This document shows positions 1-59,037 of a stretch of 59,037 nucleotides of DNA, one piece after another. A model generated the notes under the pieces. The model had not been told where the DNA came from, did no database searches, and saw nothing but the letters and a program-made list of their open reading frames with translations. Source of the stretch: Labilibacter marinus (lineage in GTDB: Bacteria > Bacteroidota > Bacteroidia > Bacteroidales > Marinilabiliaceae); NCBI RefSeq assembly GCF_001659685.2, contig NZ_LXYE02000056.1:1-59037 (forward strand). Reading direction: 5' to 3'. Numbering within the stretch: the first letter of the stretch is position 1; the number at the start of each line of letters is the position of its first letter. The translations under genes and the position numbers were made by a program.

Positions 1-1
1 T

Positions 2-158
2 CACTCCAGCGGGGTGGAATGTATATAGAAAACCGTACAAAAAGGAAATGACTCCGGCGGAGTCGAATATTTAAATATATGGTATATGTGTGACTCCTCA
101 GGAGTCATTTTTTTTTGTTTCTGAATTGTTCTATAAACATGTGATGCCTCTGGCATCA
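2..158. repeat. Cluster of four short palindromes (REP-like)
   Basis: Four hairpin-forming palindromes lie in 157 bases. They are at 2-16 (CACTCC/GGGGTG, one wobble), 50-64 (GACTCCGGCGGAGTC), 91-107 (TGACTCCTCAGGAGTCA, followed by a T run) and 142-158 (TGATGCCTCTGGCATCA). Stems are 6-8 bp with 1-3 nt centres, and three share the core CTCC/GGAG. The third, with its T run, could end transcription of a gene to the left of the window. The shared core suggests a dispersed repeat family of the REP type, but no REP-associated transposase is in the window. Confidence 0.6.
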
Positions 159-233
159 TCTTGCGCAAATGGTGATAGGATATCGAGGTTTTTGGTGCTG
201 ATCTGATTCTGAATTTTGTTCATTTTAGCGCAT

Positions 234-266
234 AAAAAAAGGAGAACAAAAATTGTTCTCCTTTTT
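234..266 (-). terminator. Intrinsic terminator of the tRNA-Lys pair
   Basis: A perfect 9-bp stem (GGAGAACAA/TTGTTCTCC) with a 3-nt A loop is flanked by seven A on the left and five T on the right. It can act in both directions. It sits directly 3' of the minus-strand tRNA genes, so ending that transcript is its likely role. Confidence 0.8.
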
Positions 267-272
267 ACTATG

Positions 273-345
273 TGACTCAGCTGGGGTTCGAACCCAGGAC
301 CCCATCCTTAAAAGGGATGTGCTCTACCAGCTGAGCTACTGAGTC
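273..345 (-). tRNA. tRNA-Lys (anticodon TTT)
   Basis: The reverse complement folds as a 73-nt tRNA. Its acceptor stem is GACTCAG/CTGAGTC with discriminator A, then come T8-A9, a D arm starting GCTC, the anticodon loop CTTTTAA (TTT, Lys) and a T loop TTCGAAC. CCA is not encoded. It is the promoter-distal gene of a tandem pair. Confidence 0.95.
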
Positions 346-406
346 AACATGTCATCGGGTTTCCCGATTTAAATTTTCAAGACTACTTTAAGTCTTTTTT
401 TAAGAG

Positions 407-479
407 TGATTCAGCTGGGGTTCGAACCCAGGACCCCATCCTTAAAAGGGATGTGCTCTACCAGCTGAGCTACTGAATC
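407..479 (-). tRNA. tRNA-Lys (anticodon TTT), second copy
   Basis: This 73-nt tRNA is almost identical to the copy at 273-345, with the same anticodon loop. The acceptor stem differs by a paired change (GATTCAG/CTGAATC instead of GACTCAG/CTGAGTC), so the stem stays fully paired. It is the promoter-proximal member of the pair. The 61-base spacer holds two small hairpins (354-368 and 379-396) that may help processing. Confidence 0.95.
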
Positions 480-517
480 TCCTTGTTTGCGCTCGTCTTA
501 TTTCGTTAACGCGGATG

Positions 518-548
518 CAAAAGTAGAGGTTTTTTCTTAATTGCCAAA
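518..548 (-). promoter_or_regulatory. Bacteroidota-type promoter for the tRNA-Lys pair
   Basis: On the minus strand, TTTG (complement of 545-548) is followed after exactly 19 bases by TACTTTTG (complement of 518-525). This matches the -33/-7 consensus TTTG-N19-TAnnTTTG of the primary sigma factor in this phylum. It lies about 40 bases upstream of the first tRNA. Confidence 0.75.
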
Positions 549-683
549 TTTAGAAATAACTTTTTTCATATTTATTTTGCAGTAAAACATGAAAGACGAT
601 AACAACTATTTTAAAAAGAATGAGTTGAGGTATTTGAAAAAAAATAAAAATAAAGTTGTAAATTTAAGAGACACTAAATAAAA

Positions 684-2081
684 ATGATCATGCTCAGTAT
701 TGAAAGGGAACCAGTAGTTGCAGGTACATTTTATAGTTCAGATCCAGATGAGTTAATTCATCAGCTGAAGGAATGCTTTGTAGAGCAACAGTTGAGAGTA
801 AGTCATCGAGTTTCTGCTTTGGTAGTGCCACATGCAGGATATGTTTATTCGGGCACCGTAGCAGCTAGCGCCTATGCTTTAATTGATCAGGATGCCAAGT
901 ATGACAATATATTTTTAATCGGATCTAGTCATCATTTAACCTTTAATGGGGCATCCGTGTATAATAAAGGGCACTATAAAACGCCATTAGGTGTGGTGCC
1001 TGTAAATATTCAATTGGCCAATCAGCTGATAGAGCAATCTAAAAATATTGTTTTTAATCCTTATGCACATTCCGAAGAACATACTTTAGAGGTGCAATTG
1101 CCATTCCTTCAATATAGAATGCGTAATCTAACCCAAATTGTACCTATTGTAATAGGTGTTAAAAAATATAGTGATTGTCAGTATATTGCTTCTGTACTAA
1201 AGCCTTATTTTAATCACAAAAATTTATTTGTATTCAGTACCGACTTGTCCCATTACCCTAACGACGAGGTGGCAACTAGATTAGACAAACAAACAGTGGA
1301 TTTAATCTGCAAAAATAATCCAGATGAATTGATTGAAATGTTGAACGATCAGCATTGTGAAGATGGAGTTTTGACTAAGCTATGTGGTTGGAGTTCTGTA
1401 TTGACTTTAATGTATTTGACAGAAGGTAAAGACCATTATAAATACGAGAAGGTGCGGTATATGAATTCCGGAGAAGCATCGGGAAACAAAAAAAGAGTTG
1501 TAGGGTATCAATCTGTTTTGGTTGAAGATAAAGAATGTACGGTAGAGTCGGTCAGTCAATATGAAAAGGATTATCTATTGCGTGAGGCTAATTATGCTAT
1601 ACAAACTTCTTTTGGGATAGAGATAGAGAAGCCAGATATCGAATGTGATATAGAAACAGGTATTAATAGTGCTTTTGTTTCGATATATGTAAATGGTGAA
1701 TTACGTGGATGTTTAGGGCGTTATAATGTAAGCTGTAGTTTGCCAGAGTTGGTTAAGGATTTGGCATTGGCTGCTGTTTTTGAAGATAAACGGTTTAAAG
1801 AGATTGATGCTTCTGAATTGGATGGTTTAAGTATTGAGATTTCTTTGTTAACGCCGATGAAAAAGATACACTCTATTGAAGAAATTGTGTTAGGTAAGCA
1901 TGGTGTTTACCTTAAACTAGGCCATAAGAAAGGTACTTTTTTACCACAAGTTGCCGACAAAACTGCTTGGAATTTAGAACAATTTTTAGGTCATTTAGCT
2001 AGGGATAAAGCACATATTGGATGGAATGGTTGGCAAAAGGCTGAACTGTATATTTTTGAAGCCATTATTTTCTCAAGTTAG
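684..2081 (+). CDS. AmmeMemoRadiSam proteins B and A fused (Memo-AMMECR1)
   Basis: This 465-residue protein joins two families usually encoded separately. Residues about 8-280 form a Memo domain (metal-binding, related to extradiol dioxygenases), with candidate ligands His50 (PHAGY), His83 (SSHH), His190 (DLSH) and Cys234 (LCGW), matching the His/His/His/Cys site of human MEMO1. Residues about 295-465 form an AMMECR1 domain with the signature LRGCLG at 340-345. It opens a three-gene series with a Tat phosphoesterase and the radical SAM partner. The biochemical role of this trio is not established to my knowledge. The start could be 684 or the second ATG at 690; neither has a clear Shine-Dalgarno. 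Confidence 0.9.
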   Translation: MIMLSIEREPVVAGTFYSSDPDELIHQLKECFVEQQLRVSHRVSALVVPHAGYVYSGTVAASAYALIDQDAKYDNIFLIGSSHHLTFNGASVYNKGHYKTPLGVVPVNIQLANQLIEQSKNIVFNPYAHSEEHTLEVQLPFLQYRMRNLTQIVPIVIGVKKYSDCQYIASVLKPYFNHKNLFVFSTDLSHYPNDEVATRLDKQTVDLICKNNPDELIEMLNDQHCEDGVLTKLCGWSSVLTLMYLTEGKDHYKYEKVRYMNSGEASGNKKRVVGYQSVLVEDKECTVESVSQYEKDYLLREANYAIQTSFGIEIEKPDIECDIETGINSAFVSIYVNGELRGCLGRYNVSCSLPELVKDLALAAVFEDKRFKEIDASELDGLSIEISLLTPMKKIHSIEEIVLGKHGVYLKLGHKKGTFLPQVADKTAWNLEQFLGHLARDKAHIGWNGWQKAELYIFEAIIFSS

Positions 2082-2110
2082 ATTTTGTAGATTTTAATTG
2101 AAAAAACGAA

Positions 2111-3022
2111 ATGAGTAGAAAGCAAACGAGGAGGCGATTTATAAAGAATAGTGCCTTAATTGTTACGGGTTTAACGGTGTTGCCAGCTTGGGCAAGAGGT
2201 AATAAAAAAATACGGTTTGGATGGGTAACAGATGTTCATTATGCTGAAGCTCCCGTTAAATGGGGACGATATTTTACGGAGAGTTTAAGTAAGCTGAGCG
2301 AAGCCGTTACATTATTTAATGAGGAGAGCGTTCATTTTGCTATTGAGACAGGTGATTTTAAAGACCAAACAGACCCTCCTGTAGAATTAGAAACCTTGAA
2401 ATATCTTGAGAAAACGGAAGCTGTGTTTTCGAAATTTAAAGGTCCAAGATATCACGTATTAGGCAATCATGATCTGGATTCTATTTCAAAAGCTCAGTTT
2501 TTAAATAATACCATAAATACAGGTATAGATAAGGATAAAACATACTATTTTTTTGAGCATTCGGGCTGTAGATTTATTGTGTTAGATGCATGTTTTAAGT
2601 CGGATGAAACGGATTATAAAAAAGGTAACTTCGGCTATAAGGATACAAATATTCCTAGTTTTCAGTTAAAATGGCTGAAGAAAACTTTGCAGGAAAGTGA
2701 TATGCCAGTTGTTGTATTTACGCATCAGCTACTGCATGGAGAAGGTGATTTGTATGTCAATAATGCTGCAGAAGTAAGGGCTGTGATGGAGGACTCTGAT
2801 AAAGTAATGGCAGTATTTCAAGGTCATGACCATAATGGTGGAGCAAAGGTGATTAATGGCATATTGTATTATACCCTAAAAGCACTTGTTGAAGGTTCTG
2901 GTGAGCAAAATAATAGCTACGCTATCGTTAATATCCAAGAGGGTGGTGAGATAGTAATAGAAGGGTATCGTAAAGCAGGTGATTATGCATATACGTCCAA
3001 CCGTAAAATACCTACAGGCTGA
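2111..3022 (+). CDS. Tat-exported calcineurin-like metallophosphoesterase
   Basis: The 303-residue protein begins with a twin-arginine signal (RRRF followed by a hydrophobic stretch ending AWA), so it is exported folded. The binuclear-metal motifs appear in order: TDVHY, GDFKD, GNHD, FTHQ and GHDH. The layout, with WVTDVHYAE near the N-terminus, resembles the Mn-dependent ADP-ribose/CDP-alcohol diphosphatase branch, but the substrate cannot be set from sequence. It lies 29 bases after the Memo-AMMECR1 gene and overlaps the radical SAM gene, so the three are probably co-transcribed. Whether it belongs functionally to that trio is unknown. Confidence 0.85.
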   Translation: MSRKQTRRRFIKNSALIVTGLTVLPAWARGNKKIRFGWVTDVHYAEAPVKWGRYFTESLSKLSEAVTLFNEESVHFAIETGDFKDQTDPPVELETLKYLEKTEAVFSKFKGPRYHVLGNHDLDSISKAQFLNNTINTGIDKDKTYYFFEHSGCRFIVLDACFKSDETDYKKGNFGYKDTNIPSFQLKWLKKTLQESDMPVVVFTHQLLHGEGDLYVNNAAEVRAVMEDSDKVMAVFQGHDHNGGAKVINGILYYTLKALVEGSGEQNNSYAIVNIQEGGEIVIEGYRKAGDYAYTSNRKIPTG

Positions 3023-4025
3023 TAAAGAGGCTTTGTTTTGGCATAAAAAAGAAGGTGGGATAGAGTGTGTTTTATGTCCGCATCGGTGTTTCTTGTTGCC
3101 TGATGAGATTGGTGTATGCAGAGCAAGGAAGAATGTAAATGGTCGGTTAATGGCACTAACGTACGGATTTCCCTGCGCTTTGCAGGTAGATTCAATCGAA
3201 AAGAAGCCCTTGTATCATTTTCTGCCCAGTTCTAAAACTTTGTCACTCGCTACAATTGGATGTAACCTTCGTTGTTTAAATTGTCAAAATCATCATATTT
3301 CTCAGGCTAATCTTGAGCCTAATCAAGAAGAATATATTAGCCCTTATGATATAGTTGAATTGGTTAAAGTTAAGGGATGTAACTCTATTTCGTATACATA
3401 TACAGACCCCGTAGTTTATTACGAATACGCATTGGATACTGCTGAGCTAGCTCGTGAAAGGGGATTGAAGAATGTGATTGTTTCCGCAGGATATATTCAT
3501 AAAAAACCACTGAAGGATTGGTGTAAAGTGATGGATGCTGTAAATATCGATTTAAAATGTTTTGATGATGATGTGTATCAGCGTTTGAGTCAAGTTAAGC
3601 TAAAATATGTATTGCAAACGCTAGAAACTTTGTTAGAGGAGAATGTTTGGCTTGAAATTACCAATTTAATTATTCCTGGATATACAGACGACATAGGAAT
3701 GATTAAAGATATGTGTAAATGGTTGGTGAAAAATGGTTTTTCTAAAGTACCTATTCATTTTAGTCGTTTTCATCCGAGTTATAAGTTATTGCAAAGTACT
3801 GCAACCTCTATTGAATTATTACAAGAGATTTATACTATAGCTAAAGATTTAGGGATGGAGTACGTTTATTTAGGAAATGTGCCGCAAGCTGAATATAACG
3901 CTACGTATTGTTCCAATTGTAATTCTAAATTGATTGCCAGAAATCGATCTGTAATTGAATTTAGGGAATTCAAGAAAGGAATCTGCTCTAATTGTGGAAG
4001 TTCAATAGTGGGTGTTTGGGAATAA
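2985..4025 (+). CDS. AmmeMemoRadiSam system radical SAM enzyme
   Basis: A radical SAM protein with the Fe-S motif CNLRCLNC (C-x3-C-x2-C) near residue 95. An N-terminal cysteine cluster (CVLCPHRC then a further Cys) and a C-terminal zinc-ribbon-like pair (CSNC and CSNC) are typical of this family. It overlaps the end of the phosphoesterase gene by about 38 bases, which implies translational coupling. An in-frame GTG at 2979 is an alternative start; ATG at 2985 has AGG six bases upstream. It is the partner of the Memo-AMMECR1 fusion two genes upstream. Confidence 0.9.
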   Translation: MHIRPTVKYLQADKEALFWHKKEGGIECVLCPHRCFLLPDEIGVCRARKNVNGRLMALTYGFPCALQVDSIEKKPLYHFLPSSKTLSLATIGCNLRCLNCQNHHISQANLEPNQEEYISPYDIVELVKVKGCNSISYTYTDPVVYYEYALDTAELARERGLKNVIVSAGYIHKKPLKDWCKVMDAVNIDLKCFDDDVYQRLSQVKLKYVLQTLETLLEENVWLEITNLIIPGYTDDIGMIKDMCKWLVKNGFSKVPIHFSRFHPSYKLLQSTATSIELLQEIYTIAKDLGMEYVYLGNVPQAEYNATYCSNCNSKLIARNRSVIEFREFKKGICSNCGSSIVGVWE

Positions 4026-4211
4026 AAAAAAGGAGGCCATATCCACGATAGAATACAACCTCCGATACACACAGGAATTGTTGGGAGGAAAAATTAATTT
4101 CAATTTCCTTTTGTTGCTCGCAAATATCATCTATAATTCATTTAAGCCTATTACGCATCTGTTATCAATACCTTAAATTAAAATTACCATCTCCTATTTT
4201 ATTCAATGTGA

Positions 4212-4254
4212 CAATATGGCGTATAAAATAAATACGATGCGCCAATATGACGCA
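4212..4254 (+). promoter_or_regulatory. Spaced direct repeat upstream of hsp20
   Basis: CAATATGGCGTA (4212-4223) recurs as CAATATGACGCA (4243-4254) at an offset of 31 bases, about three helical turns. It lies about 115-155 bases upstream of the hsp20 start. The arrangement suits a regulator binding two sites on one DNA face. It does not look like a CIRCE element. The regulator is unknown. Confidence 0.35.
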
Positions 4255-4353
4255 TGCATGTATTGTATTATGACTTTATGTCTTGATAATTAATGTGGTA
4301 TGTCCTTTGAGATATAAGAGTCAAACAACAATAAAATATTAAAAATTTAAAAT

Positions 4354-4360
4354 AGGAGGA
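4354..4360 (+). promoter_or_regulatory. Strong Shine-Dalgarno of hsp20
   Basis: AGGAGGA lies seven bases before the ATG at 4368. Most genes in this window lack such a site, so this gene appears built for high translation, as expected for an inducible chaperone. Confidence 0.75.
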
Positions 4361-4367
4361 TTAAGTT

Positions 4368-4799
4368 ATGACACTAGTAAGAAAAGCAAACAGAAATTTT
4401 GATTCAGTATTAAATGATTTTATGGGTGGTGATTTCTTTATGAACCAGAGTGGTATGTATTCGGGAAACCAAACTTTACCTGCAGTTAACATTGCCGAGG
4501 ATGATAACCAGTATTTAATAGAGTTGGCTGCTCCTGGTTTGGATAAGAATGATTTTAACATTGAATTTAATAATGGCAAGCTAACGATTTCTGCTGAGCG
4601 AAAAGAAAAAGCAGAAGAAGTGAAGTTTAAGCAAAGAGAATTTAATTATGCCGGATTTACCCGCACCTTTGTTGTCCCTAAACAAAAGGTTGAAGATGGA
4701 AATATTTCCGCAGCATACGAAAATGGGGTTTTAAGTGTTGCTTTGCCTAAAAGAGAAGAGGTGAAGCCAAAACCAGCAAGAAAAGTAGAGGTTGCATAA
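4368..4799 (+). CDS. Hsp20/alpha-crystallin small heat-shock protein
   Basis: A 143-residue small heat-shock protein, a holdase that binds unfolding proteins in the cytoplasm. The alpha-crystallin domain runs from about residue 38 to 130. It includes the LAAPGLDKNDFNIE strand and the conserved AAYENGVLSVALPK segment (A-x-x-x-n-G-v-L form). A short C-terminal tail has a KPKPARKVEV segment. Length is normal for bacterial class A proteins. It is monocistronic, with a strong ribosome site before it and a clear terminator after. Confidence 0.95.
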   Translation: MTLVRKANRNFDSVLNDFMGGDFFMNQSGMYSGNQTLPAVNIAEDDNQYLIELAAPGLDKNDFNIEFNNGKLTISAERKEKAEEVKFKQREFNYAGFTRTFVVPKQKVEDGNISAAYENGVLSVALPKREEVKPKPARKVEVA

Positions 4800-4820
4800 T
4801 TGAGTAGTTTGATTTTTGGG

Positions 4821-4853
4821 AGAGGAGTTTCTGTTGGAACTCCTCTTTTTTTT
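4821..4853 (+). terminator. Intrinsic terminator of hsp20
   Basis: An 11-12 bp stem (AGAGGAGTTTC paired with GGAACTCCTCT) with a short loop is followed by eight T. It lies 20 bases after the hsp20 stop codon. Confidence 0.85.
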
Positions 4854-4944
4854 CATGTTAAACTCACGAATGTGAGCTTGTGTTTATTAAGTGTAAACTG
4901 AATAAAAATAGATTGTTAGCGCTTTTGTAAATGCTAATAATTGA

Positions 4945-6015
4945 CTAAAATACTCTTCTTTTCTTTCTTTTGTATTTACTTCTGCTTGTGCTAGAAAGTG
5001 GATTGGCTGTTTCGGAACAAGGGAGAGCTGGTCGTTTACCATTCATCCTTAAACTCATTCTTTGGTTAAACTCGAATATTACCGACAATTCATGGGCCCC
5101 TTGTGCATTCCATCCCAGTCCGGATAGCGAAACGTCGTAACTATAGCCAAATCGTAGAGGGCCATATTTGTACGACAATAAAGCTACAATAGCGTCTTGA
5201 TTGATGCTGGTGCTATTTTTTGTAGTGATAAATGGTAAACCTCTATACCAAATACCAATTTCAATAGGGTCGTTGAACCAATAAACGCCTAAATCCATTT
5301 GCACATCCTTGGCTTGTTGTTGCAGTCTATAGCTTAAGGAGAATGATCTTGCAGATCCCGTACCTCTGCGTTTCTCGTTCCATATGTTAACACCTCCAAA
5401 TAATACTGTTTTAAGTGGAAACCTCATTTCTTCGTTTAAAAACGAATAATTAGGCTGAGCAAGATGGTCGATAGTTAATCCAAACCAATACTTAGAGCTG
5501 TATAAAAAAGCAGAAGCAGCAAAGTCAATATAATTAGCTCTTTCGTTGTTTAATCTGTTCCACGATCCAGATCCTCCAACGCCTTGCATCTCGTCGCCAA
5601 ATTCTAGTTTATTGAAATCAATGAATTTGTTACCATAGGAAAACTGAATACCCGGGATGAGTTGCCACTCATCGTTTATTATCAAGTTGTAACTATACTG
5701 AAAAGTAAATTGAGTTGTGGTTAATCCAGCACTACCTGCTTTATCTTGGTATAGCATAAATCCAAGGCCGCTATTAAGGCTGGGAAAAAAGTTATCGAAT
5801 GAGATTGAATACGTTTCAAAAGCCTTGTTGATGCCTGGCCACTGATTTCTGTAATTGGCAATTAATCGCCCTCCATCTGTAGATCCTGCTAAAGAGGGGC
5901 TCATGTACAGCGGATTGGCATAGAATTGTGAAAAATGCGGATCTTGCCCATATAGGTTAGTCATCACAATGGTTAGGATGAAAAGCGTAATTATGTGTTT
6001 TATTTTTCTTAACAT
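4945..6015 (-). CDS. PorP/SprF family outer-membrane protein
   Basis: This 356-residue protein has a signal peptide ending near NLYGQ, then the family signature DPHFSQFYANPLYMSPSLAG, then many short amphipathic strands as expected of an outer-membrane beta-barrel. PorP/SprF proteins work with the type IX secretion system and are needed to export or anchor particular large cargo; SprF serves the adhesin SprB in Flavobacterium. It lies four bases downstream of the PKD-repeat gene, which carries a type B T9SS tail. The two therefore form the standard cargo-plus-partner pair. The C-terminus is very basic (SKYKRKKRR). Confidence 0.9.
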   Translation of the reverse strand: MLRKIKHIITLFILTIVMTNLYGQDPHFSQFYANPLYMSPSLAGSTDGGRLIANYRNQWPGINKAFETYSISFDNFFPSLNSGLGFMLYQDKAGSAGLTTTQFTFQYSYNLIINDEWQLIPGIQFSYGNKFIDFNKLEFGDEMQGVGGSGSWNRLNNERANYIDFAASAFLYSSKYWFGLTIDHLAQPNYSFLNEEMRFPLKTVLFGGVNIWNEKRRGTGSARSFSLSYRLQQQAKDVQMDLGVYWFNDPIEIGIWYRGLPFITTKNSTSINQDAIVALLSYKYGPLRFGYSYDVSLSGLGWNAQGAHELSVIFEFNQRMSLRMNGKRPALPCSETANPLSSTSRSKYKRKKRRVF

Positions 6016-6019
6016 CCTT

Positions 6020-9000
6020 TTATCTTAATAAAGTTACATCACCAGTGTATACTTTCACTTGTCCTGTACTGAATCTGCAAGTCGCTTTCCAAATGTATAC
6101 ACCTTGCGTACAAAGCTGACTTTGGTAGTAACCATTCCAACCTACTTCAATATCATTGGATTCAAATAGTAATTGCCCCCATCTTGAATAAATCTGAAGT
6201 TCATACTCTTCAACACCTTTTTGAACGGCAGGATAAAAAACGTAATTGTTGTTATCGGTTCTATCGTATCGACCATCGTTTTCACCAGCAGGATTCGGTG
6301 TGAATGCATTTGGGAATTTAATTTTGCCACCTTCGTTTGCTGTCACAGCTTCCTTTTGAATGTAGGAGCTGGTACATCCATACTCGTTTTCGGCATCTAA
6401 TGTAATATCGTAATTGCCTTTTGTGGTGTATTCGTGGGTAGGGCTGTGCTCTATTGAGGTCTGTCCATCACCAAAGTCCCACAGGTATGTATTGGCACCA
6501 TATGATTTATTGGCAAAAGAAACAGCTTCACCAGGTATGGTTACCACATTAGGGAAAACATCAAATAAAGCGGTAGGCTCTGGATACACATTAATGACCA
6601 AATCATCTTTAATAGTCATGCCTCCTGGACCTTGCACGGTTAATTTAACTATGTAGGTTCCTTCTGTATAATAAGTGTGCGTTGGATTTGGGTCTGTAGA
6701 AATATTCTCATCGCCAAACTCCCATAGGTAGCTTTCTGCATTTTTTGTTGTACTATAAAAATCCACCTTTAATGCTGGGCACCCTTGGGTAGGAGGGCCA
6801 TATTCTACAGTTGGTATTCCTGCTATAATCCTAATCTCTTTTTTCTGAATGTCTTCACATTTATTGGAAGACACTTTTAGTGAAATTTCATATAATCCAA
6901 AGTCGTCGTAGGTATATTCATTAGGTTGTTTTTCTGTTGAGGTTTGTCCATCGCCAAAGTCCCATAAATACTCCCAGTTATCTCCTTCTGTTAAATTATT
7001 AATTGTTACTGTTGAAGCTGGCATTTGTATTTCTTCAGGAGTAGCTTCGAAGTTTGCAATCGGAGTGGCATAAACCATCACGTTTGTGTAAGCAGTATCG
7101 CTACAACCATATGGCGATGAGGCAATCATACTCACTTCGTATTCTTTATCTGTTTCAGTGTTGTTTCTAAATAAATTTAATCCTAAATATCCAGATGAGG
7201 TGTTGCCGTCGCCATAGTTCCATAAAAATGTATTGGCACCCACCGACTCATTACCGAAACTTATTTCAAGTGGTGAACAAGCTTCTCCTTCTCCAGTAAT
7301 TTTAGCAGTAACCATTGGATTTACGCTGGTAAAACCTTGCATAGAATCAATACATCCAAAGGAATTCTCTGTGATGAGCGTAATTCTATAATCTTGAGGA
7401 GTAAAGCTATCGTTGGTGTAAATATGTTCTACATCTTCGTTGCTATTAGTTGTTAAGGTTTCTCCATCGCCAAATTTCCACACTGAAGTTTCTATGTTTT
7501 CTGTGGAATTTGTGAATTGAACTTTTTTAGGTGAGCATACCGTAAAATCATTCGGCTCAAAGTAGGTTTGAGGAGAAGGTAAAACCGTAATGGTTGCTTC
7601 TGTGGTATCTAAACATCCGTAAAAAGATGTTGTGTAAAGCTTAATATTGTGTTTCGCTTTAATATCTGAACTATTTTCGAAAACTTTGTTGTAATAATTC
7701 GCACCTTTTATCAGGTTCCCATCTCCAAAGTCCCATTCGTAAATGTACGCGCCTGGGTCGGCCAAAAAATTAGTGTTTAAAGGAGAGCAACCGCTATCGG
7801 GTACGGCACTTAGATTGAATTCTTGTTTAGGATAAACAGTGGTGAATAAAGATGATGTATCGCTACAGTTATATTCGTTAATAGTAACTAATTCGACTTC
7901 AAAAGACTGAATAAAAGCTTCTGAGTTTGTAAAGGTATGACTTGGGTTTTCTACATCTGTTCCGGTTGAGCCATCTCCAAAAGTCCATTGGTAGCTTGTT
8001 CCGCCTTGTGATTTATTTATAAATGTACTGTTCAGAGGACTACAACCTATTTTTATGTCTGCATCAAAATAGGAAATGGGTGTTGGTGCCACTTTTGTGA
8101 TATGTTTTACTGTGTCAGAACAACCATTATTTGTGTTGGCTATTAAGGTGATTTCATAATCAACAGGTAGTGGTGTTTTGTTCGTAAATACTTGACTTGG
8201 GTTTTCTAGATTAGATATAATACCATTACCAAAGTCCCAATAATAAGAATCTGCATTACTTGAAGTGTTTTCGAAATTTACTTCAAGGGGGGTGCACTCA
8301 ACCGCAGGTGGAGGAGTTAGGTTTGCTGTTGGTACCTGGTGGAAATTTATTTCTACGGTATCGCTTCCTGTGCATCCATTCCCATTGTCTTCTAACCAAG
8401 CGAATTTATATTTTCCAGGTGTGTCAACGTTAACTTGAGTAGTTGAATTTAAGTCATCTATAAAAGAAACAATGCCTACGTTTTCTGCTACCACCCATTG
8501 TCCTACTCCAGCATGTTTATGAGCAATAATCTGTATGGATAAAGCACAGGTGTCCTTGTCGTCCATCACAGTAGGTGTAGGAATCTCTGTGAAAGTAACG
8601 CTAAGGTCTGCAGAGTCTTTACAACTGTTGTTATCTTCTATCCATCTTAATTGGTATGTTCCGTATGTATCGCTAATGATATGAGCTGTTGGACTTGAAA
8701 ATGAATTGAAAGACAAAGAGCCAGGAGCGGAAATGATTTTCCATAATCCAACTCCAATGCTAGGTGTTGCATCGAGTGAAGATTGTAGTCCACATTCGTT
8801 GATATTTAAACCGGCATCTGAATCTGGTTTTTCATGAACTGTTATAGTAATGGTTTCGGTATCTTCACAACCAAAAGAATCTCGTACTTTGTATGTGTAT
8901 GAATAAACTCCTGGTTCGTCCGCAATAAATGTAGGGTTTTGGACATCTGTTTCGGAAAGCTTATCAGTTCTTGCACCTGTCCATTCATGAAATACAAATA

Positions 9001-10456
9001 CTTCAGAACCTCCTGAAGGTTGCGCATCAATCATGGTGTTTGTTCCAGAACATACTTCAAAGTTGTTGCTGTCAAAGCTGATACTTACCTCTTCAACGTC
9101 TACAATCACGGTGTCTTCTCCCCAGCATGTATTGTTATCTTCAACTCTATATATTAATTCGTATTGACCAACTACCGTAGTCAAGAAATCAGGATTTTGA
9201 ATGTTAGTTACGTTTAGAGGTGAGGTCTGTCCTTTCCATAAATGCGCATATGGAGGTAATCCCCCTGTTGGATTCCCATCTAATTCTAAAAGAATTCCAG
9301 GGCACAGATTAATGGTTTGGAAGGTTGATATTTCTGCTTTTGGGGCAGCTAATACGGTTATTAAAACTGTGCCAACGTCAGAGCAGCTATTGCCATCGGT
9401 AATTGAGTATGTTATAGCATGTGTTCCAGGCCCAGCTTCTTTAGGGTTAAACATGGGGTTGTTCGGGTCGCTTATTCCAGCTCCGGCCCATACTCCCCCT
9501 CCATCTGCACCAATGAGTAAGAAAGGATCTGCGGATTCGCATACGGGAGGTACAGGGTTGATGGAGGCATCTGGTATATCCACAATTAATGCCATTGCTG
9601 TTGTAGTCACAGGTGCGTAATCTCCATCTATTAAATCAACAGGTGGCCCAGGAATGCTAGGGTCATCATAGGGATTACATGTATTCCAATTTCTTAAAGT
9701 TACTTGAAAAAAAGCTCCGACAGGATGATGGTTGGGAATGTAAATATCTAAGGAAGTATTATAGGGTGCTATTGGGCCTTCTATTGGCCCTGGGACGTGA
9801 TTTATTGAACCAACAAAGGGGTAAGCACGAACGCTACCATCAACTTCTGCATCATTAATGGTGCTAGCACCAGTTCCATATATCCATTGAATCCACCTTC
9901 CGTCATTATTAATAACATCATTTTCATCAGGAGGCGTACAGTTCCATTGGCTATTATCCGTAAAATGAAATAAGGCGTCATTGCCAACGCAAATAGGTTT
10001 AACTTTTGGATCAATTAATAATTCTCCACCATTTTTGTCGTCGGTATCCCATACGGTTACAATTTGTTCTTGTACAGAACTAGTACATAACACGCCATCT
10101 ACTATTAAAGTAGCTCGGGGATGATAATTACATTGATTTCCCGTGTTGGGATAAATGTGACTGTGCGTTGCAGACCATTCTTGTGTAGCAAGATTAGTAT
10201 TGGTTGCATTAACAATTTCTACAGGGTTACCGTCGTCCCAATCATATTGGATTTGTACGTTACCTGTTCCCCCATCATTAACGCCTCGGTAAATGATTTT
10301 CCAATCTACATCTACGGGTGCGCATTTTCCTTTCGGAATAATATCATTAGCTTTTCCAACTATAGTACAATCCTGAGCCAGAGCTGCATGTGAAAACAGC
10401 AATAGCAGAATAGTTAAAAAAACCAAGTGACTTGTGTTGTTGTGTTGATTAATCAC
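6020..10456 (-). CDS. Large PKD-repeat surface protein, type B T9SS cargo
   Basis: A 1478-residue secreted protein with a signal peptide ending near HAALAQ. The first 700 residues hold Ig-like domains rich in paired cysteines. From about 715 to 1370 there are eight PKD repeats marked by WDFGDG-like motifs (for example YYWDFGNG, YQWTFGDG, YEWDFGDG, FLWNYGDG), many preceded by a C-S-P-L turn. The last 85 residues, from PNAFTPNPAGENDG, are the gliding-motility-associated (CHU_C, type B) T9SS sorting domain. It is probably a cell-surface adhesin or motility-type protein exported with the PorP/SprF protein encoded just downstream. The ligand is unknown. Confidence 0.9.
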   Translation of the reverse strand: MINQHNNTSHLVFLTILLLLFSHAALAQDCTIVGKANDIIPKGKCAPVDVDWKIIYRGVNDGGTGNVQIQYDWDDGNPVEIVNATNTNLATQEWSATHSHIYPNTGNQCNYHPRATLIVDGVLCTSSVQEQIVTVWDTDDKNGGELLIDPKVKPICVGNDALFHFTDNSQWNCTPPDENDVINNDGRWIQWIYGTGASTINDAEVDGSVRAYPFVGSINHVPGPIEGPIAPYNTSLDIYIPNHHPVGAFFQVTLRNWNTCNPYDDPSIPGPPVDLIDGDYAPVTTTAMALIVDIPDASINPVPPVCESADPFLLIGADGGGVWAGAGISDPNNPMFNPKEAGPGTHAITYSITDGNSCSDVGTVLITVLAAPKAEISTFQTINLCPGILLELDGNPTGGLPPYAHLWKGQTSPLNVTNIQNPDFLTTVVGQYELIYRVEDNNTCWGEDTVIVDVEEVSISFDSNNFEVCSGTNTMIDAQPSGGSEVFVFHEWTGARTDKLSETDVQNPTFIADEPGVYSYTYKVRDSFGCEDTETITITVHEKPDSDAGLNINECGLQSSLDATPSIGVGLWKIISAPGSLSFNSFSSPTAHIISDTYGTYQLRWIEDNNSCKDSADLSVTFTEIPTPTVMDDKDTCALSIQIIAHKHAGVGQWVVAENVGIVSFIDDLNSTTQVNVDTPGKYKFAWLEDNGNGCTGSDTVEINFHQVPTANLTPPPAVECTPLEVNFENTSSNADSYYWDFGNGIISNLENPSQVFTNKTPLPVDYEITLIANTNNGCSDTVKHITKVAPTPISYFDADIKIGCSPLNSTFINKSQGGTSYQWTFGDGSTGTDVENPSHTFTNSEAFIQSFEVELVTINEYNCSDTSSLFTTVYPKQEFNLSAVPDSGCSPLNTNFLADPGAYIYEWDFGDGNLIKGANYYNKVFENSSDIKAKHNIKLYTTSFYGCLDTTEATITVLPSPQTYFEPNDFTVCSPKKVQFTNSTENIETSVWKFGDGETLTTNSNEDVEHIYTNDSFTPQDYRITLITENSFGCIDSMQGFTSVNPMVTAKITGEGEACSPLEISFGNESVGANTFLWNYGDGNTSSGYLGLNLFRNNTETDKEYEVSMIASSPYGCSDTAYTNVMVYATPIANFEATPEEIQMPASTVTINNLTEGDNWEYLWDFGDGQTSTEKQPNEYTYDDFGLYEISLKVSSNKCEDIQKKEIRIIAGIPTVEYGPPTQGCPALKVDFYSTTKNAESYLWEFGDENISTDPNPTHTYYTEGTYIVKLTVQGPGGMTIKDDLVINVYPEPTALFDVFPNVVTIPGEAVSFANKSYGANTYLWDFGDGQTSIEHSPTHEYTTKGNYDITLDAENEYGCTSSYIQKEAVTANEGGKIKFPNAFTPNPAGENDGRYDRTDNNNYVFYPAVQKGVEEYELQIYSRWGQLLFESNDIEVGWNGYYQSQLCTQGVYIWKATCRFSTGQVKVYTGDVTLLR

Positions 10457-10829
10457 TGTGGTTGTTTTAAGAATGTCGTGTTGACCTCTTAAACGGAAGT
10501 TTTTTGAAATAGTTTTGATTAAACTCCGATTTTTATTGATTAAACTGAAAAGAAGAAGGTGTGTTTGTGCTTATGATAAGTCTTTTGTGCACTTATTTCA
10601 GTTTTGTATATGATTGATAAAAACGAGTAATGTAGAAATGATGATACCATTCCTTTAAATATGATTTATGTCAGGATTGTACTGTTTGTAAGGGTTTTCT
10701 GAGAATAGTCATATTTTGGAATCATAATAAGTCCGAATTTTACATCAGAAACAATATCCATAAAGTTGTCTTGTGTTATTCATCTGAGATGAATGAAAAA
10801 AGCCGGCTTTGTTGATAAAAAATAAGGAT
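10457..10829. other. Divergent intergenic region with operator-like palindromes
   Basis: The gap separates the leftward PKD gene from the rightward proline dehydrogenase. It contains a perfect 8-1-8 palindrome, ATTCATCTGAGATGAAT, at 10778-10794, about 35 bases before the proline dehydrogenase ATG. A second perfect palindrome, AAAGCCGGCTTT, is at 10799-10810. Both positions suit a regulator of proline dehydrogenase. No TAnnTTTG promoter match was found on either strand. No coding region is supported. Confidence 0.45.
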
Positions 10830-11741
10830 ATGATTAATAAGGCAATAGCATCTGTGATTCCATATTTTCCAAAGAAGTTTATTTGGATGTTTTCAAAGAA
10901 ATATATTGCTGGTGTTACAGTGCAGGATGCAATTAAGGCTTCAAAAAGCCTTAATTCTAGAGGGGTTTGTGTAACGGTGGATTTGTTGGGGGAGTTTATT
11001 GAGAATATAGATCAGGCTAACGTAAATAGGGATGAATATTTACAAATAATAGAAGCTTTTGAAGTAGCTAAAGTAGAGGGTAATTATTCGTTAAAACCTA
11101 CGAGTTTTGGTTTGTTGATTGACCCTGAGAAATGTTATCAGAATATTAGGGCAATCGTTGCCTTGGCGGCTAAGTACGAAAATTTTGTTAGGATTGATAT
11201 GGAAGATTCTAAATGTGTGGATTTAGAATTAACCTTATATAAAAGATTGAAATTAGAGTTTCCTAATCATGTGGGCTTGGTATTGCAAGCATACCTTAGA
11301 AGGACTCGGGCGGATATTGAAACGTTGTTGCAATTACACACGCCTGATTCACCATTGGATTTTAGATTGTGTAAGGGGATATATAACGAAGCAGAGGAAA
11401 TTGCTTATAAAGATGGGCAAGAGATTAATGACAACTATTTAATGTTGTTAGACTTATTGCTATACAATGGGGTGTATGTAGGTATTGCAACCCATGATAA
11501 GGCTTTGATAAAAGGGGCTTATCAGTTAATTGATAAATATCAAGTACCTGATGATATGTACGAGTTTCAGATGCTTTATGGAGTAACTCCTGAGTTGAGA
11601 AATAAGGTAGTGGGTGATGGTAAAAAAATGCGGGTTTATGTTCCTTATGGAGAGGACTGGTTTGGTTATTCTACCAGAAGATTAAAGGAAAATCCCAAAA
11701 TGGCAGAGCATATCATCAAATCGGTTTTTGTAAAAGGTTAG
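10830..11741 (+). CDS. Proline dehydrogenase (monofunctional, FAD-dependent)
   Basis: This enzyme oxidises proline to pyrroline-5-carboxylate, passing electrons to the respiratory chain; it is the first step of proline catabolism. The roughly 303-residue TIM barrel shows the family motifs DMED, QAYLRR, RLCKGIY, ATHD, EFQMLYGV and, near the C-terminus, GYSTRRLKENP, whose paired arginines bind the proline carboxylate. The reading frame extends 21 bases upstream to a TTG at 10809. ATG 10830 is preferred because it is a standard codon and the frame before it is lysine-rich. No pyrroline-5-carboxylate dehydrogenase gene lies nearby, so that step is encoded elsewhere. Confidence 0.9.
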   Translation: MINKAIASVIPYFPKKFIWMFSKKYIAGVTVQDAIKASKSLNSRGVCVTVDLLGEFIENIDQANVNRDEYLQIIEAFEVAKVEGNYSLKPTSFGLLIDPEKCYQNIRAIVALAAKYENFVRIDMEDSKCVDLELTLYKRLKLEFPNHVGLVLQAYLRRTRADIETLLQLHTPDSPLDFRLCKGIYNEAEEIAYKDGQEINDNYLMLLDLLLYNGVYVGIATHDKALIKGAYQLIDKYQVPDDMYEFQMLYGVTPELRNKVVGDGKKMRVYVPYGEDWFGYSTRRLKENPKMAEHIIKSVFVKG

Positions 11742-11767
11742 GTTAATATATTGGTTATGTTTATGAG

Positions 11768-11802
11768 TGGGTAAGGTCGGGGAAGATCTTACCCATTTTT
11801 TT
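11768..11802. terminator. Terminator between convergent genes
   Basis: A stem of 11 bp (TGGGTAAGGTC paired with GATCTTACCCA, one G-T pair) has a short GGGGAA loop and then a T run on the plus strand. It ends proline dehydrogenase transcription and may also serve the leftward MATE gene, whose stop codon touches the T run. Confidence 0.8.
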
Positions 11803-13103
11803 TATTGCAATTTTACGTAAACAGCTCTTTTTGCCAACAAGCTTTGCAATACACTTCGCGAAAACATAAAAAGTAACATAGATAACCATAAGGCATGCAT
11901 GCCAATTTTATCATGCAATACATAATATGGAATAAAGAAAAATCCAATGGAGGCGATGAGCATTGTGTTTCGCATGGCTTTAGAAGCAGTAGCGCCAATA
12001 TAAATGCCATCCCAAATAAATGAGCCAAAACTTGCTATAGGTATAAAAACAAGCCAAGGCAGATAAATAGAAGCTTCGTTTAGTACATTTTCTTTATTGG
12101 TAAAAAATAATAAGAGCTCACCTCCCCATATATAGTAGCTCATGGTAAATGAAATTCCAAAAATGCTACCCCATAGAAATAACTTTTTGCTAGCTTCAAT
12201 TAGTTTAGCTTTATTTTTAGAGCCAAAATACTTTCCAACAATAGCTTCAGCTGCGTAGGCGAATCCATCTAAAAAGTAGGAGAATAAGAATAAGAACTGA
12301 AGCAAAGCGCTGTTGGCAGCCAATGCAACATCACCAAAACCAGCCGATTTAGAGGTGAAGAATGTAAAGACCGCAATAACGCACCAGGTTCTTATAAATA
12401 TATCTCCGCTTACATTTAAAAAACGTTTAAATTCCGAAACTATCAGAATTGATTTCAGTTTTAAATAGGTAAGTGTGTTTCTATATTTTTTTAAAAATAG
12501 GATGAGGGATAGAATAAAACCTGTGTATTGGGCAATGACAGAACCTAATGCCACTCCTGTTTCGTTCATCCCGTAGTTTTTTACTAATACAAAACTACAT
12601 GCAATATTCACGATATTAATTAAAACCGAAATGAGCATGGGGTATACTGCATTTTGCATTCCTAAAAACCATCCGTTAATAACCATAAGTGAGATGGCTG
12701 CCGGTGCGGCCCAAATGCGAACGTAAAAATAGTTACTGGCTAGTTCTTTAACTTCCGCAGAACCATCTAACATGAGGAAACTGAGTTTCTCCAGCCCTGT
12801 TTGAAAGATGAGTAAAAACAGACTTCCAAGTATGGCAATTAACATACCTCGAAAAAGAACCATAGCCATTTCCTGGTCGCTGTTTTTTCCATATGCCTGA
12901 GCGGCAATTCCGCTAATACTCATTCTTAAAAAGGCGAAGCCCCAGTATACAAAGTTGAAAATTACTCCACCTAAGGCTACTGCTCCCATAAATAGTTCGG
13001 AGTCTAAATATCCCATTAAATGCAAGTCAACCATGCTTAATAATGGAACGGTAAGGTTAGTAAGTATGTTAGGTATTGATAATTTTAATATGTCTTTGTG
13101 CAC
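11802..13103 (-). CDS. MATE family multidrug/metabolite exporter (DinF-like)
   Basis: A 433-residue inner-membrane protein with about twelve hydrophobic segments in two homologous halves. It starts MHKDILKLSIPNILTNLTVPLLSMVD, a typical opening of the DinF branch of MATE transporters (P-N-I-L-T-N at the cytoplasmic end of helix 1 and an acidic residue in the helix). These exporters use Na+ or H+ gradients to expel cationic compounds. Length is normal. The substrate cannot be predicted. It is a single gene facing away from superoxide dismutase. Confidence 0.9.
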   Translation of the reverse strand: MHKDILKLSIPNILTNLTVPLLSMVDLHLMGYLDSELFMGAVALGGVIFNFVYWGFAFLRMSISGIAAQAYGKNSDQEMAMVLFRGMLIAILGSLFLLIFQTGLEKLSFLMLDGSAEVKELASNYFYVRIWAAPAAISLMVINGWFLGMQNAVYPMLISVLINIVNIACSFVLVKNYGMNETGVALGSVIAQYTGFILSLILFLKKYRNTLTYLKLKSILIVSEFKRFLNVSGDIFIRTWCVIAVFTFFTSKSAGFGDVALAANSALLQFLFLFSYFLDGFAYAAEAIVGKYFGSKNKAKLIEASKKLFLWGSIFGISFTMSYYIWGGELLLFFTNKENVLNEASIYLPWLVFIPIASFGSFIWDGIYIGATASKAMRNTMLIASIGFFFIPYYVLHDKIGMHALWLSMLLFMFSRSVLQSLLAKRAVYVKLQ

Positions 13104-13231
13104 TGTAAGTCATTTAATTTAGAGTGTGCGAAGATAATATTTTGAAAATGCTTTAAACAATTTATTATCGTCGCTGTTTAACTTCTGAATTTCAAAACGG
13201 AAAAAAAGATATAAAAATCTTAATAAATAGT

Positions 13232-13262
13232 TTTGATTTAATCTAAATAAGAAATAAATTTG
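13232..13262 (+). promoter_or_regulatory. Bacteroidota-type promoter of superoxide dismutase
   Basis: TTTG at 13232-13235 is followed after exactly 19 bases by TAAATTTG at 13255-13262, an exact match to TTTG-N19-TAnnTTTG. The ATG lies 37 bases further on. Confidence 0.8.
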
Positions 13263-13299
13263 TATCATATTCATTTAACCAATAGAATAAAGAAATATT

Positions 13300-13902
13300 A
13301 TGGCATTTGAATTACCAAAATTAGATTACGCATACGATGCATTAGAGCCACATATTGATGCGCGCACAATGGAGATTCACCATTCTAAGCATCATGCAGC
13401 ATATACTAATAACCTTAACGGGGCTATTGAAGGAACAGAGTTAGCAGGAAAATCAATTGAAGATATTCTAGTGGGAATTTCGGGTCACTCAACTGCAGTG
13501 AGAAATAACGGAGGTGGTTTTTATAACCACAACTTATTTTGGAAATCAATGTCTCCGAATGGAGGTGGAGTTCCTACTGGAGAAGTTTTACAAGCGATTG
13601 AAAAGAATTTTGGTTCGTTTGACGCTTTTAAAGATGAATTTTCGAAAGCTGCGGCTACTCGTTTTGGCTCTGGATGGGCTTGGTTAGTAAAAAAAGAAGA
13701 TGGAAGTTTAGTAGTAAGCTCAACTCCAAATCAGGATAATCCATTAATGGATATTGCCGAAGTTAAAGGTACGCCAATTTTAGGGTTAGATGTTTGGGAG
13801 CACGCTTATTATTTAAAATATCAAAACTTACGTCCAAATTATATTCAGGCATTTTGGGATGTTGTGAATTGGGACGAAGTTTCTAAAGGATTAATAGGTT
13901 AG
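13300..13902 (+). CDS. Superoxide dismutase, Fe/Mn family
   Basis: The 200-residue enzyme converts superoxide to peroxide and oxygen in the cytoplasm. Metal ligands are visible: His27 (MEIHHSKHH), His77 (FYNHNLFW), Asp164 and His168 (DVWEHAYY). Gly-rich GGGFYNH and Gln145 in the TPNQDNPL segment resemble Mn or cambialistic enzymes more than strict Fe enzymes, so metal choice is left open. It is monocistronic, with its own promoter and terminator. Confidence 0.95.
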
Positions 13903-13927
13903 TTTGTTTATTTTGTCTGGGTAATGT

Positions 13928-13961
13928 GGGGTGTTCGTTTAACGAGCACCTCATTTTTTTT
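13928..13961 (+). terminator. Intrinsic terminator of superoxide dismutase
   Basis: A 10-bp stem (GGGGTGTTCG paired with CGAGCACCTC, two wobble pairs) with a loop of five is followed by eight T. It lies 25 bases after the stop codon. Confidence 0.8.
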
Positions 13962-14053
13962 GCTCTTTTTTGATGTGTTAGGTCAAAAATAATAGGGAAA
14001 AGTGCAAGTAATAGTTAGTTTTGAATAATAAAGTTTGAAACCTATTACAACTT

Positions 14054-15094
14054 GTGAAAATCTTAAAATTAAAAATTAAGACAATAGTATTTTATTTAGT
14101 TTCCTTATTGCCATTTAAATTCGTTAGAAAGTTGGCCAATAGGAATCTGCTTGTTATTAATTATCACAGTATTTTAGGTGTTGATTCGGATGCAGTCATT
14201 AATGAAAATACATACCGAACAGCTCAGCAATTTGAAGAAGATATTCTATACTTGAAAAAGAACTTTCAATTTGTCACTCTTGTAGATATTATTGAAAGTA
14301 AAAAAAATGGAAAACCATTACCTAAGAATAGTGTCTACTTGACTTTTGATGATGGGTTAAGTGTTGTTTATGATATCTTTCGTCCCATTTTATTGAAGTA
14401 CGATATTTCTGCATCGTTTTTCATAAACCCTACATTTGTTGATAATAAGGAATTACATTATCAGCGCAAGAAAAATCTCATTGAAGAAAGAGTTACAGAG
14501 GCTCAGATAGATTCTAATAGAAGCCGTTGGGAAGCATTTTTTACAGAAGTTAGAATTCAGGATGGTGATTTTAAAACTTCTTTGTCTCAGGTTAATTATG
14601 CACAATCTCACATATTAAACGAGATGCTTCAGCTTTTTGAGATAGATGTAAGTGAATACTTAAGTGAGCAATCTATCTATTTATCAACGGAAGAAATTAA
14701 TGAAATGATTTCAGAAGGGTTTACTTTTGGTGGCCATAGTATGGATCATCCTAAATATGATGAATTAAGTTTGAATGAACAGTATGAGCAAACTTGCAAA
14801 AGTATAAAATGGGTTAAGGAAAAGTTTCGTTTAGATTATTCTGTTTTTGCTTTTCCTCTGCGCGACCACGATATCTCTATGGAACTTTTTGATAGGATTA
14901 AACCCTTTAGTGATATTACTTTTGGAGTTATTGGAGTAGGGGATGATGTTATTCCTAATCACATTCAACGTATCGATGTAGAATCTACAGGTCTTAAAAT
15001 TTCAATAGTACTCAAGTTTGAGTATTTTAAATTTATATTATTACGTTTGATGGGTAGAAAAAAATACCAAAGGCCTACCCATTTCAAAAAGTAG
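14054..15094 (+). CDS. Polysaccharide deacetylase (NodB/CE4 family)
   Basis: A 346-residue protein with an N-terminal hydrophobic segment that likely anchors it to the inner membrane. NodB motifs are present: TFDDG (Asp99/Asp100) and HSMDHP (His228, His232), which bind the metal, and AFPLRDHD in place of the usual aromatic motif. CE4 enzymes remove N-acetyl (or O-acetyl) groups from glycans. An insertion of about 70 residues (roughly 135-205) sits between the two metal motifs. The start is GTG, with no better ATG near. It precedes a flippase by nine bases and probably opens the polysaccharide locus. Confidence 0.85.
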   Translation: MKILKLKIKTIVFYLVSLLPFKFVRKLANRNLLVINYHSILGVDSDAVINENTYRTAQQFEEDILYLKKNFQFVTLVDIIESKKNGKPLPKNSVYLTFDDGLSVVYDIFRPILLKYDISASFFINPTFVDNKELHYQRKKNLIEERVTEAQIDSNRSRWEAFFTEVRIQDGDFKTSLSQVNYAQSHILNEMLQLFEIDVSEYLSEQSIYLSTEEINEMISEGFTFGGHSMDHPKYDELSLNEQYEQTCKSIKWVKEKFRLDYSVFAFPLRDHDISMELFDRIKPFSDITFGVIGVGDDVIPNHIQRIDVESTGLKISIVLKFEYFKFILLRLMGRKKYQRPTHFKK

Positions 15095-15103
15095 TATTTC
15101 AAA

Positions 15104-16666
15104 ATGTCGAACTCGCATAAGAAGCAACTTATAAATAATACACTTTGGGTGTATGCAGGTAAAATAATCACACAGGTTATTGGCCTTGTTGCAACTATAT
15201 TGGTAATTCGAAAATTGCCAGTGGAGACTTATGGAGCTTATACGTTTTTATTTGGATTGTTTTTTGTTTATCAGTTATTTATCACCAGCCCTATAAAAAA
15301 TGTAATTCTGCGATATGTACCTGAATTAGTAGTTGCAAGAAGTTATGTTATAGTTAGAAAGTTAGTACTGTATTCTCATTTTTTTGCCATAGCTTTTATA
15401 GGTTTATTCTCATTCCTGCTTTACATTTTTCAAGAGGACTTTGCTTCCTTTTTTAATTTTCCAGACTTTAAAATATACTTCGCGGCATTTATCGTTTTTG
15501 TGTTCTGTTATGCTTTGAAAGTAATGTCGGAAACTATTATTGCATCTTTTTTGAAGCATCCCATAAGTGCTAAGGCTAATGTTGTGGTAGTAGTCGTACG
15601 CTCTTCCCTATATTTATACTTCTTGTCAGATATTTCAGTTGACTTATTGTTGTATGTAGAGGCTTTGGTTTCGGTATTGTTCTTTGTAATTGTACTGAGG
15701 GCAATGATAGCTGAATTAGTGAAAAAAGATGCAGAAGTTCAGGAACAAGGTACAGAGCTAGGTTTAATTAAAAATAGAGTTTTGAGGTTTTATAGCCTTT
15801 CTTTCTTTTCAGAACTGGGTTATGGTATCATCGGAAAAACAAGTGACCAATATATTATTGCGGCAATATCTTCACCTTTCTATGTTGGCTTATATGGGTT
15901 TGCTCTAAAAATATATGAGATGTTTTATAAGGTTTTACCATTCAGGGAATTTGAATCGGTTTTAAAACCTGTTTTTTTTAAGCGGTTTTCGAAGACAACT
16001 GATGATAGAGAAATCAATGCATTTTATAATTTTAGTATAAAAGTTCTTTTGCCTCTTTTTATTTTTCCAGTATTATATTTCTTCATATTCGGTAAAGGCA
16101 TTATTATTCATGTTTTTGAGGCTAAGTACCTTCCTGCGTATTGGGTGGCTTGTGTTTCTTTATTCGGACTAATTTTTCAAGGCTTGTTTTACCCCTTAAA
16201 TCTGGTTATACAATTAAAAGAGCGTGTTGAGATTAATTTATATTCGAGGATAGTAGTGATATTTAGCATTGCAGCTGGTGTTTATGCCATGCAGTATTGG
16301 GGTATTGTTGGAGTTGCAGCAGCAACGGTAACAGGAGAATTGTTGAAAAACTTGTTAATGTTATTTATGATCAGGAAATATCAAATAATTAAGTATGATA
16401 AAGTATTGTTAATTCGATATGGTTTCATTTCAATATTGATGCTTATCGTTTTTGTACCTTTTATGGTTAATTTAGAGAGTGTACTAGGGTTACTACTGGG
16501 GTCTATGATATTTTCTTTTCTTTGGCTTTTATTATTAATCAATTTTCACCCTTTGAATGATCTTGAAGTTACGAAGTTAAAAGAAGTATTGGCTGGGAAT
16601 AAAAGAATAAAAAAAATATTAAAGCCCTTAGCATCTTTATTAAGAGTAGTTATCTTAATAAAATAG
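15104..16666 (+). CDS. Lipid-linked oligosaccharide flippase (Wzx-like, MOP superfamily)
   Basis: A 520-residue membrane protein with about 12-14 hydrophobic segments. It starts with the Wzx-type segment INNTLWVYAGKIITQVIGLV and has the ETYGAYTFLFG motif common in this family. It would move undecaprenyl-linked glycan units across the inner membrane. It is one of two flippases in the locus; the other is at 21956. It is paired with the deacetylase nine bases upstream and convergent with the VOC gene downstream. Which glycan it carries is unknown. Confidence 0.85.
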   Translation: MSNSHKKQLINNTLWVYAGKIITQVIGLVATILVIRKLPVETYGAYTFLFGLFFVYQLFITSPIKNVILRYVPELVVARSYVIVRKLVLYSHFFAIAFIGLFSFLLYIFQEDFASFFNFPDFKIYFAAFIVFVFCYALKVMSETIIASFLKHPISAKANVVVVVVRSSLYLYFLSDISVDLLLYVEALVSVLFFVIVLRAMIAELVKKDAEVQEQGTELGLIKNRVLRFYSLSFFSELGYGIIGKTSDQYIIAAISSPFYVGLYGFALKIYEMFYKVLPFREFESVLKPVFFKRFSKTTDDREINAFYNFSIKVLLPLFIFPVLYFFIFGKGIIIHVFEAKYLPAYWVACVSLFGLIFQGLFYPLNLVIQLKERVEINLYSRIVVIFSIAAGVYAMQYWGIVGVAAATVTGELLKNLLMLFMIRKYQIIKYDKVLLIRYGFISILMLIVFVPFMVNLESVLGLLLGSMIFSFLWLLLLINFHPLNDLEVTKLKEVLAGNKRIKKILKPLASLLRVVILIK

Positions 16667-16677
16667 AAGTGATTAAC

Positions 16678-17097
16678 TTATTCTTTAATGATGTTGGCTT
16701 TTTTTTCGGTGTCAATCAGTTCAATGTTAAGATTGTTTTTTGCAAGCATAAATGCAATATCATTATTTTCAAAAGCTTCTCCAGGTGCTGGAGGTGAAAT
16801 AAGATGCAGTCCTGTAGTTTTTAGCTGAGATATCTCAGCTTTTAAGTTTCCGACTTTAAAACATATGTGATGAAGACCGCCTCCTCTTCTAGCAAAAGCA
16901 TAAATAGGAGAATCCTCATTTAAGGGTTCAAGAAGTTTTATGGTTAGTGATTCAGGTTTTTCCATAAAGACAACTTTAACTTTTTGTTTTACATTAATAG
17001 TTTCTTCAGTCATTTGAGAGTACCCAAAACAATCTACCCATTGCTTGATACCTTTGGTAATAGATTTTACCACTAATCCAAGGTGATCTATGTTCAT
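16678..17097 (-). CDS. VOC-superfamily protein, methylmalonyl-CoA epimerase-like
   Basis: A 139-residue vicinal-oxygen-chelate protein (glyoxalase fold) with the paired-motif layout of methylmalonyl-CoA epimerases. Candidate metal ligands are His5 (DHLGLVV), His76 or His77 (GGGLHHICF) and Glu126 (NIELID). Members act on small acids or acyl-CoA thioesters. Its position inside a polysaccharide locus rich in acyltransferases and an acyl-AMP ligase suggests a role in making an acyl substituent, but this is only context. It is the only minus-strand gene between 14 and 47.8 kb and ends 11 bases from the flippase. Confidence 0.75.
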   Translation of the reverse strand: MNIDHLGLVVKSITKGIKQWVDCFGYSQMTEETINVKQKVKVVFMEKPESLTIKLLEPLNEDSPIYAFARRGGGLHHICFKVGNLKAEISQLKTTGLHLISPPAPGEAFENNDIAFMLAKNNLNIELIDTEKKANIIKE

Positions 17098-17530
17098 TTG
17101 AAAAATTGTTTATATTTAATATTGAAATAAATATAGTTTTTTTTCATTAAAAAAGTATTGTGGGATTGTAAATTAGCATATTTATATGTGGAAAGACTGG
17201 AATATTTAGTAGGTGAGTATAAAAAACAGCCTTTTATTGGGATGTAATTTCCTTATTGTAGATGATAAACTAGTTAAATATTTTTTCCTCTAAAAATACT
17301 TAACTTTCGTCATATAAAATGTACTGTATCCTATAAGTGTATTACATTTGGTTGCAGATTTAGCGCGTAAGTTATAAAGGAATATTATTTAAATTTAAAG
17401 TAAGGTTCTATTTTACTTTATGTTAAAAAATAAATATAATCAGGGCAGAGATTGGTAATCTTAGTATAAAGATATTTAGATATAATGTTTTACTATTGTG
17501 TTACCCAGTAAAATAAGAAAAAAATAGACT
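17098..17530. other. Leader/promoter region of the main polysaccharide operon
   Basis: This 433-base gap is strongly AT-rich and has no supported gene. It separates the leftward VOC gene from the OPX gene. A single TAnnTTTG box (TACATTTG, 17343-17350) lies about 180 bases before the OPX start, but no TTTG sits 19 bases upstream of it, so promoter status is weak. No invertible promoter repeats and no transcription antiterminator (UpxY/NusG-like) gene are visible. Confidence 0.4.
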
Positions 17531-18313
17531 ATGAAAATATTTGTTAGATTGTTGCTGTTAATTGTGTTTACATCCTGTATGACACAAAAGAGACTTGAGT
17601 ATGTGCAAGAACCTGTTGCTCTTAGTGATCTAAGGGTAACTAATTCCGAAAAAGAAAATGCTTATAGACCTCCCCAGAAACATAAAGTTAAACCAAATGA
17701 TGAACTTCTAATAAAAGTCTCAAGTTTTGATGATGTGTCGTTTAATTTTTTCGGGAATAGGGCGGAGGGTAGATCTATTCAAGCTAGTAATGAGTTAGCA
17801 ATGAACTCTTTTTCGTATTCTGTCGATGTAGATGGTAATGTATTCTTCCCTGTAGTTGGAAAGGTAAAATTAGCTGGTTTAACAATTGATGAGGCTAGAG
17901 AGAAAATACGATTAATTTTACTTCCGTATTTTGATCAACCTAATGTTGAAATTAAGTTTGCGTTTAAAAAAGTATCTGTAATTGGGGAGGTAAATGATCC
18001 AGGGTACTACACATATACAAAGGATCAAATTACTATTTTTGAAGTAATTGCATTAGCAGGTGATTTAACTCTTCATGGTGATAGGAAGGAAGTTGTTATA
18101 ATAAGAAATGAGGATGATGTAGCGAATAAATACGTAGTTGATATGACGGATGATAATTTAGTTTTTAATTATAACTATTATTTACAGCCAGATGATGTCG
18201 TATATATTAGGCCAAGAAGATCTGTGAAATGGCAAGATATTTCGATTCCTATTACGTTGGTTTTCTCCACCATTACAACAGCTTTATTAGTTATTAATGC
18301 AATTCAAAACTAA
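17531..18313 (+). CDS. Polysaccharide export lipoprotein (OPX, Wza-like)
   Basis: A 260-residue outer-membrane export protein. It begins with a lipoprotein signal (lipobox FTSC at residues 13-16). A Poly_export domain follows (about 50-150), with KPNDELLIKVSSFDD and DVDGNVFFPVVGKVKLAGLT. Then comes an SLBB domain (about 155-215; VSVIGEVNDPGYYTY) and a C-terminal hydrophobic helix (about 238-257). It is shorter than E. coli Wza, as usual in this phylum. It is the first gene of the long operon and is followed after eight bases by the Wzc-like partner. Confidence 0.92.
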   Translation: MKIFVRLLLLIVFTSCMTQKRLEYVQEPVALSDLRVTNSEKENAYRPPQKHKVKPNDELLIKVSSFDDVSFNFFGNRAEGRSIQASNELAMNSFSYSVDVDGNVFFPVVGKVKLAGLTIDEAREKIRLILLPYFDQPNVEIKFAFKKVSVIGEVNDPGYYTYTKDQITIFEVIALAGDLTLHGDRKEVVIIRNEDDVANKYVVDMTDDNLVFNYNYYLQPDDVVYIRPRRSVKWQDISIPITLVFSTITTALLVINAIQN

Positions 18314-18321
18314 CCATAGAT

Positions 18322-20673
18322 ATGACTAATTCTAATATGAACGAGTCCAATATTTTGGATGTAAAAACTCTTGTCGCTTTAATAGCGAAAAATTGGTTTC
18401 TAATTTTTTGTTTCGTGGGCGTGTCAGTTTCACTTGCTTTCATTTATAATAAATATAGTCCTAAAGTATATGAAGTTTCTACTACTGTTGTTATACACGA
18501 AGATACAAAGGGATTGGGTAATGCTTCTGCTCAATTACTTCAGGATATTGGTATTATGAGCTCGACTAAAAGTCTCGCAAATGAAATGGTTGCATTGAAG
18601 TCTGGACCCCTTATTTCAAGAGCCTTAGAAAAAATTGATTTTGAAATATCGTATTATGAGCACGATTTTTTTAAGCGGAAAGAATTATATAAATCATCTC
18701 CATTCATTGTTATAATCGATAAAAAGTTTCCTCAACCAATTGGTGAGGATTTTTATGTTGAAATCCTAAGCAAGGATTCTTGTCGTGTTAATGCTGAATC
18801 AGATGAAGTTTCAATTTATAGCTTTATTACTAAGGATATCGTTCAAAGAATTAGTCAAATAGAGTTTGACCAGCATATGGCATACGATACTTACCTGTAC
18901 TCTGATCAAATGAAATTTAAGCTTATTCTTAATTCGAGTGTAGATGTTAGTGAGTTAATTGGCAAGAAATATTCTTTTAGAATTAATACAACTTATAGTT
19001 TAATTAGAGAGTATAAAAGACGAATTGAGGTTTTACCACCAGACTTAGAATCGACGCTAGCTGAAGTTAAAATCCTTACTGCTACACCAGAAAAAGAAAT
19101 AGATTTTTTAAATAGTTTAACATCTTCTTATATAAATCTAGAGCTAGAGAAGAAACGTTTATCATCTCAAAAAACTATTCAATATATTAATACGCAGCTT
19201 AATATTGTAGGAGATTCATTGGAGCGGGCTGAATATAATTTACAAGCCTTTCGTTCAAGAAATGAGTTGACAAATATTACTATGCAGTCCAATCAGATTA
19301 TTGAAGAAATGAGAGATTTGGAAAATGAGGAAGCAAAGTTAAAGGTGAGTCAGAAGTATTATGAGTACGTCAATGAATACTTTGAAGAAAATCAGGAATA
19401 TGATGAACTTATTGCACCTTCCGCCATGGGAATTGATGATCCCATGTTAAATAATCTAATTGAAGAATTAATACGCCTAAATTCAGAACGAATTAATTTT
19501 ATTGAAAATAATCAATCAAAAAGCCCATACCTTAGAAAGATTAATATAAGATTTGAGAATCTTAGAAAAATGGTTTCTGAAAACATTGCCTATTATAGAC
19601 AAAATAATTTGATTGCTCTAGAGGATGTTTCGGCGCGAATAGAGAAGTTGAGTAGAGAAATGAAAAAAATGCCTTCGACTCAAAGAATGTTAGTAGGTAT
19701 TGAAAGAGAATTTAATATCAATGATGCGATTTATACATATTTACTTGAAAAGAGAGCCGAAGCTGAAATCGCAAAGGCATCTTATGGAGCAGACACTGAA
19801 GTTGTAGAACCTGCTGATCTTCAAGGAGGAGCAAAATCGCCGAAGAAGAAATTGAATTATATTATCGCAGTCTTCTTGGGGTTAGTTATTCCAATCTCTT
19901 TCCTACGTATTGAACAATTGTTACGAAGGACCTATACCAGTGCTAGTGAATTAGATCATGTTGTTCAATTACCAAAAATTGGTAAAATATATCATAACAA
20001 TAAAAAAGTTGAAAATATTGTTGACGAGTATCCTAAGTCAATTGTAGTAGAAAGTTTTCGGGGTATTAGAGCGAGGCTGAGATTTATGCTTAAAGATGAA
20101 GGGTGTAAGACGATCTCGATAAACTCAACCATTAGTGGAGAAGGAAAGTCGTTTGTTGCACTAAACACGTCTTTTGTTTTTGCTAGTGCAGGTTATAAGA
20201 CAATTGTATTAAGGTTTGACTTAAGAAAAGAAGTAGATGGTTTGTATTCAAATAATAATGGGAAAGGACTAACAGAATTCTTAAGTAATCAAGTTTCTGT
20301 GGAAGATATAATTCATCAAACAGATAATAAAAATTTAGATATTATTTTCCCGGGTTCGTTATCTCCTAATCCTGCTGAATTAATAGCGTCGATTAGAACT
20401 GGCGAGTTATTTGAATATTTGAAACAAAAATATGACTACATTGTCGTCGATACGCCTCCTCTTGGTATTGTTTCAGACTCATATATTTTTATGGATTACA
20501 TAGATATATGTATGTTCGTTGTAAGACTTAAAAAAACACCTAAAAATGAATTTTTAGAAGTGCAGAATGAACTTTTAAGAAGAAAGGTAAAATCTTGCAT
20601 AATATATAATGACGTGCCGATTAAGAAATTTGATAAGTATGGACACGAATATTATAATGAAAATTCAATTTAG
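18322..20673 (+). CDS. Wzc-like chain-length determinant/BY-kinase
   Basis: A 783-residue inner-membrane protein. The Wzz domain begins with a membrane helix near residues 22-42, followed by long periplasmic coiled coil and a second helix near 512-530. The cytoplasmic ATPase domain has Walker A SGEGKS (605-610), a Walker A-prime segment IVLRFDLRK (628-636) and Walker B VVDTPP (Asp710). In BY-kinases the A-prime motif normally reads hydrophobic(3)-D/S-x-D-x-R. Here Arg631 replaces the first acidic position while Asp633 remains, so activity may be altered. The tail has only a few tyrosines (KYGHEYYN). No matching tyrosine phosphatase gene is present. Start could also be ATG 18337. Confidence 0.88.
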   Translation: MTNSNMNESNILDVKTLVALIAKNWFLIFCFVGVSVSLAFIYNKYSPKVYEVSTTVVIHEDTKGLGNASAQLLQDIGIMSSTKSLANEMVALKSGPLISRALEKIDFEISYYEHDFFKRKELYKSSPFIVIIDKKFPQPIGEDFYVEILSKDSCRVNAESDEVSIYSFITKDIVQRISQIEFDQHMAYDTYLYSDQMKFKLILNSSVDVSELIGKKYSFRINTTYSLIREYKRRIEVLPPDLESTLAEVKILTATPEKEIDFLNSLTSSYINLELEKKRLSSQKTIQYINTQLNIVGDSLERAEYNLQAFRSRNELTNITMQSNQIIEEMRDLENEEAKLKVSQKYYEYVNEYFEENQEYDELIAPSAMGIDDPMLNNLIEELIRLNSERINFIENNQSKSPYLRKINIRFENLRKMVSENIAYYRQNNLIALEDVSARIEKLSREMKKMPSTQRMLVGIEREFNINDAIYTYLLEKRAEAEIAKASYGADTEVVEPADLQGGAKSPKKKLNYIIAVFLGLVIPISFLRIEQLLRRTYTSASELDHVVQLPKIGKIYHNNKKVENIVDEYPKSIVVESFRGIRARLRFMLKDEGCKTISINSTISGEGKSFVALNTSFVFASAGYKTIVLRFDLRKEVDGLYSNNNGKGLTEFLSNQVSVEDIIHQTDNKNLDIIFPGSLSPNPAELIASIRTGELFEYLKQKYDYIVVDTPPLGIVSDSYIFMDYIDICMFVVRLKKTPKNEFLEVQNELLRRKVKSCIIYNDVPIKKFDKYGHEYYNENSI

Positions 20674-20681
20674 AGTTTTAA

Positions 20682-21959
20682 ATGAATTTATATAAAGGAC
20701 ATTCAATTGCGAACCTGTTATGCCTTCTTGTAATATTATTTTTTAGTATTGCTCCGTTTGTTGGTTTTTTTACTTTGACATTTATCGGTAGAGAATTTCA
20801 TTTATTTATATCTCTTCTAGGCTATGGTGTTGTATTTTTTAAGATTTTAGATGGACTTAGTATTAAGTTGTCAAACTATACTGTAGTACTTCTATTATTT
20901 GTAATTTATACCATAATCTCGGATGTCACTAAGGTTGGAGAAGGGTTTGGCTTTTATGACTTGCTTGGAAATAAATACATTACGAGCTTATTGATTTTTA
21001 TAGTTCTTGATAATGTTGAGTTTGATAAGCCGTTTTATGAATTAATCATAAAAATAAGCACGGGTGTGCTTATTATTGCCTTTATAGTTATTTCAATGCA
21101 GCAGTTTGTTCATAAGGATATATTTATAAATCCAAAGTATAGGCATATTAATACTTCATTTGAAGAGTTAAGGCTAGGATCTATTTATACATGGCTTGGA
21201 CCATCAGCTATTTTAGGATTAAGTTTTTTTCCCATAATGGCTGTAATTGTAGAAGAGAAAATTGCTAAGGGGAAGGATTATTTTGTCATATTTCTTTTAG
21301 GTGCCTTGGTGTCTTTTTTTAATAAGTCTAGGTTTATCATGCTAAATTATTTATTTACATGGATATTAATACCAATTTATAAAGGATTTAATTTAAGTGT
21401 TATTGTTAAATATTCTTTAATAGTAATAATGGCAGGTGTGTCATTGTATTATGGAGCTAAAACTGTAGAATATGATATTGATAAGATTATTAATGAAAGG
21501 ATACTTGAGAAAAATAGAGGTGGTTTAACTCAGGGAAGTGCAGGAACAAGGTTAGTTGCATTTGAGGTATTTGGGAAGTTGTTTCCAAAAAATCCAATAT
21601 TTGGTAAAGGAAAACTTCATTCATTTGGAAAAGAAGGCTCTAAAGATATAGAACTAGTTAGAACCATTCATGGTAGGTCGTCCCAAATTCATGTAGGCTA
21701 TTTATCCCTGTTATACTATTATGGGCTTTTAGGTGGAGGAATATACATGTTATTTGTAGTACTTCTAACTAGAAGGTTAATAATGGATGCCAAAAAAACT
21801 CGAATGTGGGGTCCATTAATTGGATGGTTGTTGTTTTTGCTATCAAACACTACAACTGTTATGCTCGACTTTGTTTTAATGGGAATTGTTATACCATTAT
21901 TTTTTAATAAATGGTATGTTTTAAATGCTAGTGATTGTAAAAAAAATGTGATGGCATGA
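20682..21959 (+). CDS. O-antigen/exopolysaccharide polymerase (Wzy/ligase-like)
   Basis: A 425-residue, very hydrophobic protein with roughly ten membrane segments and one larger periplasmic loop near 265-335, which contains GSAGTRLVAFEVFGK and IHGRSSQIHVGYLSLLYYYGLLGG. The loop and the H-x(n)-LLYYYGLLGG pattern are typical of Wzy polymerases and O-antigen ligases. It would join lipid-linked repeat units in the periplasm. It overlaps the following flippase by four bases (ATGA). Sequence conservation in this family is low, so the call rests on topology, motif and context. Confidence 0.75.
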   Translation: MNLYKGHSIANLLCLLVILFFSIAPFVGFFTLTFIGREFHLFISLLGYGVVFFKILDGLSIKLSNYTVVLLLFVIYTIISDVTKVGEGFGFYDLLGNKYITSLLIFIVLDNVEFDKPFYELIIKISTGVLIIAFIVISMQQFVHKDIFINPKYRHINTSFEELRLGSIYTWLGPSAILGLSFFPIMAVIVEEKIAKGKDYFVIFLLGALVSFFNKSRFIMLNYLFTWILIPIYKGFNLSVIVKYSLIVIMAGVSLYYGAKTVEYDIDKIINERILEKNRGGLTQGSAGTRLVAFEVFGKLFPKNPIFGKGKLHSFGKEGSKDIELVRTIHGRSSQIHVGYLSLLYYYGLLGGGIYMLFVVLLTRRLIMDAKKTRMWGPLIGWLLFLLSNTTTVMLDFVLMGIVIPLFFNKWYVLNASDCKKNVMA

Positions 21960-23311
21960 TAAAGAGTTTGGTCAATAAAATAGTAGGGGGGAATTCAAGG
22001 TCTAAACTTGCAAAAAAAAATATTTTATTTTCATTGATTATAAAATCGACTTGGATGGTTTTAGGTTTTATTACCATTCGTATGAATATAGATTATTTAT
22101 CTAAGGAGACCTATGGTATTTGGGTTACTATTAGTTCGTTTATTGCTTGGTTCGATTTTCTTGATTTTGGTTTAGGTAATGGACTTAGGAATAAGTTTTC
22201 GGAATGTATTGCAAAAGGTGAAGATGATAAAGCTAAGGAGTATGTAAGTACTACTTATGCTACGATTGGGGTGATCTCGTTTATTTTATTATTCATATTT
22301 GTTGGAGTCCATTTTTTCGTAGAGTGGTATAAGGTTTTTAATACTTCCATTGAGTTAAAAGATTCTATTCAATTATTAATGATTTTTGTTTTTACGTCCT
22401 TTTCTTTAAGATTCGTTTTGAAATTAATTTCTACTGTTCTTACAGCAAATCATCAGCCATTTTACAAAGATTTATTTAGACTAATATCAAGAATAATTAG
22501 TTTAGGAATATTATTTTTTTTAATACGAACAACAGACAGTTCAATTTTATACTTGGGGATGCTTTATTGCATATCTCCATTAGTCGTGCTTCTCGGAGCT
22601 AATATCTTTTTTTACTCTAGTAAGTACAAGAAGTATGCACCTTCGTTTAAATTTGTGCGATTTTCACGTATTAATGGTGTAGTTAACTTAGGAATTAAAT
22701 TCTTTGTTATACACTTGGCCACATTGGTTATGTTTTCTACAGATAATTTTTTGATTTCACATTTGTTTTCGCCTGAAGATGTAACTCCGTATGATTTGTC
22801 ATATAAATATTTCCGTATTATAATTACTGCGGTTGGGATCTTTATGACTCCTTTTTGGTCGGCTTTTACAGATGCTTATACAAAAAATGATAATGATTGG
22901 ATTAAAAAGATTATAAAGAAATTGCATCTAGTATGGGTTTTTCTTTTAGTTGTCGATGTAGTTATGGTATTATGTTCTGATTGGGTATATAATCTATTGG
23001 GTAAAGGAAAAGTTGATGTGCCTTTTTCTTTAACTTTAATGATGGCATTCTACGTTATCTACATGGCATTTTCATCAATATATATGAATTTTTTAAATGG
23101 AGTTGGGAAAGTTAAGATACAGTTTTATATTGCTATACCAGCTGCATTATTGAATATACCTCTTTCGATATTTTTTGCTAAAACTCTTGATCTTGGATTA
23201 ATGGGAATTATCATGGCAACTATCGTTTGTGCCTCTTTTGGACCATTATTTGGTCCCTATCAATACAAAAAAATTATTTCAGGTAAAGCTAAAGGCATAT
23301 TAAATGAATAA
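21956..23311 (+). CDS. Second oligosaccharide flippase (Wzx-like)
   Basis: A 451-residue membrane protein of the MOP superfamily with about 12 hydrophobic segments. The segment KETYGIWVTISSFIAWFDFLDFGLGNGLRNK is characteristic of polysaccharide flippases. The start overlaps the polymerase stop by four bases and the gene overlaps the next glycosyltransferase by eight, so all three are translationally coupled. As the flippase embedded beside the polymerase, it is the likelier partner of the main polymer than the copy at 15104. Confidence 0.85.
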   Translation: MIKSLVNKIVGGNSRSKLAKKNILFSLIIKSTWMVLGFITIRMNIDYLSKETYGIWVTISSFIAWFDFLDFGLGNGLRNKFSECIAKGEDDKAKEYVSTTYATIGVISFILLFIFVGVHFFVEWYKVFNTSIELKDSIQLLMIFVFTSFSLRFVLKLISTVLTANHQPFYKDLFRLISRIISLGILFFLIRTTDSSILYLGMLYCISPLVVLLGANIFFYSSKYKKYAPSFKFVRFSRINGVVNLGIKFFVIHLATLVMFSTDNFLISHLFSPEDVTPYDLSYKYFRIIITAVGIFMTPFWSAFTDAYTKNDNDWIKKIIKKLHLVWVFLLVVDVVMVLCSDWVYNLLGKGKVDVPFSLTLMMAFYVIYMAFSSIYMNFLNGVGKVKIQFYIAIPAALLNIPLSIFFAKTLDLGLMGIIMATIVCASFGPLFGPYQYKKIISGKAKGILNE

Positions 23312-24575
23312 GAAATATAAAATACTTTGGTTTACAAACTCTCCAGTTAGGGCAAAGGATATTGTTGGCTCAAAAACTCAAGGAGGTGGATGGATGGATT
23401 CATTGCAGGAAAAACTTGAAGCTAATAAATATATTGAGCTTCATATTTGTTTTAATTGGTCTAGGCCATTAGATAGATTTGAACATTCAAATTCAATTTA
23501 TCATCCAGTTTATACGCCAATGCCTTCGAATGTAATAAAAAGGAAATTCGAAAAGGGAGATGTACGAAAAGATAATCAGATTAGAAACTATGAGCAAATC
23601 GTAAATGATATAGAACCTGATGTAATAAATGTTTTTGGGTCAGAAGGTTTGTTTGGACTAATTATACCAAAGATTAAAGTACCTGTTGTTATATGGTTCC
23701 AAGGCAGTATACACCATTGTAACTTAAAATGGAATACATTTTTAAGTAATAAAGATCTACTTAAATATGGGAATCTTAAACGAAATGTAAAAGGAAGGGG
23801 AATTTTAGCAAGAAGTAAAAGATTGTTAAAAACGGAAGAGCAAGAAAGTGATATATTAAAAAGTACCAAGTTTATAATAGGTAGAACTGCTTGGGATAAA
23901 AGAATACTAAAAATAATGGCCCCAAATGCTAAGTATTTTCATGTTGAAGAGATGCTTAGAGAGCCGTTTTATAATGAGAAATGGCAAAAGAAGAGGACAG
24001 GAACCTTTAAGATAATTAGTGTATTATCTCCGCAGACGTTTAAAGGATTTGAAGCGATATTTGGATGTATGGAACGGCTTAATGCAATTAACAACCATAT
24101 CGAATGGCATATTGTTGGTTGTAATGGTAAAGAGGAAGTTATAAGCATTTTTTGTAAAAAGATGAAGCTTGATCCGGATAAAATAAATGTGAAATTTCGA
24201 GGACTTAAAAATCCTAATGAAATGGTAAAATTATTCTTGGATAGCGACTTATTTGTTCATACTTCGCACATTGAAAATTCTTCGAATGCTATTCAGGAAG
24301 CTATGTTAATGGGTATGCCTGTTATTGCCACAGCTGTTGGGGGAACTCCAAGCATATTAAAAAATGGTGTAGAGGGTATTTTAGTACAAGCAGGGGATTG
24401 GTTTGAGTTAGCTGGAGCGATATTGGATTTGAAAGAAAATGAAGAAGTAGCCCAAAGTCTTGGGATGAGAGCTCGTTCTTTAGGGTTAAAGAGACAAGAG
24501 ACAGATAAAATTGTAAATGATTTAGTAAACGTTTACCAAGAGATAACAAATGAAGCTAATAAATTGAATTCTTAA
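23304..24575 (+). CDS. Glycosyltransferase, GT4-type
   Basis: A 423-residue GT-B fold enzyme. The C-terminal half shows the GT4 nucleotide-sugar site: SSNAIQEAMLMGMPVIATAVGG (E-x7-E-like arrangement after the SNA motif) followed by a donor-loop segment KNGVEGILV. The N-terminal half carries a glycine-rich start (KTQGGGWMDSL). It would add a sugar to the lipid-linked unit on the cytoplasmic side. Donor and acceptor cannot be predicted. Eight-base overlap with the flippase. Confidence 0.85.
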   Translation: MNKKYKILWFTNSPVRAKDIVGSKTQGGGWMDSLQEKLEANKYIELHICFNWSRPLDRFEHSNSIYHPVYTPMPSNVIKRKFEKGDVRKDNQIRNYEQIVNDIEPDVINVFGSEGLFGLIIPKIKVPVVIWFQGSIHHCNLKWNTFLSNKDLLKYGNLKRNVKGRGILARSKRLLKTEEQESDILKSTKFIIGRTAWDKRILKIMAPNAKYFHVEEMLREPFYNEKWQKKRTGTFKIISVLSPQTFKGFEAIFGCMERLNAINNHIEWHIVGCNGKEEVISIFCKKMKLDPDKINVKFRGLKNPNEMVKLFLDSDLFVHTSHIENSSNAIQEAMLMGMPVIATAVGGTPSILKNGVEGILVQAGDWFELAGAILDLKENEEVAQSLGMRARSLGLKRQETDKIVNDLVNVYQEITNEANKLNS

Positions 24576-24578
24576 AAA

Positions 24579-25550
24579 ATGAACATAAAGAGTATTTTTA
24601 AAAGGTTTGACTATTTTTTAGCTCGCTTGCTTATTTTATTTGGCTATAACAAAGGATATTTAATTTCTTTTCTGTTTCATGGTATTTTCACTGATGAAAA
24701 TGAGGCATTTAAGGGAGATTGTGATCCTCAGCAAGCTATAACATTACTGAGGTTTGAAAGCATTATAAAGTTTTATAAAAAAAGAGGATACCAATTTGTA
24801 TCTCCTCATGATGATTTTTGTAATTTGGATAGAAAGGGGAAATATGTTCTCTTAAGTTTTGATGATGGGTATTATAATAATACTAGAGTTGTACCTATTT
24901 TAATGAAATATCAAGTACCTGCTGTTTTCTTTATTTCATCAGGGCACTCAATTAATCAAAAAAGTTATTGGTGGGATGCTGTTTATCGAACAGAGTTTAA
25001 GTTGGGAAAAAGAGGAAAGGATATTCTAGATATACAGAATGGTTTAAAAGGCAATAAAACTATTGATATAGAAAGTCAATTAGAGGCTAATTATGGCAAA
25101 GGTATATTATGCCCTATTGGTGATACAGATAGACCAATGACTACTGGTGAGCTAAAAGAGTTTGAATCTAACTCGATGGTTTATATTGGAAATCATACGA
25201 ATAATCATGAAATTATCACTAACCTGAATGATGATGAGTTACAAGATGAATTAATTAAATGTAAAGACTATGTTAATAGTGTTGCGAGTAAAGGAGCATA
25301 TATGTTTGCATATCCTAATGGAGCATACAATAGAACACAATTAGATTTAATTAAGAATACAGGTTATAAATTGGCTATAACGACTGAAAGAGGACGTAAT
25401 AAGCTTCCTTTTAAGGATGAAGATAAAATGCAGATTAAGAGGTTTATCCCTAAAAGTACTTATGGTAATAAGTATTATTATTCATGCATGTACGATTTAT
25501 ATTTATTTAGAAAGTGGTACGATATTGTGAAGAAGCTTTTAATAAGCTAA
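24579..25550 (+). CDS. Polysaccharide deacetylase (NodB/CE4 family), second copy
   Basis: A 323-residue NodB-domain protein. SFDDG (Asp95/Asp96) and NHTNNH (His206, His210) supply the metal site, and FAYPNGAYN is the canonical downstream motif, better conserved than in the deacetylase at 14054. A hydrophobic N-terminal stretch (about 11-32) may hold it near the membrane. It presumably removes acetyl groups from the glycan during or after assembly. It lies three bases after a glycosyltransferase. Confidence 0.87.
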   Translation: MNIKSIFKRFDYFLARLLILFGYNKGYLISFLFHGIFTDENEAFKGDCDPQQAITLLRFESIIKFYKKRGYQFVSPHDDFCNLDRKGKYVLLSFDDGYYNNTRVVPILMKYQVPAVFFISSGHSINQKSYWWDAVYRTEFKLGKRGKDILDIQNGLKGNKTIDIESQLEANYGKGILCPIGDTDRPMTTGELKEFESNSMVYIGNHTNNHEIITNLNDDELQDELIKCKDYVNSVASKGAYMFAYPNGAYNRTQLDLIKNTGYKLAITTERGRNKLPFKDEDKMQIKRFIPKSTYGNKYYYSCMYDLYLFRKWYDIVKKLLIS

Positions 25551-25590
25551 CTATAGTAGAAGAATATTTATCTATAAAGGTTTTGTAATC

Positions 25591-26226
25591 ATGAAAGATT
25601 ATCATAGAAATGACATAACAGGTTTCATGTGGTATAAGTATAGGCAGCTTAAGAAAAAAATCCTTTCTTTGATTTATAGTATATATATGAGAGCGATTTG
25701 TTCTTTAAAAGGAGTCAAGTTAGGAAAGAATGTTAAGTTTAATGGGAAATGCTTTGTCCGTAGATACCCTTCTTCCTCCATTAGCATAGGCGATGGAAGC
25801 TTTTTTGTTTCGTCAAAATGGGCTTCCCCACATAGTATTTCAAATCAGTGCTCGTTTGTAACACTTAATGATAAGGCCCGAATAAAAATAGGAAAAAATG
25901 TTGGGGGTACTTCTGCAACTATTACTTCTGCAGTTGATATAACTATAGGAGATAATGTGTTATTAGGTGTAAATACTAATGTGATGGATACCGATTGGCA
26001 TCATTCCGATCCAGACAAAAGACATACTAGCCCAACGCCTAAATCTGTTATTATTGAAAATAATGTATTTATTGGTACAAACAGTGTGGTTTTAAAGGGA
26101 GTTAAAATTGGTAGGAATTCTATTATTGGAGCGAATAGTGTAGTTTATGGTAACATACCAGAGAACTGTATTGCTATAGGTAATCCATGTAAGGTAATAA
26201 TGAAAAGAAATTGGGATAAAGAATAA
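25591..26226 (+). CDS. Hexapeptide-repeat acyltransferase (LbH, first of tandem pair)
   Basis: A 211-residue left-handed beta-helix acyltransferase. Hexapeptide repeats run from about residue 90 to 200 (IGDNVLLGVN, IIENNVFIGTNSVVLKGVKIGRNSIIGANSVV), with the DTDWHH segment carrying the catalytic histidine, and the usual ending AIGNPCKVI. Such enzymes transfer acetyl or another acyl group from CoA to a sugar. Clearly paralogous to the next gene, which suggests a local duplication. Confidence 0.87.
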   Translation: MKDYHRNDITGFMWYKYRQLKKKILSLIYSIYMRAICSLKGVKLGKNVKFNGKCFVRRYPSSSISIGDGSFFVSSKWASPHSISNQCSFVTLNDKARIKIGKNVGGTSATITSAVDITIGDNVLLGVNTNVMDTDWHHSDPDKRHTSPTPKSVIIENNVFIGTNSVVLKGVKIGRNSIIGANSVVYGNIPENCIAIGNPCKVIMKRNWDKE

Positions 26227-26269
26227 ACGTTTATAACCAATATTTATTGAACACAAATATATTATCTGT

Positions 26270-26881
26270 ATGAAAAAAGATATTTTAGGTTATGTTATAC
26301 GGAAGTTGAGAAAATACAGATTGAAATTTGAACAGTTTAGATCAGGTATTATAATGAGAGTTTCCTTAAAAATTAGGGGTGTAAAACTTGGAAAAGGTTG
26401 CATATTTAATGGATTAGCGAGCTTTTCTAGATATCCTGAAAGCCGAATTGAATTGGGAGGAAGTACCAGGTTTGCATCAAGCTCTAAATATAATTTAGCT
26501 GGAATTTACAGAAAAACAACAATTTCCACTTTACGAAAAGGAGCAGTCTTAAAAATTGGAAAAAACTGCGGATTAAGTGGAACTGTTATTGGTGCTGCAA
26601 ACAATATTGATATTGGTGATAATGTTTTATGTGGTGCGAATGTTTTTATTTCAGATTTTGATTGGCATAACATACATCCACAGAAAAGAAGGATACCATG
26701 TAACTCTTCAGCGCCAGTTCAAATAGGTAATAATGTATGGTTAGGGTTAAACTCTAGTGTGTTAAAAGGAGTACGTATTGGAGAAAATACAATAATTGGA
26801 GCCAATAGTGTGGTTACAAAAGATATACCTGCAAATGTTATAGCAGCTGGTAACCCTTGTAAAGTAATAAAACAATTGTAA
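26270..26881 (+). CDS. Hexapeptide-repeat acyltransferase (LbH, second of tandem pair)
   Basis: A 203-residue paralogue of the preceding protein. Both share the N-terminal pattern GVKLGK followed by FNG and RYP, then IGKN and the DFDWHN catalytic segment, with the same spacing. The C-terminal repeats IGNNVWLGLNSSVLKGVRIGENTIIGANSVV and AAGNPCKVI complete the coil. It would acylate a different position or sugar of the same polymer, given that both copies keep the histidine. Five bases separate it from the next glycosyltransferase. Confidence 0.87.
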   Translation: MKKDILGYVIRKLRKYRLKFEQFRSGIIMRVSLKIRGVKLGKGCIFNGLASFSRYPESRIELGGSTRFASSSKYNLAGIYRKTTISTLRKGAVLKIGKNCGLSGTVIGAANNIDIGDNVLCGANVFISDFDWHNIHPQKRRIPCNSSAPVQIGNNVWLGLNSSVLKGVRIGENTIIGANSVVTKDIPANVIAAGNPCKVIKQL

Positions 26882-26886
26882 TTCAT

Positions 26887-28221
26887 ATGTATAAAAAATC
26901 TCATCCCAAAATTTTGGTAATTGGGAACTCAATAAACCTAAATACAGGTGGAGGAATTACTTTTTTTAATTTATTTAAGGGCTGGCCAAAGGATAAAATA
27001 ATTGTAGCAGCTAAAAAAATAGATGTTGAAGGAATTGAATTATGTCATCGATATTATAGGTTTGGTTATGATGAAACAAGACGTCCGTGGCCATTAAATA
27101 AACTTCAGCCTAAATATGAGTCGGAGGAAGTTAGTTTTGAACAATCCGCAAAGGTAGATAATAATGGAATGAAATATAGCCTGAAGGAATCTAAATATGA
27201 CAAGTCATTTAAAAACAAAATGATAAATTTCTTACATATATTAGGTATTCATAATGTAATATTTCGATTATTTCCATCAAATAAATTTATAAGTTGGGTG
27301 AAAAAGGAGAAGCCTGATATTATTTATACTCAGTTAGGGTCAATAGAATCTGTGCAGTTTACGAGAAAATTATACAAATATATATCTATTCCAATAGTAG
27401 TTCATATAATGGATGACTGGATGTCAATAATTAATAAAGGTGGATTATCTAAGCTTTATTGGAATGAAAAAATGCAACGAGATATTCGTTATATATTTGA
27501 GAATGCACGTGGACATATGAGTATTTGTGATGAAATGAGCAAAGAATATAAAAAACGATATAATCTTGAATTTATTCCCTTTCATAATTGTATTGATTTA
27601 GAGTTTTGGTCAAAATATTCCGATAATAAATCGGAAAACAAATCCTTTACTATTTTGTATGCAGGACGTATTGGCAAAGGTACATCTCATTCTGTGGTAA
27701 CAATTTCAAATTCAATAGAAAGCCTTAGTAAGAGTGGACTAAATATTAAATTTGAGATTCAATGTGGCAAAATTGAAGAAACAATAAAAAAGGAATTATT
27801 AAAAAATGAGAGTACTGTAATTAAGGCCTATATACCATATGACGAATTGCCTAATAAATTTTCTAATGTAGATTTGCTGGTTTTACCAATGGATTTTGAT
27901 GAAGCCAATCTTGATTTTATAAGATTTTCTATGCCTACTAAGGTGCCTGAGTATATGGCTTCAGGCACCCCAATTTTTGTTTTTGCACATGAAAGTACAG
28001 CATTAAGTAAATACGCAAAGAATGAAGGGTGGGCTTTTGTGATGAATTCGAATAAAGAGAAAAGTATTTCTGATTTACTTAAAACCATATATTTAGATAG
28101 TAATGCGAGAACTCAGGTAAGAGAAAAAGCATTGCAGGTTGTTAATCGTAATCATATCGGTATTAAGGTGCGAGATGAATTTTTAGGTCAGTTAAAAGGG
28201 ATAGAAAATAATACTAAATAA
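26887..28221 (+). CDS. Glycosyltransferase, GT4-like
   Basis: A 444-residue GT-B type protein. The start holds a glycine-rich loop (NTGGGITFF) typical of the acceptor domain. The C-terminal half has ILYAGRIGKG and, later, STMP-type segment PTKVPEYMASGTPIFVFA, the usual donor-site region. An extra stretch near residues 75-115 is charged and poorly conserved-looking. Cytoplasmic; specificity unknown. The operon position between acyltransferases implies work on the same repeat unit. Confidence 0.8.
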   Translation: MYKKSHPKILVIGNSINLNTGGGITFFNLFKGWPKDKIIVAAKKIDVEGIELCHRYYRFGYDETRRPWPLNKLQPKYESEEVSFEQSAKVDNNGMKYSLKESKYDKSFKNKMINFLHILGIHNVIFRLFPSNKFISWVKKEKPDIIYTQLGSIESVQFTRKLYKYISIPIVVHIMDDWMSIINKGGLSKLYWNEKMQRDIRYIFENARGHMSICDEMSKEYKKRYNLEFIPFHNCIDLEFWSKYSDNKSENKSFTILYAGRIGKGTSHSVVTISNSIESLSKSGLNIKFEIQCGKIEETIKKELLKNESTVIKAYIPYDELPNKFSNVDLLVLPMDFDEANLDFIRFSMPTKVPEYMASGTPIFVFAHESTALSKYAKNEGWAFVMNSNKEKSISDLLKTIYLDSNARTQVREKALQVVNRNHIGIKVRDEFLGQLKGIENNTK

Positions 28222-28229
28222 TTGTAACT

Positions 28230-28781
28230 ATGATGAAGAGTTTTAGAGAGTTTTATCATAAATTAAGAATTCATTTAGCAGGCCAATATGATCGCCCTAA
28301 GCTTTATGAAAAGTATTATGGAATTAAAATAGGTGAAAAGACTAGGATTACGGGGAAGTTGCACTTAGGTTCCGAACCCTTCTTAATTGAAGTGGGAAGA
28401 AATGTTCGCCTTACTCAGGAGATTAGGTTTATAACTCATGGTGGAGTATCTATTTTTAGGGATAAACACCCAGGGTTGAATTTTTTTGGCAGAATAAAAA
28501 TTGGAGATAATGTAATAATAGGTTCAAGTGCAATAATTTGCCCAAATGTAACTATAGGTGATAATGTTATTGTAGGAGCTGGTAGTGTTGTTACAAAAAG
28601 TATTCCTTCAAATTCTATTGCAGGAGGCAACCCTGCAAAAGTAATTACTTCAATAGAAGAATATAAGGATAGAAAACTTAAAACTGGAGTCTATATTTTT
28701 GAAAAAGACCCAAAGAAAAGAAAGGAAGAGATTCTTCGAGAATTAGAAAATAAAGAAAAAGAATTGGGAATTATAAAGTAA
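28230..28781 (+). CDS. Hexapeptide-repeat acyltransferase (third in locus)
   Basis: A 183-residue left-handed beta-helix protein of the maltose/galactoside O-acetyltransferase type. Repeats include IGDNVIIGSSAIICPNVTIGDNVIVGAGSVV, and FITHGGVSIF carries a candidate catalytic histidine. Ends with GGNPAKVI and then a charged, lysine-rich helical tail of about 45 residues. The tail resembles those in polysaccharide-cluster acetyltransferases. Alternative start at the second ATG (28233). Eight bases after a glycosyltransferase. Confidence 0.85.
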   Translation: MMKSFREFYHKLRIHLAGQYDRPKLYEKYYGIKIGEKTRITGKLHLGSEPFLIEVGRNVRLTQEIRFITHGGVSIFRDKHPGLNFFGRIKIGDNVIIGSSAIICPNVTIGDNVIVGAGSVVTKSIPSNSIAGGNPAKVITSIEEYKDRKLKTGVYIFEKDPKKRKEEILRELENKEKELGIIK

Positions 28782-28792
28782 TTCATTTACCA

Positions 28793-29974
28793 ATGCAGCA
28801 AAAAAAAATAATTTCAATAGGCCTAAATGGTTTTCCTAAAGGAACAGCGCCCGTTCAAAAATTGAAAATGATGGGTAAGGCGATCATTGAAGAAGGGGTG
28901 GAATTTTGTGTAATAAGAAATTCCTTTGTAAAAAAGACTAAGTTAACAGAGAACTTAAATGAAAGAGGAAATGTTGAAGGTATTGATTATATATTGATGG
29001 CTCCTCATGTTTTTACGCCGAATTCATTTGTTACAAAAGTGTATAGCAGAGTAGCAGGTAAGGTAAATGAGTTTTTTTACATATTATCATTGTATAGAAA
29101 CAAAAATATAAGTGGAGCAATTGTATATTGTAATAAGTTTATATACAGTCTATTTTGGGGGCTAATGTTTAAACTTCTAAAAATACCATCATACTTAGTG
29201 TATTTTGAGTTGCGTTCATCTGTAGACACTAGAAAAAAGTGGTATTTAAAGCTTAATGATAAAATGTATGATCGTTTTATGTTTTATTTTCATGATGGCT
29301 TTTTTGTTATCAGTCAACTATTGACTCAGCATATTAATAAATATACTCCTAATAAACCAAAAATATACCTCCCTCCAATAGTAGACTTTGCTTTATATGA
29401 CTCAGAACCTAGATTAAATGGAGAATCGTATTTTTTATATTGTGGTTCTTTATCATACTTTGATGTTATACGCTTTATAGTTGATAGTTATGAGGAGTCA
29501 CAGGTTAATACCATTAATTTGAAGTTAGTTGTTAATGGTAGCACTACATTATTAAAAAAATTACATCAGTTAATAGAGGAAAAATCGTTAAAGGAGAAAG
29601 TTGAAATATTAAGTGGAGTGTCAAATAAAGAATTAGTAGGGTTGTATGTAAATTCAAATGCATTACTGATCCCCTTAAGAGATACTGCTCAGGATATTGC
29701 ACGCTTTCCTCATAAGGTTGCAGAATATTGCGCAGCCAATAGTCCTATTGTTTCTACTAAATATGGTGAAATAGCGAGACTTTTTGATGATACTTCAGCA
29801 TTGTTAGCTGAGAAGTTTGACGTTAAGATGTTTGCTGAGAAACTTAGGTATGTAGAAGAAAATCCTGATCAATCTAGGTGTATAGGAAATAATAGTTATA
29901 AGCTTGGGAAGGATAAATTTGATTATAGAAAATACTCTAAGCCAATTCTGGAGAGTATGTTATCTGATAGATAG
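28793..29974 (+). CDS. Glycosyltransferase family protein (GT-B fold)
   Basis: A 393-residue protein. The N-terminus (SIGLNGFPKGTAPVQKLK) and the segment FLYCGSLSYFDVI followed by LLIPLRDTAQDIARFPHKVAEYCAAN match the donor half of GT4-like enzymes, with the characteristic P-x-K-x-x-E-Y-x-A pattern. Membrane association through the hydrophobic segment near residue 115-135 is possible. Sugar specificity is not predictable. Confidence 0.78.
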   Translation: MQQKKIISIGLNGFPKGTAPVQKLKMMGKAIIEEGVEFCVIRNSFVKKTKLTENLNERGNVEGIDYILMAPHVFTPNSFVTKVYSRVAGKVNEFFYILSLYRNKNISGAIVYCNKFIYSLFWGLMFKLLKIPSYLVYFELRSSVDTRKKWYLKLNDKMYDRFMFYFHDGFFVISQLLTQHINKYTPNKPKIYLPPIVDFALYDSEPRLNGESYFLYCGSLSYFDVIRFIVDSYEESQVNTINLKLVVNGSTTLLKKLHQLIEEKSLKEKVEILSGVSNKELVGLYVNSNALLIPLRDTAQDIARFPHKVAEYCAANSPIVSTKYGEIARLFDDTSALLAEKFDVKMFAEKLRYVEENPDQSRCIGNNSYKLGKDKFDYRKYSKPILESMLSDR

Positions 29975-30001
29975 TGAGGTTCTTTAATAAAATCATAAAA
30001 A

Positions 30002-31111
30002 ATGAAAACGAAGATTTTTTTCTTTGGAGTAAAATATTTTCCTTCTAAAGGAGGCACGAGTAGAGTTGTTGAAAACATTATTAGAAAATTGTCTGAGCAA
30101 TATGATATTTCTATATTCTGTTATAAAAATAAAGCAGCTAAAGGTTATATTAAAAATGTAAAAACAGTTGAAATAAAGGAGTTTCCTTTTAAGGAGGTTG
30201 GGGTTCTATTTTATAATTTCCTATGTACCTTATATCTTCTATTAAAAGTCCCTAAAACAACAATAATTCATGCCCATAAGGTTGATTGTGCACTTTTTGT
30301 ACCAATATTAAGATTAAAGTTTAAAGTTGTGTTGACATCTCATGAGGCGGCCTACCATAGAGATAAATGGAATTTTGTTGGGAAGCTTTATTTTAAACTA
30401 ATGGAGTTTATATTCATAAACAGTGGGGCATACCTAACGTCTATATCAAAACCATTAACAGAGTATTATAATGGTAAGTATGGAGATAGAGTTCAATTTA
30501 TACCAAATGGAATTGATATAAATGAATCTATTGATTCAGAAAGCGCTAAGAATATTTTAAATATTAATGCAGTAACTGGAGATTATGTACTTTTTGCAGC
30601 GCGAAGAGTAATGTCTACGAAAGGTTTACATACAATGCTAGAGGCGCTTTCATTAGTGAATTATAAAAATCCGATTGTAGTAGCGGGAGATTTGAGCCAT
30701 GCGACGAGTTATGTTAATGGTCTAAAGAAAAAACATAGTGATTTAAATGTTAAATACATCGGTTATGTAGACGGTTTAGAAAAGTTAATGGGACTTATTC
30801 AGTTATCTGAATTGTTTATTTTCCCATCGGAGATAGAGGGAATGTCCATCATGTTAATGGAGGTGTCTGCATCAAAAAAGTTTATTGTAAGCAGTGATAT
30901 TCCTGAAAATACATCAGTATTCTCTGATGAAGAGATGTTGTTTTTTGAGAATAAGAATTCTAATGACCTTGCGGATAAAATACAGTTTGCTTTTGAACAT
31001 CCTGATGAAATGAAAGACAAAGCGGAAAATTCTTATAAGTTAATACAAAAGAAATACAGCTGGACTCGCATAGCCGAACAATATAGTAAAATTTACTATT
31101 CTTTGAATTAA
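30002..31111 (+). CDS. Glycosyltransferase, GT4 family
   Basis: A 369-residue GT4 protein. It opens with a glycine-rich acceptor loop (FPSKGGTSRVVENI), has the IHAHKVDC segment (typical H-x-H), and in the donor half has LFAARRVMSTKGLHTMLEAL and FPSEIEGMSIMLMEVSASKK, the E-x7-E site region. Cytoplasmic, retaining mechanism by family. One of three consecutive GT4 genes. Confidence 0.88.
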   Translation: MKTKIFFFGVKYFPSKGGTSRVVENIIRKLSEQYDISIFCYKNKAAKGYIKNVKTVEIKEFPFKEVGVLFYNFLCTLYLLLKVPKTTIIHAHKVDCALFVPILRLKFKVVLTSHEAAYHRDKWNFVGKLYFKLMEFIFINSGAYLTSISKPLTEYYNGKYGDRVQFIPNGIDINESIDSESAKNILNINAVTGDYVLFAARRVMSTKGLHTMLEALSLVNYKNPIVVAGDLSHATSYVNGLKKKHSDLNVKYIGYVDGLEKLMGLIQLSELFIFPSEIEGMSIMLMEVSASKKFIVSSDIPENTSVFSDEEMLFFENKNSNDLADKIQFAFEHPDEMKDKAENSYKLIQKKYSWTRIAEQYSKIYYSLN

Positions 31112-31154
31112 TTATAAGTTTATTAAGTAGTAATAAATATTCTATATTATTGGC

Positions 31155-32246
31155 ATGAAGGTTTTAATGATTACAGATAATCTAATGAAGGGTGGTAAGG
31201 AAAGACGTTTGTTAGAATTACTGCGATATTTTGATAATATAAATAGTATACAAATTAAACTAGTATTGCTTAAAGACTTGGTCGAATATCCTTCTGTTTT
31301 CGAGCTAAAAAGGACTGAGGTAATTATTTTAAAGCGTAAGATAAAAAAGGATCCAACGGTATATTTTAAATTATGGAGTATTGTTAGTTCTTTTCGTCCT
31401 GATTTAGTGCATAGCTGGGGAACTATGCCGTCGGTTTACATGTTTTCCATTTGTGCATTAAAAAACATACCATTGTTAAATGCAATGATAACCAATGCGA
31501 TGTGTGTTAAATATTCTTCAACATGGTATAGGGCTAAGTTAACATTTCCTTTTTCTAAGATAGTACTTGCTAATTCGCAAGCTGGGTTGGATGCATATAG
31601 CGTACCAATTAAAAAAGGTCGTGTGATTTACAATGGTTTTAATTTTGATAGATTTAATAATCGTAAGAATGAGTATAATGTTAAAGTTAAATATGGTGTT
31701 GAAACTCCTATTTGCGTTGGAATGGTAGCATCATTCACAAAAAGGAAAGACTATGAAACTTACTTAAATGTTGCTAGTGAAATTTGTAAAAAAAGGAATG
31801 ATATAACTTTTTTTGCAATTGGAGATGGACCTATGTTAGCCGATTATAAAGTACGTTATAAAGATTGTGAAAATATTGTATTTACTGGCAATGTTATGGA
31901 TGTAGAGTCAATAATAAATATTCTTAATGTAGGAGTGTTATTATCAAACCCTTCTTTTCATTTGGAAGGCATATCGAATGCATTAATGGAAATGATGGCC
32001 TGTGGAGTACCTGTAATTGCGAGTAAAGGAGGAGGAACAGATGAGCTTATCGATCATTTAAAGACAGGTATATTAGTTAGTTCTTGTAACAGTCGAGAGT
32101 ATACAAAATGGCTATTAAAAGTTATAGAGGATGAGGATATTTCAGAACGTTTGTCTAAAAATGCTATTAATATAATTACTAAAAAGTTTAGTATTGAATC
32201 TATGGGGGGGAATACGCTTAAATTGTATAATAATATAAAAGATTAA
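31155..32246 (+). CDS. Glycosyltransferase, GT4 family
   Basis: A 363-residue GT4 protein with the acceptor loop DNLMKGGKERRLLELL, the segment LVHSWGTMPS, and the donor site HLEGISNALMEMMACGVPVIAS followed by GGGTDELI. Motif quality is high. It follows the preceding glycosyltransferase after 43 bases and precedes the next by 12, and is transcribed with them. Specificity unknown. Confidence 0.9.
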   Translation: MKVLMITDNLMKGGKERRLLELLRYFDNINSIQIKLVLLKDLVEYPSVFELKRTEVIILKRKIKKDPTVYFKLWSIVSSFRPDLVHSWGTMPSVYMFSICALKNIPLLNAMITNAMCVKYSSTWYRAKLTFPFSKIVLANSQAGLDAYSVPIKKGRVIYNGFNFDRFNNRKNEYNVKVKYGVETPICVGMVASFTKRKDYETYLNVASEICKKRNDITFFAIGDGPMLADYKVRYKDCENIVFTGNVMDVESIINILNVGVLLSNPSFHLEGISNALMEMMACGVPVIASKGGGTDELIDHLKTGILVSSCNSREYTKWLLKVIEDEDISERLSKNAINIITKKFSIESMGGNTLKLYNNIKD

Positions 32247-32258
32247 AGTCAGAATAGT

Positions 32259-33341
32259 ATGCAAAAGTCGATAGCTATTTTAATCGGGTCATTAGCAAAA
32301 GGAGGAGCGGAGAAACAGTGTATATTATTAGCTCTCGCTCTTTCTCAACATTATAAAGTAACTCTTTTTATCCAGGATATAAATCGTAGTGCAAAGAGTA
32401 ATCTGGATAGAGTAATGGTAGGAAATGTTACAATAGTTGAAGTTAAGGGTAACCTATTTAAAAAAGTTAACATTTTAAATAAAAGTATTTTAGAAGAAAA
32501 TATTTTTCTATTGTTTTCATATTTAACAATGGATAACTTTTTGGCCGGTCTGGTAAAGTTAAATAATAGAAAATTAAATGTTATAGGAGGGGTTAGGAAC
32601 TGTAAATTGGAAGCGCATAAATTGTGGTTAACAAAACTATTACATAATAATGTTTTTGATGCAACAATATTCAACAATATTGACGGGATGAAGAGCTTCA
32701 TTAAAAAAGGTTTTAAAAAGGACAAATCTAGGATGATACATAATTGTATTGACCTTGATAAGGAAGAAATTGATAGAGAAAGTAAAGATTGCCTAAACGT
32801 GATAAGTGTAGGCCGGTTTGTTAAGCAAAAGGACTACTTTACTGCTTTAAAAGTATTTAAAAAGTTATCCGAATTTTATCGAGGAAAGATAAATCTCAAA
32901 TATAATATTGTTGGCTATGGTATACTTGAACATGAAATAAGGGATTTTATTGATCAAAATAAAATAAAAGGAGTTGATTTAGTAGTTAACCCTAGACCAG
33001 AAATAATCAAACAATTATATATTGAGTCTCACGTTTATTTATGTACATCCATTTTTGAAGGTCTTTCAAATACTTTGTTGGAGGCGGCCTTTTATAAATT
33101 ACCTATTGTATGTACAAATGTGGGAGATAATACCGAAATTGTTCTGCATGAATCAACGGGGTTTGTCGTTAACGCATTAGATGTTAATCAACTTGTAGCT
33201 GCAATGAAATTATTAATTAATGATGATTCTTTACGAACCAAGTTTGGAGAAGCTGGAAGTATACATGTAAGTGAAAGTTTTTCAGTTAACAAATTCAAGG
33301 AAAATTATTTGCAGCTAATATCTAGCTATACTAATTGCTAA
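32259..33341 (+). CDS. Glycosyltransferase, GT4 family
   Basis: A 360-residue GT4 protein starting with IGSLAKGGAEKQCILLALAL (acceptor loop) and carrying the donor-site segment SIFEGLSNTLLEAAFYKLPIVCTNVGD, with the paired glutamates of the family. ISVGRFVKQKDYFTAL marks the start of the C-terminal Rossmann half. Last of the glycosyltransferases before the acylation genes. Confidence 0.9.
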   Translation: MQKSIAILIGSLAKGGAEKQCILLALALSQHYKVTLFIQDINRSAKSNLDRVMVGNVTIVEVKGNLFKKVNILNKSILEENIFLLFSYLTMDNFLAGLVKLNNRKLNVIGGVRNCKLEAHKLWLTKLLHNNVFDATIFNNIDGMKSFIKKGFKKDKSRMIHNCIDLDKEEIDRESKDCLNVISVGRFVKQKDYFTALKVFKKLSEFYRGKINLKYNIVGYGILEHEIRDFIDQNKIKGVDLVVNPRPEIIKQLYIESHVYLCTSIFEGLSNTLLEAAFYKLPIVCTNVGDNTEIVLHESTGFVVNALDVNQLVAAMKLLINDDSLRTKFGEAGSIHVSESFSVNKFKENYLQLISSYTNC

Positions 33342-33351
33342 TATATAAATA

Positions 33352-34788
33352 ATGTTGTTTAATTCATTTATTTTTATATTCTTTCTAGCGGTTTCTATAC
33401 CAGTGTATTATAGTTTAGCCAGTAAGAGGGGTAGGAACCTTTGGTTAGTGTTTTGTAGTTATTTCTTTTATGGATATTGGGATTGGAGATTTTGTTCATT
33501 ATTAGCGATATCCACTATTGTTGATTATTTCATAGGCATCCTAATAAGTAAAGAGAATCGTAAACCTACAAGAAAACTATTACTAATAATAAGTTTGAGT
33601 GCTAATTTGGGTATTCTAGGCTTTTTTAAATATTTTAATTTTTTTGTTGATAGCTTTAGTTCATTAGTTGAAGGGTATGGTTATAATTTAGATTATTTAC
33701 ATATTAATATTATACTCCCAGTTGGAATAAGTTTTTATACATTCCAAACATTATCTTACACAATTGATGTTTATAAAAAACAACTGACCGCAACAAATAA
33801 TTTCATAGACTTTGCTTTATATGTATCTTTTTTTCCTCAGCTTGTCGCCGGGCCGATTGAAAGAGCTACAAACCTAATACCGCAAGTCTCAAGGGTAAAT
33901 GGGGCAACGAAGAATCAGATTTACGATGGGGTTGTGTTAATTGTTTATGGACTATTTAAAAAAGTATTAATTGGGGATGCGTCCGGAAGGTATGTTGATC
34001 ATATTTTTTCTCATATGGACAGATACTCGTCTTGGGAACTGTTGTCAGCTACACTACTATTCTCGATTCAAATATATGCAGACTTTTCTGGCTATTCTAA
34101 TATTGCAAGAGGTACAGCTAAACTTTTTGGTTTTGAATTAATGAAAAATTTTAATCAACCGTACCTATCAAAAAATATAACAGAGTTTTGGAGACGATGG
34201 CATATTTCTTTATCGGGTTGGCTAAGGGATTATTTATACATTCCATTAGGTGGTAACCGAAGGGGAAGATACCGAACCTACATTAATCTAATGCTAACTA
34301 TGTTGTTAGGTGGATTATGGCATGGGGCTAGTTGGAATTTTGTTATATGGGGCGGAATGCATGGTTTTTATTTGGCGGTACATAAAATAATCGTATCTTT
34401 TTATAAAACACCCTTCATTAATGTCCAGAAAAGTAAGTTCATAAATGGTATTAATGGCTTTGTTAGTATTATTGCAACTTATTTTCTAGTTAATCTAACC
34501 TGGTTTTTCTTTAGAGTTAATAATATAAGCTCTGTTAGCGAATACTATAAAATATTGTCTAATTGGAATTGGGGTAATTATCCTCATAGGTTTTTAACAA
34601 TTGTATTGGGTTTTGTAGGAATCACATTTTTATTTGATCTCCTTGAATATAAGAGTCGTAGTCATGTTTTTCTAGGTCAATTGCCTAATAAATATATTTC
34701 ATATGGTGTTATGTTTGTTATGTTTATGTTAGTTTCTTTTTATATGATTAATTCGCAACCTCTTCCATTTATTTATTTTCAATTTTAA
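33352..34788 (+). CDS. MBOAT O-acyltransferase (AlgI-like)
   Basis: A 478-residue membrane protein with about ten hydrophobic segments. It matches the AlgI/PatA/DltB group: FFPQLVAGPIER, ITEFWRRWHISLSGWLRDYLYIPLGG and GLWHGASW, with catalytic His324 in the last. These proteins pass acyl groups across the inner membrane for O-acylation of exported polysaccharides. An SGNH-type periplasmic partner normally completes the transfer; two SGNH genes follow directly, the first after four bases. Confidence 0.93.
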   Translation: MLFNSFIFIFFLAVSIPVYYSLASKRGRNLWLVFCSYFFYGYWDWRFCSLLAISTIVDYFIGILISKENRKPTRKLLLIISLSANLGILGFFKYFNFFVDSFSSLVEGYGYNLDYLHINIILPVGISFYTFQTLSYTIDVYKKQLTATNNFIDFALYVSFFPQLVAGPIERATNLIPQVSRVNGATKNQIYDGVVLIVYGLFKKVLIGDASGRYVDHIFSHMDRYSSWELLSATLLFSIQIYADFSGYSNIARGTAKLFGFELMKNFNQPYLSKNITEFWRRWHISLSGWLRDYLYIPLGGNRRGRYRTYINLMLTMLLGGLWHGASWNFVIWGGMHGFYLAVHKIIVSFYKTPFINVQKSKFINGINGFVSIIATYFLVNLTWFFFRVNNISSVSEYYKILSNWNWGNYPHRFLTIVLGFVGITFLFDLLEYKSRSHVFLGQLPNKYISYGVMFVMFMLVSFYMINSQPLPFIYFQF

Positions 34789-34792
34789 TGAG

Positions 34793-35818
34793 ATGAAAAA
34801 TATTAAAAAGTTAATATCTTTTATAATAGGAGTAGTTGTTGCTTTATTACTATTGGAAGGATACTATCAAGTTGTAGAAATTCAGTTACCATATCATAGA
34901 TTAACAAAGGAGTTAGGTAAGTCAATGAACCCTTCGAAAAGAATATCAATATTTAAAGAAGGATTTTATTTAGGTCAAGTAAATCAATTTGGATACTTGG
35001 GTTATCCTTATCCTCCTTATAAGGATGATAATTCAATAAGAATAGGGGTTATTGGAGATTCTCATACAGAAGGTTTTCATATGTTTGAAGATTATCATTT
35101 CACCCAATTACTGGAAGAAAGAAGTAATAATTATTTAGATAATAGAAAAGTTGAGGTGCTTAATTTTGGGGTAGGTAATTATAATTATAACGATATGATA
35201 ATTTTATATAAAAATCTGGCCTCTAAGTTTAATTGCGATTACTATATTTTTGTGGTAGAACCTAAAGATTTCAGTTTTCGTAATAATTTTGTGCCATCTC
35301 CAATATTAGCCTATAAAGATAGTTTAGTAATAGACTATTCTTTTGTAAATAAAAATATGTATAAATTGTACAATAGCCTAAGTTTCATTTTTGAAAAAAG
35401 TTGTATTGTAAAGTCAATGAATAATGCTTACAAACTCTCAAAAAGAGACAAATTTAAAAGTATTATTTTTGATAAGTTTTACCAACCTAAAGTAGATGCT
35501 GTAGACTCTATTATCTATAAGAAAAAAGAGATTGGTATAGATACTAGAATTACTAGGTCTTTTGATTGGTTAGGTAAATTGAATACTTTTTTTATTTTTA
35601 AGAAGGAAATTACGCCAAATATCAAGGAACTTTTGGATACAGCAAGAGTTAATTATAGTTGTGTATATCAGGATTTACTAAATGTAGGAGAAACTCAAAG
35701 AGACTACTATTATTGGGATGTAACTAATACGTATGGACATTGGAATTATGAAGCCCAAGAAGTGGTTTCAAATCATATTTTTAATGTATTAAGAAATAAG
35801 GGATGTTTGAAAAATTAA
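34793..35818 (+). CDS. SGNH-type O-acyltransferase partner (AlgJ/AlgX-like role)
   Basis: A 341-residue protein with an N-terminal membrane anchor (about 7-22) and an SGNH/GDSL fold facing the periplasm. GDSHTEG places the nucleophile at Ser90; LNFGVGNYNYND gives the Gly/Asn block; and TYGHWNYEAQ near the C-terminus gives the catalytic His. Directly after the MBOAT gene it is the expected partner transferring acyl groups to the polymer. It overlaps the next SGNH gene by 16 bases. Confidence 0.82.
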   Translation: MKNIKKLISFIIGVVVALLLLEGYYQVVEIQLPYHRLTKELGKSMNPSKRISIFKEGFYLGQVNQFGYLGYPYPPYKDDNSIRIGVIGDSHTEGFHMFEDYHFTQLLEERSNNYLDNRKVEVLNFGVGNYNYNDMIILYKNLASKFNCDYYIFVVEPKDFSFRNNFVPSPILAYKDSLVIDYSFVNKNMYKLYNSLSFIFEKSCIVKSMNNAYKLSKRDKFKSIIFDKFYQPKVDAVDSIIYKKKEIGIDTRITRSFDWLGKLNTFFIFKKEITPNIKELLDTARVNYSCVYQDLLNVGETQRDYYYWDVTNTYGHWNYEAQEVVSNHIFNVLRNKGCLKN

Positions 35819-36534
35819 AAAAAAATATTTTAATTATCGGAATAAGTGTTTTTTTAATTGGTGTATTCGTTTTTTATTTAATACTACTCTCATACAAGAA
35901 TCAAAACTTAGAAAAAATAGAGTATGGCGTTAACGATATTGTTGTATATCCGAAAGGTTATAACCATATGGTATTAATTGGTGATTCGAGAGCTAAAGAT
36001 TGGCATAATTCTTTTTCTGAAAATATCAATTACATTAATCTTGGAGTAAATGGTCAAACAAGCATCGAAACACTTCAAAGTTTTAAGTATAATGTTGATC
36101 ATGGCTTTAAACCCCAAAGTGTTATTCTACAGGTGGGGATTAATGATCTTAAATGTATAGGTTTCGAGAGGGATATAGATATTACTAAAGTATGTATTAA
36201 TAATATTAGTGAAATTATTAGAATATGTACTTCAAATGATATTGAAATAATTTATACTTCCATATTTCCAGTAGGTAAACCAGAATTTGTTAGAAAATGT
36301 TTTTTATGGGATGATATTACGCGTTATAGAATATTAGAAGTAAATTGTGAGATGAAAAAAATAGTAGCAGAAATTGATAATGCATATTATTTTGATTCAT
36401 ATCTTTTGTTGAAAGATATGAATGATCAACACCAAATATGCCAAGATTATTCTAGGGACTTTCTTCATCTAAACACAGAAGGTTATAAATTATTATCTGT
36501 ATCATTCGAGAATTTTTACTTAAGTAAGTACTAA
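35803..36534 (+). CDS. SGNH/GDSL-family hydrolase or acyltransferase, membrane-anchored
   Basis: A 243-residue protein with an N-terminal membrane helix (about 8-29). All four SGNH blocks are visible: GDSR (Ser62), GVNGQTS, GINDL (Asn114) and DFLHLNTEGY (Asp/His). It probably acts on acyl esters in the periplasm, either adding them with the MBOAT protein or removing them. The start overlaps the previous gene by 16 bases, which indicates translational coupling. Confidence 0.82.
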   Translation: MFEKLKKNILIIGISVFLIGVFVFYLILLSYKNQNLEKIEYGVNDIVVYPKGYNHMVLIGDSRAKDWHNSFSENINYINLGVNGQTSIETLQSFKYNVDHGFKPQSVILQVGINDLKCIGFERDIDITKVCINNISEIIRICTSNDIEIIYTSIFPVGKPEFVRKCFLWDDITRYRILEVNCEMKKIVAEIDNAYYFDSYLLLKDMNDQHQICQDYSRDFLHLNTEGYKLLSVSFENFYLSKY

Positions 36535-36578
36535 TACTATTTCAAATTTATAACTATTAATGTTCTAAACATGCTAAT

Positions 36579-37133
36579 ATGATTCAGACAAAGAAAGATT
36601 ATAAAGACTATTTAGAAGCAGATAGAGTAGCTCTAGGTATAAATAGAGGAATTAGAACAAGAATTAAGCAAATTATTGCGCCACATTATATTTGGCAGTT
36701 TCAAAAGAAACTTCGGAAATTAGAATATTATAAAAACTGTAGGAAAGATATTTGGGGTAAAATTAGGTGCGAGTTTTTAAGATTAAGTTTTAAAAAAATA
36801 TCCGTAAAATTAGGTTTTTCAATTCCAATAAATGTTTTTGGTTCAGGACTTGCTATTGTTCATTACGGAACTATTGTAGTAAATAAAGCAGCCAAAGTTG
36901 GGGAAAATTGCAGGATCCATGCTTGCACTAATATCGGGGCATCCGCAGGAAAAAAAGAAGCTCCCAAAATTGGTAATAATGTGTATATAGGACCTGGTGC
37001 GAAAATCTATGGAGATATCATGATTGGTAATAATGTTGCTATAGGGGCTAATTCAACCGTAAATAAGACTTTCGAAGAGGATTATATTTTAATTGCGGGG
37101 TCTCCAGCAAAGAAAATAAAGGACATCTCTTAA
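36579..37133 (+). CDS. Serine acetyltransferase-like hexapeptide acyltransferase
   Basis: A 184-residue LbH protein related to CysE but lacking its long N-terminal helical domain; polysaccharide clusters often hold this short form. Motifs are GSGLAIVHYGTIVV (catalytic His), ENCRIHACTNIGA and NNVYIGPGAKIYGDIMIGNNVAIGANSTV. It is the fourth hexapeptide acyltransferase of the locus and probably modifies a sugar rather than serine. Last gene before a 300-base gap. Confidence 0.83.
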   Translation: MIQTKKDYKDYLEADRVALGINRGIRTRIKQIIAPHYIWQFQKKLRKLEYYKNCRKDIWGKIRCEFLRLSFKKISVKLGFSIPINVFGSGLAIVHYGTIVVNKAAKVGENCRIHACTNIGASAGKKEAPKIGNNVYIGPGAKIYGDIMIGNNVAIGANSTVNKTFEEDYILIAGSPAKKIKDIS

Positions 37134-37434
37134 TTTTACAGGTTATTTTTTTTTAGTAAACGAATTCTATATATTTGTAATCTTCCTTTTTTTTAAAGTT
37201 TACCTAGAACTTATTAATGTATAATATAAGGTTGTTTTAATATCATGAATATTTCTTATTCGGGATATCTGACTGAACAAATTTTCCTTTGCTATATATT
37301 GACTGCATTCACTATTTTATAATAGCATATTATAAAAAATGACATTGTAATAATACTTTACTTGTATTTTTTAGATAAATTTATAAAAATATTAGTTGTG
37401 TAGAAGCGTTATTCTAAAACTTAAAATTCGAATT
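37134..37434. other. Intergenic region upstream of the secreted lyase gene
   Basis: This 301-base AT-rich gap is the first real break in the operon. A TAnnTTTG box (TATATTTG, 37170-37177) is present with TTTT rather than TTTG 19 bases upstream, a possible weak promoter about 250 bases before the lyase start. The length suggests the lyase and following genes may have their own promoter. No coding region seen. Confidence 0.4.
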
Positions 37435-40400
37435 ATGAATAGTTCTTGCCTTAAAATATTGTTAATTCTTTTGTTATCTTGGTTTTATGTATTTAGTAAT
37501 GGTCAAAAAATATTTCCCAATGCTATGGGATATGGCTCAGACTCTAGAGGAGCTTATGCAGGAGGTGTAACTCCCAAAATCCTGATTGTTGATACAATGC
37601 ATGCTGGTGAATTAAAAACTTCGGAGAATTCAGGATCGTTTGAGTGGTGCGTAAAGCAAAACTATCCTAGAATTGTTGTTTTTAAAGTTGGCGGAGTAAT
37701 CGATTATACTAATACTAACCAACGAACCATGTTTATTAATAATCCATATTTAAATGTTTATGGTCAAACAGCACCCTACCCTGGCGTTACAATTAATTCT
37801 TGTTCTATTTTTATTCGTGCTAATGATATGCTATTTCAGCACATAGCAGTTCGTTATGGAGATGCACCTAAAATTGATGGTTCCTATGAAGTACAAGATT
37901 GCCTTACTATTACTGAAAATGGGTATAATGTAGTTATTGATCATTGTAGTTTCTCATGGTCTCAAGATGAAATAGTTGGAAATTATGGTAATAATACAAC
38001 ATTTTCTAACTGCTTAATGTATGAACCTTTACATTACTCATTACATGCCGACGAGTATGGCGTACATCATCCTGAACCACATGGATACGGTCCGCTAATT
38101 TCTATTTATGGAAGATTTGCATTCCTTAGAAATTTTCTTGGATGGACAACTAATCGTAATCCCCGACTTTCTGTAACAAACTTTGTTAATATTAATAACT
38201 ACGTATATTCTAATTCTTATTATGGGCCTGATGTATCAGGAAGCAAAGGTGATATTAAGGGAGTATTTATTGGTAATGTTAATCGCCCTACAGAGGGGAT
38301 AAACCATTACTTAACTGAGTATTCCACTTATATTAGGAGTAATGTGTCGTCTTCTTCAATAATATATTTTGAGGATAATGATTGTTTGCGGAAGTTAAAA
38401 GGATATTCAGAGAAAGATTGTGTTCGTGCGGATGCAGGACCATCTAGGGTTAATGATATTTATGCTACAGACATTAAAAGTACAGGGATGGACATGACAG
38501 GAATAAGAGTTATGCCTTCTAATGAAGTAAAGCAATATGTAATAGATAGCGTCGGGGCAAGATATTGGGACCGAGAAGATTGTGATAGGCGCGCCATAAA
38601 TAACTTTATTAATGGGACGCAAGATTTTATTAATTCTCAGGATCCGTTGCCTGCTAGAGCATATAATGAATATATGTATGATGGTTGGGAGACCAAGGAT
38701 GGTAACATGGAAAATGGATATAATTTTGCTAATAATCCTATTTCGTTTACTATAAATGAAAAACAAATAACATTAAATTCAAATTTAACAAGCCAAAAAC
38801 AGGTTTTAGATGCTATTAATGCTCAAGTTCCAGCTGGAGTAGAAGCAATCGATCATCCTCATACTCAGAGTTACCATTTGGTTATTCAATCGAAAGAGGT
38901 TGGCAGTTTAGCGAAAATTAATGTCCAAGGGGATGATTTAAGAGTGTTTGGTATTTACCCTAACGAATATGTTGGTAGTGATGGAATAGGTGGCTTTCCT
39001 AGCTATTCAACGGTAACAAACGAACACTTTCAGCTACCATCTAAACCACATGAAGATGATAATAACAACGGGTATACAAATATTGAAGAGTGGGTATTTA
39101 ACATTGATAAAGATTTATGTAGTACTTTAAAAGTTAACCATGAGATTAAAGAAGCGGATAGTGGTGAAAACAATGGTACCATAAAATTAAATGTAACGGG
39201 GGGTACTCCGCCATATTCTTATAAATGGTCTGATATAACTGATAATACGGAACAACGTACAGGTTTATCTGTGGGATTATATAGTGTTGTTGTTACAGAT
39301 CAATCTGGTTGTACTATAGAGAAATCAATTACGATTAGTGAATTAGCAGACCCATGCGTTAACTTTTCTTTATCAGTAAATAAAACTGACTGCAACCAAG
39401 GAGAATCAAATGGAGAGATTAGTTTATCTGGAACTAATGGGAAAGAACCATATGTATATGATTGGTCCGATATTGATGATGATATTGCAACTAGAATAAA
39501 TCTTAATCCAGGTAAATATGATGTAATTGTAACGGACAACAATAACTGTTTTATAGAAAAAAATATTACGATTGCGCAGATCGCAGATCCCTGTATTGAC
39601 TTTGACGCAGGTGTAAGTAGTATTAACTGTAACGAAGGAGAGTCTAATGGCTCTATAAGTATTTCTTGTTCAGGTGGAAAGGAGCCCTATAGCTATAAAT
39701 GGACAGATTTTAATGAAAGTGTTGCAAATCGAGAAAACTTAAATCCTGGTGATTATAATGTTACAATCTCAGATTTAAATGGTTGTATTATAGAAAGGAA
39801 TATTGTAATTGCTCAAATTGATGATCCTTGTATTGATTTTTCAGTTGCTATTAATACAACAGAGTGTAATGAAGGAGAATCTAATGGGGCAATAAACTTA
39901 ATTTGTTCTGGAGGAACTGAACCGTACTCATATAAATGGGATGATGTAACAGATAATGTTAGCTATCGTTCATCTTTATTAGATGGAAATTACAGCGTCC
40001 TTATCATCGATGAAAAAGGTTGTAAATTGAATAAAGGAATTGTTGTAAATAAAATTGTTAAACCAGCTGATGAACTTAATAGAATTGATATCGTATCTTA
40101 TTCTAACTCTACGAATAGAGAAGTTAAGATGGTATACAAAAGTGAAAAGGATGTAGTTGTTGATGTAACTGTATTAGATTCTAGTGATAAGGTCGTTCAG
40201 AATTTTAAGCAAGCAGCAGTAAACGGTGTTGATAATATAATTATTATTGATTTATTAGAAGAAGAAGATGGTGAATATAAGATTGTACTAGAGGATGAAA
40301 ATGGTGCTAAGGCAAGTTCATTTATAACCAAGGAACCAAAAGAAGTATTGCTTGAGTTATTAAAATACTTTCCATCTCCAACTGCAGGCCTAGTTGCAGT

Positions 40401-40602
40401 TGAATATAAAGTTTCAAAGAATAGAACTGTTTATTTTAGAGTTTTGGATGAATTGGGTCAGGAGTTATTAAACTTTACTAAAGAAGCTAAGGCAGGCACT
40501 AATAAAGCAATGATAGATTTTAAAGAATTTGAAAATGGTATTTATACTGTTTTATTTTCAAGCGAATTGATTATAGTTAAGTTTGAAATAACAAAACAAT
40601 AG
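37435..40602 (+). CDS. T9SS-secreted pectate-lyase-like beta-helix protein with SprB repeats
   Basis: A protein of about 1055 residues. ATG 37435 is chosen because it begins a clean signal peptide (LLILLLSWFYVFSNGQ); the frame extends to a TTG at 37396. Residues about 25-430 form a pectate-lyase-type parallel beta-helix, with VVIDHCSFSWSQDE and the RNPRL segment that usually carries the catalytic arginine. A DDNNNGYTNIEEW linker follows, then four SprB repeats of about 78 residues (561-875), each starting with a Cys and N-E/Q-G-E-S-N-G and ending G-x-Y. A type A T9SS sorting domain (YFPSPTAG to the end) closes it. It probably trims or binds the polymer made by this locus. Confidence 0.88.
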   Translation: MNSSCLKILLILLLSWFYVFSNGQKIFPNAMGYGSDSRGAYAGGVTPKILIVDTMHAGELKTSENSGSFEWCVKQNYPRIVVFKVGGVIDYTNTNQRTMFINNPYLNVYGQTAPYPGVTINSCSIFIRANDMLFQHIAVRYGDAPKIDGSYEVQDCLTITENGYNVVIDHCSFSWSQDEIVGNYGNNTTFSNCLMYEPLHYSLHADEYGVHHPEPHGYGPLISIYGRFAFLRNFLGWTTNRNPRLSVTNFVNINNYVYSNSYYGPDVSGSKGDIKGVFIGNVNRPTEGINHYLTEYSTYIRSNVSSSSIIYFEDNDCLRKLKGYSEKDCVRADAGPSRVNDIYATDIKSTGMDMTGIRVMPSNEVKQYVIDSVGARYWDREDCDRRAINNFINGTQDFINSQDPLPARAYNEYMYDGWETKDGNMENGYNFANNPISFTINEKQITLNSNLTSQKQVLDAINAQVPAGVEAIDHPHTQSYHLVIQSKEVGSLAKINVQGDDLRVFGIYPNEYVGSDGIGGFPSYSTVTNEHFQLPSKPHEDDNNNGYTNIEEWVFNIDKDLCSTLKVNHEIKEADSGENNGTIKLNVTGGTPPYSYKWSDITDNTEQRTGLSVGLYSVVVTDQSGCTIEKSITISELADPCVNFSLSVNKTDCNQGESNGEISLSGTNGKEPYVYDWSDIDDDIATRINLNPGKYDVIVTDNNNCFIEKNITIAQIADPCIDFDAGVSSINCNEGESNGSISISCSGGKEPYSYKWTDFNESVANRENLNPGDYNVTISDLNGCIIERNIVIAQIDDPCIDFSVAINTTECNEGESNGAINLICSGGTEPYSYKWDDVTDNVSYRSSLLDGNYSVLIIDEKGCKLNKGIVVNKIVKPADELNRIDIVSYSNSTNREVKMVYKSEKDVVVDVTVLDSSDKVVQNFKQAAVNGVDNIIIIDLLEEEDGEYKIVLEDENGAKASSFITKEPKEVLLELLKYFPSPTAGLVAVEYKVSKNRTVYFRVLDELGQELLNFTKEAKAGTNKAMIDFKEFENGIYTVLFSSELIIVKFEITKQ

Positions 40603-40671
40603 AATGGTCAAAAGAGTAATGATTTATCTATGGTTGAATGGTTGTATATGTTTGAAATTAAACATGATAAA

Positions 40672-41526
40672 ATGAAAAGTATTGCAGGGGTATTAACATT
40701 TTTTTTAATTGTTGCTATGTTGTTTTCATGCAAGCATAATGGATATAAGGATAAAATTAAGAGAGTAAATAAGAAGGATGTTAATGTATTATTCTTGCAT
40801 CACAGTACAGGAAAGTATATTTATAGAGGAGGCCTAATAGGTAAGGAATCTGCAGTCAAAAAATGGTTTGAGAGTTATAATGAAGGAGCCGATTCGAAAA
40901 TAAATTTTGTGGAGGAAATTTTTCCTAAAAGGGCAAAATATAAGTTTCAAACCGCTTATGGATGGAATAATTATCCTTACGACTATTTTAATATATGGGT
41001 TAAGAATGGCGATAAAAAAGAGTTTGTGAAGGAACCTACTTTAAAATTGTTGGCACCTTTATGGGATGTTATCGTTTTAAAACATTGTTTTCCTGTATGT
41101 GAAATAGGGGAAGATCTGGAAGTAAATATAAATTCGGAATACAAATGTATAGGGAATTATAAGTTACAATATGAAGCGATAAAAAAGGAAATGCACAAAT
41201 ATCCTAATACAAAGTTTATAGTGTGGACGGGTGCTGCATTAACGAAAGAAAACTCTAACGAAAATCAATCAATGAGAGCAAAAGAGTTTTTCTATTGGGT
41301 AAAAAATGAATGGGCAAGTGACCTAGATAACATATATGTATGGGATTTCTTTGATCTGGAAACGGAAGGTGGGATATATCTGTTGGATAAATATGCTAAA
41401 GCACCTAACGATTCACATCCGAATAAGGAGTTCTCTGCAAAGGTGGTGCCGTTATTTTGTAATAGAGTTGTTGATGTGGTTTTTAATAAAGGTAAAAACA
41501 CTAATATATTAGGAGAGAATAAATAG
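40672..41526 (+). CDS. SGNH-like exported lipoprotein
   Basis: A protein of about 284 residues. ATG 40672 is preferred over the frame's earlier starts (40630, 40648) because it begins a lipoprotein signal with lipobox LFSC (Cys20). FLHHSTG (Ser45 candidate) near the start and a C-terminal D-S-H-P-N segment suggest an SGNH-like hydrolase fold in a divergent branch. It follows the lyase gene and precedes the ACP cassette. A role in polymer deacylation or acylation at the envelope is inferred from context. Confidence 0.65.
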   Translation: MKSIAGVLTFFLIVAMLFSCKHNGYKDKIKRVNKKDVNVLFLHHSTGKYIYRGGLIGKESAVKKWFESYNEGADSKINFVEEIFPKRAKYKFQTAYGWNNYPYDYFNIWVKNGDKKEFVKEPTLKLLAPLWDVIVLKHCFPVCEIGEDLEVNINSEYKCIGNYKLQYEAIKKEMHKYPNTKFIVWTGAALTKENSNENQSMRAKEFFYWVKNEWASDLDNIYVWDFFDLETEGGIYLLDKYAKAPNDSHPNKEFSAKVVPLFCNRVVDVVFNKGKNTNILGENK

Positions 41527-41720
41527 TGTTTATTTTAGGGCAATGTTTATTAATGGTATAGTATATACATCCTTTCGTCAATAAATTTAGATTCTTCAAC
41601 AATAATATGTTTTGTTTTTTATTATATAACGTATTTTTAAGCTTTAAGTAAGATACTGATGAAGGTTATTTAAATCATTATGTATTTTATAGATATGTTT
41701 AGAATTAGAACTTAAATAAT

Positions 41721-41966
41721 ATGGTAACGATGAAGGAACAGATTAAAAATTTTATTGCTGAAACAACATTTATTGATGCTTCAACAATTAATGATGATAC
41801 GCTAATCTTTGATGAAGGAATTTTTGATTCTATGGGATTATTAAGTCTTATAAGTTTTATTGAGGAAGAATATGGAGTTGTGGCGGAAGATACAGAATTG
41901 CAAGAGGATAATTTTGGAAGTGTTGAACGCATAGCTGCTTTTGTTGAAAAGAAGAAAGCTGCCTAA
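41721..41966 (+). CDS. Acyl carrier protein
   Basis: An 81-residue carrier protein. Ser37 in the motif FDSMG is the 4'-phosphopantetheine site, flanked by the usual helices and acidic surface. The opening ATG GTA ACG ATG offers a second start at 41730. It is not the fatty-acid ACP context (no fab genes). It heads a cassette with an AsnB-like amidotransferase, a NadE-like protein and an acyl-AMP ligase, so it probably carries an acyl or aminoacyl group destined for the polysaccharide. Confidence 0.9.
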   Translation: MVTMKEQIKNFIAETTFIDASTINDDTLIFDEGIFDSMGLLSLISFIEEEYGVVAEDTELQEDNFGSVERIAAFVEKKKAA

Positions 41967-42016
41967 TTTTGTTTGAACATAAATTGTGATAAGAGTGAAA
42001 ACTTAATAGAGATATT

Positions 42017-43990
42017 GTGTGTGGAATAGCAGGTTTTATACCGAAACAAGTCAATTTTGACCGTCAATGTATTTTAAATTCCATGTTAACTCGTATTCAC
42101 CATCGTGGACCAGATGAATGTGGTATTTATCTGTCGGATGACTTATGTATGGGTAACGTTAGGTTAAGTATTATTGATTTAAAATCGGGTCAGCAACCTT
42201 TATCAACAGCTGACGGACGCTACTGGATTGCATATAATGGTGAAGTTTTTAATTATCCTGAATTAAAGAAGAAACTGGAAGCTAAAGGTCATTCCTTTAA
42301 AACAAATTGTGATACCGAAATTGTACTCCATATGTATGAAGAGTATGGGGTTAAATGTTTGGAGCAATTGAATGGTCAGTTTGCATTTTCCATATGGGAT
42401 TCGTTTAATAAGGAGTTGTTTTTAGCCAGAGATAGAATGGGCATTAGGCCTCTTTATTATTCAAATTCAACTTCCTCTTTTGTTTATGCATCTGAGATTA
42501 AGTCAATATTTGAATATCCTGAAGTTGAAAGAAAGTTGGATGCCGAAGGGTTGAGTCAGGTATTTACTTTCTGGACTTCTCAATCGCCCCAAACCGCCTT
42601 TGAAGGTATCTCAGAGTTACCACCAGGACATTATGCTATTTTAAAAAATGGCAATCTAAATATAAAGCCTTATTGGCAGTTATCCTTTGATAAACCAGTA
42701 GACATTAGTCTAGGAGATGCTGTGGATCAGTTTCGCGAATTATTCAAGGACTCCTTGTCTTTACGTATGCGTGCAGATGTTCCTGTAGCTGCATACTTAA
42801 GTGGAGGTATTGATTCAACTAGTACAACTGCTTTTATTAAGCAGATGTTTCCTGAAGCTTTAAATACCTTCTCTATTGGATTTGAAGAGAAAGACTTTGA
42901 TGAGTCTATTTTTCAAACTGAAGTGGCTAATTATTTTGATACTAAACATCATTCAGTTTCATTTAATAATTCGGATGTAGTTGATTTATTTGAGAAAGTA
43001 ATTTGGCATACTGAGATACCTGTGTTAAGAACTGCTCCATTTCCTATGTATAAGCTGTCTAAGTTGGTTCGAGATAGTGGAATTAAGGTGGTTATTACAG
43101 GAGAAGGAGCTGATGAAATGTTAGGTGGTTACAATATCTTTAAGGAAGTATTGATACGACATTTTTGGGCGAAATTTCCTAATTCAAAAATTCGTCCTTT
43201 ATTACTAAAAAAGCTATACCCTTATTTGCCTCAAATAAATGATGCGGGTACGAGTGTATTAAAGATGTTTTTTGGTTATAAGTTATCTGAAACTGATTCA
43301 TCCGTTTATTCTCACTTATTAAGATGGAACAATACAAGTAGAATAAATGGCTTGCTTTCCAACGATTATAAAGAGCAACTTAATGGTTCGGATTGGGTGG
43401 CAAATTATGCTAATAGAATTAGTCCTATTGTAGAAAACTACTCTCCAATTGCAAAGGCTCAGTATATAGAATCAAATGTTTTTATGTCAGGGTATTTGCT
43501 ATCGTCACAAGGAGATAGAGTTGCGATGGGGAATTCGGTTGAAGGTAGATACCCATTTCTTGATCATCGTATTGTCGAGTTTTGTTCTAAACTACCTGAT
43601 CATTTAAAAATATCAGGCTTGGATGAAAAATACTTGCTTAAGCAAGTCGTTAAGGATGTTATTCCAAATTCGGTATTAAAAAGACCGAAACAAGCTTATA
43701 GAGCTCCTATTGCTCAAGCATTATTGAATGACAAATCTGGCTTTGTAAATGATTATTTATCAGAAGGAAAGATTAAGGATTCAGGTATTTTTGATACGGG
43801 TAACACATTAAAACTTACAAAAAAGTTACGTAATAATCCAAATTCTAACGAAATGGATAATATGGCTTTAATGGGAATGTTATCTACACAAATATTAAAT
43901 GATTTATACATTAAAAACTTCAGGCAATTGAAGGAGAATGAAATAAATTCGGGAAGAGTGATGAATAATTATTATTCTAAAAAAAATTAA
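42017..43990 (+). CDS. Asparagine synthase-family glutamine amidotransferase
   Basis: A 657-residue AsnB-type enzyme. The start is GTG, chosen because it places the catalytic cysteine at position 2 (M-CGIAGF), exposed after Met removal. The N-terminal Ntn glutaminase (1-190) releases ammonia. The synthetase domain has the PP-loop SGGIDST (Ser262) and GEGADEMLGGY, which adenylate a carboxylate and amidate it. Related enzymes occur in exosortase-associated polysaccharide clusters, where the substrate is not free aspartate. With ACP upstream and NadE-like downstream (7-base gap), it probably amidates an acyl group of the polymer pathway. Confidence 0.88.
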   Translation: MCGIAGFIPKQVNFDRQCILNSMLTRIHHRGPDECGIYLSDDLCMGNVRLSIIDLKSGQQPLSTADGRYWIAYNGEVFNYPELKKKLEAKGHSFKTNCDTEIVLHMYEEYGVKCLEQLNGQFAFSIWDSFNKELFLARDRMGIRPLYYSNSTSSFVYASEIKSIFEYPEVERKLDAEGLSQVFTFWTSQSPQTAFEGISELPPGHYAILKNGNLNIKPYWQLSFDKPVDISLGDAVDQFRELFKDSLSLRMRADVPVAAYLSGGIDSTSTTAFIKQMFPEALNTFSIGFEEKDFDESIFQTEVANYFDTKHHSVSFNNSDVVDLFEKVIWHTEIPVLRTAPFPMYKLSKLVRDSGIKVVITGEGADEMLGGYNIFKEVLIRHFWAKFPNSKIRPLLLKKLYPYLPQINDAGTSVLKMFFGYKLSETDSSVYSHLLRWNNTSRINGLLSNDYKEQLNGSDWVANYANRISPIVENYSPIAKAQYIESNVFMSGYLLSSQGDRVAMGNSVEGRYPFLDHRIVEFCSKLPDHLKISGLDEKYLLKQVVKDVIPNSVLKRPKQAYRAPIAQALLNDKSGFVNDYLSEGKIKDSGIFDTGNTLKLTKKLRNNPNSNEMDNMALMGMLSTQILNDLYIKNFRQLKENEINSGRVMNNYYSKKN

Positions 43991-43997
43991 AAGAATT

Positions 43998-45011
43998 ATG
44001 AAATTAGAACGCAAACCTTTTTCAAAAGATATTCTTCATCTTGATAATGTGGATGAAGTAATTGATGAAATTTGCCAACAACTACGTGAAGATGTCTATA
44101 AAAAATTTCGTCGTTATGGAGGCGTTATTGGAATAAGTGGTGGAATTGATTCTTCTGCAACATTAGCTATTGCTGTTAAGGCTTTTGGAGCTGATAAGTT
44201 ACTTGGTATTATGCTTCCAGAAACGGATTCTAGTCCTGACAGTGAGGAGCTTGCTAGAGAGTTAGCAAATAAGTTTGGAGTTAATAGTATTGTTGAGAAC
44301 ATCAGTGGAGCCTTAAATGGTTTTGGATGTTATGTAAGAAGAGATGATGCTGTAAAAAGTGTAATTCCAGAATTTAATCCCGAAGTGGATAAAATGAAGG
44401 TGATAATTCCTCAGGAATTTGTAAATAAGAATATGCCACCAGTTCACTATGCAGCTGTCATTTTTGAAGATGGATCAGAAAAACAAGCCAGACTTCCAAT
44501 GAAAGAGTATTTGCAAATTGTTGCAGCATCTAACTTTAAGCAACGTTGTCGAGCTAATATGTTATATTTCCATGCAGAAGCATTGAATTATGCTGTATTG
44601 GGTACGCCAAATAAACATGAAGTTCAACAAGGATTCTTTGTTAAGTATGGAGATGGAGCTGCAGATGTAATGCCAATTGGAAACTTATATAAGACTCAAG
44701 TGTATCAAATAGCTAGACACTTGGGAGTTCCAGAGGGTATTTTGCAAAGAACACCTACAACAGATACTTATACTGCAGAGCAGACTCAGGAAGAGTTTTT
44801 CTACCAAATGCCATTTGAAAAAATGGATTTATTATGGTACGGTTGGGAGAATGATTATTCAGCAGAAGAAGTTGCAAAGGTAATGGAAATGACCCCTGAA
44901 CAGGTGGAAAAAATTTACAAAAATTTTGCTCGTAAAAAGAAAACAACAGAGTATTTACGAACTCCTCCATTACACCACTATTGTTTAAAAGGAGAAAAAA
45001 CAGAGCAATAG
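43998..45011 (+). CDS. NAD synthase-like ATP pyrophosphatase (polysaccharide-cluster paralogue)
   Basis: A 337-residue protein related to ammonia-dependent NadE but longer than the usual 245-275. The PP-loop is SGGIDSS (47-53). KYGDGAADVMPIGNLYKTQVYQIARHLGVP and the LGTPNKHE segment match NadE. An insertion of about 50 residues (110-165) and the sequence PTTDTYTAEQTQEE in place of the usual deamido-NAD-contacting region set it apart. It lacks a glutaminase or nitrilase domain, so ammonia must come from elsewhere, perhaps from AsnB. It is more likely a pathway enzyme adenylating and amidating a carboxylate than the housekeeping NadE. Confidence 0.82.
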   Translation: MKLERKPFSKDILHLDNVDEVIDEICQQLREDVYKKFRRYGGVIGISGGIDSSATLAIAVKAFGADKLLGIMLPETDSSPDSEELARELANKFGVNSIVENISGALNGFGCYVRRDDAVKSVIPEFNPEVDKMKVIIPQEFVNKNMPPVHYAAVIFEDGSEKQARLPMKEYLQIVAASNFKQRCRANMLYFHAEALNYAVLGTPNKHEVQQGFFVKYGDGAADVMPIGNLYKTQVYQIARHLGVPEGILQRTPTTDTYTAEQTQEEFFYQMPFEKMDLLWYGWENDYSAEEVAKVMEMTPEQVEKIYKNFARKKKTTEYLRTPPLHHYCLKGEKTEQ

Positions 45012-45039
45012 ACTTGCAAGCTGTTATAACTAACATAAG

Positions 45040-45070
45040 CACTCTGAGACTTTTGTTTCGGAGTGTTTTT
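45040..45070 (+). terminator. Possible terminator inside the cassette
   Basis: An 11-bp stem (CACTCTGAGAC paired with GTTTCGGAGTG, two wobble pairs) with a TTTT loop is followed by five T. It lies between the NadE-like and ligase genes, which suggests partial termination or a new transcript starting at the ligase. Confidence 0.6.
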
Positions 45071-45105
45071 GTTTAAAATAGGCATAAATCTTTAATGTTG
45101 TAACC

Positions 45106-46563
45106 ATGAATTGCATAGATTTTTTATTACCAAAAGAAATAAATAAAGAGGAGGTTTTTATACTTGGTAAAAGAGAGGAACTTACCTTTTCTGATTTAAA
45201 ACAACAGGTTTCTTCGTTGTCATCTTATTTGAAATCTGAGTTTGGTGTTGGTAAAAAGATGTTACTGTTATCTCCAAATACGAATTTCTTTATCATTACT
45301 TATTTAGCAATAATGAAGTCTGGTAATGTGGTTATACCATTAAATCCTGCTACGGAAGAGGATGCTTTAATTTATATTAAAGAACAAACAGATGTGCAGC
45401 TTTCTTTTATTCCTCAATTATTGCAGAATAGGATAAGGGTCGATTTAGGAAAAGTTATTGGAGAACAAGACGTTCAGCAAGTGGTTGAAAATAAACCTAA
45501 AGAGTATAGTGTTCATGACGGGTTTGATGGAAATAGTCTTGCTCAAATTATTTATACTTCTGGTTCTACGGCCATGCCTAAAGGGGTAATGATTTCGCAT
45601 AACAATATTATAGCAAATACTACTTCTATAATAGACTATTTGAACCTAACTTCTATTGATATTATGGAATGTGTGCTTCCTTTTTTCTATTGTTATGGCT
45701 TATCATTATTACATACTCACCTTCGGGTAAAAGGAAAGATGGTTTTAAATAATAATTTTATATTTATTGGTTCTGTTATTGATGACCTTAAGAAATATAA
45801 ATGTACAGGATTTGCTGGTGTTCCAAGTCATTTTCAAATATTACTTAGGAAATCTGATTCCTTTAAAACGTCAAAATTTCCTGATTTAAGATATGTTACT
45901 CAAGCGGGAGGAAAGTTACATACCGTTTTTATTGAAGAATTTACAAAAGCCTTACCAAGTACTAAATTTATTGTTATGTATGGACAAACAGAGGCGACAG
46001 CTAGATTGTCATATTTACCATACGAAAGGTTAACAGACAAATTAGGGTCGGTTGGAAAAGGAATTCCAGGAGTCGAGTTAATGGTAGTAAATAATGAAGG
46101 GGAGAAAATCAAATCAGGAGAAGTAGGTGAGATTATTGCAAAAGGTGAAAATGTAATGCTTGGGTATTATAAGGATGATAAAACTACATCTGAAACGATA
46201 AAAGACGGATGGTTATATACGGGAGACCTAGCTACAATTGATGGTGATGGTTTTATTTATCATTCAGCCAGAAAGAAAGAAATTATTAAGGTGGGTGGGA
46301 AAAGGGTCAGCCCTAAGGAAATTGAAGAGGTTATTGTATCTATGCCAGGAGTAATAGATTGCACTATTAGTGCGGTGGAGGATGAAATTCTAGGGGAGGC
46401 AATAAAAGCCGTTTTGGTTCGGAATGAGTCAGAAAGAGGACTAGGAAGTCATGAGGTTAGAGAGTTCTGTAGTACCAAACTAGCTAATCACAAAATTCCA
46501 ACGTTAATTGAGTTCACGGCTAAGATGGACGTAAATGCAGCGGGTAAAAAAGTAAAGAAGTAA
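45106..46563 (+). CDS. AMP-forming acyl/aminoacyl ligase (ANL superfamily)
   Basis: A 485-residue adenylating enzyme. The P-loop motif YTSGSTAMPKG, the MYGQTEA motif, the GWLYTGDL motif, the hinge near GGKRVSPKEIEE and the C-terminal lysine in NAAGKKVKK are all present, so both half-reactions should work. It activates a carboxylic acid as an acyl-AMP and transfers it to a thiol, here plausibly the ACP of the same cassette. The length is typical of stand-alone adenylation domains and exosortase-locus ligases. The acid cannot be predicted from sequence alone. Confidence 0.88.
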   Translation: MNCIDFLLPKEINKEEVFILGKREELTFSDLKQQVSSLSSYLKSEFGVGKKMLLLSPNTNFFIITYLAIMKSGNVVIPLNPATEEDALIYIKEQTDVQLSFIPQLLQNRIRVDLGKVIGEQDVQQVVENKPKEYSVHDGFDGNSLAQIIYTSGSTAMPKGVMISHNNIIANTTSIIDYLNLTSIDIMECVLPFFYCYGLSLLHTHLRVKGKMVLNNNFIFIGSVIDDLKKYKCTGFAGVPSHFQILLRKSDSFKTSKFPDLRYVTQAGGKLHTVFIEEFTKALPSTKFIVMYGQTEATARLSYLPYERLTDKLGSVGKGIPGVELMVVNNEGEKIKSGEVGEIIAKGENVMLGYYKDDKTTSETIKDGWLYTGDLATIDGDGFIYHSARKKEIIKVGGKRVSPKEIEEVIVSMPGVIDCTISAVEDEILGEAIKAVLVRNESERGLGSHEVREFCSTKLANHKIPTLIEFTAKMDVNAAGKKVKK

Positions 46564-46715
46564 ATTGAATACTTTATTCTTCCCAGTTCTAGAGTGATTT
46601 GATTTACCTAAATGAGAATGCAGTTGTCATATTTTTGGGGTTGTTGGTGGAATTATTGTTTCTTCTTTTATAATACGAACGTACATTTGAAGGTATATAT
46701 AAATAGACTATACAT

Positions 46716-47852
46716 ATGGACTCAATAGGTACAACATTAGATAACCTACAGGATGCAGGTGTAGCCGAAGTTATGGTGGAGCAAGAAGTCGTAGGGAGTT
46801 TAATAAAACAAGATAATAGCAAAGAAAATTTGCTTCAGAATATTGATATAAATGTTTATGAGTATATTTCTCAGCATATAATACCTGAAAGAGAAGGTGT
46901 CATGGTCTTAGATGCAAACTCATCAACAGATTTTGATCAATACGATTTTTCGAAAATAACAGGGCTTATCAATCTTAGGCAAATAAATAACAGTAGATTT
47001 ATTAATCGATTTTTAATTAAGGTTAATAGGTCATTACCTGATGCTGGTATTTTTATTGGTTGTGTGGAAACGGTACGATATAAAAAAAGGAAACATTTTG
47101 AGAAAGGAAAAAATTTCTTAAAATTACTGACTTGGTTGTTTATATTTATAATTCATAGGGTCTCACCTAAAACAAAATATCTACAAAAGATATATTTTGG
47201 CTTAACTAAAGGGCGATATCGTTGGGTTACCATGGCGGAAGCCTTAGGTAGAATTGTAAGTTGTGGATTTGAGATAATTGAGTATAAGGAGGTAAATGGA
47301 AAACTGTACTTTGTAGTGATGAAAACAGCTGAACCTGACTTTAGTAAAAAGCCATCATTTGGTCCTCTTTTCCCAATGAATAGAGTCGGTAAAGGAGGTG
47401 AAATGATAAAGGTTTATAAATTTAGAACTATGCATCCTTATGCGGAATACTTACAAGGTTTTGTAGTTAAACTAAATGGTTATAACGAAGTTGGTAAACC
47501 TGCCAATGATTTTAGGTTAGCAGGTTGGGGACAAATATTTAGAAAGTATTGGTTAGATGAATTGCCTCAATTATATAACCTTCTTAAAGGTGATTTAGGT
47601 GTAGTAGGTGTTCGTCCTTTGAGTAAGACTCGTTTTAATGAATTGCCTAAAGAAGTTCAAGAAATGAGGGTTAAGTTTAAGCCAGGTTGTATTCCGCCAT
47701 ATGTAGCTTTAAATATGCCCGACTCAGATGGTAATATCGAAGCCGAGCGCATTTATATGGAAGAAAGGTTAAAAAATGGTTTTCGTACGGATATTAAGTA
47801 CTTCTTTTTAGCAGTATATAATATTCTAACGGGTAAGATAACCAGCTCTTAA
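46716..47852 (+). CDS. Polyprenyl-phosphate phosphoglycosyltransferase with N-terminal extension
   Basis: A 378-residue sugar transferase that would start repeat-unit synthesis by putting a sugar phosphate on undecaprenyl phosphate. The C-terminal 190 residues carry the monotopic PGT signature: VGKGGEMIKVYKFRTM, then FRKYWLDELPQLYNLLKGDLGVVGVRPL, then FKPGC. The usual single membrane helix is replaced by a long N-terminal region of about 210 residues. That region includes GIFIGCVETVRYKKRKHF, a hydrophobic segment ending VSP (128-145) and a GRYRWVTMAEALGRIVSCGFEI block. I recall this architecture in other Bacteroidota polysaccharide loci; the extension's role is unknown. Last gene of the locus. 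Confidence 0.85.
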   Translation: MDSIGTTLDNLQDAGVAEVMVEQEVVGSLIKQDNSKENLLQNIDINVYEYISQHIIPEREGVMVLDANSSTDFDQYDFSKITGLINLRQINNSRFINRFLIKVNRSLPDAGIFIGCVETVRYKKRKHFEKGKNFLKLLTWLFIFIIHRVSPKTKYLQKIYFGLTKGRYRWVTMAEALGRIVSCGFEIIEYKEVNGKLYFVVMKTAEPDFSKKPSFGPLFPMNRVGKGGEMIKVYKFRTMHPYAEYLQGFVVKLNGYNEVGKPANDFRLAGWGQIFRKYWLDELPQLYNLLKGDLGVVGVRPLSKTRFNELPKEVQEMRVKFKPGCIPPYVALNMPDSDGNIEAERIYMEERLKNGFRTDIKYFFLAVYNILTGKITSS

Positions 47853-47854
47853 CT

Positions 47855-48370
47855 TTACCACTTATTAAAACTGAGGATATCATAGATATCCTTTCTTTTT
47901 TTCTCGGGAGCTTTAATTTCTATAGGGTATCCAATAGCTAGTATAGCTATAGGTTCCCAATTCTCGGGAGAAGGAATAACTTGCTTGACTATTGCTGGAT
48001 TAAAATGACAAACCCAACAGGTTCCAAGTCCTAATTCTGTTGCTATAAGTGTCATGTGATCTAATGCAATGGCAATGTCAATATCACAGTGGTCTTTCTT
48101 ATCAAAAGACCTTTTCCAAGATAATTCATGATTTCCATATGCAATAATCAGGTTTGGAACCTTGCTAAACCAATCCCTATCATAAGCAGGTTTTAACCGA
48201 TTCAATATTTCTTGGTTGTCAATAGCTACAAACCTCCTAGGTTGCTTATTCGCAGCAGAAGGAGCCAAACGTCCTGCATTAACTACTTGCTTAATTAATG
48301 TCTGGTCTACTTTATTTTCGTGATATTCTCTTACTGAATATCTAGATCTCATGAGCTCTTTAAAATGCAT
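47855..48370 (-). CDS. Nitroreductase-family FMN oxidoreductase
   Basis: A 171-residue flavoprotein of the nitroreductase family. The N-terminal RSRYSVREY motif binds the FMN phosphate. SAANKQPRRF and LGLGTCWVCHF are the other family blocks. The short form is typical of Bacteroidota. The physiological substrate is unknown. The gene is convergent with the phosphoglycosyltransferase, with stop codons two bases apart, so it marks the right edge of the polysaccharide locus. Confidence 0.88.
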   Translation of the reverse strand: MHFKELMRSRYSVREYHENKVDQTLIKQVVNAGRLAPSAANKQPRRFVAIDNQEILNRLKPAYDRDWFSKVPNLIIAYGNHELSWKRSFDKKDHCDIDIAIALDHMTLIATELGLGTCWVCHFNPAIVKQVIPSPENWEPIAILAIGYPIEIKAPEKKRKDIYDILSFNKW

Positions 48371-48461
48371 AGTTTTTCACTTTTAATTACTTTAAATATA
48401 TCAAATGTTCTTTGTATTTTTCGTGTCAAATAAAATTTTAGAAAATGTCTAAATAGAGCCC

Positions 48462-49226
48462 ATGTTTTTCATCCTCTCCAAATTATTATCCTTTTTTCTA
48501 TCCCCAGTATGGTGGATTACTGTTTTGTTATTGTTGTATTTGATATTAAAGCGATATAAAAAAAGAAGAGTCTTTTTAATGCTTTCTGTCGGAATACTAC
48601 TTGTGTTTTCTAACTCCTTACTGTTTTATCATGTAAGTGCATGGTGGGAGGGAGATTTGCAGAATAATAATGAAATTGGACATTACGATGGAGTCATTTT
48701 GTTAGGAGGATTTTCTAGTTATCAAGAAAATCAGGAACGCATTATTTTTAATGGAAGTTCTGATAGGTTATTGCAAGCAATTAACTTATATAAGATAGGA
48801 AAGGCTGACCGCTTTATTTTTGCAGGAGGTTCGGCTAGTGTTATTGTTCGGGAAAAAGGAGAAGGTGAGTATATGGGAGATTTTCTTAGTACTCTTGGAA
48901 TATCTAAGGATAGTATTTTAGTAGAAGCAAAATCCAGAAATACTCACGAAAATGCACAAGAAACCATGAAGGTTTTAAAGGATGCATATTTAGAAAAGGG
49001 CAATTACCTGTTGGTTACCTCAGGCTTTCATATGAAGCGAGCCATGGGCTGTTTTAAAAAGGAAGGCATTCAAGTTACTCCCTACTCAACAGACTTACTA
49101 AGGGGTAATTTGCCACCTGAAATATGGGAAGTATTTACTCCTTCTGCAACAGCACTAGCTACTTGGGAACGTTTATTTAGGGAATGGGTAGGGTATGTTG
49201 TGTATAAGATAAAAGGCTATGTGTAA
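48462..49226 (+). CDS. YdcF/ElyC (DUF218) family membrane protein
   Basis: A 254-residue protein with two N-terminal membrane segments (about 5-25 and 34-57) and a periplasmic DUF218 domain. ILLGGFSSYQEN, DRLLQAINLYK, FAGGSA, SRNTHENAQET and VTSGFHMKRAMGCFK are the family motifs. E. coli ElyC influences peptidoglycan and lipid-carrier metabolism. A role in recycling or supply of undecaprenyl carrier would fit a neighbour of the polysaccharide locus, but this is inference. It is divergent from the nitroreductase. Confidence 0.85.
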   Translation: MFFILSKLLSFFLSPVWWITVLLLLYLILKRYKKRRVFLMLSVGILLVFSNSLLFYHVSAWWEGDLQNNNEIGHYDGVILLGGFSSYQENQERIIFNGSSDRLLQAINLYKIGKADRFIFAGGSASVIVREKGEGEYMGDFLSTLGISKDSILVEAKSRNTHENAQETMKVLKDAYLEKGNYLLVTSGFHMKRAMGCFKKEGIQVTPYSTDLLRGNLPPEIWEVFTPSATALATWERLFREWVGYVVYKIKGYV

Positions 49227-49311
49227 AAGTACATAGTGTATGGTATATCCTATTTACTGCCAACTTTTTTTCTACTTTTGCAAAATCAATTATCACACAG
49301 AATAATACTAG

Positions 49312-51291
49312 ATGGATTTTAAACCAGAGTTGTTGATTCCTGCAGGAAATATTGAGGCGTTTCATGCTGCAGTTGAAGGAGGGGCAGACGCTATATTTTT
49401 AGGATTAAAGCAGTTTAATGCGCGAGGACGTGCCGTAAATTTTTCTAACCCTCAGTTAATAACCATGCTTGATATAGCAGGTAAAAAGGGAGTGAAAATA
49501 TACGTTACGCTAAACACGGTAATTAAAAATCACGAAATATCGGAGCTGTTAGATGTCTTGAATTTTCTTTCGCAGACAGCTGTTAGTGCAGTTATTATTC
49601 AGGATTGGGGTATTTGGTATTTGGCCAAAACGTTTTTTCCTGATTTGGTTATTCATGCGAGTACACAAATGGCCAACCATAACTCAATTGGTGCCAATTT
49701 CTCGAAGAAAGCAAAGATTGAAAGAGTTATTTTAGCCAGAGAATTAACCTATCCTGAACTCACAGAAATCATGAAAAAGGCGGAGGGCGAAATAGAAATA
49801 TTTGTTCACGGAGCCTTGTGTTATTCCTTTTCTGGATTGTGTTTGTTTAGTAGTTATTTGGGTGGTAAGGGCGCAAATCGCGGACAGTGCACGCAGCCGT
49901 GTCGTAGGGTGTTTAATGATAATGGTAAAAAACATGCCATCTTTTCGTTAAAGGATAATCAGCAGATTAAGTTGGTGCCCGACTTTACTAAAATGAAAGT
50001 AGCCTCACTAAAAATTGAAGGAAGAATGAAGTCGGCAGCTTATGTGCATCGCGTGGCTCAAGCATACCGCATGGTTATCGATCATCCTGAAAAGATTAAA
50101 GAGGCGGAAGAATTACTGAAATGGGATTTTGGTCGTGAAAAAACCGACTATTTTATGGGCGGTAAAGTGAAGGGAGCTATCTCTGATAATACCAATAATG
50201 GTATATTTATGGGTACGGTTAAGAAGTTGAGCGATGAAGGTTTTTGGGTAAGACCGAAGTTAGATTTGGAGCGTGGTCAGCAATTGCGTGTTGTTAATAA
50301 AGTAGGCGAGTCGGTATCTGTTAAGGTAAAAGAGTTTGCCGAAGAAAATGGCACTTACCACGTGCATACCTCAAAAGCAATTAGAAAAAATGATGATGTT
50401 TATTTAATTGGATTGCCTTCGAAAAATTTTCCGAATAAATTTGAAGATTTAAAACACCAAAGCATTAAGCCGATAAGTGGTGCCTATAAACGAAAAATTA
50501 GGAAAAGGATAGATATAACGAATGAGAAAAGCAATAGAGCTGAGTTTTATGTACGTATAGATAATTTGGACTGGTTACGTAAACTTCGCGTAGATGACTT
50601 TAAAGGGATATTTTTAGATATCACGAAAAATGATTGGAAAAAAATTCCGTTTGATAGTCCATTCTTTAAAAAGAATTTATTCCGTTTCTACGTGGAGTTA
50701 CCTGGTTTTGTAGCCGAGACCAATGTGGAAGAATTGTTGAAAGATATTAAATGGTTGCATCGCAAAGGAATGAAAAACTTTGTATTGAGTCATCTTTCGC
50801 AGTTGGATATGATACCTAAGGGATGTAATGTAGTTACAAATGAAAGGGTTTATATATATAACGATGCGGCCATTAATGGTATCAAATCGTTTAGTGTAAA
50901 GCAAGTAACATATCCAATAGAAAACGATTTTGAAAATTTGCAAAAGGGTACTTCGCGTGATGGAATTTTGCCGGTATACTCTAATCCCGAATTGTTTTTT
51001 GCACGTATGCCAGTTGAGGTATTTAATCGTGAAAACGAATTTAAGGATAATACAGAAAACGAATTTACGCGTTATGTGCGTAATGGAATGACTTCTGTTT
51101 ATTCAAAAACTCCAGTTGCTTTAATGCAATATGCTACTCTGCTCAAAAAAGAAGGTTTCTTTAGATTCTTGTTCGATTTAAGAACTGAGGCCCCTTCGAA
51201 ACATTTGCCTACTAAATTATTTAAAAAGTTTAAAGCATCCGAGCAATTACAGCCATCGACAACCTTTAATTTTAAGAAAGGCTTGAGTTAG
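49312..51291 (+). CDS. U32 family protein (RNA hydroxylation type, RlhA/TrhP-like)
   Basis: A 659-residue protein. The N-terminal 300 residues are the U32 domain: ELLIPAGNIEAFHAAVEGGADAIFLG, then EIFVHGALCYSFSGLCLFSS, and RGQCTQPCRR, giving four conserved cysteines. Though called peptidases, studied members (RlhA, TrhP) hydroxylate RNA, acting on 23S rRNA C2501 or tRNA U34. The long C-terminal part resembles the RlhA type. A TACTTTTG box at 49273-49280 lies 32 bases before the ATG, without a clear -33 element. A terminator follows. Confidence 0.85.
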   Translation: MDFKPELLIPAGNIEAFHAAVEGGADAIFLGLKQFNARGRAVNFSNPQLITMLDIAGKKGVKIYVTLNTVIKNHEISELLDVLNFLSQTAVSAVIIQDWGIWYLAKTFFPDLVIHASTQMANHNSIGANFSKKAKIERVILARELTYPELTEIMKKAEGEIEIFVHGALCYSFSGLCLFSSYLGGKGANRGQCTQPCRRVFNDNGKKHAIFSLKDNQQIKLVPDFTKMKVASLKIEGRMKSAAYVHRVAQAYRMVIDHPEKIKEAEELLKWDFGREKTDYFMGGKVKGAISDNTNNGIFMGTVKKLSDEGFWVRPKLDLERGQQLRVVNKVGESVSVKVKEFAEENGTYHVHTSKAIRKNDDVYLIGLPSKNFPNKFEDLKHQSIKPISGAYKRKIRKRIDITNEKSNRAEFYVRIDNLDWLRKLRVDDFKGIFLDITKNDWKKIPFDSPFFKKNLFRFYVELPGFVAETNVEELLKDIKWLHRKGMKNFVLSHLSQLDMIPKGCNVVTNERVYIYNDAAINGIKSFSVKQVTYPIENDFENLQKGTSRDGILPVYSNPELFFARMPVEVFNRENEFKDNTENEFTRYVRNGMTSVYSKTPVALMQYATLLKKEGFFRFLFDLRTEAPSKHLPTKLFKKFKASEQLQPSTTFNFKKGLS

Positions 51292-51337
51292 GAGAGAGTC
51301 GAAAGTTATAAAGAACTGAGTAAACTAAACTAATATA

Positions 51338-51373
51338 AACCTTGCAGGTCTCAATGACTTGTAAGGTTTTTTT
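51338..51373 (+). terminator. Intrinsic terminator of the U32 gene
   Basis: A 13-bp stem (AACCTTGCAGGTC paired with GACTTGTAAGGTT, two wobble pairs) with loop TCAAT is followed by seven T, 46 bases after the stop codon. Confidence 0.85.
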
Positions 51374-51393
51374 GTCTCAAATTTTATCAATAA

Positions 51394-51640
51394 AGTTAGC
51401 CCCAAATATCTAAAATCTAATGGTTTCATCTTTAGAGTTGGCTCCACGAATTCCCAGCCAAAAAGGAAGCCGTGGAGAAACCTCCATAGCTTTCCTCGAC
51501 AATGAAATGACATTTAGAGTTATCTCCATTAGCTCGTGTGTAAGAAATCAGGTTTTGGAGATGTCTAAGGGCTTTCACTTTCTAAAAAGTTGCTTTGGGA
51601 GTTACCTTCAAAGCCCCAATCATGGACTTCTGACACCAAC
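51394..51640 (+). repeat. Degenerate 41-bp tandem repeat array in the U32/TonB intergenic region
   Basis: The 458-base gap between the U32 gene and the TonB receptor shows a phased motif. Copies are AGTTAGCCCCA (51394), AGTTGGCTCCA (51436), AGAAACCTCCA (51476), AGTTATCTCCA (51518), AGATGTCTAAG (51559) and AGTTACCTTCA (51600). Spacings are 42, 40, 42, 41 and 41 bases. Most copies follow TAG or TGG, so they read T-R-G-A-G...C-T-C-C-A and could form small hairpins. A larger hairpin (CTCCACG/CGTGGAG, 51442-51477) spans copies two and three. The bases between motifs are poorly conserved. The region looks richer in G+C than its surroundings. The open frame at 51420-51668 does not look like a gene. 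Confidence 0.5.
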
Positions 51641-51749
51641 TCTTAGCCTATATTCCCATTCGTCTTAAAAAAACAACCATTCGGTAACACTCTTTTTCAT
51701 TTTGATGGCTTAGTCCGCACTTTTGAAGTGTCAATTAAATAGAAACAGA

Positions 51750-53882
51750 ATGAAAACGATACTTACTTTACTCATATTTTTTATAACAACATCTGCCATT
51801 GCTCAAATTGTAGTTTCTGGCAAGGTATGCGATAAAAACGGAGAAGCATTGGTTGGTGTTAATATCTATTTTAAGGATACTTATGATGGAACCATTACTG
51901 ATTTTAATGGTGATTTTGAGGCCGAAACGCAGAATGAAAACGCAGTTTTAATCGCTCAATTTGTAGGTTATGAAACCTACGAGAAAGCTATCCCTTCGCA
52001 TAAGGATACTCTTAATATTGTTTTAAAGGATGATATGCAAAGTATCGAAGGGGTAACGGTAACAGCAGGAACTTTTGCCGCTGGAGATAAGCATAAAGCT
52101 TCGGTAATGAAATCGCTTGATATATATACTACGGCAGGTTCCTTGGGGAATATAACAGGAGCTTTAAATTCTTTGCCAGGTACTCAACAAGCCAATGATG
52201 ATGGGCGTTTATTGGTGCGTGGTGGTGCAGCTTACGAAACCAAAACGGTTATTGATGGCGTGCTAGCTGGAAAACCTTATTTTTCTAAAGTGCCTGATGC
52301 GCCTACCAGAAGCCGTTTTTCGCCTTCTTTGTTTTCTGGTATGATGTTTAGTACGGGCGGTTATTCCGCAGAATACGGACAGGCATTATCGTCGGTGTTG
52401 GTTTTGGAGAGCAATGATTTATATACGGAGGATGTTATTTCGCTTTCGTTAATGAGTATTGGTACAGAGTTGAACGTGACGGAAATCTGGAAAAACAATT
52501 CGCTTTCTATAACGGGTAGTTACATCAATATGGCACCTTATTATAACGTCATCAATACTAAGTATGATTGGGAAAAACCCACCGAGTCAGGTAGCGGAAG
52601 CATCATTTATCGTCATAAAACCAAGAAAAATGGAATGCTGAAGACCTATTTTACGGGTGACGGTAGTCATGTTCGGTTTCTAAATGATGCGGGAGTGGAT
52701 GACCTACAGTACGTGACAGAATCTTTGAACCAAAACTACTATGGTAATGTAACTTTTCGTCAGCCTATCGGAGATAAAACATCTTTAAAGCTGGGAGGCT
52801 CTGCTACACTCGATAATCCTGATATTATTTATCACAGCCAGCACATCAAAAATAATGAGCTTAACGCAGAAGTGCGTGCTATGCTTGTGTACGATGTTAA
52901 AGATGGTCTGAAAATAAGATATGGAGCGAGTACTACTTTAACGGATTATCAACAGAACTATCAAGCTCATCCCGATTCATCAACGCATGATTTGGCTTAT
53001 CAGGATTACCTGACAGGTGTATTTGCAGAGGCTCAAATTCAGGTTTCTAAAAACTTGGCCATGTCAACGGGGGTTAGATATGAATATTCTTCCTTATTGG
53101 ATAAAAGTAGCTTGGCACCTCGTTTAGGTATTGCTTTTGCTACAGGAAAGCATAGTCAAGTATCCGCCTCATATGGTCATTTTTACCAGAATCCACAAAG
53201 TGATGAATTAAAGTTTACTTCAATACTAGACTTTGAAAAAGCAGAGCATTATATACTAGGTTATCAAACAGGAAAAACGGATGAGAAGTTTTTTAGGGTA
53301 GAATCGTATTATAAAAAGTATAAAAACCTGGTAAAGTATGATGGTCAGGCTGCTTATTTGCCTAGTTATTATAGCAACGAAGGCAGTGGTGATGCTTATG
53401 GTGTTGACGTGTTTTGGAGAGATAATGAGTCGGTCAAATTTTTAGAATACTGGTTGTCGTATTCGTATATTGATACCCATCGCGAGTATAAAAGCTTCGA
53501 TTTTAAGGCTCAGCCATCCTTTGTATCCAATCATAATTTTTCGGCAGTAGCTAAATATTGGATTTCGGCTATTCATTGCCAGGTAGGAGCTACATACTGG
53601 TTGGCTAGTGGTAGAAACTGGTACGAAAATACCCCAGATGGAAAAATTACGCATCAAGCAGACTTAAGTAATGAGCTGAATGTAAACCTCAGTTATATCA
53701 CTCAATTTTTTGGTAATCGCACCATTATTCATTTTTCCTTATCCAATGCATTGGGAAATAATAATGTGTATGCTTATCGCCCAGGACCTATACGAAATAC
53801 GGATGGAAGCCAGGTATACTTGCCACAGTCAAACGATGTTAAACAATTCGCCTTTTTAGGAATATTTATAACTTTAAATTAA
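51750..53882 (+). CDS. TonB-dependent receptor with carboxypeptidase-like N-domain
   Basis: An outer-membrane receptor of about 710 residues. ATG 51750 begins a clean signal peptide (ending SAIAQ); the frame extends to a TTG at 51723. A CarboxypepD_reg-like domain (VVSGKVCDKNGEALVGVNIYFKDT, 18-100) precedes the plug (about 105-215, LNSLPGTQQ and LLVRGGAAYETKTVIDG). A beta-barrel follows and ends with an aromatic-poor strand (FLGIFITLN). At 710 residues it is short for the phylum. No SusD partner is present, so it is not a classic glycan receptor. It heads a module with an exported helical protein and a LytS/LytTR pair. Confidence 0.88.
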   Translation: MKTILTLLIFFITTSAIAQIVVSGKVCDKNGEALVGVNIYFKDTYDGTITDFNGDFEAETQNENAVLIAQFVGYETYEKAIPSHKDTLNIVLKDDMQSIEGVTVTAGTFAAGDKHKASVMKSLDIYTTAGSLGNITGALNSLPGTQQANDDGRLLVRGGAAYETKTVIDGVLAGKPYFSKVPDAPTRSRFSPSLFSGMMFSTGGYSAEYGQALSSVLVLESNDLYTEDVISLSLMSIGTELNVTEIWKNNSLSITGSYINMAPYYNVINTKYDWEKPTESGSGSIIYRHKTKKNGMLKTYFTGDGSHVRFLNDAGVDDLQYVTESLNQNYYGNVTFRQPIGDKTSLKLGGSATLDNPDIIYHSQHIKNNELNAEVRAMLVYDVKDGLKIRYGASTTLTDYQQNYQAHPDSSTHDLAYQDYLTGVFAEAQIQVSKNLAMSTGVRYEYSSLLDKSSLAPRLGIAFATGKHSQVSASYGHFYQNPQSDELKFTSILDFEKAEHYILGYQTGKTDEKFFRVESYYKKYKNLVKYDGQAAYLPSYYSNEGSGDAYGVDVFWRDNESVKFLEYWLSYSYIDTHREYKSFDFKAQPSFVSNHNFSAVAKYWISAIHCQVGATYWLASGRNWYENTPDGKITHQADLSNELNVNLSYITQFFGNRTIIHFSLSNALGNNNVYAYRPGPIRNTDGSQVYLPQSNDVKQFAFLGIFITLN

Positions 53883-53915
53883 TTACCGATATTGTCGGTA
53901 CAAATTCTAATTACA

Positions 53916-54563
53916 ATGAAAAATACAGTCATTACATTAGCAACAGTTTTAATTTTTATTTCCATTTTCGAATTCAGTGTTTCTGCATCTAATTACCATG
54001 ATGTGATGAAACAGAATATCGAAAAAATGTACAAAGTAAAAACCGTGGAAGAACTAGCCTCTATTTCGGGTACGTTTTATCGTGTGTCTGAAAAGGAAAA
54101 AGCAGAATGGTTGCCTTTATATTATGCTTCTTACTCTTTGGTAAGAGTTGCTTTTTTCACTAAAGATGCGAATGTTATTCACCAATATTTAGATACTGCG
54201 CAAGGCTATTTAGACCAGTTGAAAAAGCAGCAACCGAAGGAGTCGGAAGTATTTGCGCTTCAGGGATTGTTGTATTCTATGCGAATTACCAGCATGTCAA
54301 AAGGCATGAAATACTCTATGCTATCGAACGAAGAATTGGATAAGGCACAAGTGCTAAATGATAAGAATCCGCGTATTTATTATTGTCGAGGAAATAATGT
54401 TTTTCATACGCCATCAATGTTTGGAGGCGGAAAATCGAAAGCTAAACCTATTTATGAAAAAGCAGCCAGTTTATTTAAAGAAGATACATCAAAAATTGAC
54501 TTTTGGCCAACTTGGGATAGTCAGCATAATAATGAAATGTTAAAGCAGTGCAAAGAAGACTAA
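53916..54563 (+). CDS. Exported helical (TPR-like) protein of unknown function
   Basis: About 215 residues. ATG 53916 begins a signal peptide (ending FSVSAS); the frame opens earlier at a TTG (53892). The mature part is predicted helical, with a pattern like tetratricopeptide repeats (LPLYYASYSLVRVAFF, then a segment with VIHQYLDTAQGYLDQL, and YCRGNNVFHTP). A conserved-looking MFGGGKSKA stretch near residue 175 resembles a turn, not a P-loop. It is probably periplasmic, between the receptor and the sensor kinase, and could pass a signal. I do not recognise a named family. Confidence 0.7.
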   Translation: MKNTVITLATVLIFISIFEFSVSASNYHDVMKQNIEKMYKVKTVEELASISGTFYRVSEKEKAEWLPLYYASYSLVRVAFFTKDANVIHQYLDTAQGYLDQLKKQQPKESEVFALQGLLYSMRITSMSKGMKYSMLSNEELDKAQVLNDKNPRIYYCRGNNVFHTPSMFGGGKSKAKPIYEKAASLFKEDTSKIDFWPTWDSQHNNEMLKQCKED

Positions 54564-54564
54564 T

Positions 54565-55626
54565 ATGGCTGAAGTAAAAAGAGTAAGCGAAAAGATGAAC
54601 CTAAAAAAGTTAATCACTATAGGTTTTATTTGCATCGTTATAGGAACGCTTTCGAGGCTATTTTTAGGAGGTAAACTAGATGGTGATATAAGTTCATGGT
54701 TATATAATGTCGGTTATTCTTTAATGATTGGTTATGGTTTGTTTGCCAATGGTTATGTAATTGCTTTGGTTGAAAAACGATGGTTATCCTGGATTAAAAG
54801 ACCCGTTAAAAGTGTGTTGATTGCATTTGTAATAACCACCATATATTCAACCTTAGTTATTTTATTCACCAATTGGTTTTGGTATTCGCTCATCATGGGA
54901 GTAGCTTGGGATAAGTTTTTAGTTTACGGTAAAGCTATACTTATACTGGAGTATGTAGTGCTTTATCTGATTACCTTATTTTTTTATGCCAGAGCTTTTT
55001 TTGCTGAATGGCGCAGATCGATTCTAGCCGAAGAGAAACTGAAACAGGAGGCTATTTCCTTACAATATAAAGTATTGAGTAATCAGGTTAATCCGCATTT
55101 TCTTTTCAATAGTTTAAATGTATTAAACTCATTAATCAAGATAGATGCAGATAGGGCCGAAAGCTTTGTCAACAAACTTTCGGGCTTTTACCGAAACCTA
55201 TTATCCTTTAGAGGTAAGGAAATAATTTCGGTAGAGGATGAGGTGAGTTTCGTTCAGCAATATCTCGATTTACAGCAAGTTCGCTTTGGTGACAATATTG
55301 TGACTAAAATGGACTTAAACGGAGCAAAGCAGCATCAAATAATACCTATGACTTTGCAGTTGCTAGTGGAGAACGCTATTAAACACAATCAGATTAACAA
55401 GGAGAACCCTTTAGAAATTAAAATATTTGCAGCAGATAAGTATTTAGTGGTAGAAAATAATTTTATGCCATACCAAAGTCCTGTGGATGGAGAAAAGTTG
55501 GGGCTTCATAGTTTAAAGGAACGTTATAGTTTTTTAACGGATAACCCCATGGAGGTAGAAGTTAAGGATGATAAATTTGTGGTAAGAGTGCCATTGCTGA
55601 TTTTCGAACTTGATGATGAGGTTTAA
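54565..55626 (+). CDS. LytS-type sensor histidine kinase
   Basis: A 353-residue membrane kinase with four or more N-terminal membrane segments (about 14-155). The His_kinase domain follows with NPHFLFNSLNVLNSL (phospho-acceptor His178). The ATP-binding region contains LQLLVENAIKHN (N box) and a GLHSLKERY segment. It has no separate ligand domain, so sensing is likely through the membrane part or a partner. It starts one base after the exported protein's stop and is followed, after 188 bases, by its likely LytTR regulator. Confidence 0.9.
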   Translation: MAEVKRVSEKMNLKKLITIGFICIVIGTLSRLFLGGKLDGDISSWLYNVGYSLMIGYGLFANGYVIALVEKRWLSWIKRPVKSVLIAFVITTIYSTLVILFTNWFWYSLIMGVAWDKFLVYGKAILILEYVVLYLITLFFYARAFFAEWRRSILAEEKLKQEAISLQYKVLSNQVNPHFLFNSLNVLNSLIKIDADRAESFVNKLSGFYRNLLSFRGKEIISVEDEVSFVQQYLDLQQVRFGDNIVTKMDLNGAKQHQIIPMTLQLLVENAIKHNQINKENPLEIKIFAADKYLVVENNFMPYQSPVDGEKLGLHSLKERYSFLTDNPMEVEVKDDKFVVRVPLLIFELDDEV

Positions 55627-55814
55627 CTAGAGTCTGTTTATAAAGTCGATATTTTTAGAGTTTTCAATATAAAGTTCAAATGTAAGGCTTGTGAGGTCAT
55701 AATAAACCAAGGAGTTTTCTTTTCGTAATTGACTGTTTTTATGACAGGTATAACGAAGTAGTTGACTTTATATACGAAAGCTATCTAGAACGCTAAAAAG
55801 AAGAGTAAATAAGA

Positions 55815-56582
55815 ATGGATGTACTAATAATTGAAGATGAGCCTTTAGCGGCTGAGCATCTTACTGCTTTAGTTAAAGCTTGTGATAGTGAGATAAATAT
55901 TGTAGAAACCTTGGATTCGGTGGCTAGTGCTGAGAATTGGTTGAAAACAAATGTACATCCTTCGCTTATTTTTATGGATGTGCATTTGGGAGATGGTATT
56001 TGTTTCGAAATTTTTAAACGAGTAAGTATATCGTCCTTTATTATTTTTACTACGGCCTACGACCAATACGCTTTACAGGCTTTTAAAGTTAATAGTGTAG
56101 ATTATTTATTAAAACCACTTAATCAGGAAATGTTATGCACAGCGCTCGACAAGTATAAAAGCTTTGCTTCTAATGAGACGATAAATCAGGTAACGCCTGA
56201 TATTAATAAACTAATTGATGCCATACAGAATAAAACAACTAATTACAAAGAGCGATTTGTAGTAAAAGTAGGAACTCATATTCGTCCGGTAAAAGTGGAT
56301 GAAATAGCCTGTTTTTACAGTATGGAAAAGGCCACTTATTTACATACCAAATCAGGGAAAAACTATCTGGTGGATTATGCCTTAGATAAGTTGATAGATT
56401 TGCTCAATCCAGAAAACTTCTTTCGAATAAGTAGAAAGCACATTGTATCCTTAAATGCCATTGAAGATGTGATTTCTGTTGGGCCATCACGAATAAAAGT
56501 AAAAATACAGACCTTTCAAGAAGATGAGTTGGTAGTTTCTAGGGATAAAATAAAACCATTTAAAGCATGGTTAGAAGGCTGA
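55815..56582 (+). CDS. LytTR-family response regulator
   Basis: A 255-residue regulator. The receiver domain (1-120) has the acidic pair near Glu7/Asp8, phospho-acceptor Asp55 (LIFMDVHLGDG), Thr79/Thr80 and Lys100 (LLKPL). The LytTR DNA-binding domain (about 145-255) includes DEIACFYSMEKATYLHT and NFFRISRKHIVSL. It is the partner of the LytS-type kinase upstream and probably controls the receptor module. The 188-base gap from the kinase gene suggests its own promoter, though no consensus match was found. Confidence 0.92.
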   Translation: MDVLIIEDEPLAAEHLTALVKACDSEINIVETLDSVASAENWLKTNVHPSLIFMDVHLGDGICFEIFKRVSISSFIIFTTAYDQYALQAFKVNSVDYLLKPLNQEMLCTALDKYKSFASNETINQVTPDINKLIDAIQNKTTNYKERFVVKVGTHIRPVKVDEIACFYSMEKATYLHTKSGKNYLVDYALDKLIDLLNPENFFRISRKHIVSLNAIEDVISVGPSRIKVKIQTFQEDELVVSRDKIKPFKAWLEG

Positions 56583-56729
56583 GCAATACCAAGTGTTGCA
56601 TACTATTGTAGTCGGATAGGATTAGAGCCTGATATTCAATTGCTCATATTCAATATATAAAGCTTATTGCATTTGTATAATAAACATTACTTTTTTTGAT
56701 TATTTTCGTAGCAAATTCAATCATCAGAT

Positions 56730-57851
56730 ATGAGTATTCAAATAGTAGAGGTATTAAATCAGAGTCAGAGAAAGAAGTTTGTAGACTTTCCATATCAATT
56801 ATATAAAAGCAATAAGTATTGGGTTCCTCCTATGAAAGGAGACGAACTTGGGGCTATTACTCCTGAAAAAAATCCAGCGTACGATTTTTGTAGAGCTAAA
56901 TTTTGGTTGGCTTATCAAGATGGAAAAATAGTGGGTAGAATTGGAGCCATAGTTAATGATTTATGGATTGATAAAATAGGCGAGAAGATTGGTCGAATTA
57001 CCCGCATCGAATTCATCGATAATTTTGAGGTAGTAAAGTCCTTATTTGAAGTAGCCGAAAATTGGCTAAACGAGCAAGGAATGGTGGGTGTGATGGGTCC
57101 GCTGGGTTTTTCAAACTTAGACCATTCAGGTGTACTCATCGAAGGTTTTGATAGAATTCCATGTATGGCTAGTGATTACCATTGGGATTATTACCAAGGT
57201 CATATTGAGAAATTAGGATATGTAAAAGAGCGCGATTGGTTAGAGTTTAGAATTACTTTTCCTGATGAAATGCCTGCAAAAGCTCTTAAAGTAGCGGAGA
57301 TGATAAAAAAACGTTACGGATTAAAAATACTAAACTTTAATAAGAGCAGTGAACTTGAACCATATCGAGAAATGATTTTTAAGGTTTTTAATGATGCTTT
57401 TGTTGGTTTGTTTGGAACTTTTAGGTTGCCAGATAGATTAGTGAAGTTTTACATTGATAAATTCTTTCCTGCCATTAATCCTCGTTTTGTAAAGGTTATG
57501 TTGGATAAAGAAGATCAGTTAGCTGGCTTTTTAGTGGCATTACCTTCTTTATCAGAAGCATTACAAAAAGCTAAAGGAAAGCTTCTTCCATTTGGTTGGT
57601 GGCATTTGAAAAAGGCGCTTGAAAAACCAAAAGAAATGGATTTGATGCTTACTGGGGTAAAACCTGAGTTACAAAAAATGGGTGGAGTTTCATTGTTAAT
57701 GAATGAACTTTGGAATACAGCTAATGATGCAGGTATTAAATTTGTAGAAACAACAGGTATGCTAGAAGACAATAAAGTAGCTATTCAGTTGTGGAAGTCG
57801 TTCGATCACATTCAGCATAAGCGTAAACGTTGTTATAAAAAGATGTTCTAG
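56730..57851 (+). CDS. GNAT-fold acyltransferase family protein (YghO-like)
   Basis: A 373-residue protein of a widely distributed family with two GNAT-like halves. The first half has the KFWLAYQDGKIVGRIGAIVN strand pair and the GVMGPLGFSNLDHSGVLIEGF block. The second half (about 265-365) contains MDLMLTGVKPELQKMGGVSLLMNELWNTA, the usual CoA-binding loop region. The substrate is unknown. Its ending is close to a bidirectional terminator shared with the leftward rpe gene. Confidence 0.78.
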   Translation: MSIQIVEVLNQSQRKKFVDFPYQLYKSNKYWVPPMKGDELGAITPEKNPAYDFCRAKFWLAYQDGKIVGRIGAIVNDLWIDKIGEKIGRITRIEFIDNFEVVKSLFEVAENWLNEQGMVGVMGPLGFSNLDHSGVLIEGFDRIPCMASDYHWDYYQGHIEKLGYVKERDWLEFRITFPDEMPAKALKVAEMIKKRYGLKILNFNKSSELEPYREMIFKVFNDAFVGLFGTFRLPDRLVKFYIDKFFPAINPRFVKVMLDKEDQLAGFLVALPSLSEALQKAKGKLLPFGWWHLKKALEKPKEMDLMLTGVKPELQKMGGVSLLMNELWNTANDAGIKFVETTGMLEDNKVAIQLWKSFDHIQHKRKRCYKKMF

Positions 57852-57892
57852 ATGGCTATTATTAGCTTATTAAAGGAGATATTATTAAATAA

Positions 57893-57926
57893 ACAAAAAA
57901 ACGCTGGCAATGCCAGCGTTTTTTGT
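57893..57926. terminator. Bidirectional terminator between GNAT and rpe genes
   Basis: A near-perfect inverted repeat (ACGCTGGCA paired with TGCCAGCGT) is flanked by A and T runs on the two sides. It can end transcription from both convergent genes. Confidence 0.9.
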
Positions 57927-57982
57927 TTCAGTATATTGGTTTATAATGGTTGTATTAAAATAAATTTCTATAGTTTAAATCT

Positions 57983-58663
57983 TTATTTAATAGCAGATAA
58001 AGGTGGTTCAGGTAAAAAGTGCTTTAACTCTTTTACCGCCTGTATAGGGTTTGGTGCATTAAAAACAGCACTTCCTGCTACCAATACATCAGCACCAGCA
58101 TTAATTAATTGCTGAGCGTTGGCAATGGTAACTCCGCCATCAACCTGAATTAATGCTCTACTTCCTTTTTTCTCAATTAAATTTCTTAGCTCCGAAAGTT
58201 TTTTAAAGGTATTCTCAATAAACTTCTGTCCACCAAAACCTGGGTTAACTGACATCAGTAGAACCAAGTCCACTTCTTTAATAATCTCTTCTAATAAAAA
58301 TATAGGAGTATGCGGATTTAACGTGACGCCAGCTTGCATTCCCTCTTTTTTAATAGCATCTATGGTTCTGTGCAAGTGTGTGCAAGCTTCGTAATGAACG
58401 TTTAGTAAATCTGCGCCAGCGTTTTTAAAATCTGTAATATATTTATCTGGCTCAACAATCATTAGGTGCACATCAAAAGGTTTGTCAATATGCGGACGCA
58501 ATGATTTAATAATCGGTAGGCCAAAAGAAATATTAGGCACAAAGACACCATCCATTATATCCAGGTGCAGCCAGTCGGCTTCACTCTTATTAATTATTTC
58601 AATTTGAGATTCCATTTTACTGAAATCAGCAGCCAATAGCGATGGTGCAATTAAATGGTTCAT
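57983..58663 (-). CDS. rpe: Ribulose-phosphate 3-epimerase
   Basis: A 226-residue TIM-barrel enzyme of the pentose phosphate pathway that interconverts ribulose-5-phosphate and xylulose-5-phosphate. Motifs are IAPSLLAADF near the N-terminus, LHLDIMDGVFVPN (metal-binding Asp), DVHLMI, LMSVNPGFGGQKF and VDGGV with the phosphate-binding AGSAVF loop. Length is normal. It is convergent with the GNAT gene. Confidence 0.96.
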   Translation of the reverse strand: MNHLIAPSLLAADFSKMESQIEIINKSEADWLHLDIMDGVFVPNISFGLPIIKSLRPHIDKPFDVHLMIVEPDKYITDFKNAGADLLNVHYEACTHLHRTIDAIKKEGMQAGVTLNPHTPIFLLEEIIKEVDLVLLMSVNPGFGGQKFIENTFKKLSELRNLIEKKGSRALIQVDGGVTIANAQQLINAGADVLVAGSAVFNAPNPIQAVKELKHFLPEPPLSAIK

Positions 58664-59037
58664 CTTTGCAAAAATGTTAATGGTCTATAACGAATATTGC
58701 ATACACGCAACTTCGCTCTAATTAAAGAACAAGGCTAAAGTGTATAAAATGTTTGATACGGACTGTAAATTATAGTTGTATTTTTCCCGTGGCAAAAGTA
58801 ATAAGTATTCGTTAATCCCACAATATTGATGAAGATTACCCTTAAATATTAATTTAAGATAAAACTGGCATGGCCAGAGCAAATTAATTGGACACACCTG
58901 AGTGTGAATAAAATTGGTGTTACCCTCCTGATTCTGTTATGTTTTAAACATACCTTCCAAAGGATCTATATTTATACACTTTCGTATTTTTCTTCAATAG
59001 CGTCCTAAACTATTTTTTTAATGTTCCTAATGTCTTG
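58664..59037. other. Right-end intergenic region, no supported gene
   Basis: The last 374 bases have stop codons in all frames at close intervals. Two short hairpins are visible: CTGGCATGGCCAG (58865-58877) and CACACCTGAGTGTG (58893-58906), 16 bases apart. Nothing here looks coding. It presumably contains the rpe promoter on the left. Confidence 0.5.

Follow-up and report, generated by a model that had tools for sequence, protein, structure and literature searches.

A conserved gene cassette of a NadE-like protein, an AsnB-type amidotransferase, an acyl carrier protein and a ligase in Labilibacter marinus and its possible role in exopolysaccharide modification

What does a relative of NAD synthetase do between an amidotransferase and an adenylating ligase, downstream of genes for polysaccharide synthesis? 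This question is raised by a locus of Labilibacter marinus (assembly GCF_001659685.2, contig NZ_LXYE02000056.1), which we analyzed in a window of 59,037 nucleotides (positions 1–59,037, forward strand). For the features of the locus see Table 1. The gaps amount to 50 bases between the genes of the acyl carrier protein (ACP) and AsnB, 7 between AsnB and the NadE-like protein, 94 between the latter and the ligase and 152 between the ligase and the phosphoglycosyltransferase (PGT). A previous sequence-only reading had described the key sites as intact, and we found all of them: the ACP serine, the AsnB cysteine and both PP-loops as given in Table 1, together with the GKK lysine close to the C-terminus of the ligase.

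Table 1. Features of the Labilibacter marinus locus, in window coordinates.
Feature	Position	Strand	Evidence and remarks
Remainder of the exopolysaccharide (EPS) locus	17531–33341	+	Export protein, chain-length kinase, Wzy-/Wzx-like proteins, glycosyltransferases, LbH acetyltransferases (names read from sequence); polysaccharide deacetylase by PF01522
MBOAT O-acyltransferase, candidate acyl transferase	33352–34788	+	PF03062, 109.5 bits
Protein between MBOAT and GDSL genes	34793–35818	+	Without Pfam match
GDSL-like lipase/acylhydrolase	35803–36534	+	PF13472, 51.5 bits
Hexapeptide (LbH) acyltransferase, second candidate acyl transferase	36579–37133	+	PF00132
Pectate-lyase-like protein	37396–40602	+	PelZ 120.7 bits (cut-off 840); SprB repeats; weak T9SS tail, below cut-off
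SGNH-like secreted lipoprotein, 298 aa	40630–41526	+	Fifth partner, by co-occurrence with the cassette
Stand-alone ACP, 81 aa	41721–41966	+	PF00550, 33 bits; Ser37 in DSM
AsnB-type glutamine amidotransferase, 657 aa	42017–43990	+	GTG start; GATase and Asn_synthase; Cys2, SGGIDST
NadE-like ATP pyrophosphatase, 337 aa	43998–45011	+	NAD_synthase, NF002048/PRK00876; SGGIDSS; insert
AMP-forming ligase, 485 aa	45106–46563	+	AMP-binding PF00501, AMP-binding_C PF13193
PGT (Bac_transf)	46716–47852	+	PF02397, 83.6 bits; N-terminal extension of ~200 aa; optional neighbour

The genes for ACP, AsnB, NadE-like protein and ligase form a genuine conserved cassette that occurs in several phyla. In 75 loci (11 from an order sample, 13 best matches from genome contigs, 12 from a phylum sample, 38 from the family, and the window), a ligase gene lies within 8 kb of the NadE-like gene in 73 cases, an AsnB gene in 69 and an ACP gene in 63 (counts not corrected for kinship), whereas none of the three was found near the canonical NadE gene in 20 control loci of carrier genomes. 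The exact order ACP-AsnB-NadE-like-ligase is kept in 43 loci. Near the NadE-like gene the ACP gene is absent in 12 of the 75 loci, AsnB in 6 and the ligase in 2, some of these cases lying at contig ends. The strong linkage of the four families that the sequence-only reading had asked about is thus present; of its proposed five-gene unit, the PGT does not stand, being within 8 kb of the NadE-like gene in only 28 of 75 loci, and we rejected it as a core gene. A NadE-like paralogue (L050 in genome G125, 36% identical) scores above the NF002048 cut-off; none of the cassette genes lies near it, and it is not counted among the 75. Also excluded from the counts were 67 more distant loci (L065–L131) of an 80-locus listing; in the six of these that were inspected, no cassette was found. 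Named carriers, mostly metagenome-assembled records, belong to the Bacteroidota, Pseudomonadota, Nitrospirota, Myxococcota, Zixibacteria and Planctomycetota.

The gene of an SGNH-like lipoprotein just upstream of the ACP gene belongs to the same system as a fifth partner. Counterparts were found in 36 of the family's 39 carriers (the weakest match, in G633, reaching 68 bits over half of the query) and in 0 of 32 other genomes of the family. In the order sample an SGNH protein of type a or b is likewise present in 10 of its 12 carriers, the SGNH-b match of G125 being the query itself; four weak matches (52–64 bits) occur in non-carriers. In cassettes L204 and L210 the missing ACP gene, and in L047 the missing ACP and AsnB genes, were found beside the SGNH gene instead. 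The protein matches no Pfam or NCBIfam family at an E-value of 0.01. As read from its sequence, the N-terminus is hydrophobic and followed by a cysteine. In a profile comparison it distantly matched another SGNH-like family, and the blocks HHS[TI]G and SHP[NS] are conserved among the five sequences compared. The structural model is poor (pLDDT 53), its weak top Foldseek matches being GDSL esterases (E = 2.5e-3).

The NadE-like protein reaches 430 bits against NF002048, named "NAD(+) synthase" (cut-off 313), and its fold is that of NAD and NMN synthetases with an inserted stretch. Both observations would suit a spare NAD or NMN synthetase with functionally unrelated neighbours. We consider this highly improbable in view of the linkage to ACP, AsnB and ligase in several phyla, a second NadE in most carriers and the changed residues of the protein. 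The genome of L. marinus encodes a separate NadE-family protein of 549 aa, and the NadE-like protein is not its sole NAD synthase, as the sequence-only reading had considered; we rejected a housekeeping role in this genome. Including this one, 33 of 37 carrier genomes tested hold another NadE, so that NAD synthesis by the NadE-like protein is not needed there; the remaining four are metagenome genomes. The insertion noted earlier in this NAD synthase paralogue is real: about 60 residues (approximately 109–170) are missing from all 12 other NadE-family sequences compared, that of the same genome included. NAD+ and NMN synthetases (among them 3fiu, an NMN synthetase and substrate-switched member) share the fold and the PP-loop SGGxDS with the cassette protein, but differ at two positions. 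A lysine near the C-terminus and a leucine or methionine in the P2 loop, each present in all 12 other sequences and with a role in dinucleotide binding, are replaced by Leu320 and Thr257, respectively, in all 13 NadE-like proteins that were aligned. A P[ST]xDT loop is found in 74 of 75 NadE-like proteins and in 0 of the 12 others. The motif HK[RKM] near the C-terminus is absent from all 75, but only 8 of the 12 other sequences carry it, and aligned positions were used instead. The PP-loop was recognized by pattern in 72 of 75 proteins; it reads SGGLDS in L183 and L184, and L064 is cut by the contig end. These findings make it unlikely that the NadE-like protein serves the cell as NAD synthase. 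In the genomes examined, the proteins that NF002048 would name NAD(+) synthase are mostly cassette members; a protein of Methanosarcina acetivorans, a control genome, likewise exceeds the cut-off.

The ACP is most similar to the NCBIfam models of the OlsHI ACP and of DltC, both below cut-off. The DSx motif is kept in 63 of 63 cassette ACP matches. Cassette ligases are of two kinds. The ligase of the window is of the acid type, with the A4 motif PFFYCYG and without the aspartate of amino-acid-type A4 motifs; its nearest solved structures are feruloyl-CoA, oxalyl-CoA and malonyl-CoA synthetases. The amino-acid-type ligase that was tested resembles adenylation domains of nonribosomal peptide synthetases (NRPS). 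The kind switches even inside the genus: in L209 the ACP, AsnB and NadE-like protein match those of the window at 74, 73 and 74%, and the ligase at 28%. A PrmC/HemK-like amide methyltransferase (NPPY) is encoded beside 7 of 11 amino-acid-type ligases, compared with 0 of 58 of the rest (L174, L197, L184 and L062 dropped, L060 counted as two halves), and a further PrmC is present in 8 of 8 tested genomes with this arrangement. Two loci with the methyltransferase stand outside this count: in L213 the ligase lies in two frames (motif AFDYGLY), and in L064 the contig ends before the ligase.

Based on these families we propose that the cassette encodes a carrier-protein pathway for an acyl group that bears an amide and is destined for an exopolysaccharide, a reading to which we assign a probability of roughly 55%. 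A small non-amino carboxylic acid would be adenylated by the ligase and loaded on the pantetheine arm of the ACP. A carboxylate of the carried group would then become an amide through AsnB and the NadE-like protein, whose families, both of the ATP-pyrophosphatase type, make a carboxylate reactive towards ammonia or an amine. The glutaminase domain of AsnB itself could supply ammonia; the NadE-like protein has no such domain. An acyltransferase of the LbH or MBOAT type might move the finished group onto a sugar, and the SGNH lipoprotein could act on the polymer outside the cytoplasm. ACP loading and amide chemistry we infer from the families, and the PrmC/HemK-like methyltransferase of the relatives lends the amide step indirect support; the pairing of enzymes and substrates, the order of steps, the transferase and the product are guesses. 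A similar course (an acid loaded on the ACP by the ligase, amidated or extended by AsnB and the NadE-like protein, and placed on a sugar as acyl amide) had been suggested before, and the families fit it, with an acid-loading ligase, an ACP and two amide-forming ATPase families; its inclusion of the PGT does not hold. Two amide-forming enzymes for a single amide seem uneconomical, and AsnB and the NadE-like protein may each serve a different substrate. Going further, and with considerable doubt, one could imagine that NAD synthesis was the source of a PP-loop enzyme which now uses ammonia from AsnB to amidate an acid carried by the ACP, giving a carboxamide decoration of exopolysaccharides in several phyla; a PrmC paralogue would make an N-methyl-carboxamide of it in relatives, and acid and amino-acid ligases would be exchangeable loading modules.

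Alternatively, the locus could perform two separate amidations: AsnB would, as WbpS does, amidate a uronic acid of a sugar nucleotide or lipid-linked sugar, and ACP, ligase and NadE-like protein would handle another acyl group. Uronamide formation is known for AsnB relatives of the TIGR03108/WbpS kind (PMC7468200; PMC3684757), and pectate-lyase-like genes, located no more than 8 kb from the NadE-like gene in 15 of 75 loci, suggest that the polymer might contain uronic acid. Like the uronamide amidotransferases WbpS and WbqG, the cassette AsnB is an AsnB-type enzyme within a polysaccharide locus. That of the window scores 533 bits with TIGR01536. With TIGR03108, however, it reaches 444 bits (cut-off 817), and six of six full-length relatives tested likewise remain far below this cut-off (401–465 bits), so that a plain WbpS function is not supported. 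Locus L177 contains a cassette AsnB (442 bits) as well as a distinct second AsnB, which matches TIGR03108 best (509 bits, also below cut-off). Furthermore, the ACP gene mostly adjoins that of AsnB, which suggests a carrier-bound substrate. We therefore regard separate amidations as rather unlikely.

Is the product of the proposed carrier-protein pathway in fact attached to a polymer? With the window's own EPS proteins as queries, at least one EPS-type gene was found near 44 of 74 cassettes and near 1 of 20 control loci. The remaining 30 cassettes lack such a gene nearby, and the same-genus cassettes L198, L199 and L209 sit among other genes. These cases, together with the NRPS-like ligase, would fit a diffusible small molecule (a natural product), the proximity to polysaccharide genes being incidental. 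Since some cassettes lack EPS genes nearby, the link to a polymer rests mainly on the SGNH protein, whose position in EPS loci supports it. Where the SGNH gene lies apart from the cassette (23 cases, 19 in the family and 4 in the order; 20 fetched, with G614, G631 and G633 left out), it adjoins EPS-type genes in 16 of the 20. One of the 20, L254, is not truly apart, as its contig is probably the continuation of the one that breaks off at cassette L206. This, the near-perfect co-occurrence of SGNH protein and cassette in the family and the exosortase loci that surround the cassettes of Nitrospira (L060) and a planctomycete (L063) make a diffusible product improbable.

No single acyltransferase is conserved across the cassettes. 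Of 75 NadE-like genes, 4 have an MBOAT gene within 8 kb (in the window the distance is 10.6 kb); of 47 SGNH genes, 9 have one within 9 kb, that of the window included, and we rejected MBOAT as an obligatory transferase. An LbH gene lies directly beside the SGNH gene on the same strand in 22 of 47 loci; in the window the distance is 3.5 kb. MBOAT and adjacent LbH genes are mutually exclusive in these 47 loci (Fisher 0.0019, an exploratory value from six query proteins, uncorrected for kinship).

An exosortase setting, as considered in the sequence-only reading, was not borne out for L. marinus: the sole exosortase-like match of the genome is weak (55.6 bits) and located on another contig, and none lies in the locus. 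Strong matches were found in only 4 of 25 carrier genomes, in two of them near the cassette, and we kept the partnership for L060 and L063 only. Exosortase A (XrtA/PEP-CTERM) loci, like the cassette, combine in an EPS context an AMP ligase with an AsnB-type amidotransferase. Ligases of some cassettes resemble TIGR03098 of these loci; the fused L060 protein exceeds the cut-off (823 bits, in two stretches), and the ligases of L063 (484) and L209 (454) lie below it. The window, in contrast, misses the cut-offs both for the ligase (284 of 592 bits) and for AsnB, and the cassette adds the NadE-like and SGNH proteins.

In the Dlt system for D-alanylation, DltA is the ligase, DltC the carrier, DltB an MBOAT protein and DltD an SGNH-like protein. 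The window likewise has a ligase, a small carrier protein, an MBOAT and, on weak evidence, an SGNH-like protein. It differs in the ACP (36.6 bits, DltC cut-off 68), in the missing A4 aspartate of the ligase, in the rarity of MBOAT genes near cassettes and in its two additional amide-forming enzymes. In searches of open-access PMC, no listed paper described the gene set, and "PRK00876" occurred in 0 papers.

For annotation and metabolic models, the label "NAD(+) synthase" assigned by NF002048 would be misleading. The natural exchange of the ligase and the linked methyltransferase provide testable clues to the substrate, and the cassette may bear on the chemistry of exosortase-linked polysaccharides. 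As relatives occur in several phyla, the product could be a surface modification that is widespread but so far undescribed.

The sequence-only reading had described a five-gene unit, which we recovered as five open reading frames, with family searches concurring (see the table). These genes end a long exopolysaccharide (EPS) locus starting at about 17531, which upstream of the cassette (ACP, AsnB, NadE-like protein and ligase) contains a polysaccharide deacetylase, an MBOAT O-acyltransferase, a GDSL-like protein and a hexapeptide (LbH) acyltransferase. Also within the locus is a pectate-lyase-like protein (37396-40602) that carries SprB repeats and, weakly matched, a T9SS tail; it is perhaps a lyase acting on the cell's own polymer. 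At the opposite end of the EPS locus (16678-17097) lies a methylmalonyl-CoA-epimerase-like gene (glyoxalase family), whose homologues adjoin the NadE-like gene or the ligase in three relatives' loci (L177:10506-10931, L053:11918-12340, L042:7286-7717).

Genes of the cassette and the adjoining phosphoglycosyltransferase in the window
Feature	Position	Strand	Basis
ACP	41721-41966	+	ORF, family search
AsnB-type amidotransferase	42017-43990	+	ORF, family search
NadE-like protein	43998-45011	+	ORF, family search
AMP ligase	45106-46563	+	ORF, family search
Phosphoglycosyltransferase	46716-47852	+	ORF, family search

Among 198 genomes from the order, 12 encode a protein above the NF002048 cut-off for the NadE-like protein; the corresponding figures are 13 of 395 for the phylum and 39 of 71 for the family, own genome included each time. 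With 13 close GTDB relatives added (Bacteroidota, Zixibacteria, Nitrosomonadales, Sorangium, Rhodoplanes, Nitrospira, Bosea, a Brucellaceae MAG and Planctomycetota), 75 loci were obtained. The co-occurrence search proposed from sequence alone revealed conserved linkage: within 8 kb of the NadE-like gene we found a ligase in 73 loci, AsnB in 69 and ACP in 63, with the exact order ACP-AsnB-NadE-like-ligase in 43. Less frequent neighbours were the phosphoglycosyltransferase (28), an SGNH-like gene (24), a pectate-lyase-like gene (15) and an MBOAT (4). None of these seven occurred at 20 control loci around the canonical NadE, all in carrier genomes (those with the NadE-like gene). One genome (G125) encodes a second NadE-like paralogue with 36% identity (L050:1321-2298), without ACP, AsnB or ligase nearby.

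A fifth partner of the cassette is the SGNH-like, 298-residue lipoprotein-like protein encoded at 40630-41526, which has no Pfam or NCBIfam match. It is present in 36 of the 71 family genomes, every one a carrier, and absent from three carriers and all 32 non-carriers (Fisher 4e-17, kinship ignored). The order sample gave eight strong matches (>100 bits), all in carriers, and four weak ones (52-64 bits) in non-carriers. Another SGNH family, distantly related by profile comparison (E 1.7e-5, probability 79%), was found in three carriers of this sample, one being the query itself; 10 of the 12 carriers have either family. Of 20 fetched loci in which the SGNH gene is apart from the cassette, 16 place it among EPS-type genes; the remaining four are L257-L260, where L258 contains ACP and AsnB, and L259 and L260 an LbH gene. 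In three genomes (G637, G638, G067) the ACP absent from the cassette locus adjoins the SGNH gene, as does the likewise absent AsnB in G067. The structure model was poor, and its top Foldseek matches were GDSL esterases (E 0.0025). Among 47 SGNH loci, an adjoining LbH acyltransferase (22) and an MBOAT within 9 kb (9) are mutually exclusive, as if alternatives.

Two ligase kinds and a METHYLTRANSFERASE occur among the cassettes. In a FastTree phylogeny (71 rows) the window's kind, with an A4 motif PFxYCYG lacking Asp, splits from TIGR03098-like ligases; the window ligase itself is nearest to feruloyl-CoA, oxalyl-CoA and malonyl-CoA synthetases. The other kind shows [SA]FDYG in 11 of 15 rows. The kind differs even within the window's genus: the ligase of L209 most resembles NRPS adenylation domains, with which its FD lines up, the Asp presumably binding the amino group, while its ACP, AsnB and NadE-like protein are still 73-74% identical to the window's. 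In Nitrospira (L060:6723-9860) two AMP ligases are fused in one chain, the TIGR03098-like half first and a ligase of a second kind after it, adjoining AsnB, ACP, NadE-like protein and exosortase W.

A PrmC/HemK-like protein with CNPPY accompanies 7 of 11 [SA]FDYG ligases versus 0 of 58 others. The NPPY-bearing paralogue lies at L209:12157-13065 and also in L187, L207, L213, L214, L222, L057, L061 and L064; in family loci its gene overlaps the 3' end of the gene encoding the amino-acid-type ligase. All eight methyltransferase-bearing genomes tested (Bosea left out) have an additional PrmC. In G119 a second PrmC-like gene is on a contig other than the cassette's. Since PrmC, by its model name, methylates the side-chain amide of glutamine, the cassette product may bear a primary amide, a hint and not proof.

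Exosortase matches were found in 11 of 25 carrier genomes, strong ones (>180 bits) in four and near the cassette in two (Nitrospira L060, exosortase W; Planctomycetota L063). The cassette therefore overlaps exosortase-type EPS systems without depending on them. The own genome has a 55.6-bit match on another contig. In L063 (12404-14670) a class III aminotransferase and a WbuX-like sugar amidotransferase lie directly 3' of the ligase.

The component families are already known; for the gene set with NadE-like enzyme and SGNH partner no description turned up in searches of open-access literature. Against a polysaccharide-directed mechanism, 30 of 74 cassettes lack any recognised EPS gene in their vicinity, same-genus copies among them. 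Linkage and co-occurrence are observed, and the best-supported scheme, with its chemistry read from the protein families, is as follows. The ligase would load an acid onto the ACP, and AsnB and/or the NadE-like enzyme would form an amide. An acyltransferase, with LbH and MBOAT proteins as candidates, would transfer the group to a sugar, and the SGNH lipoprotein would act outside.
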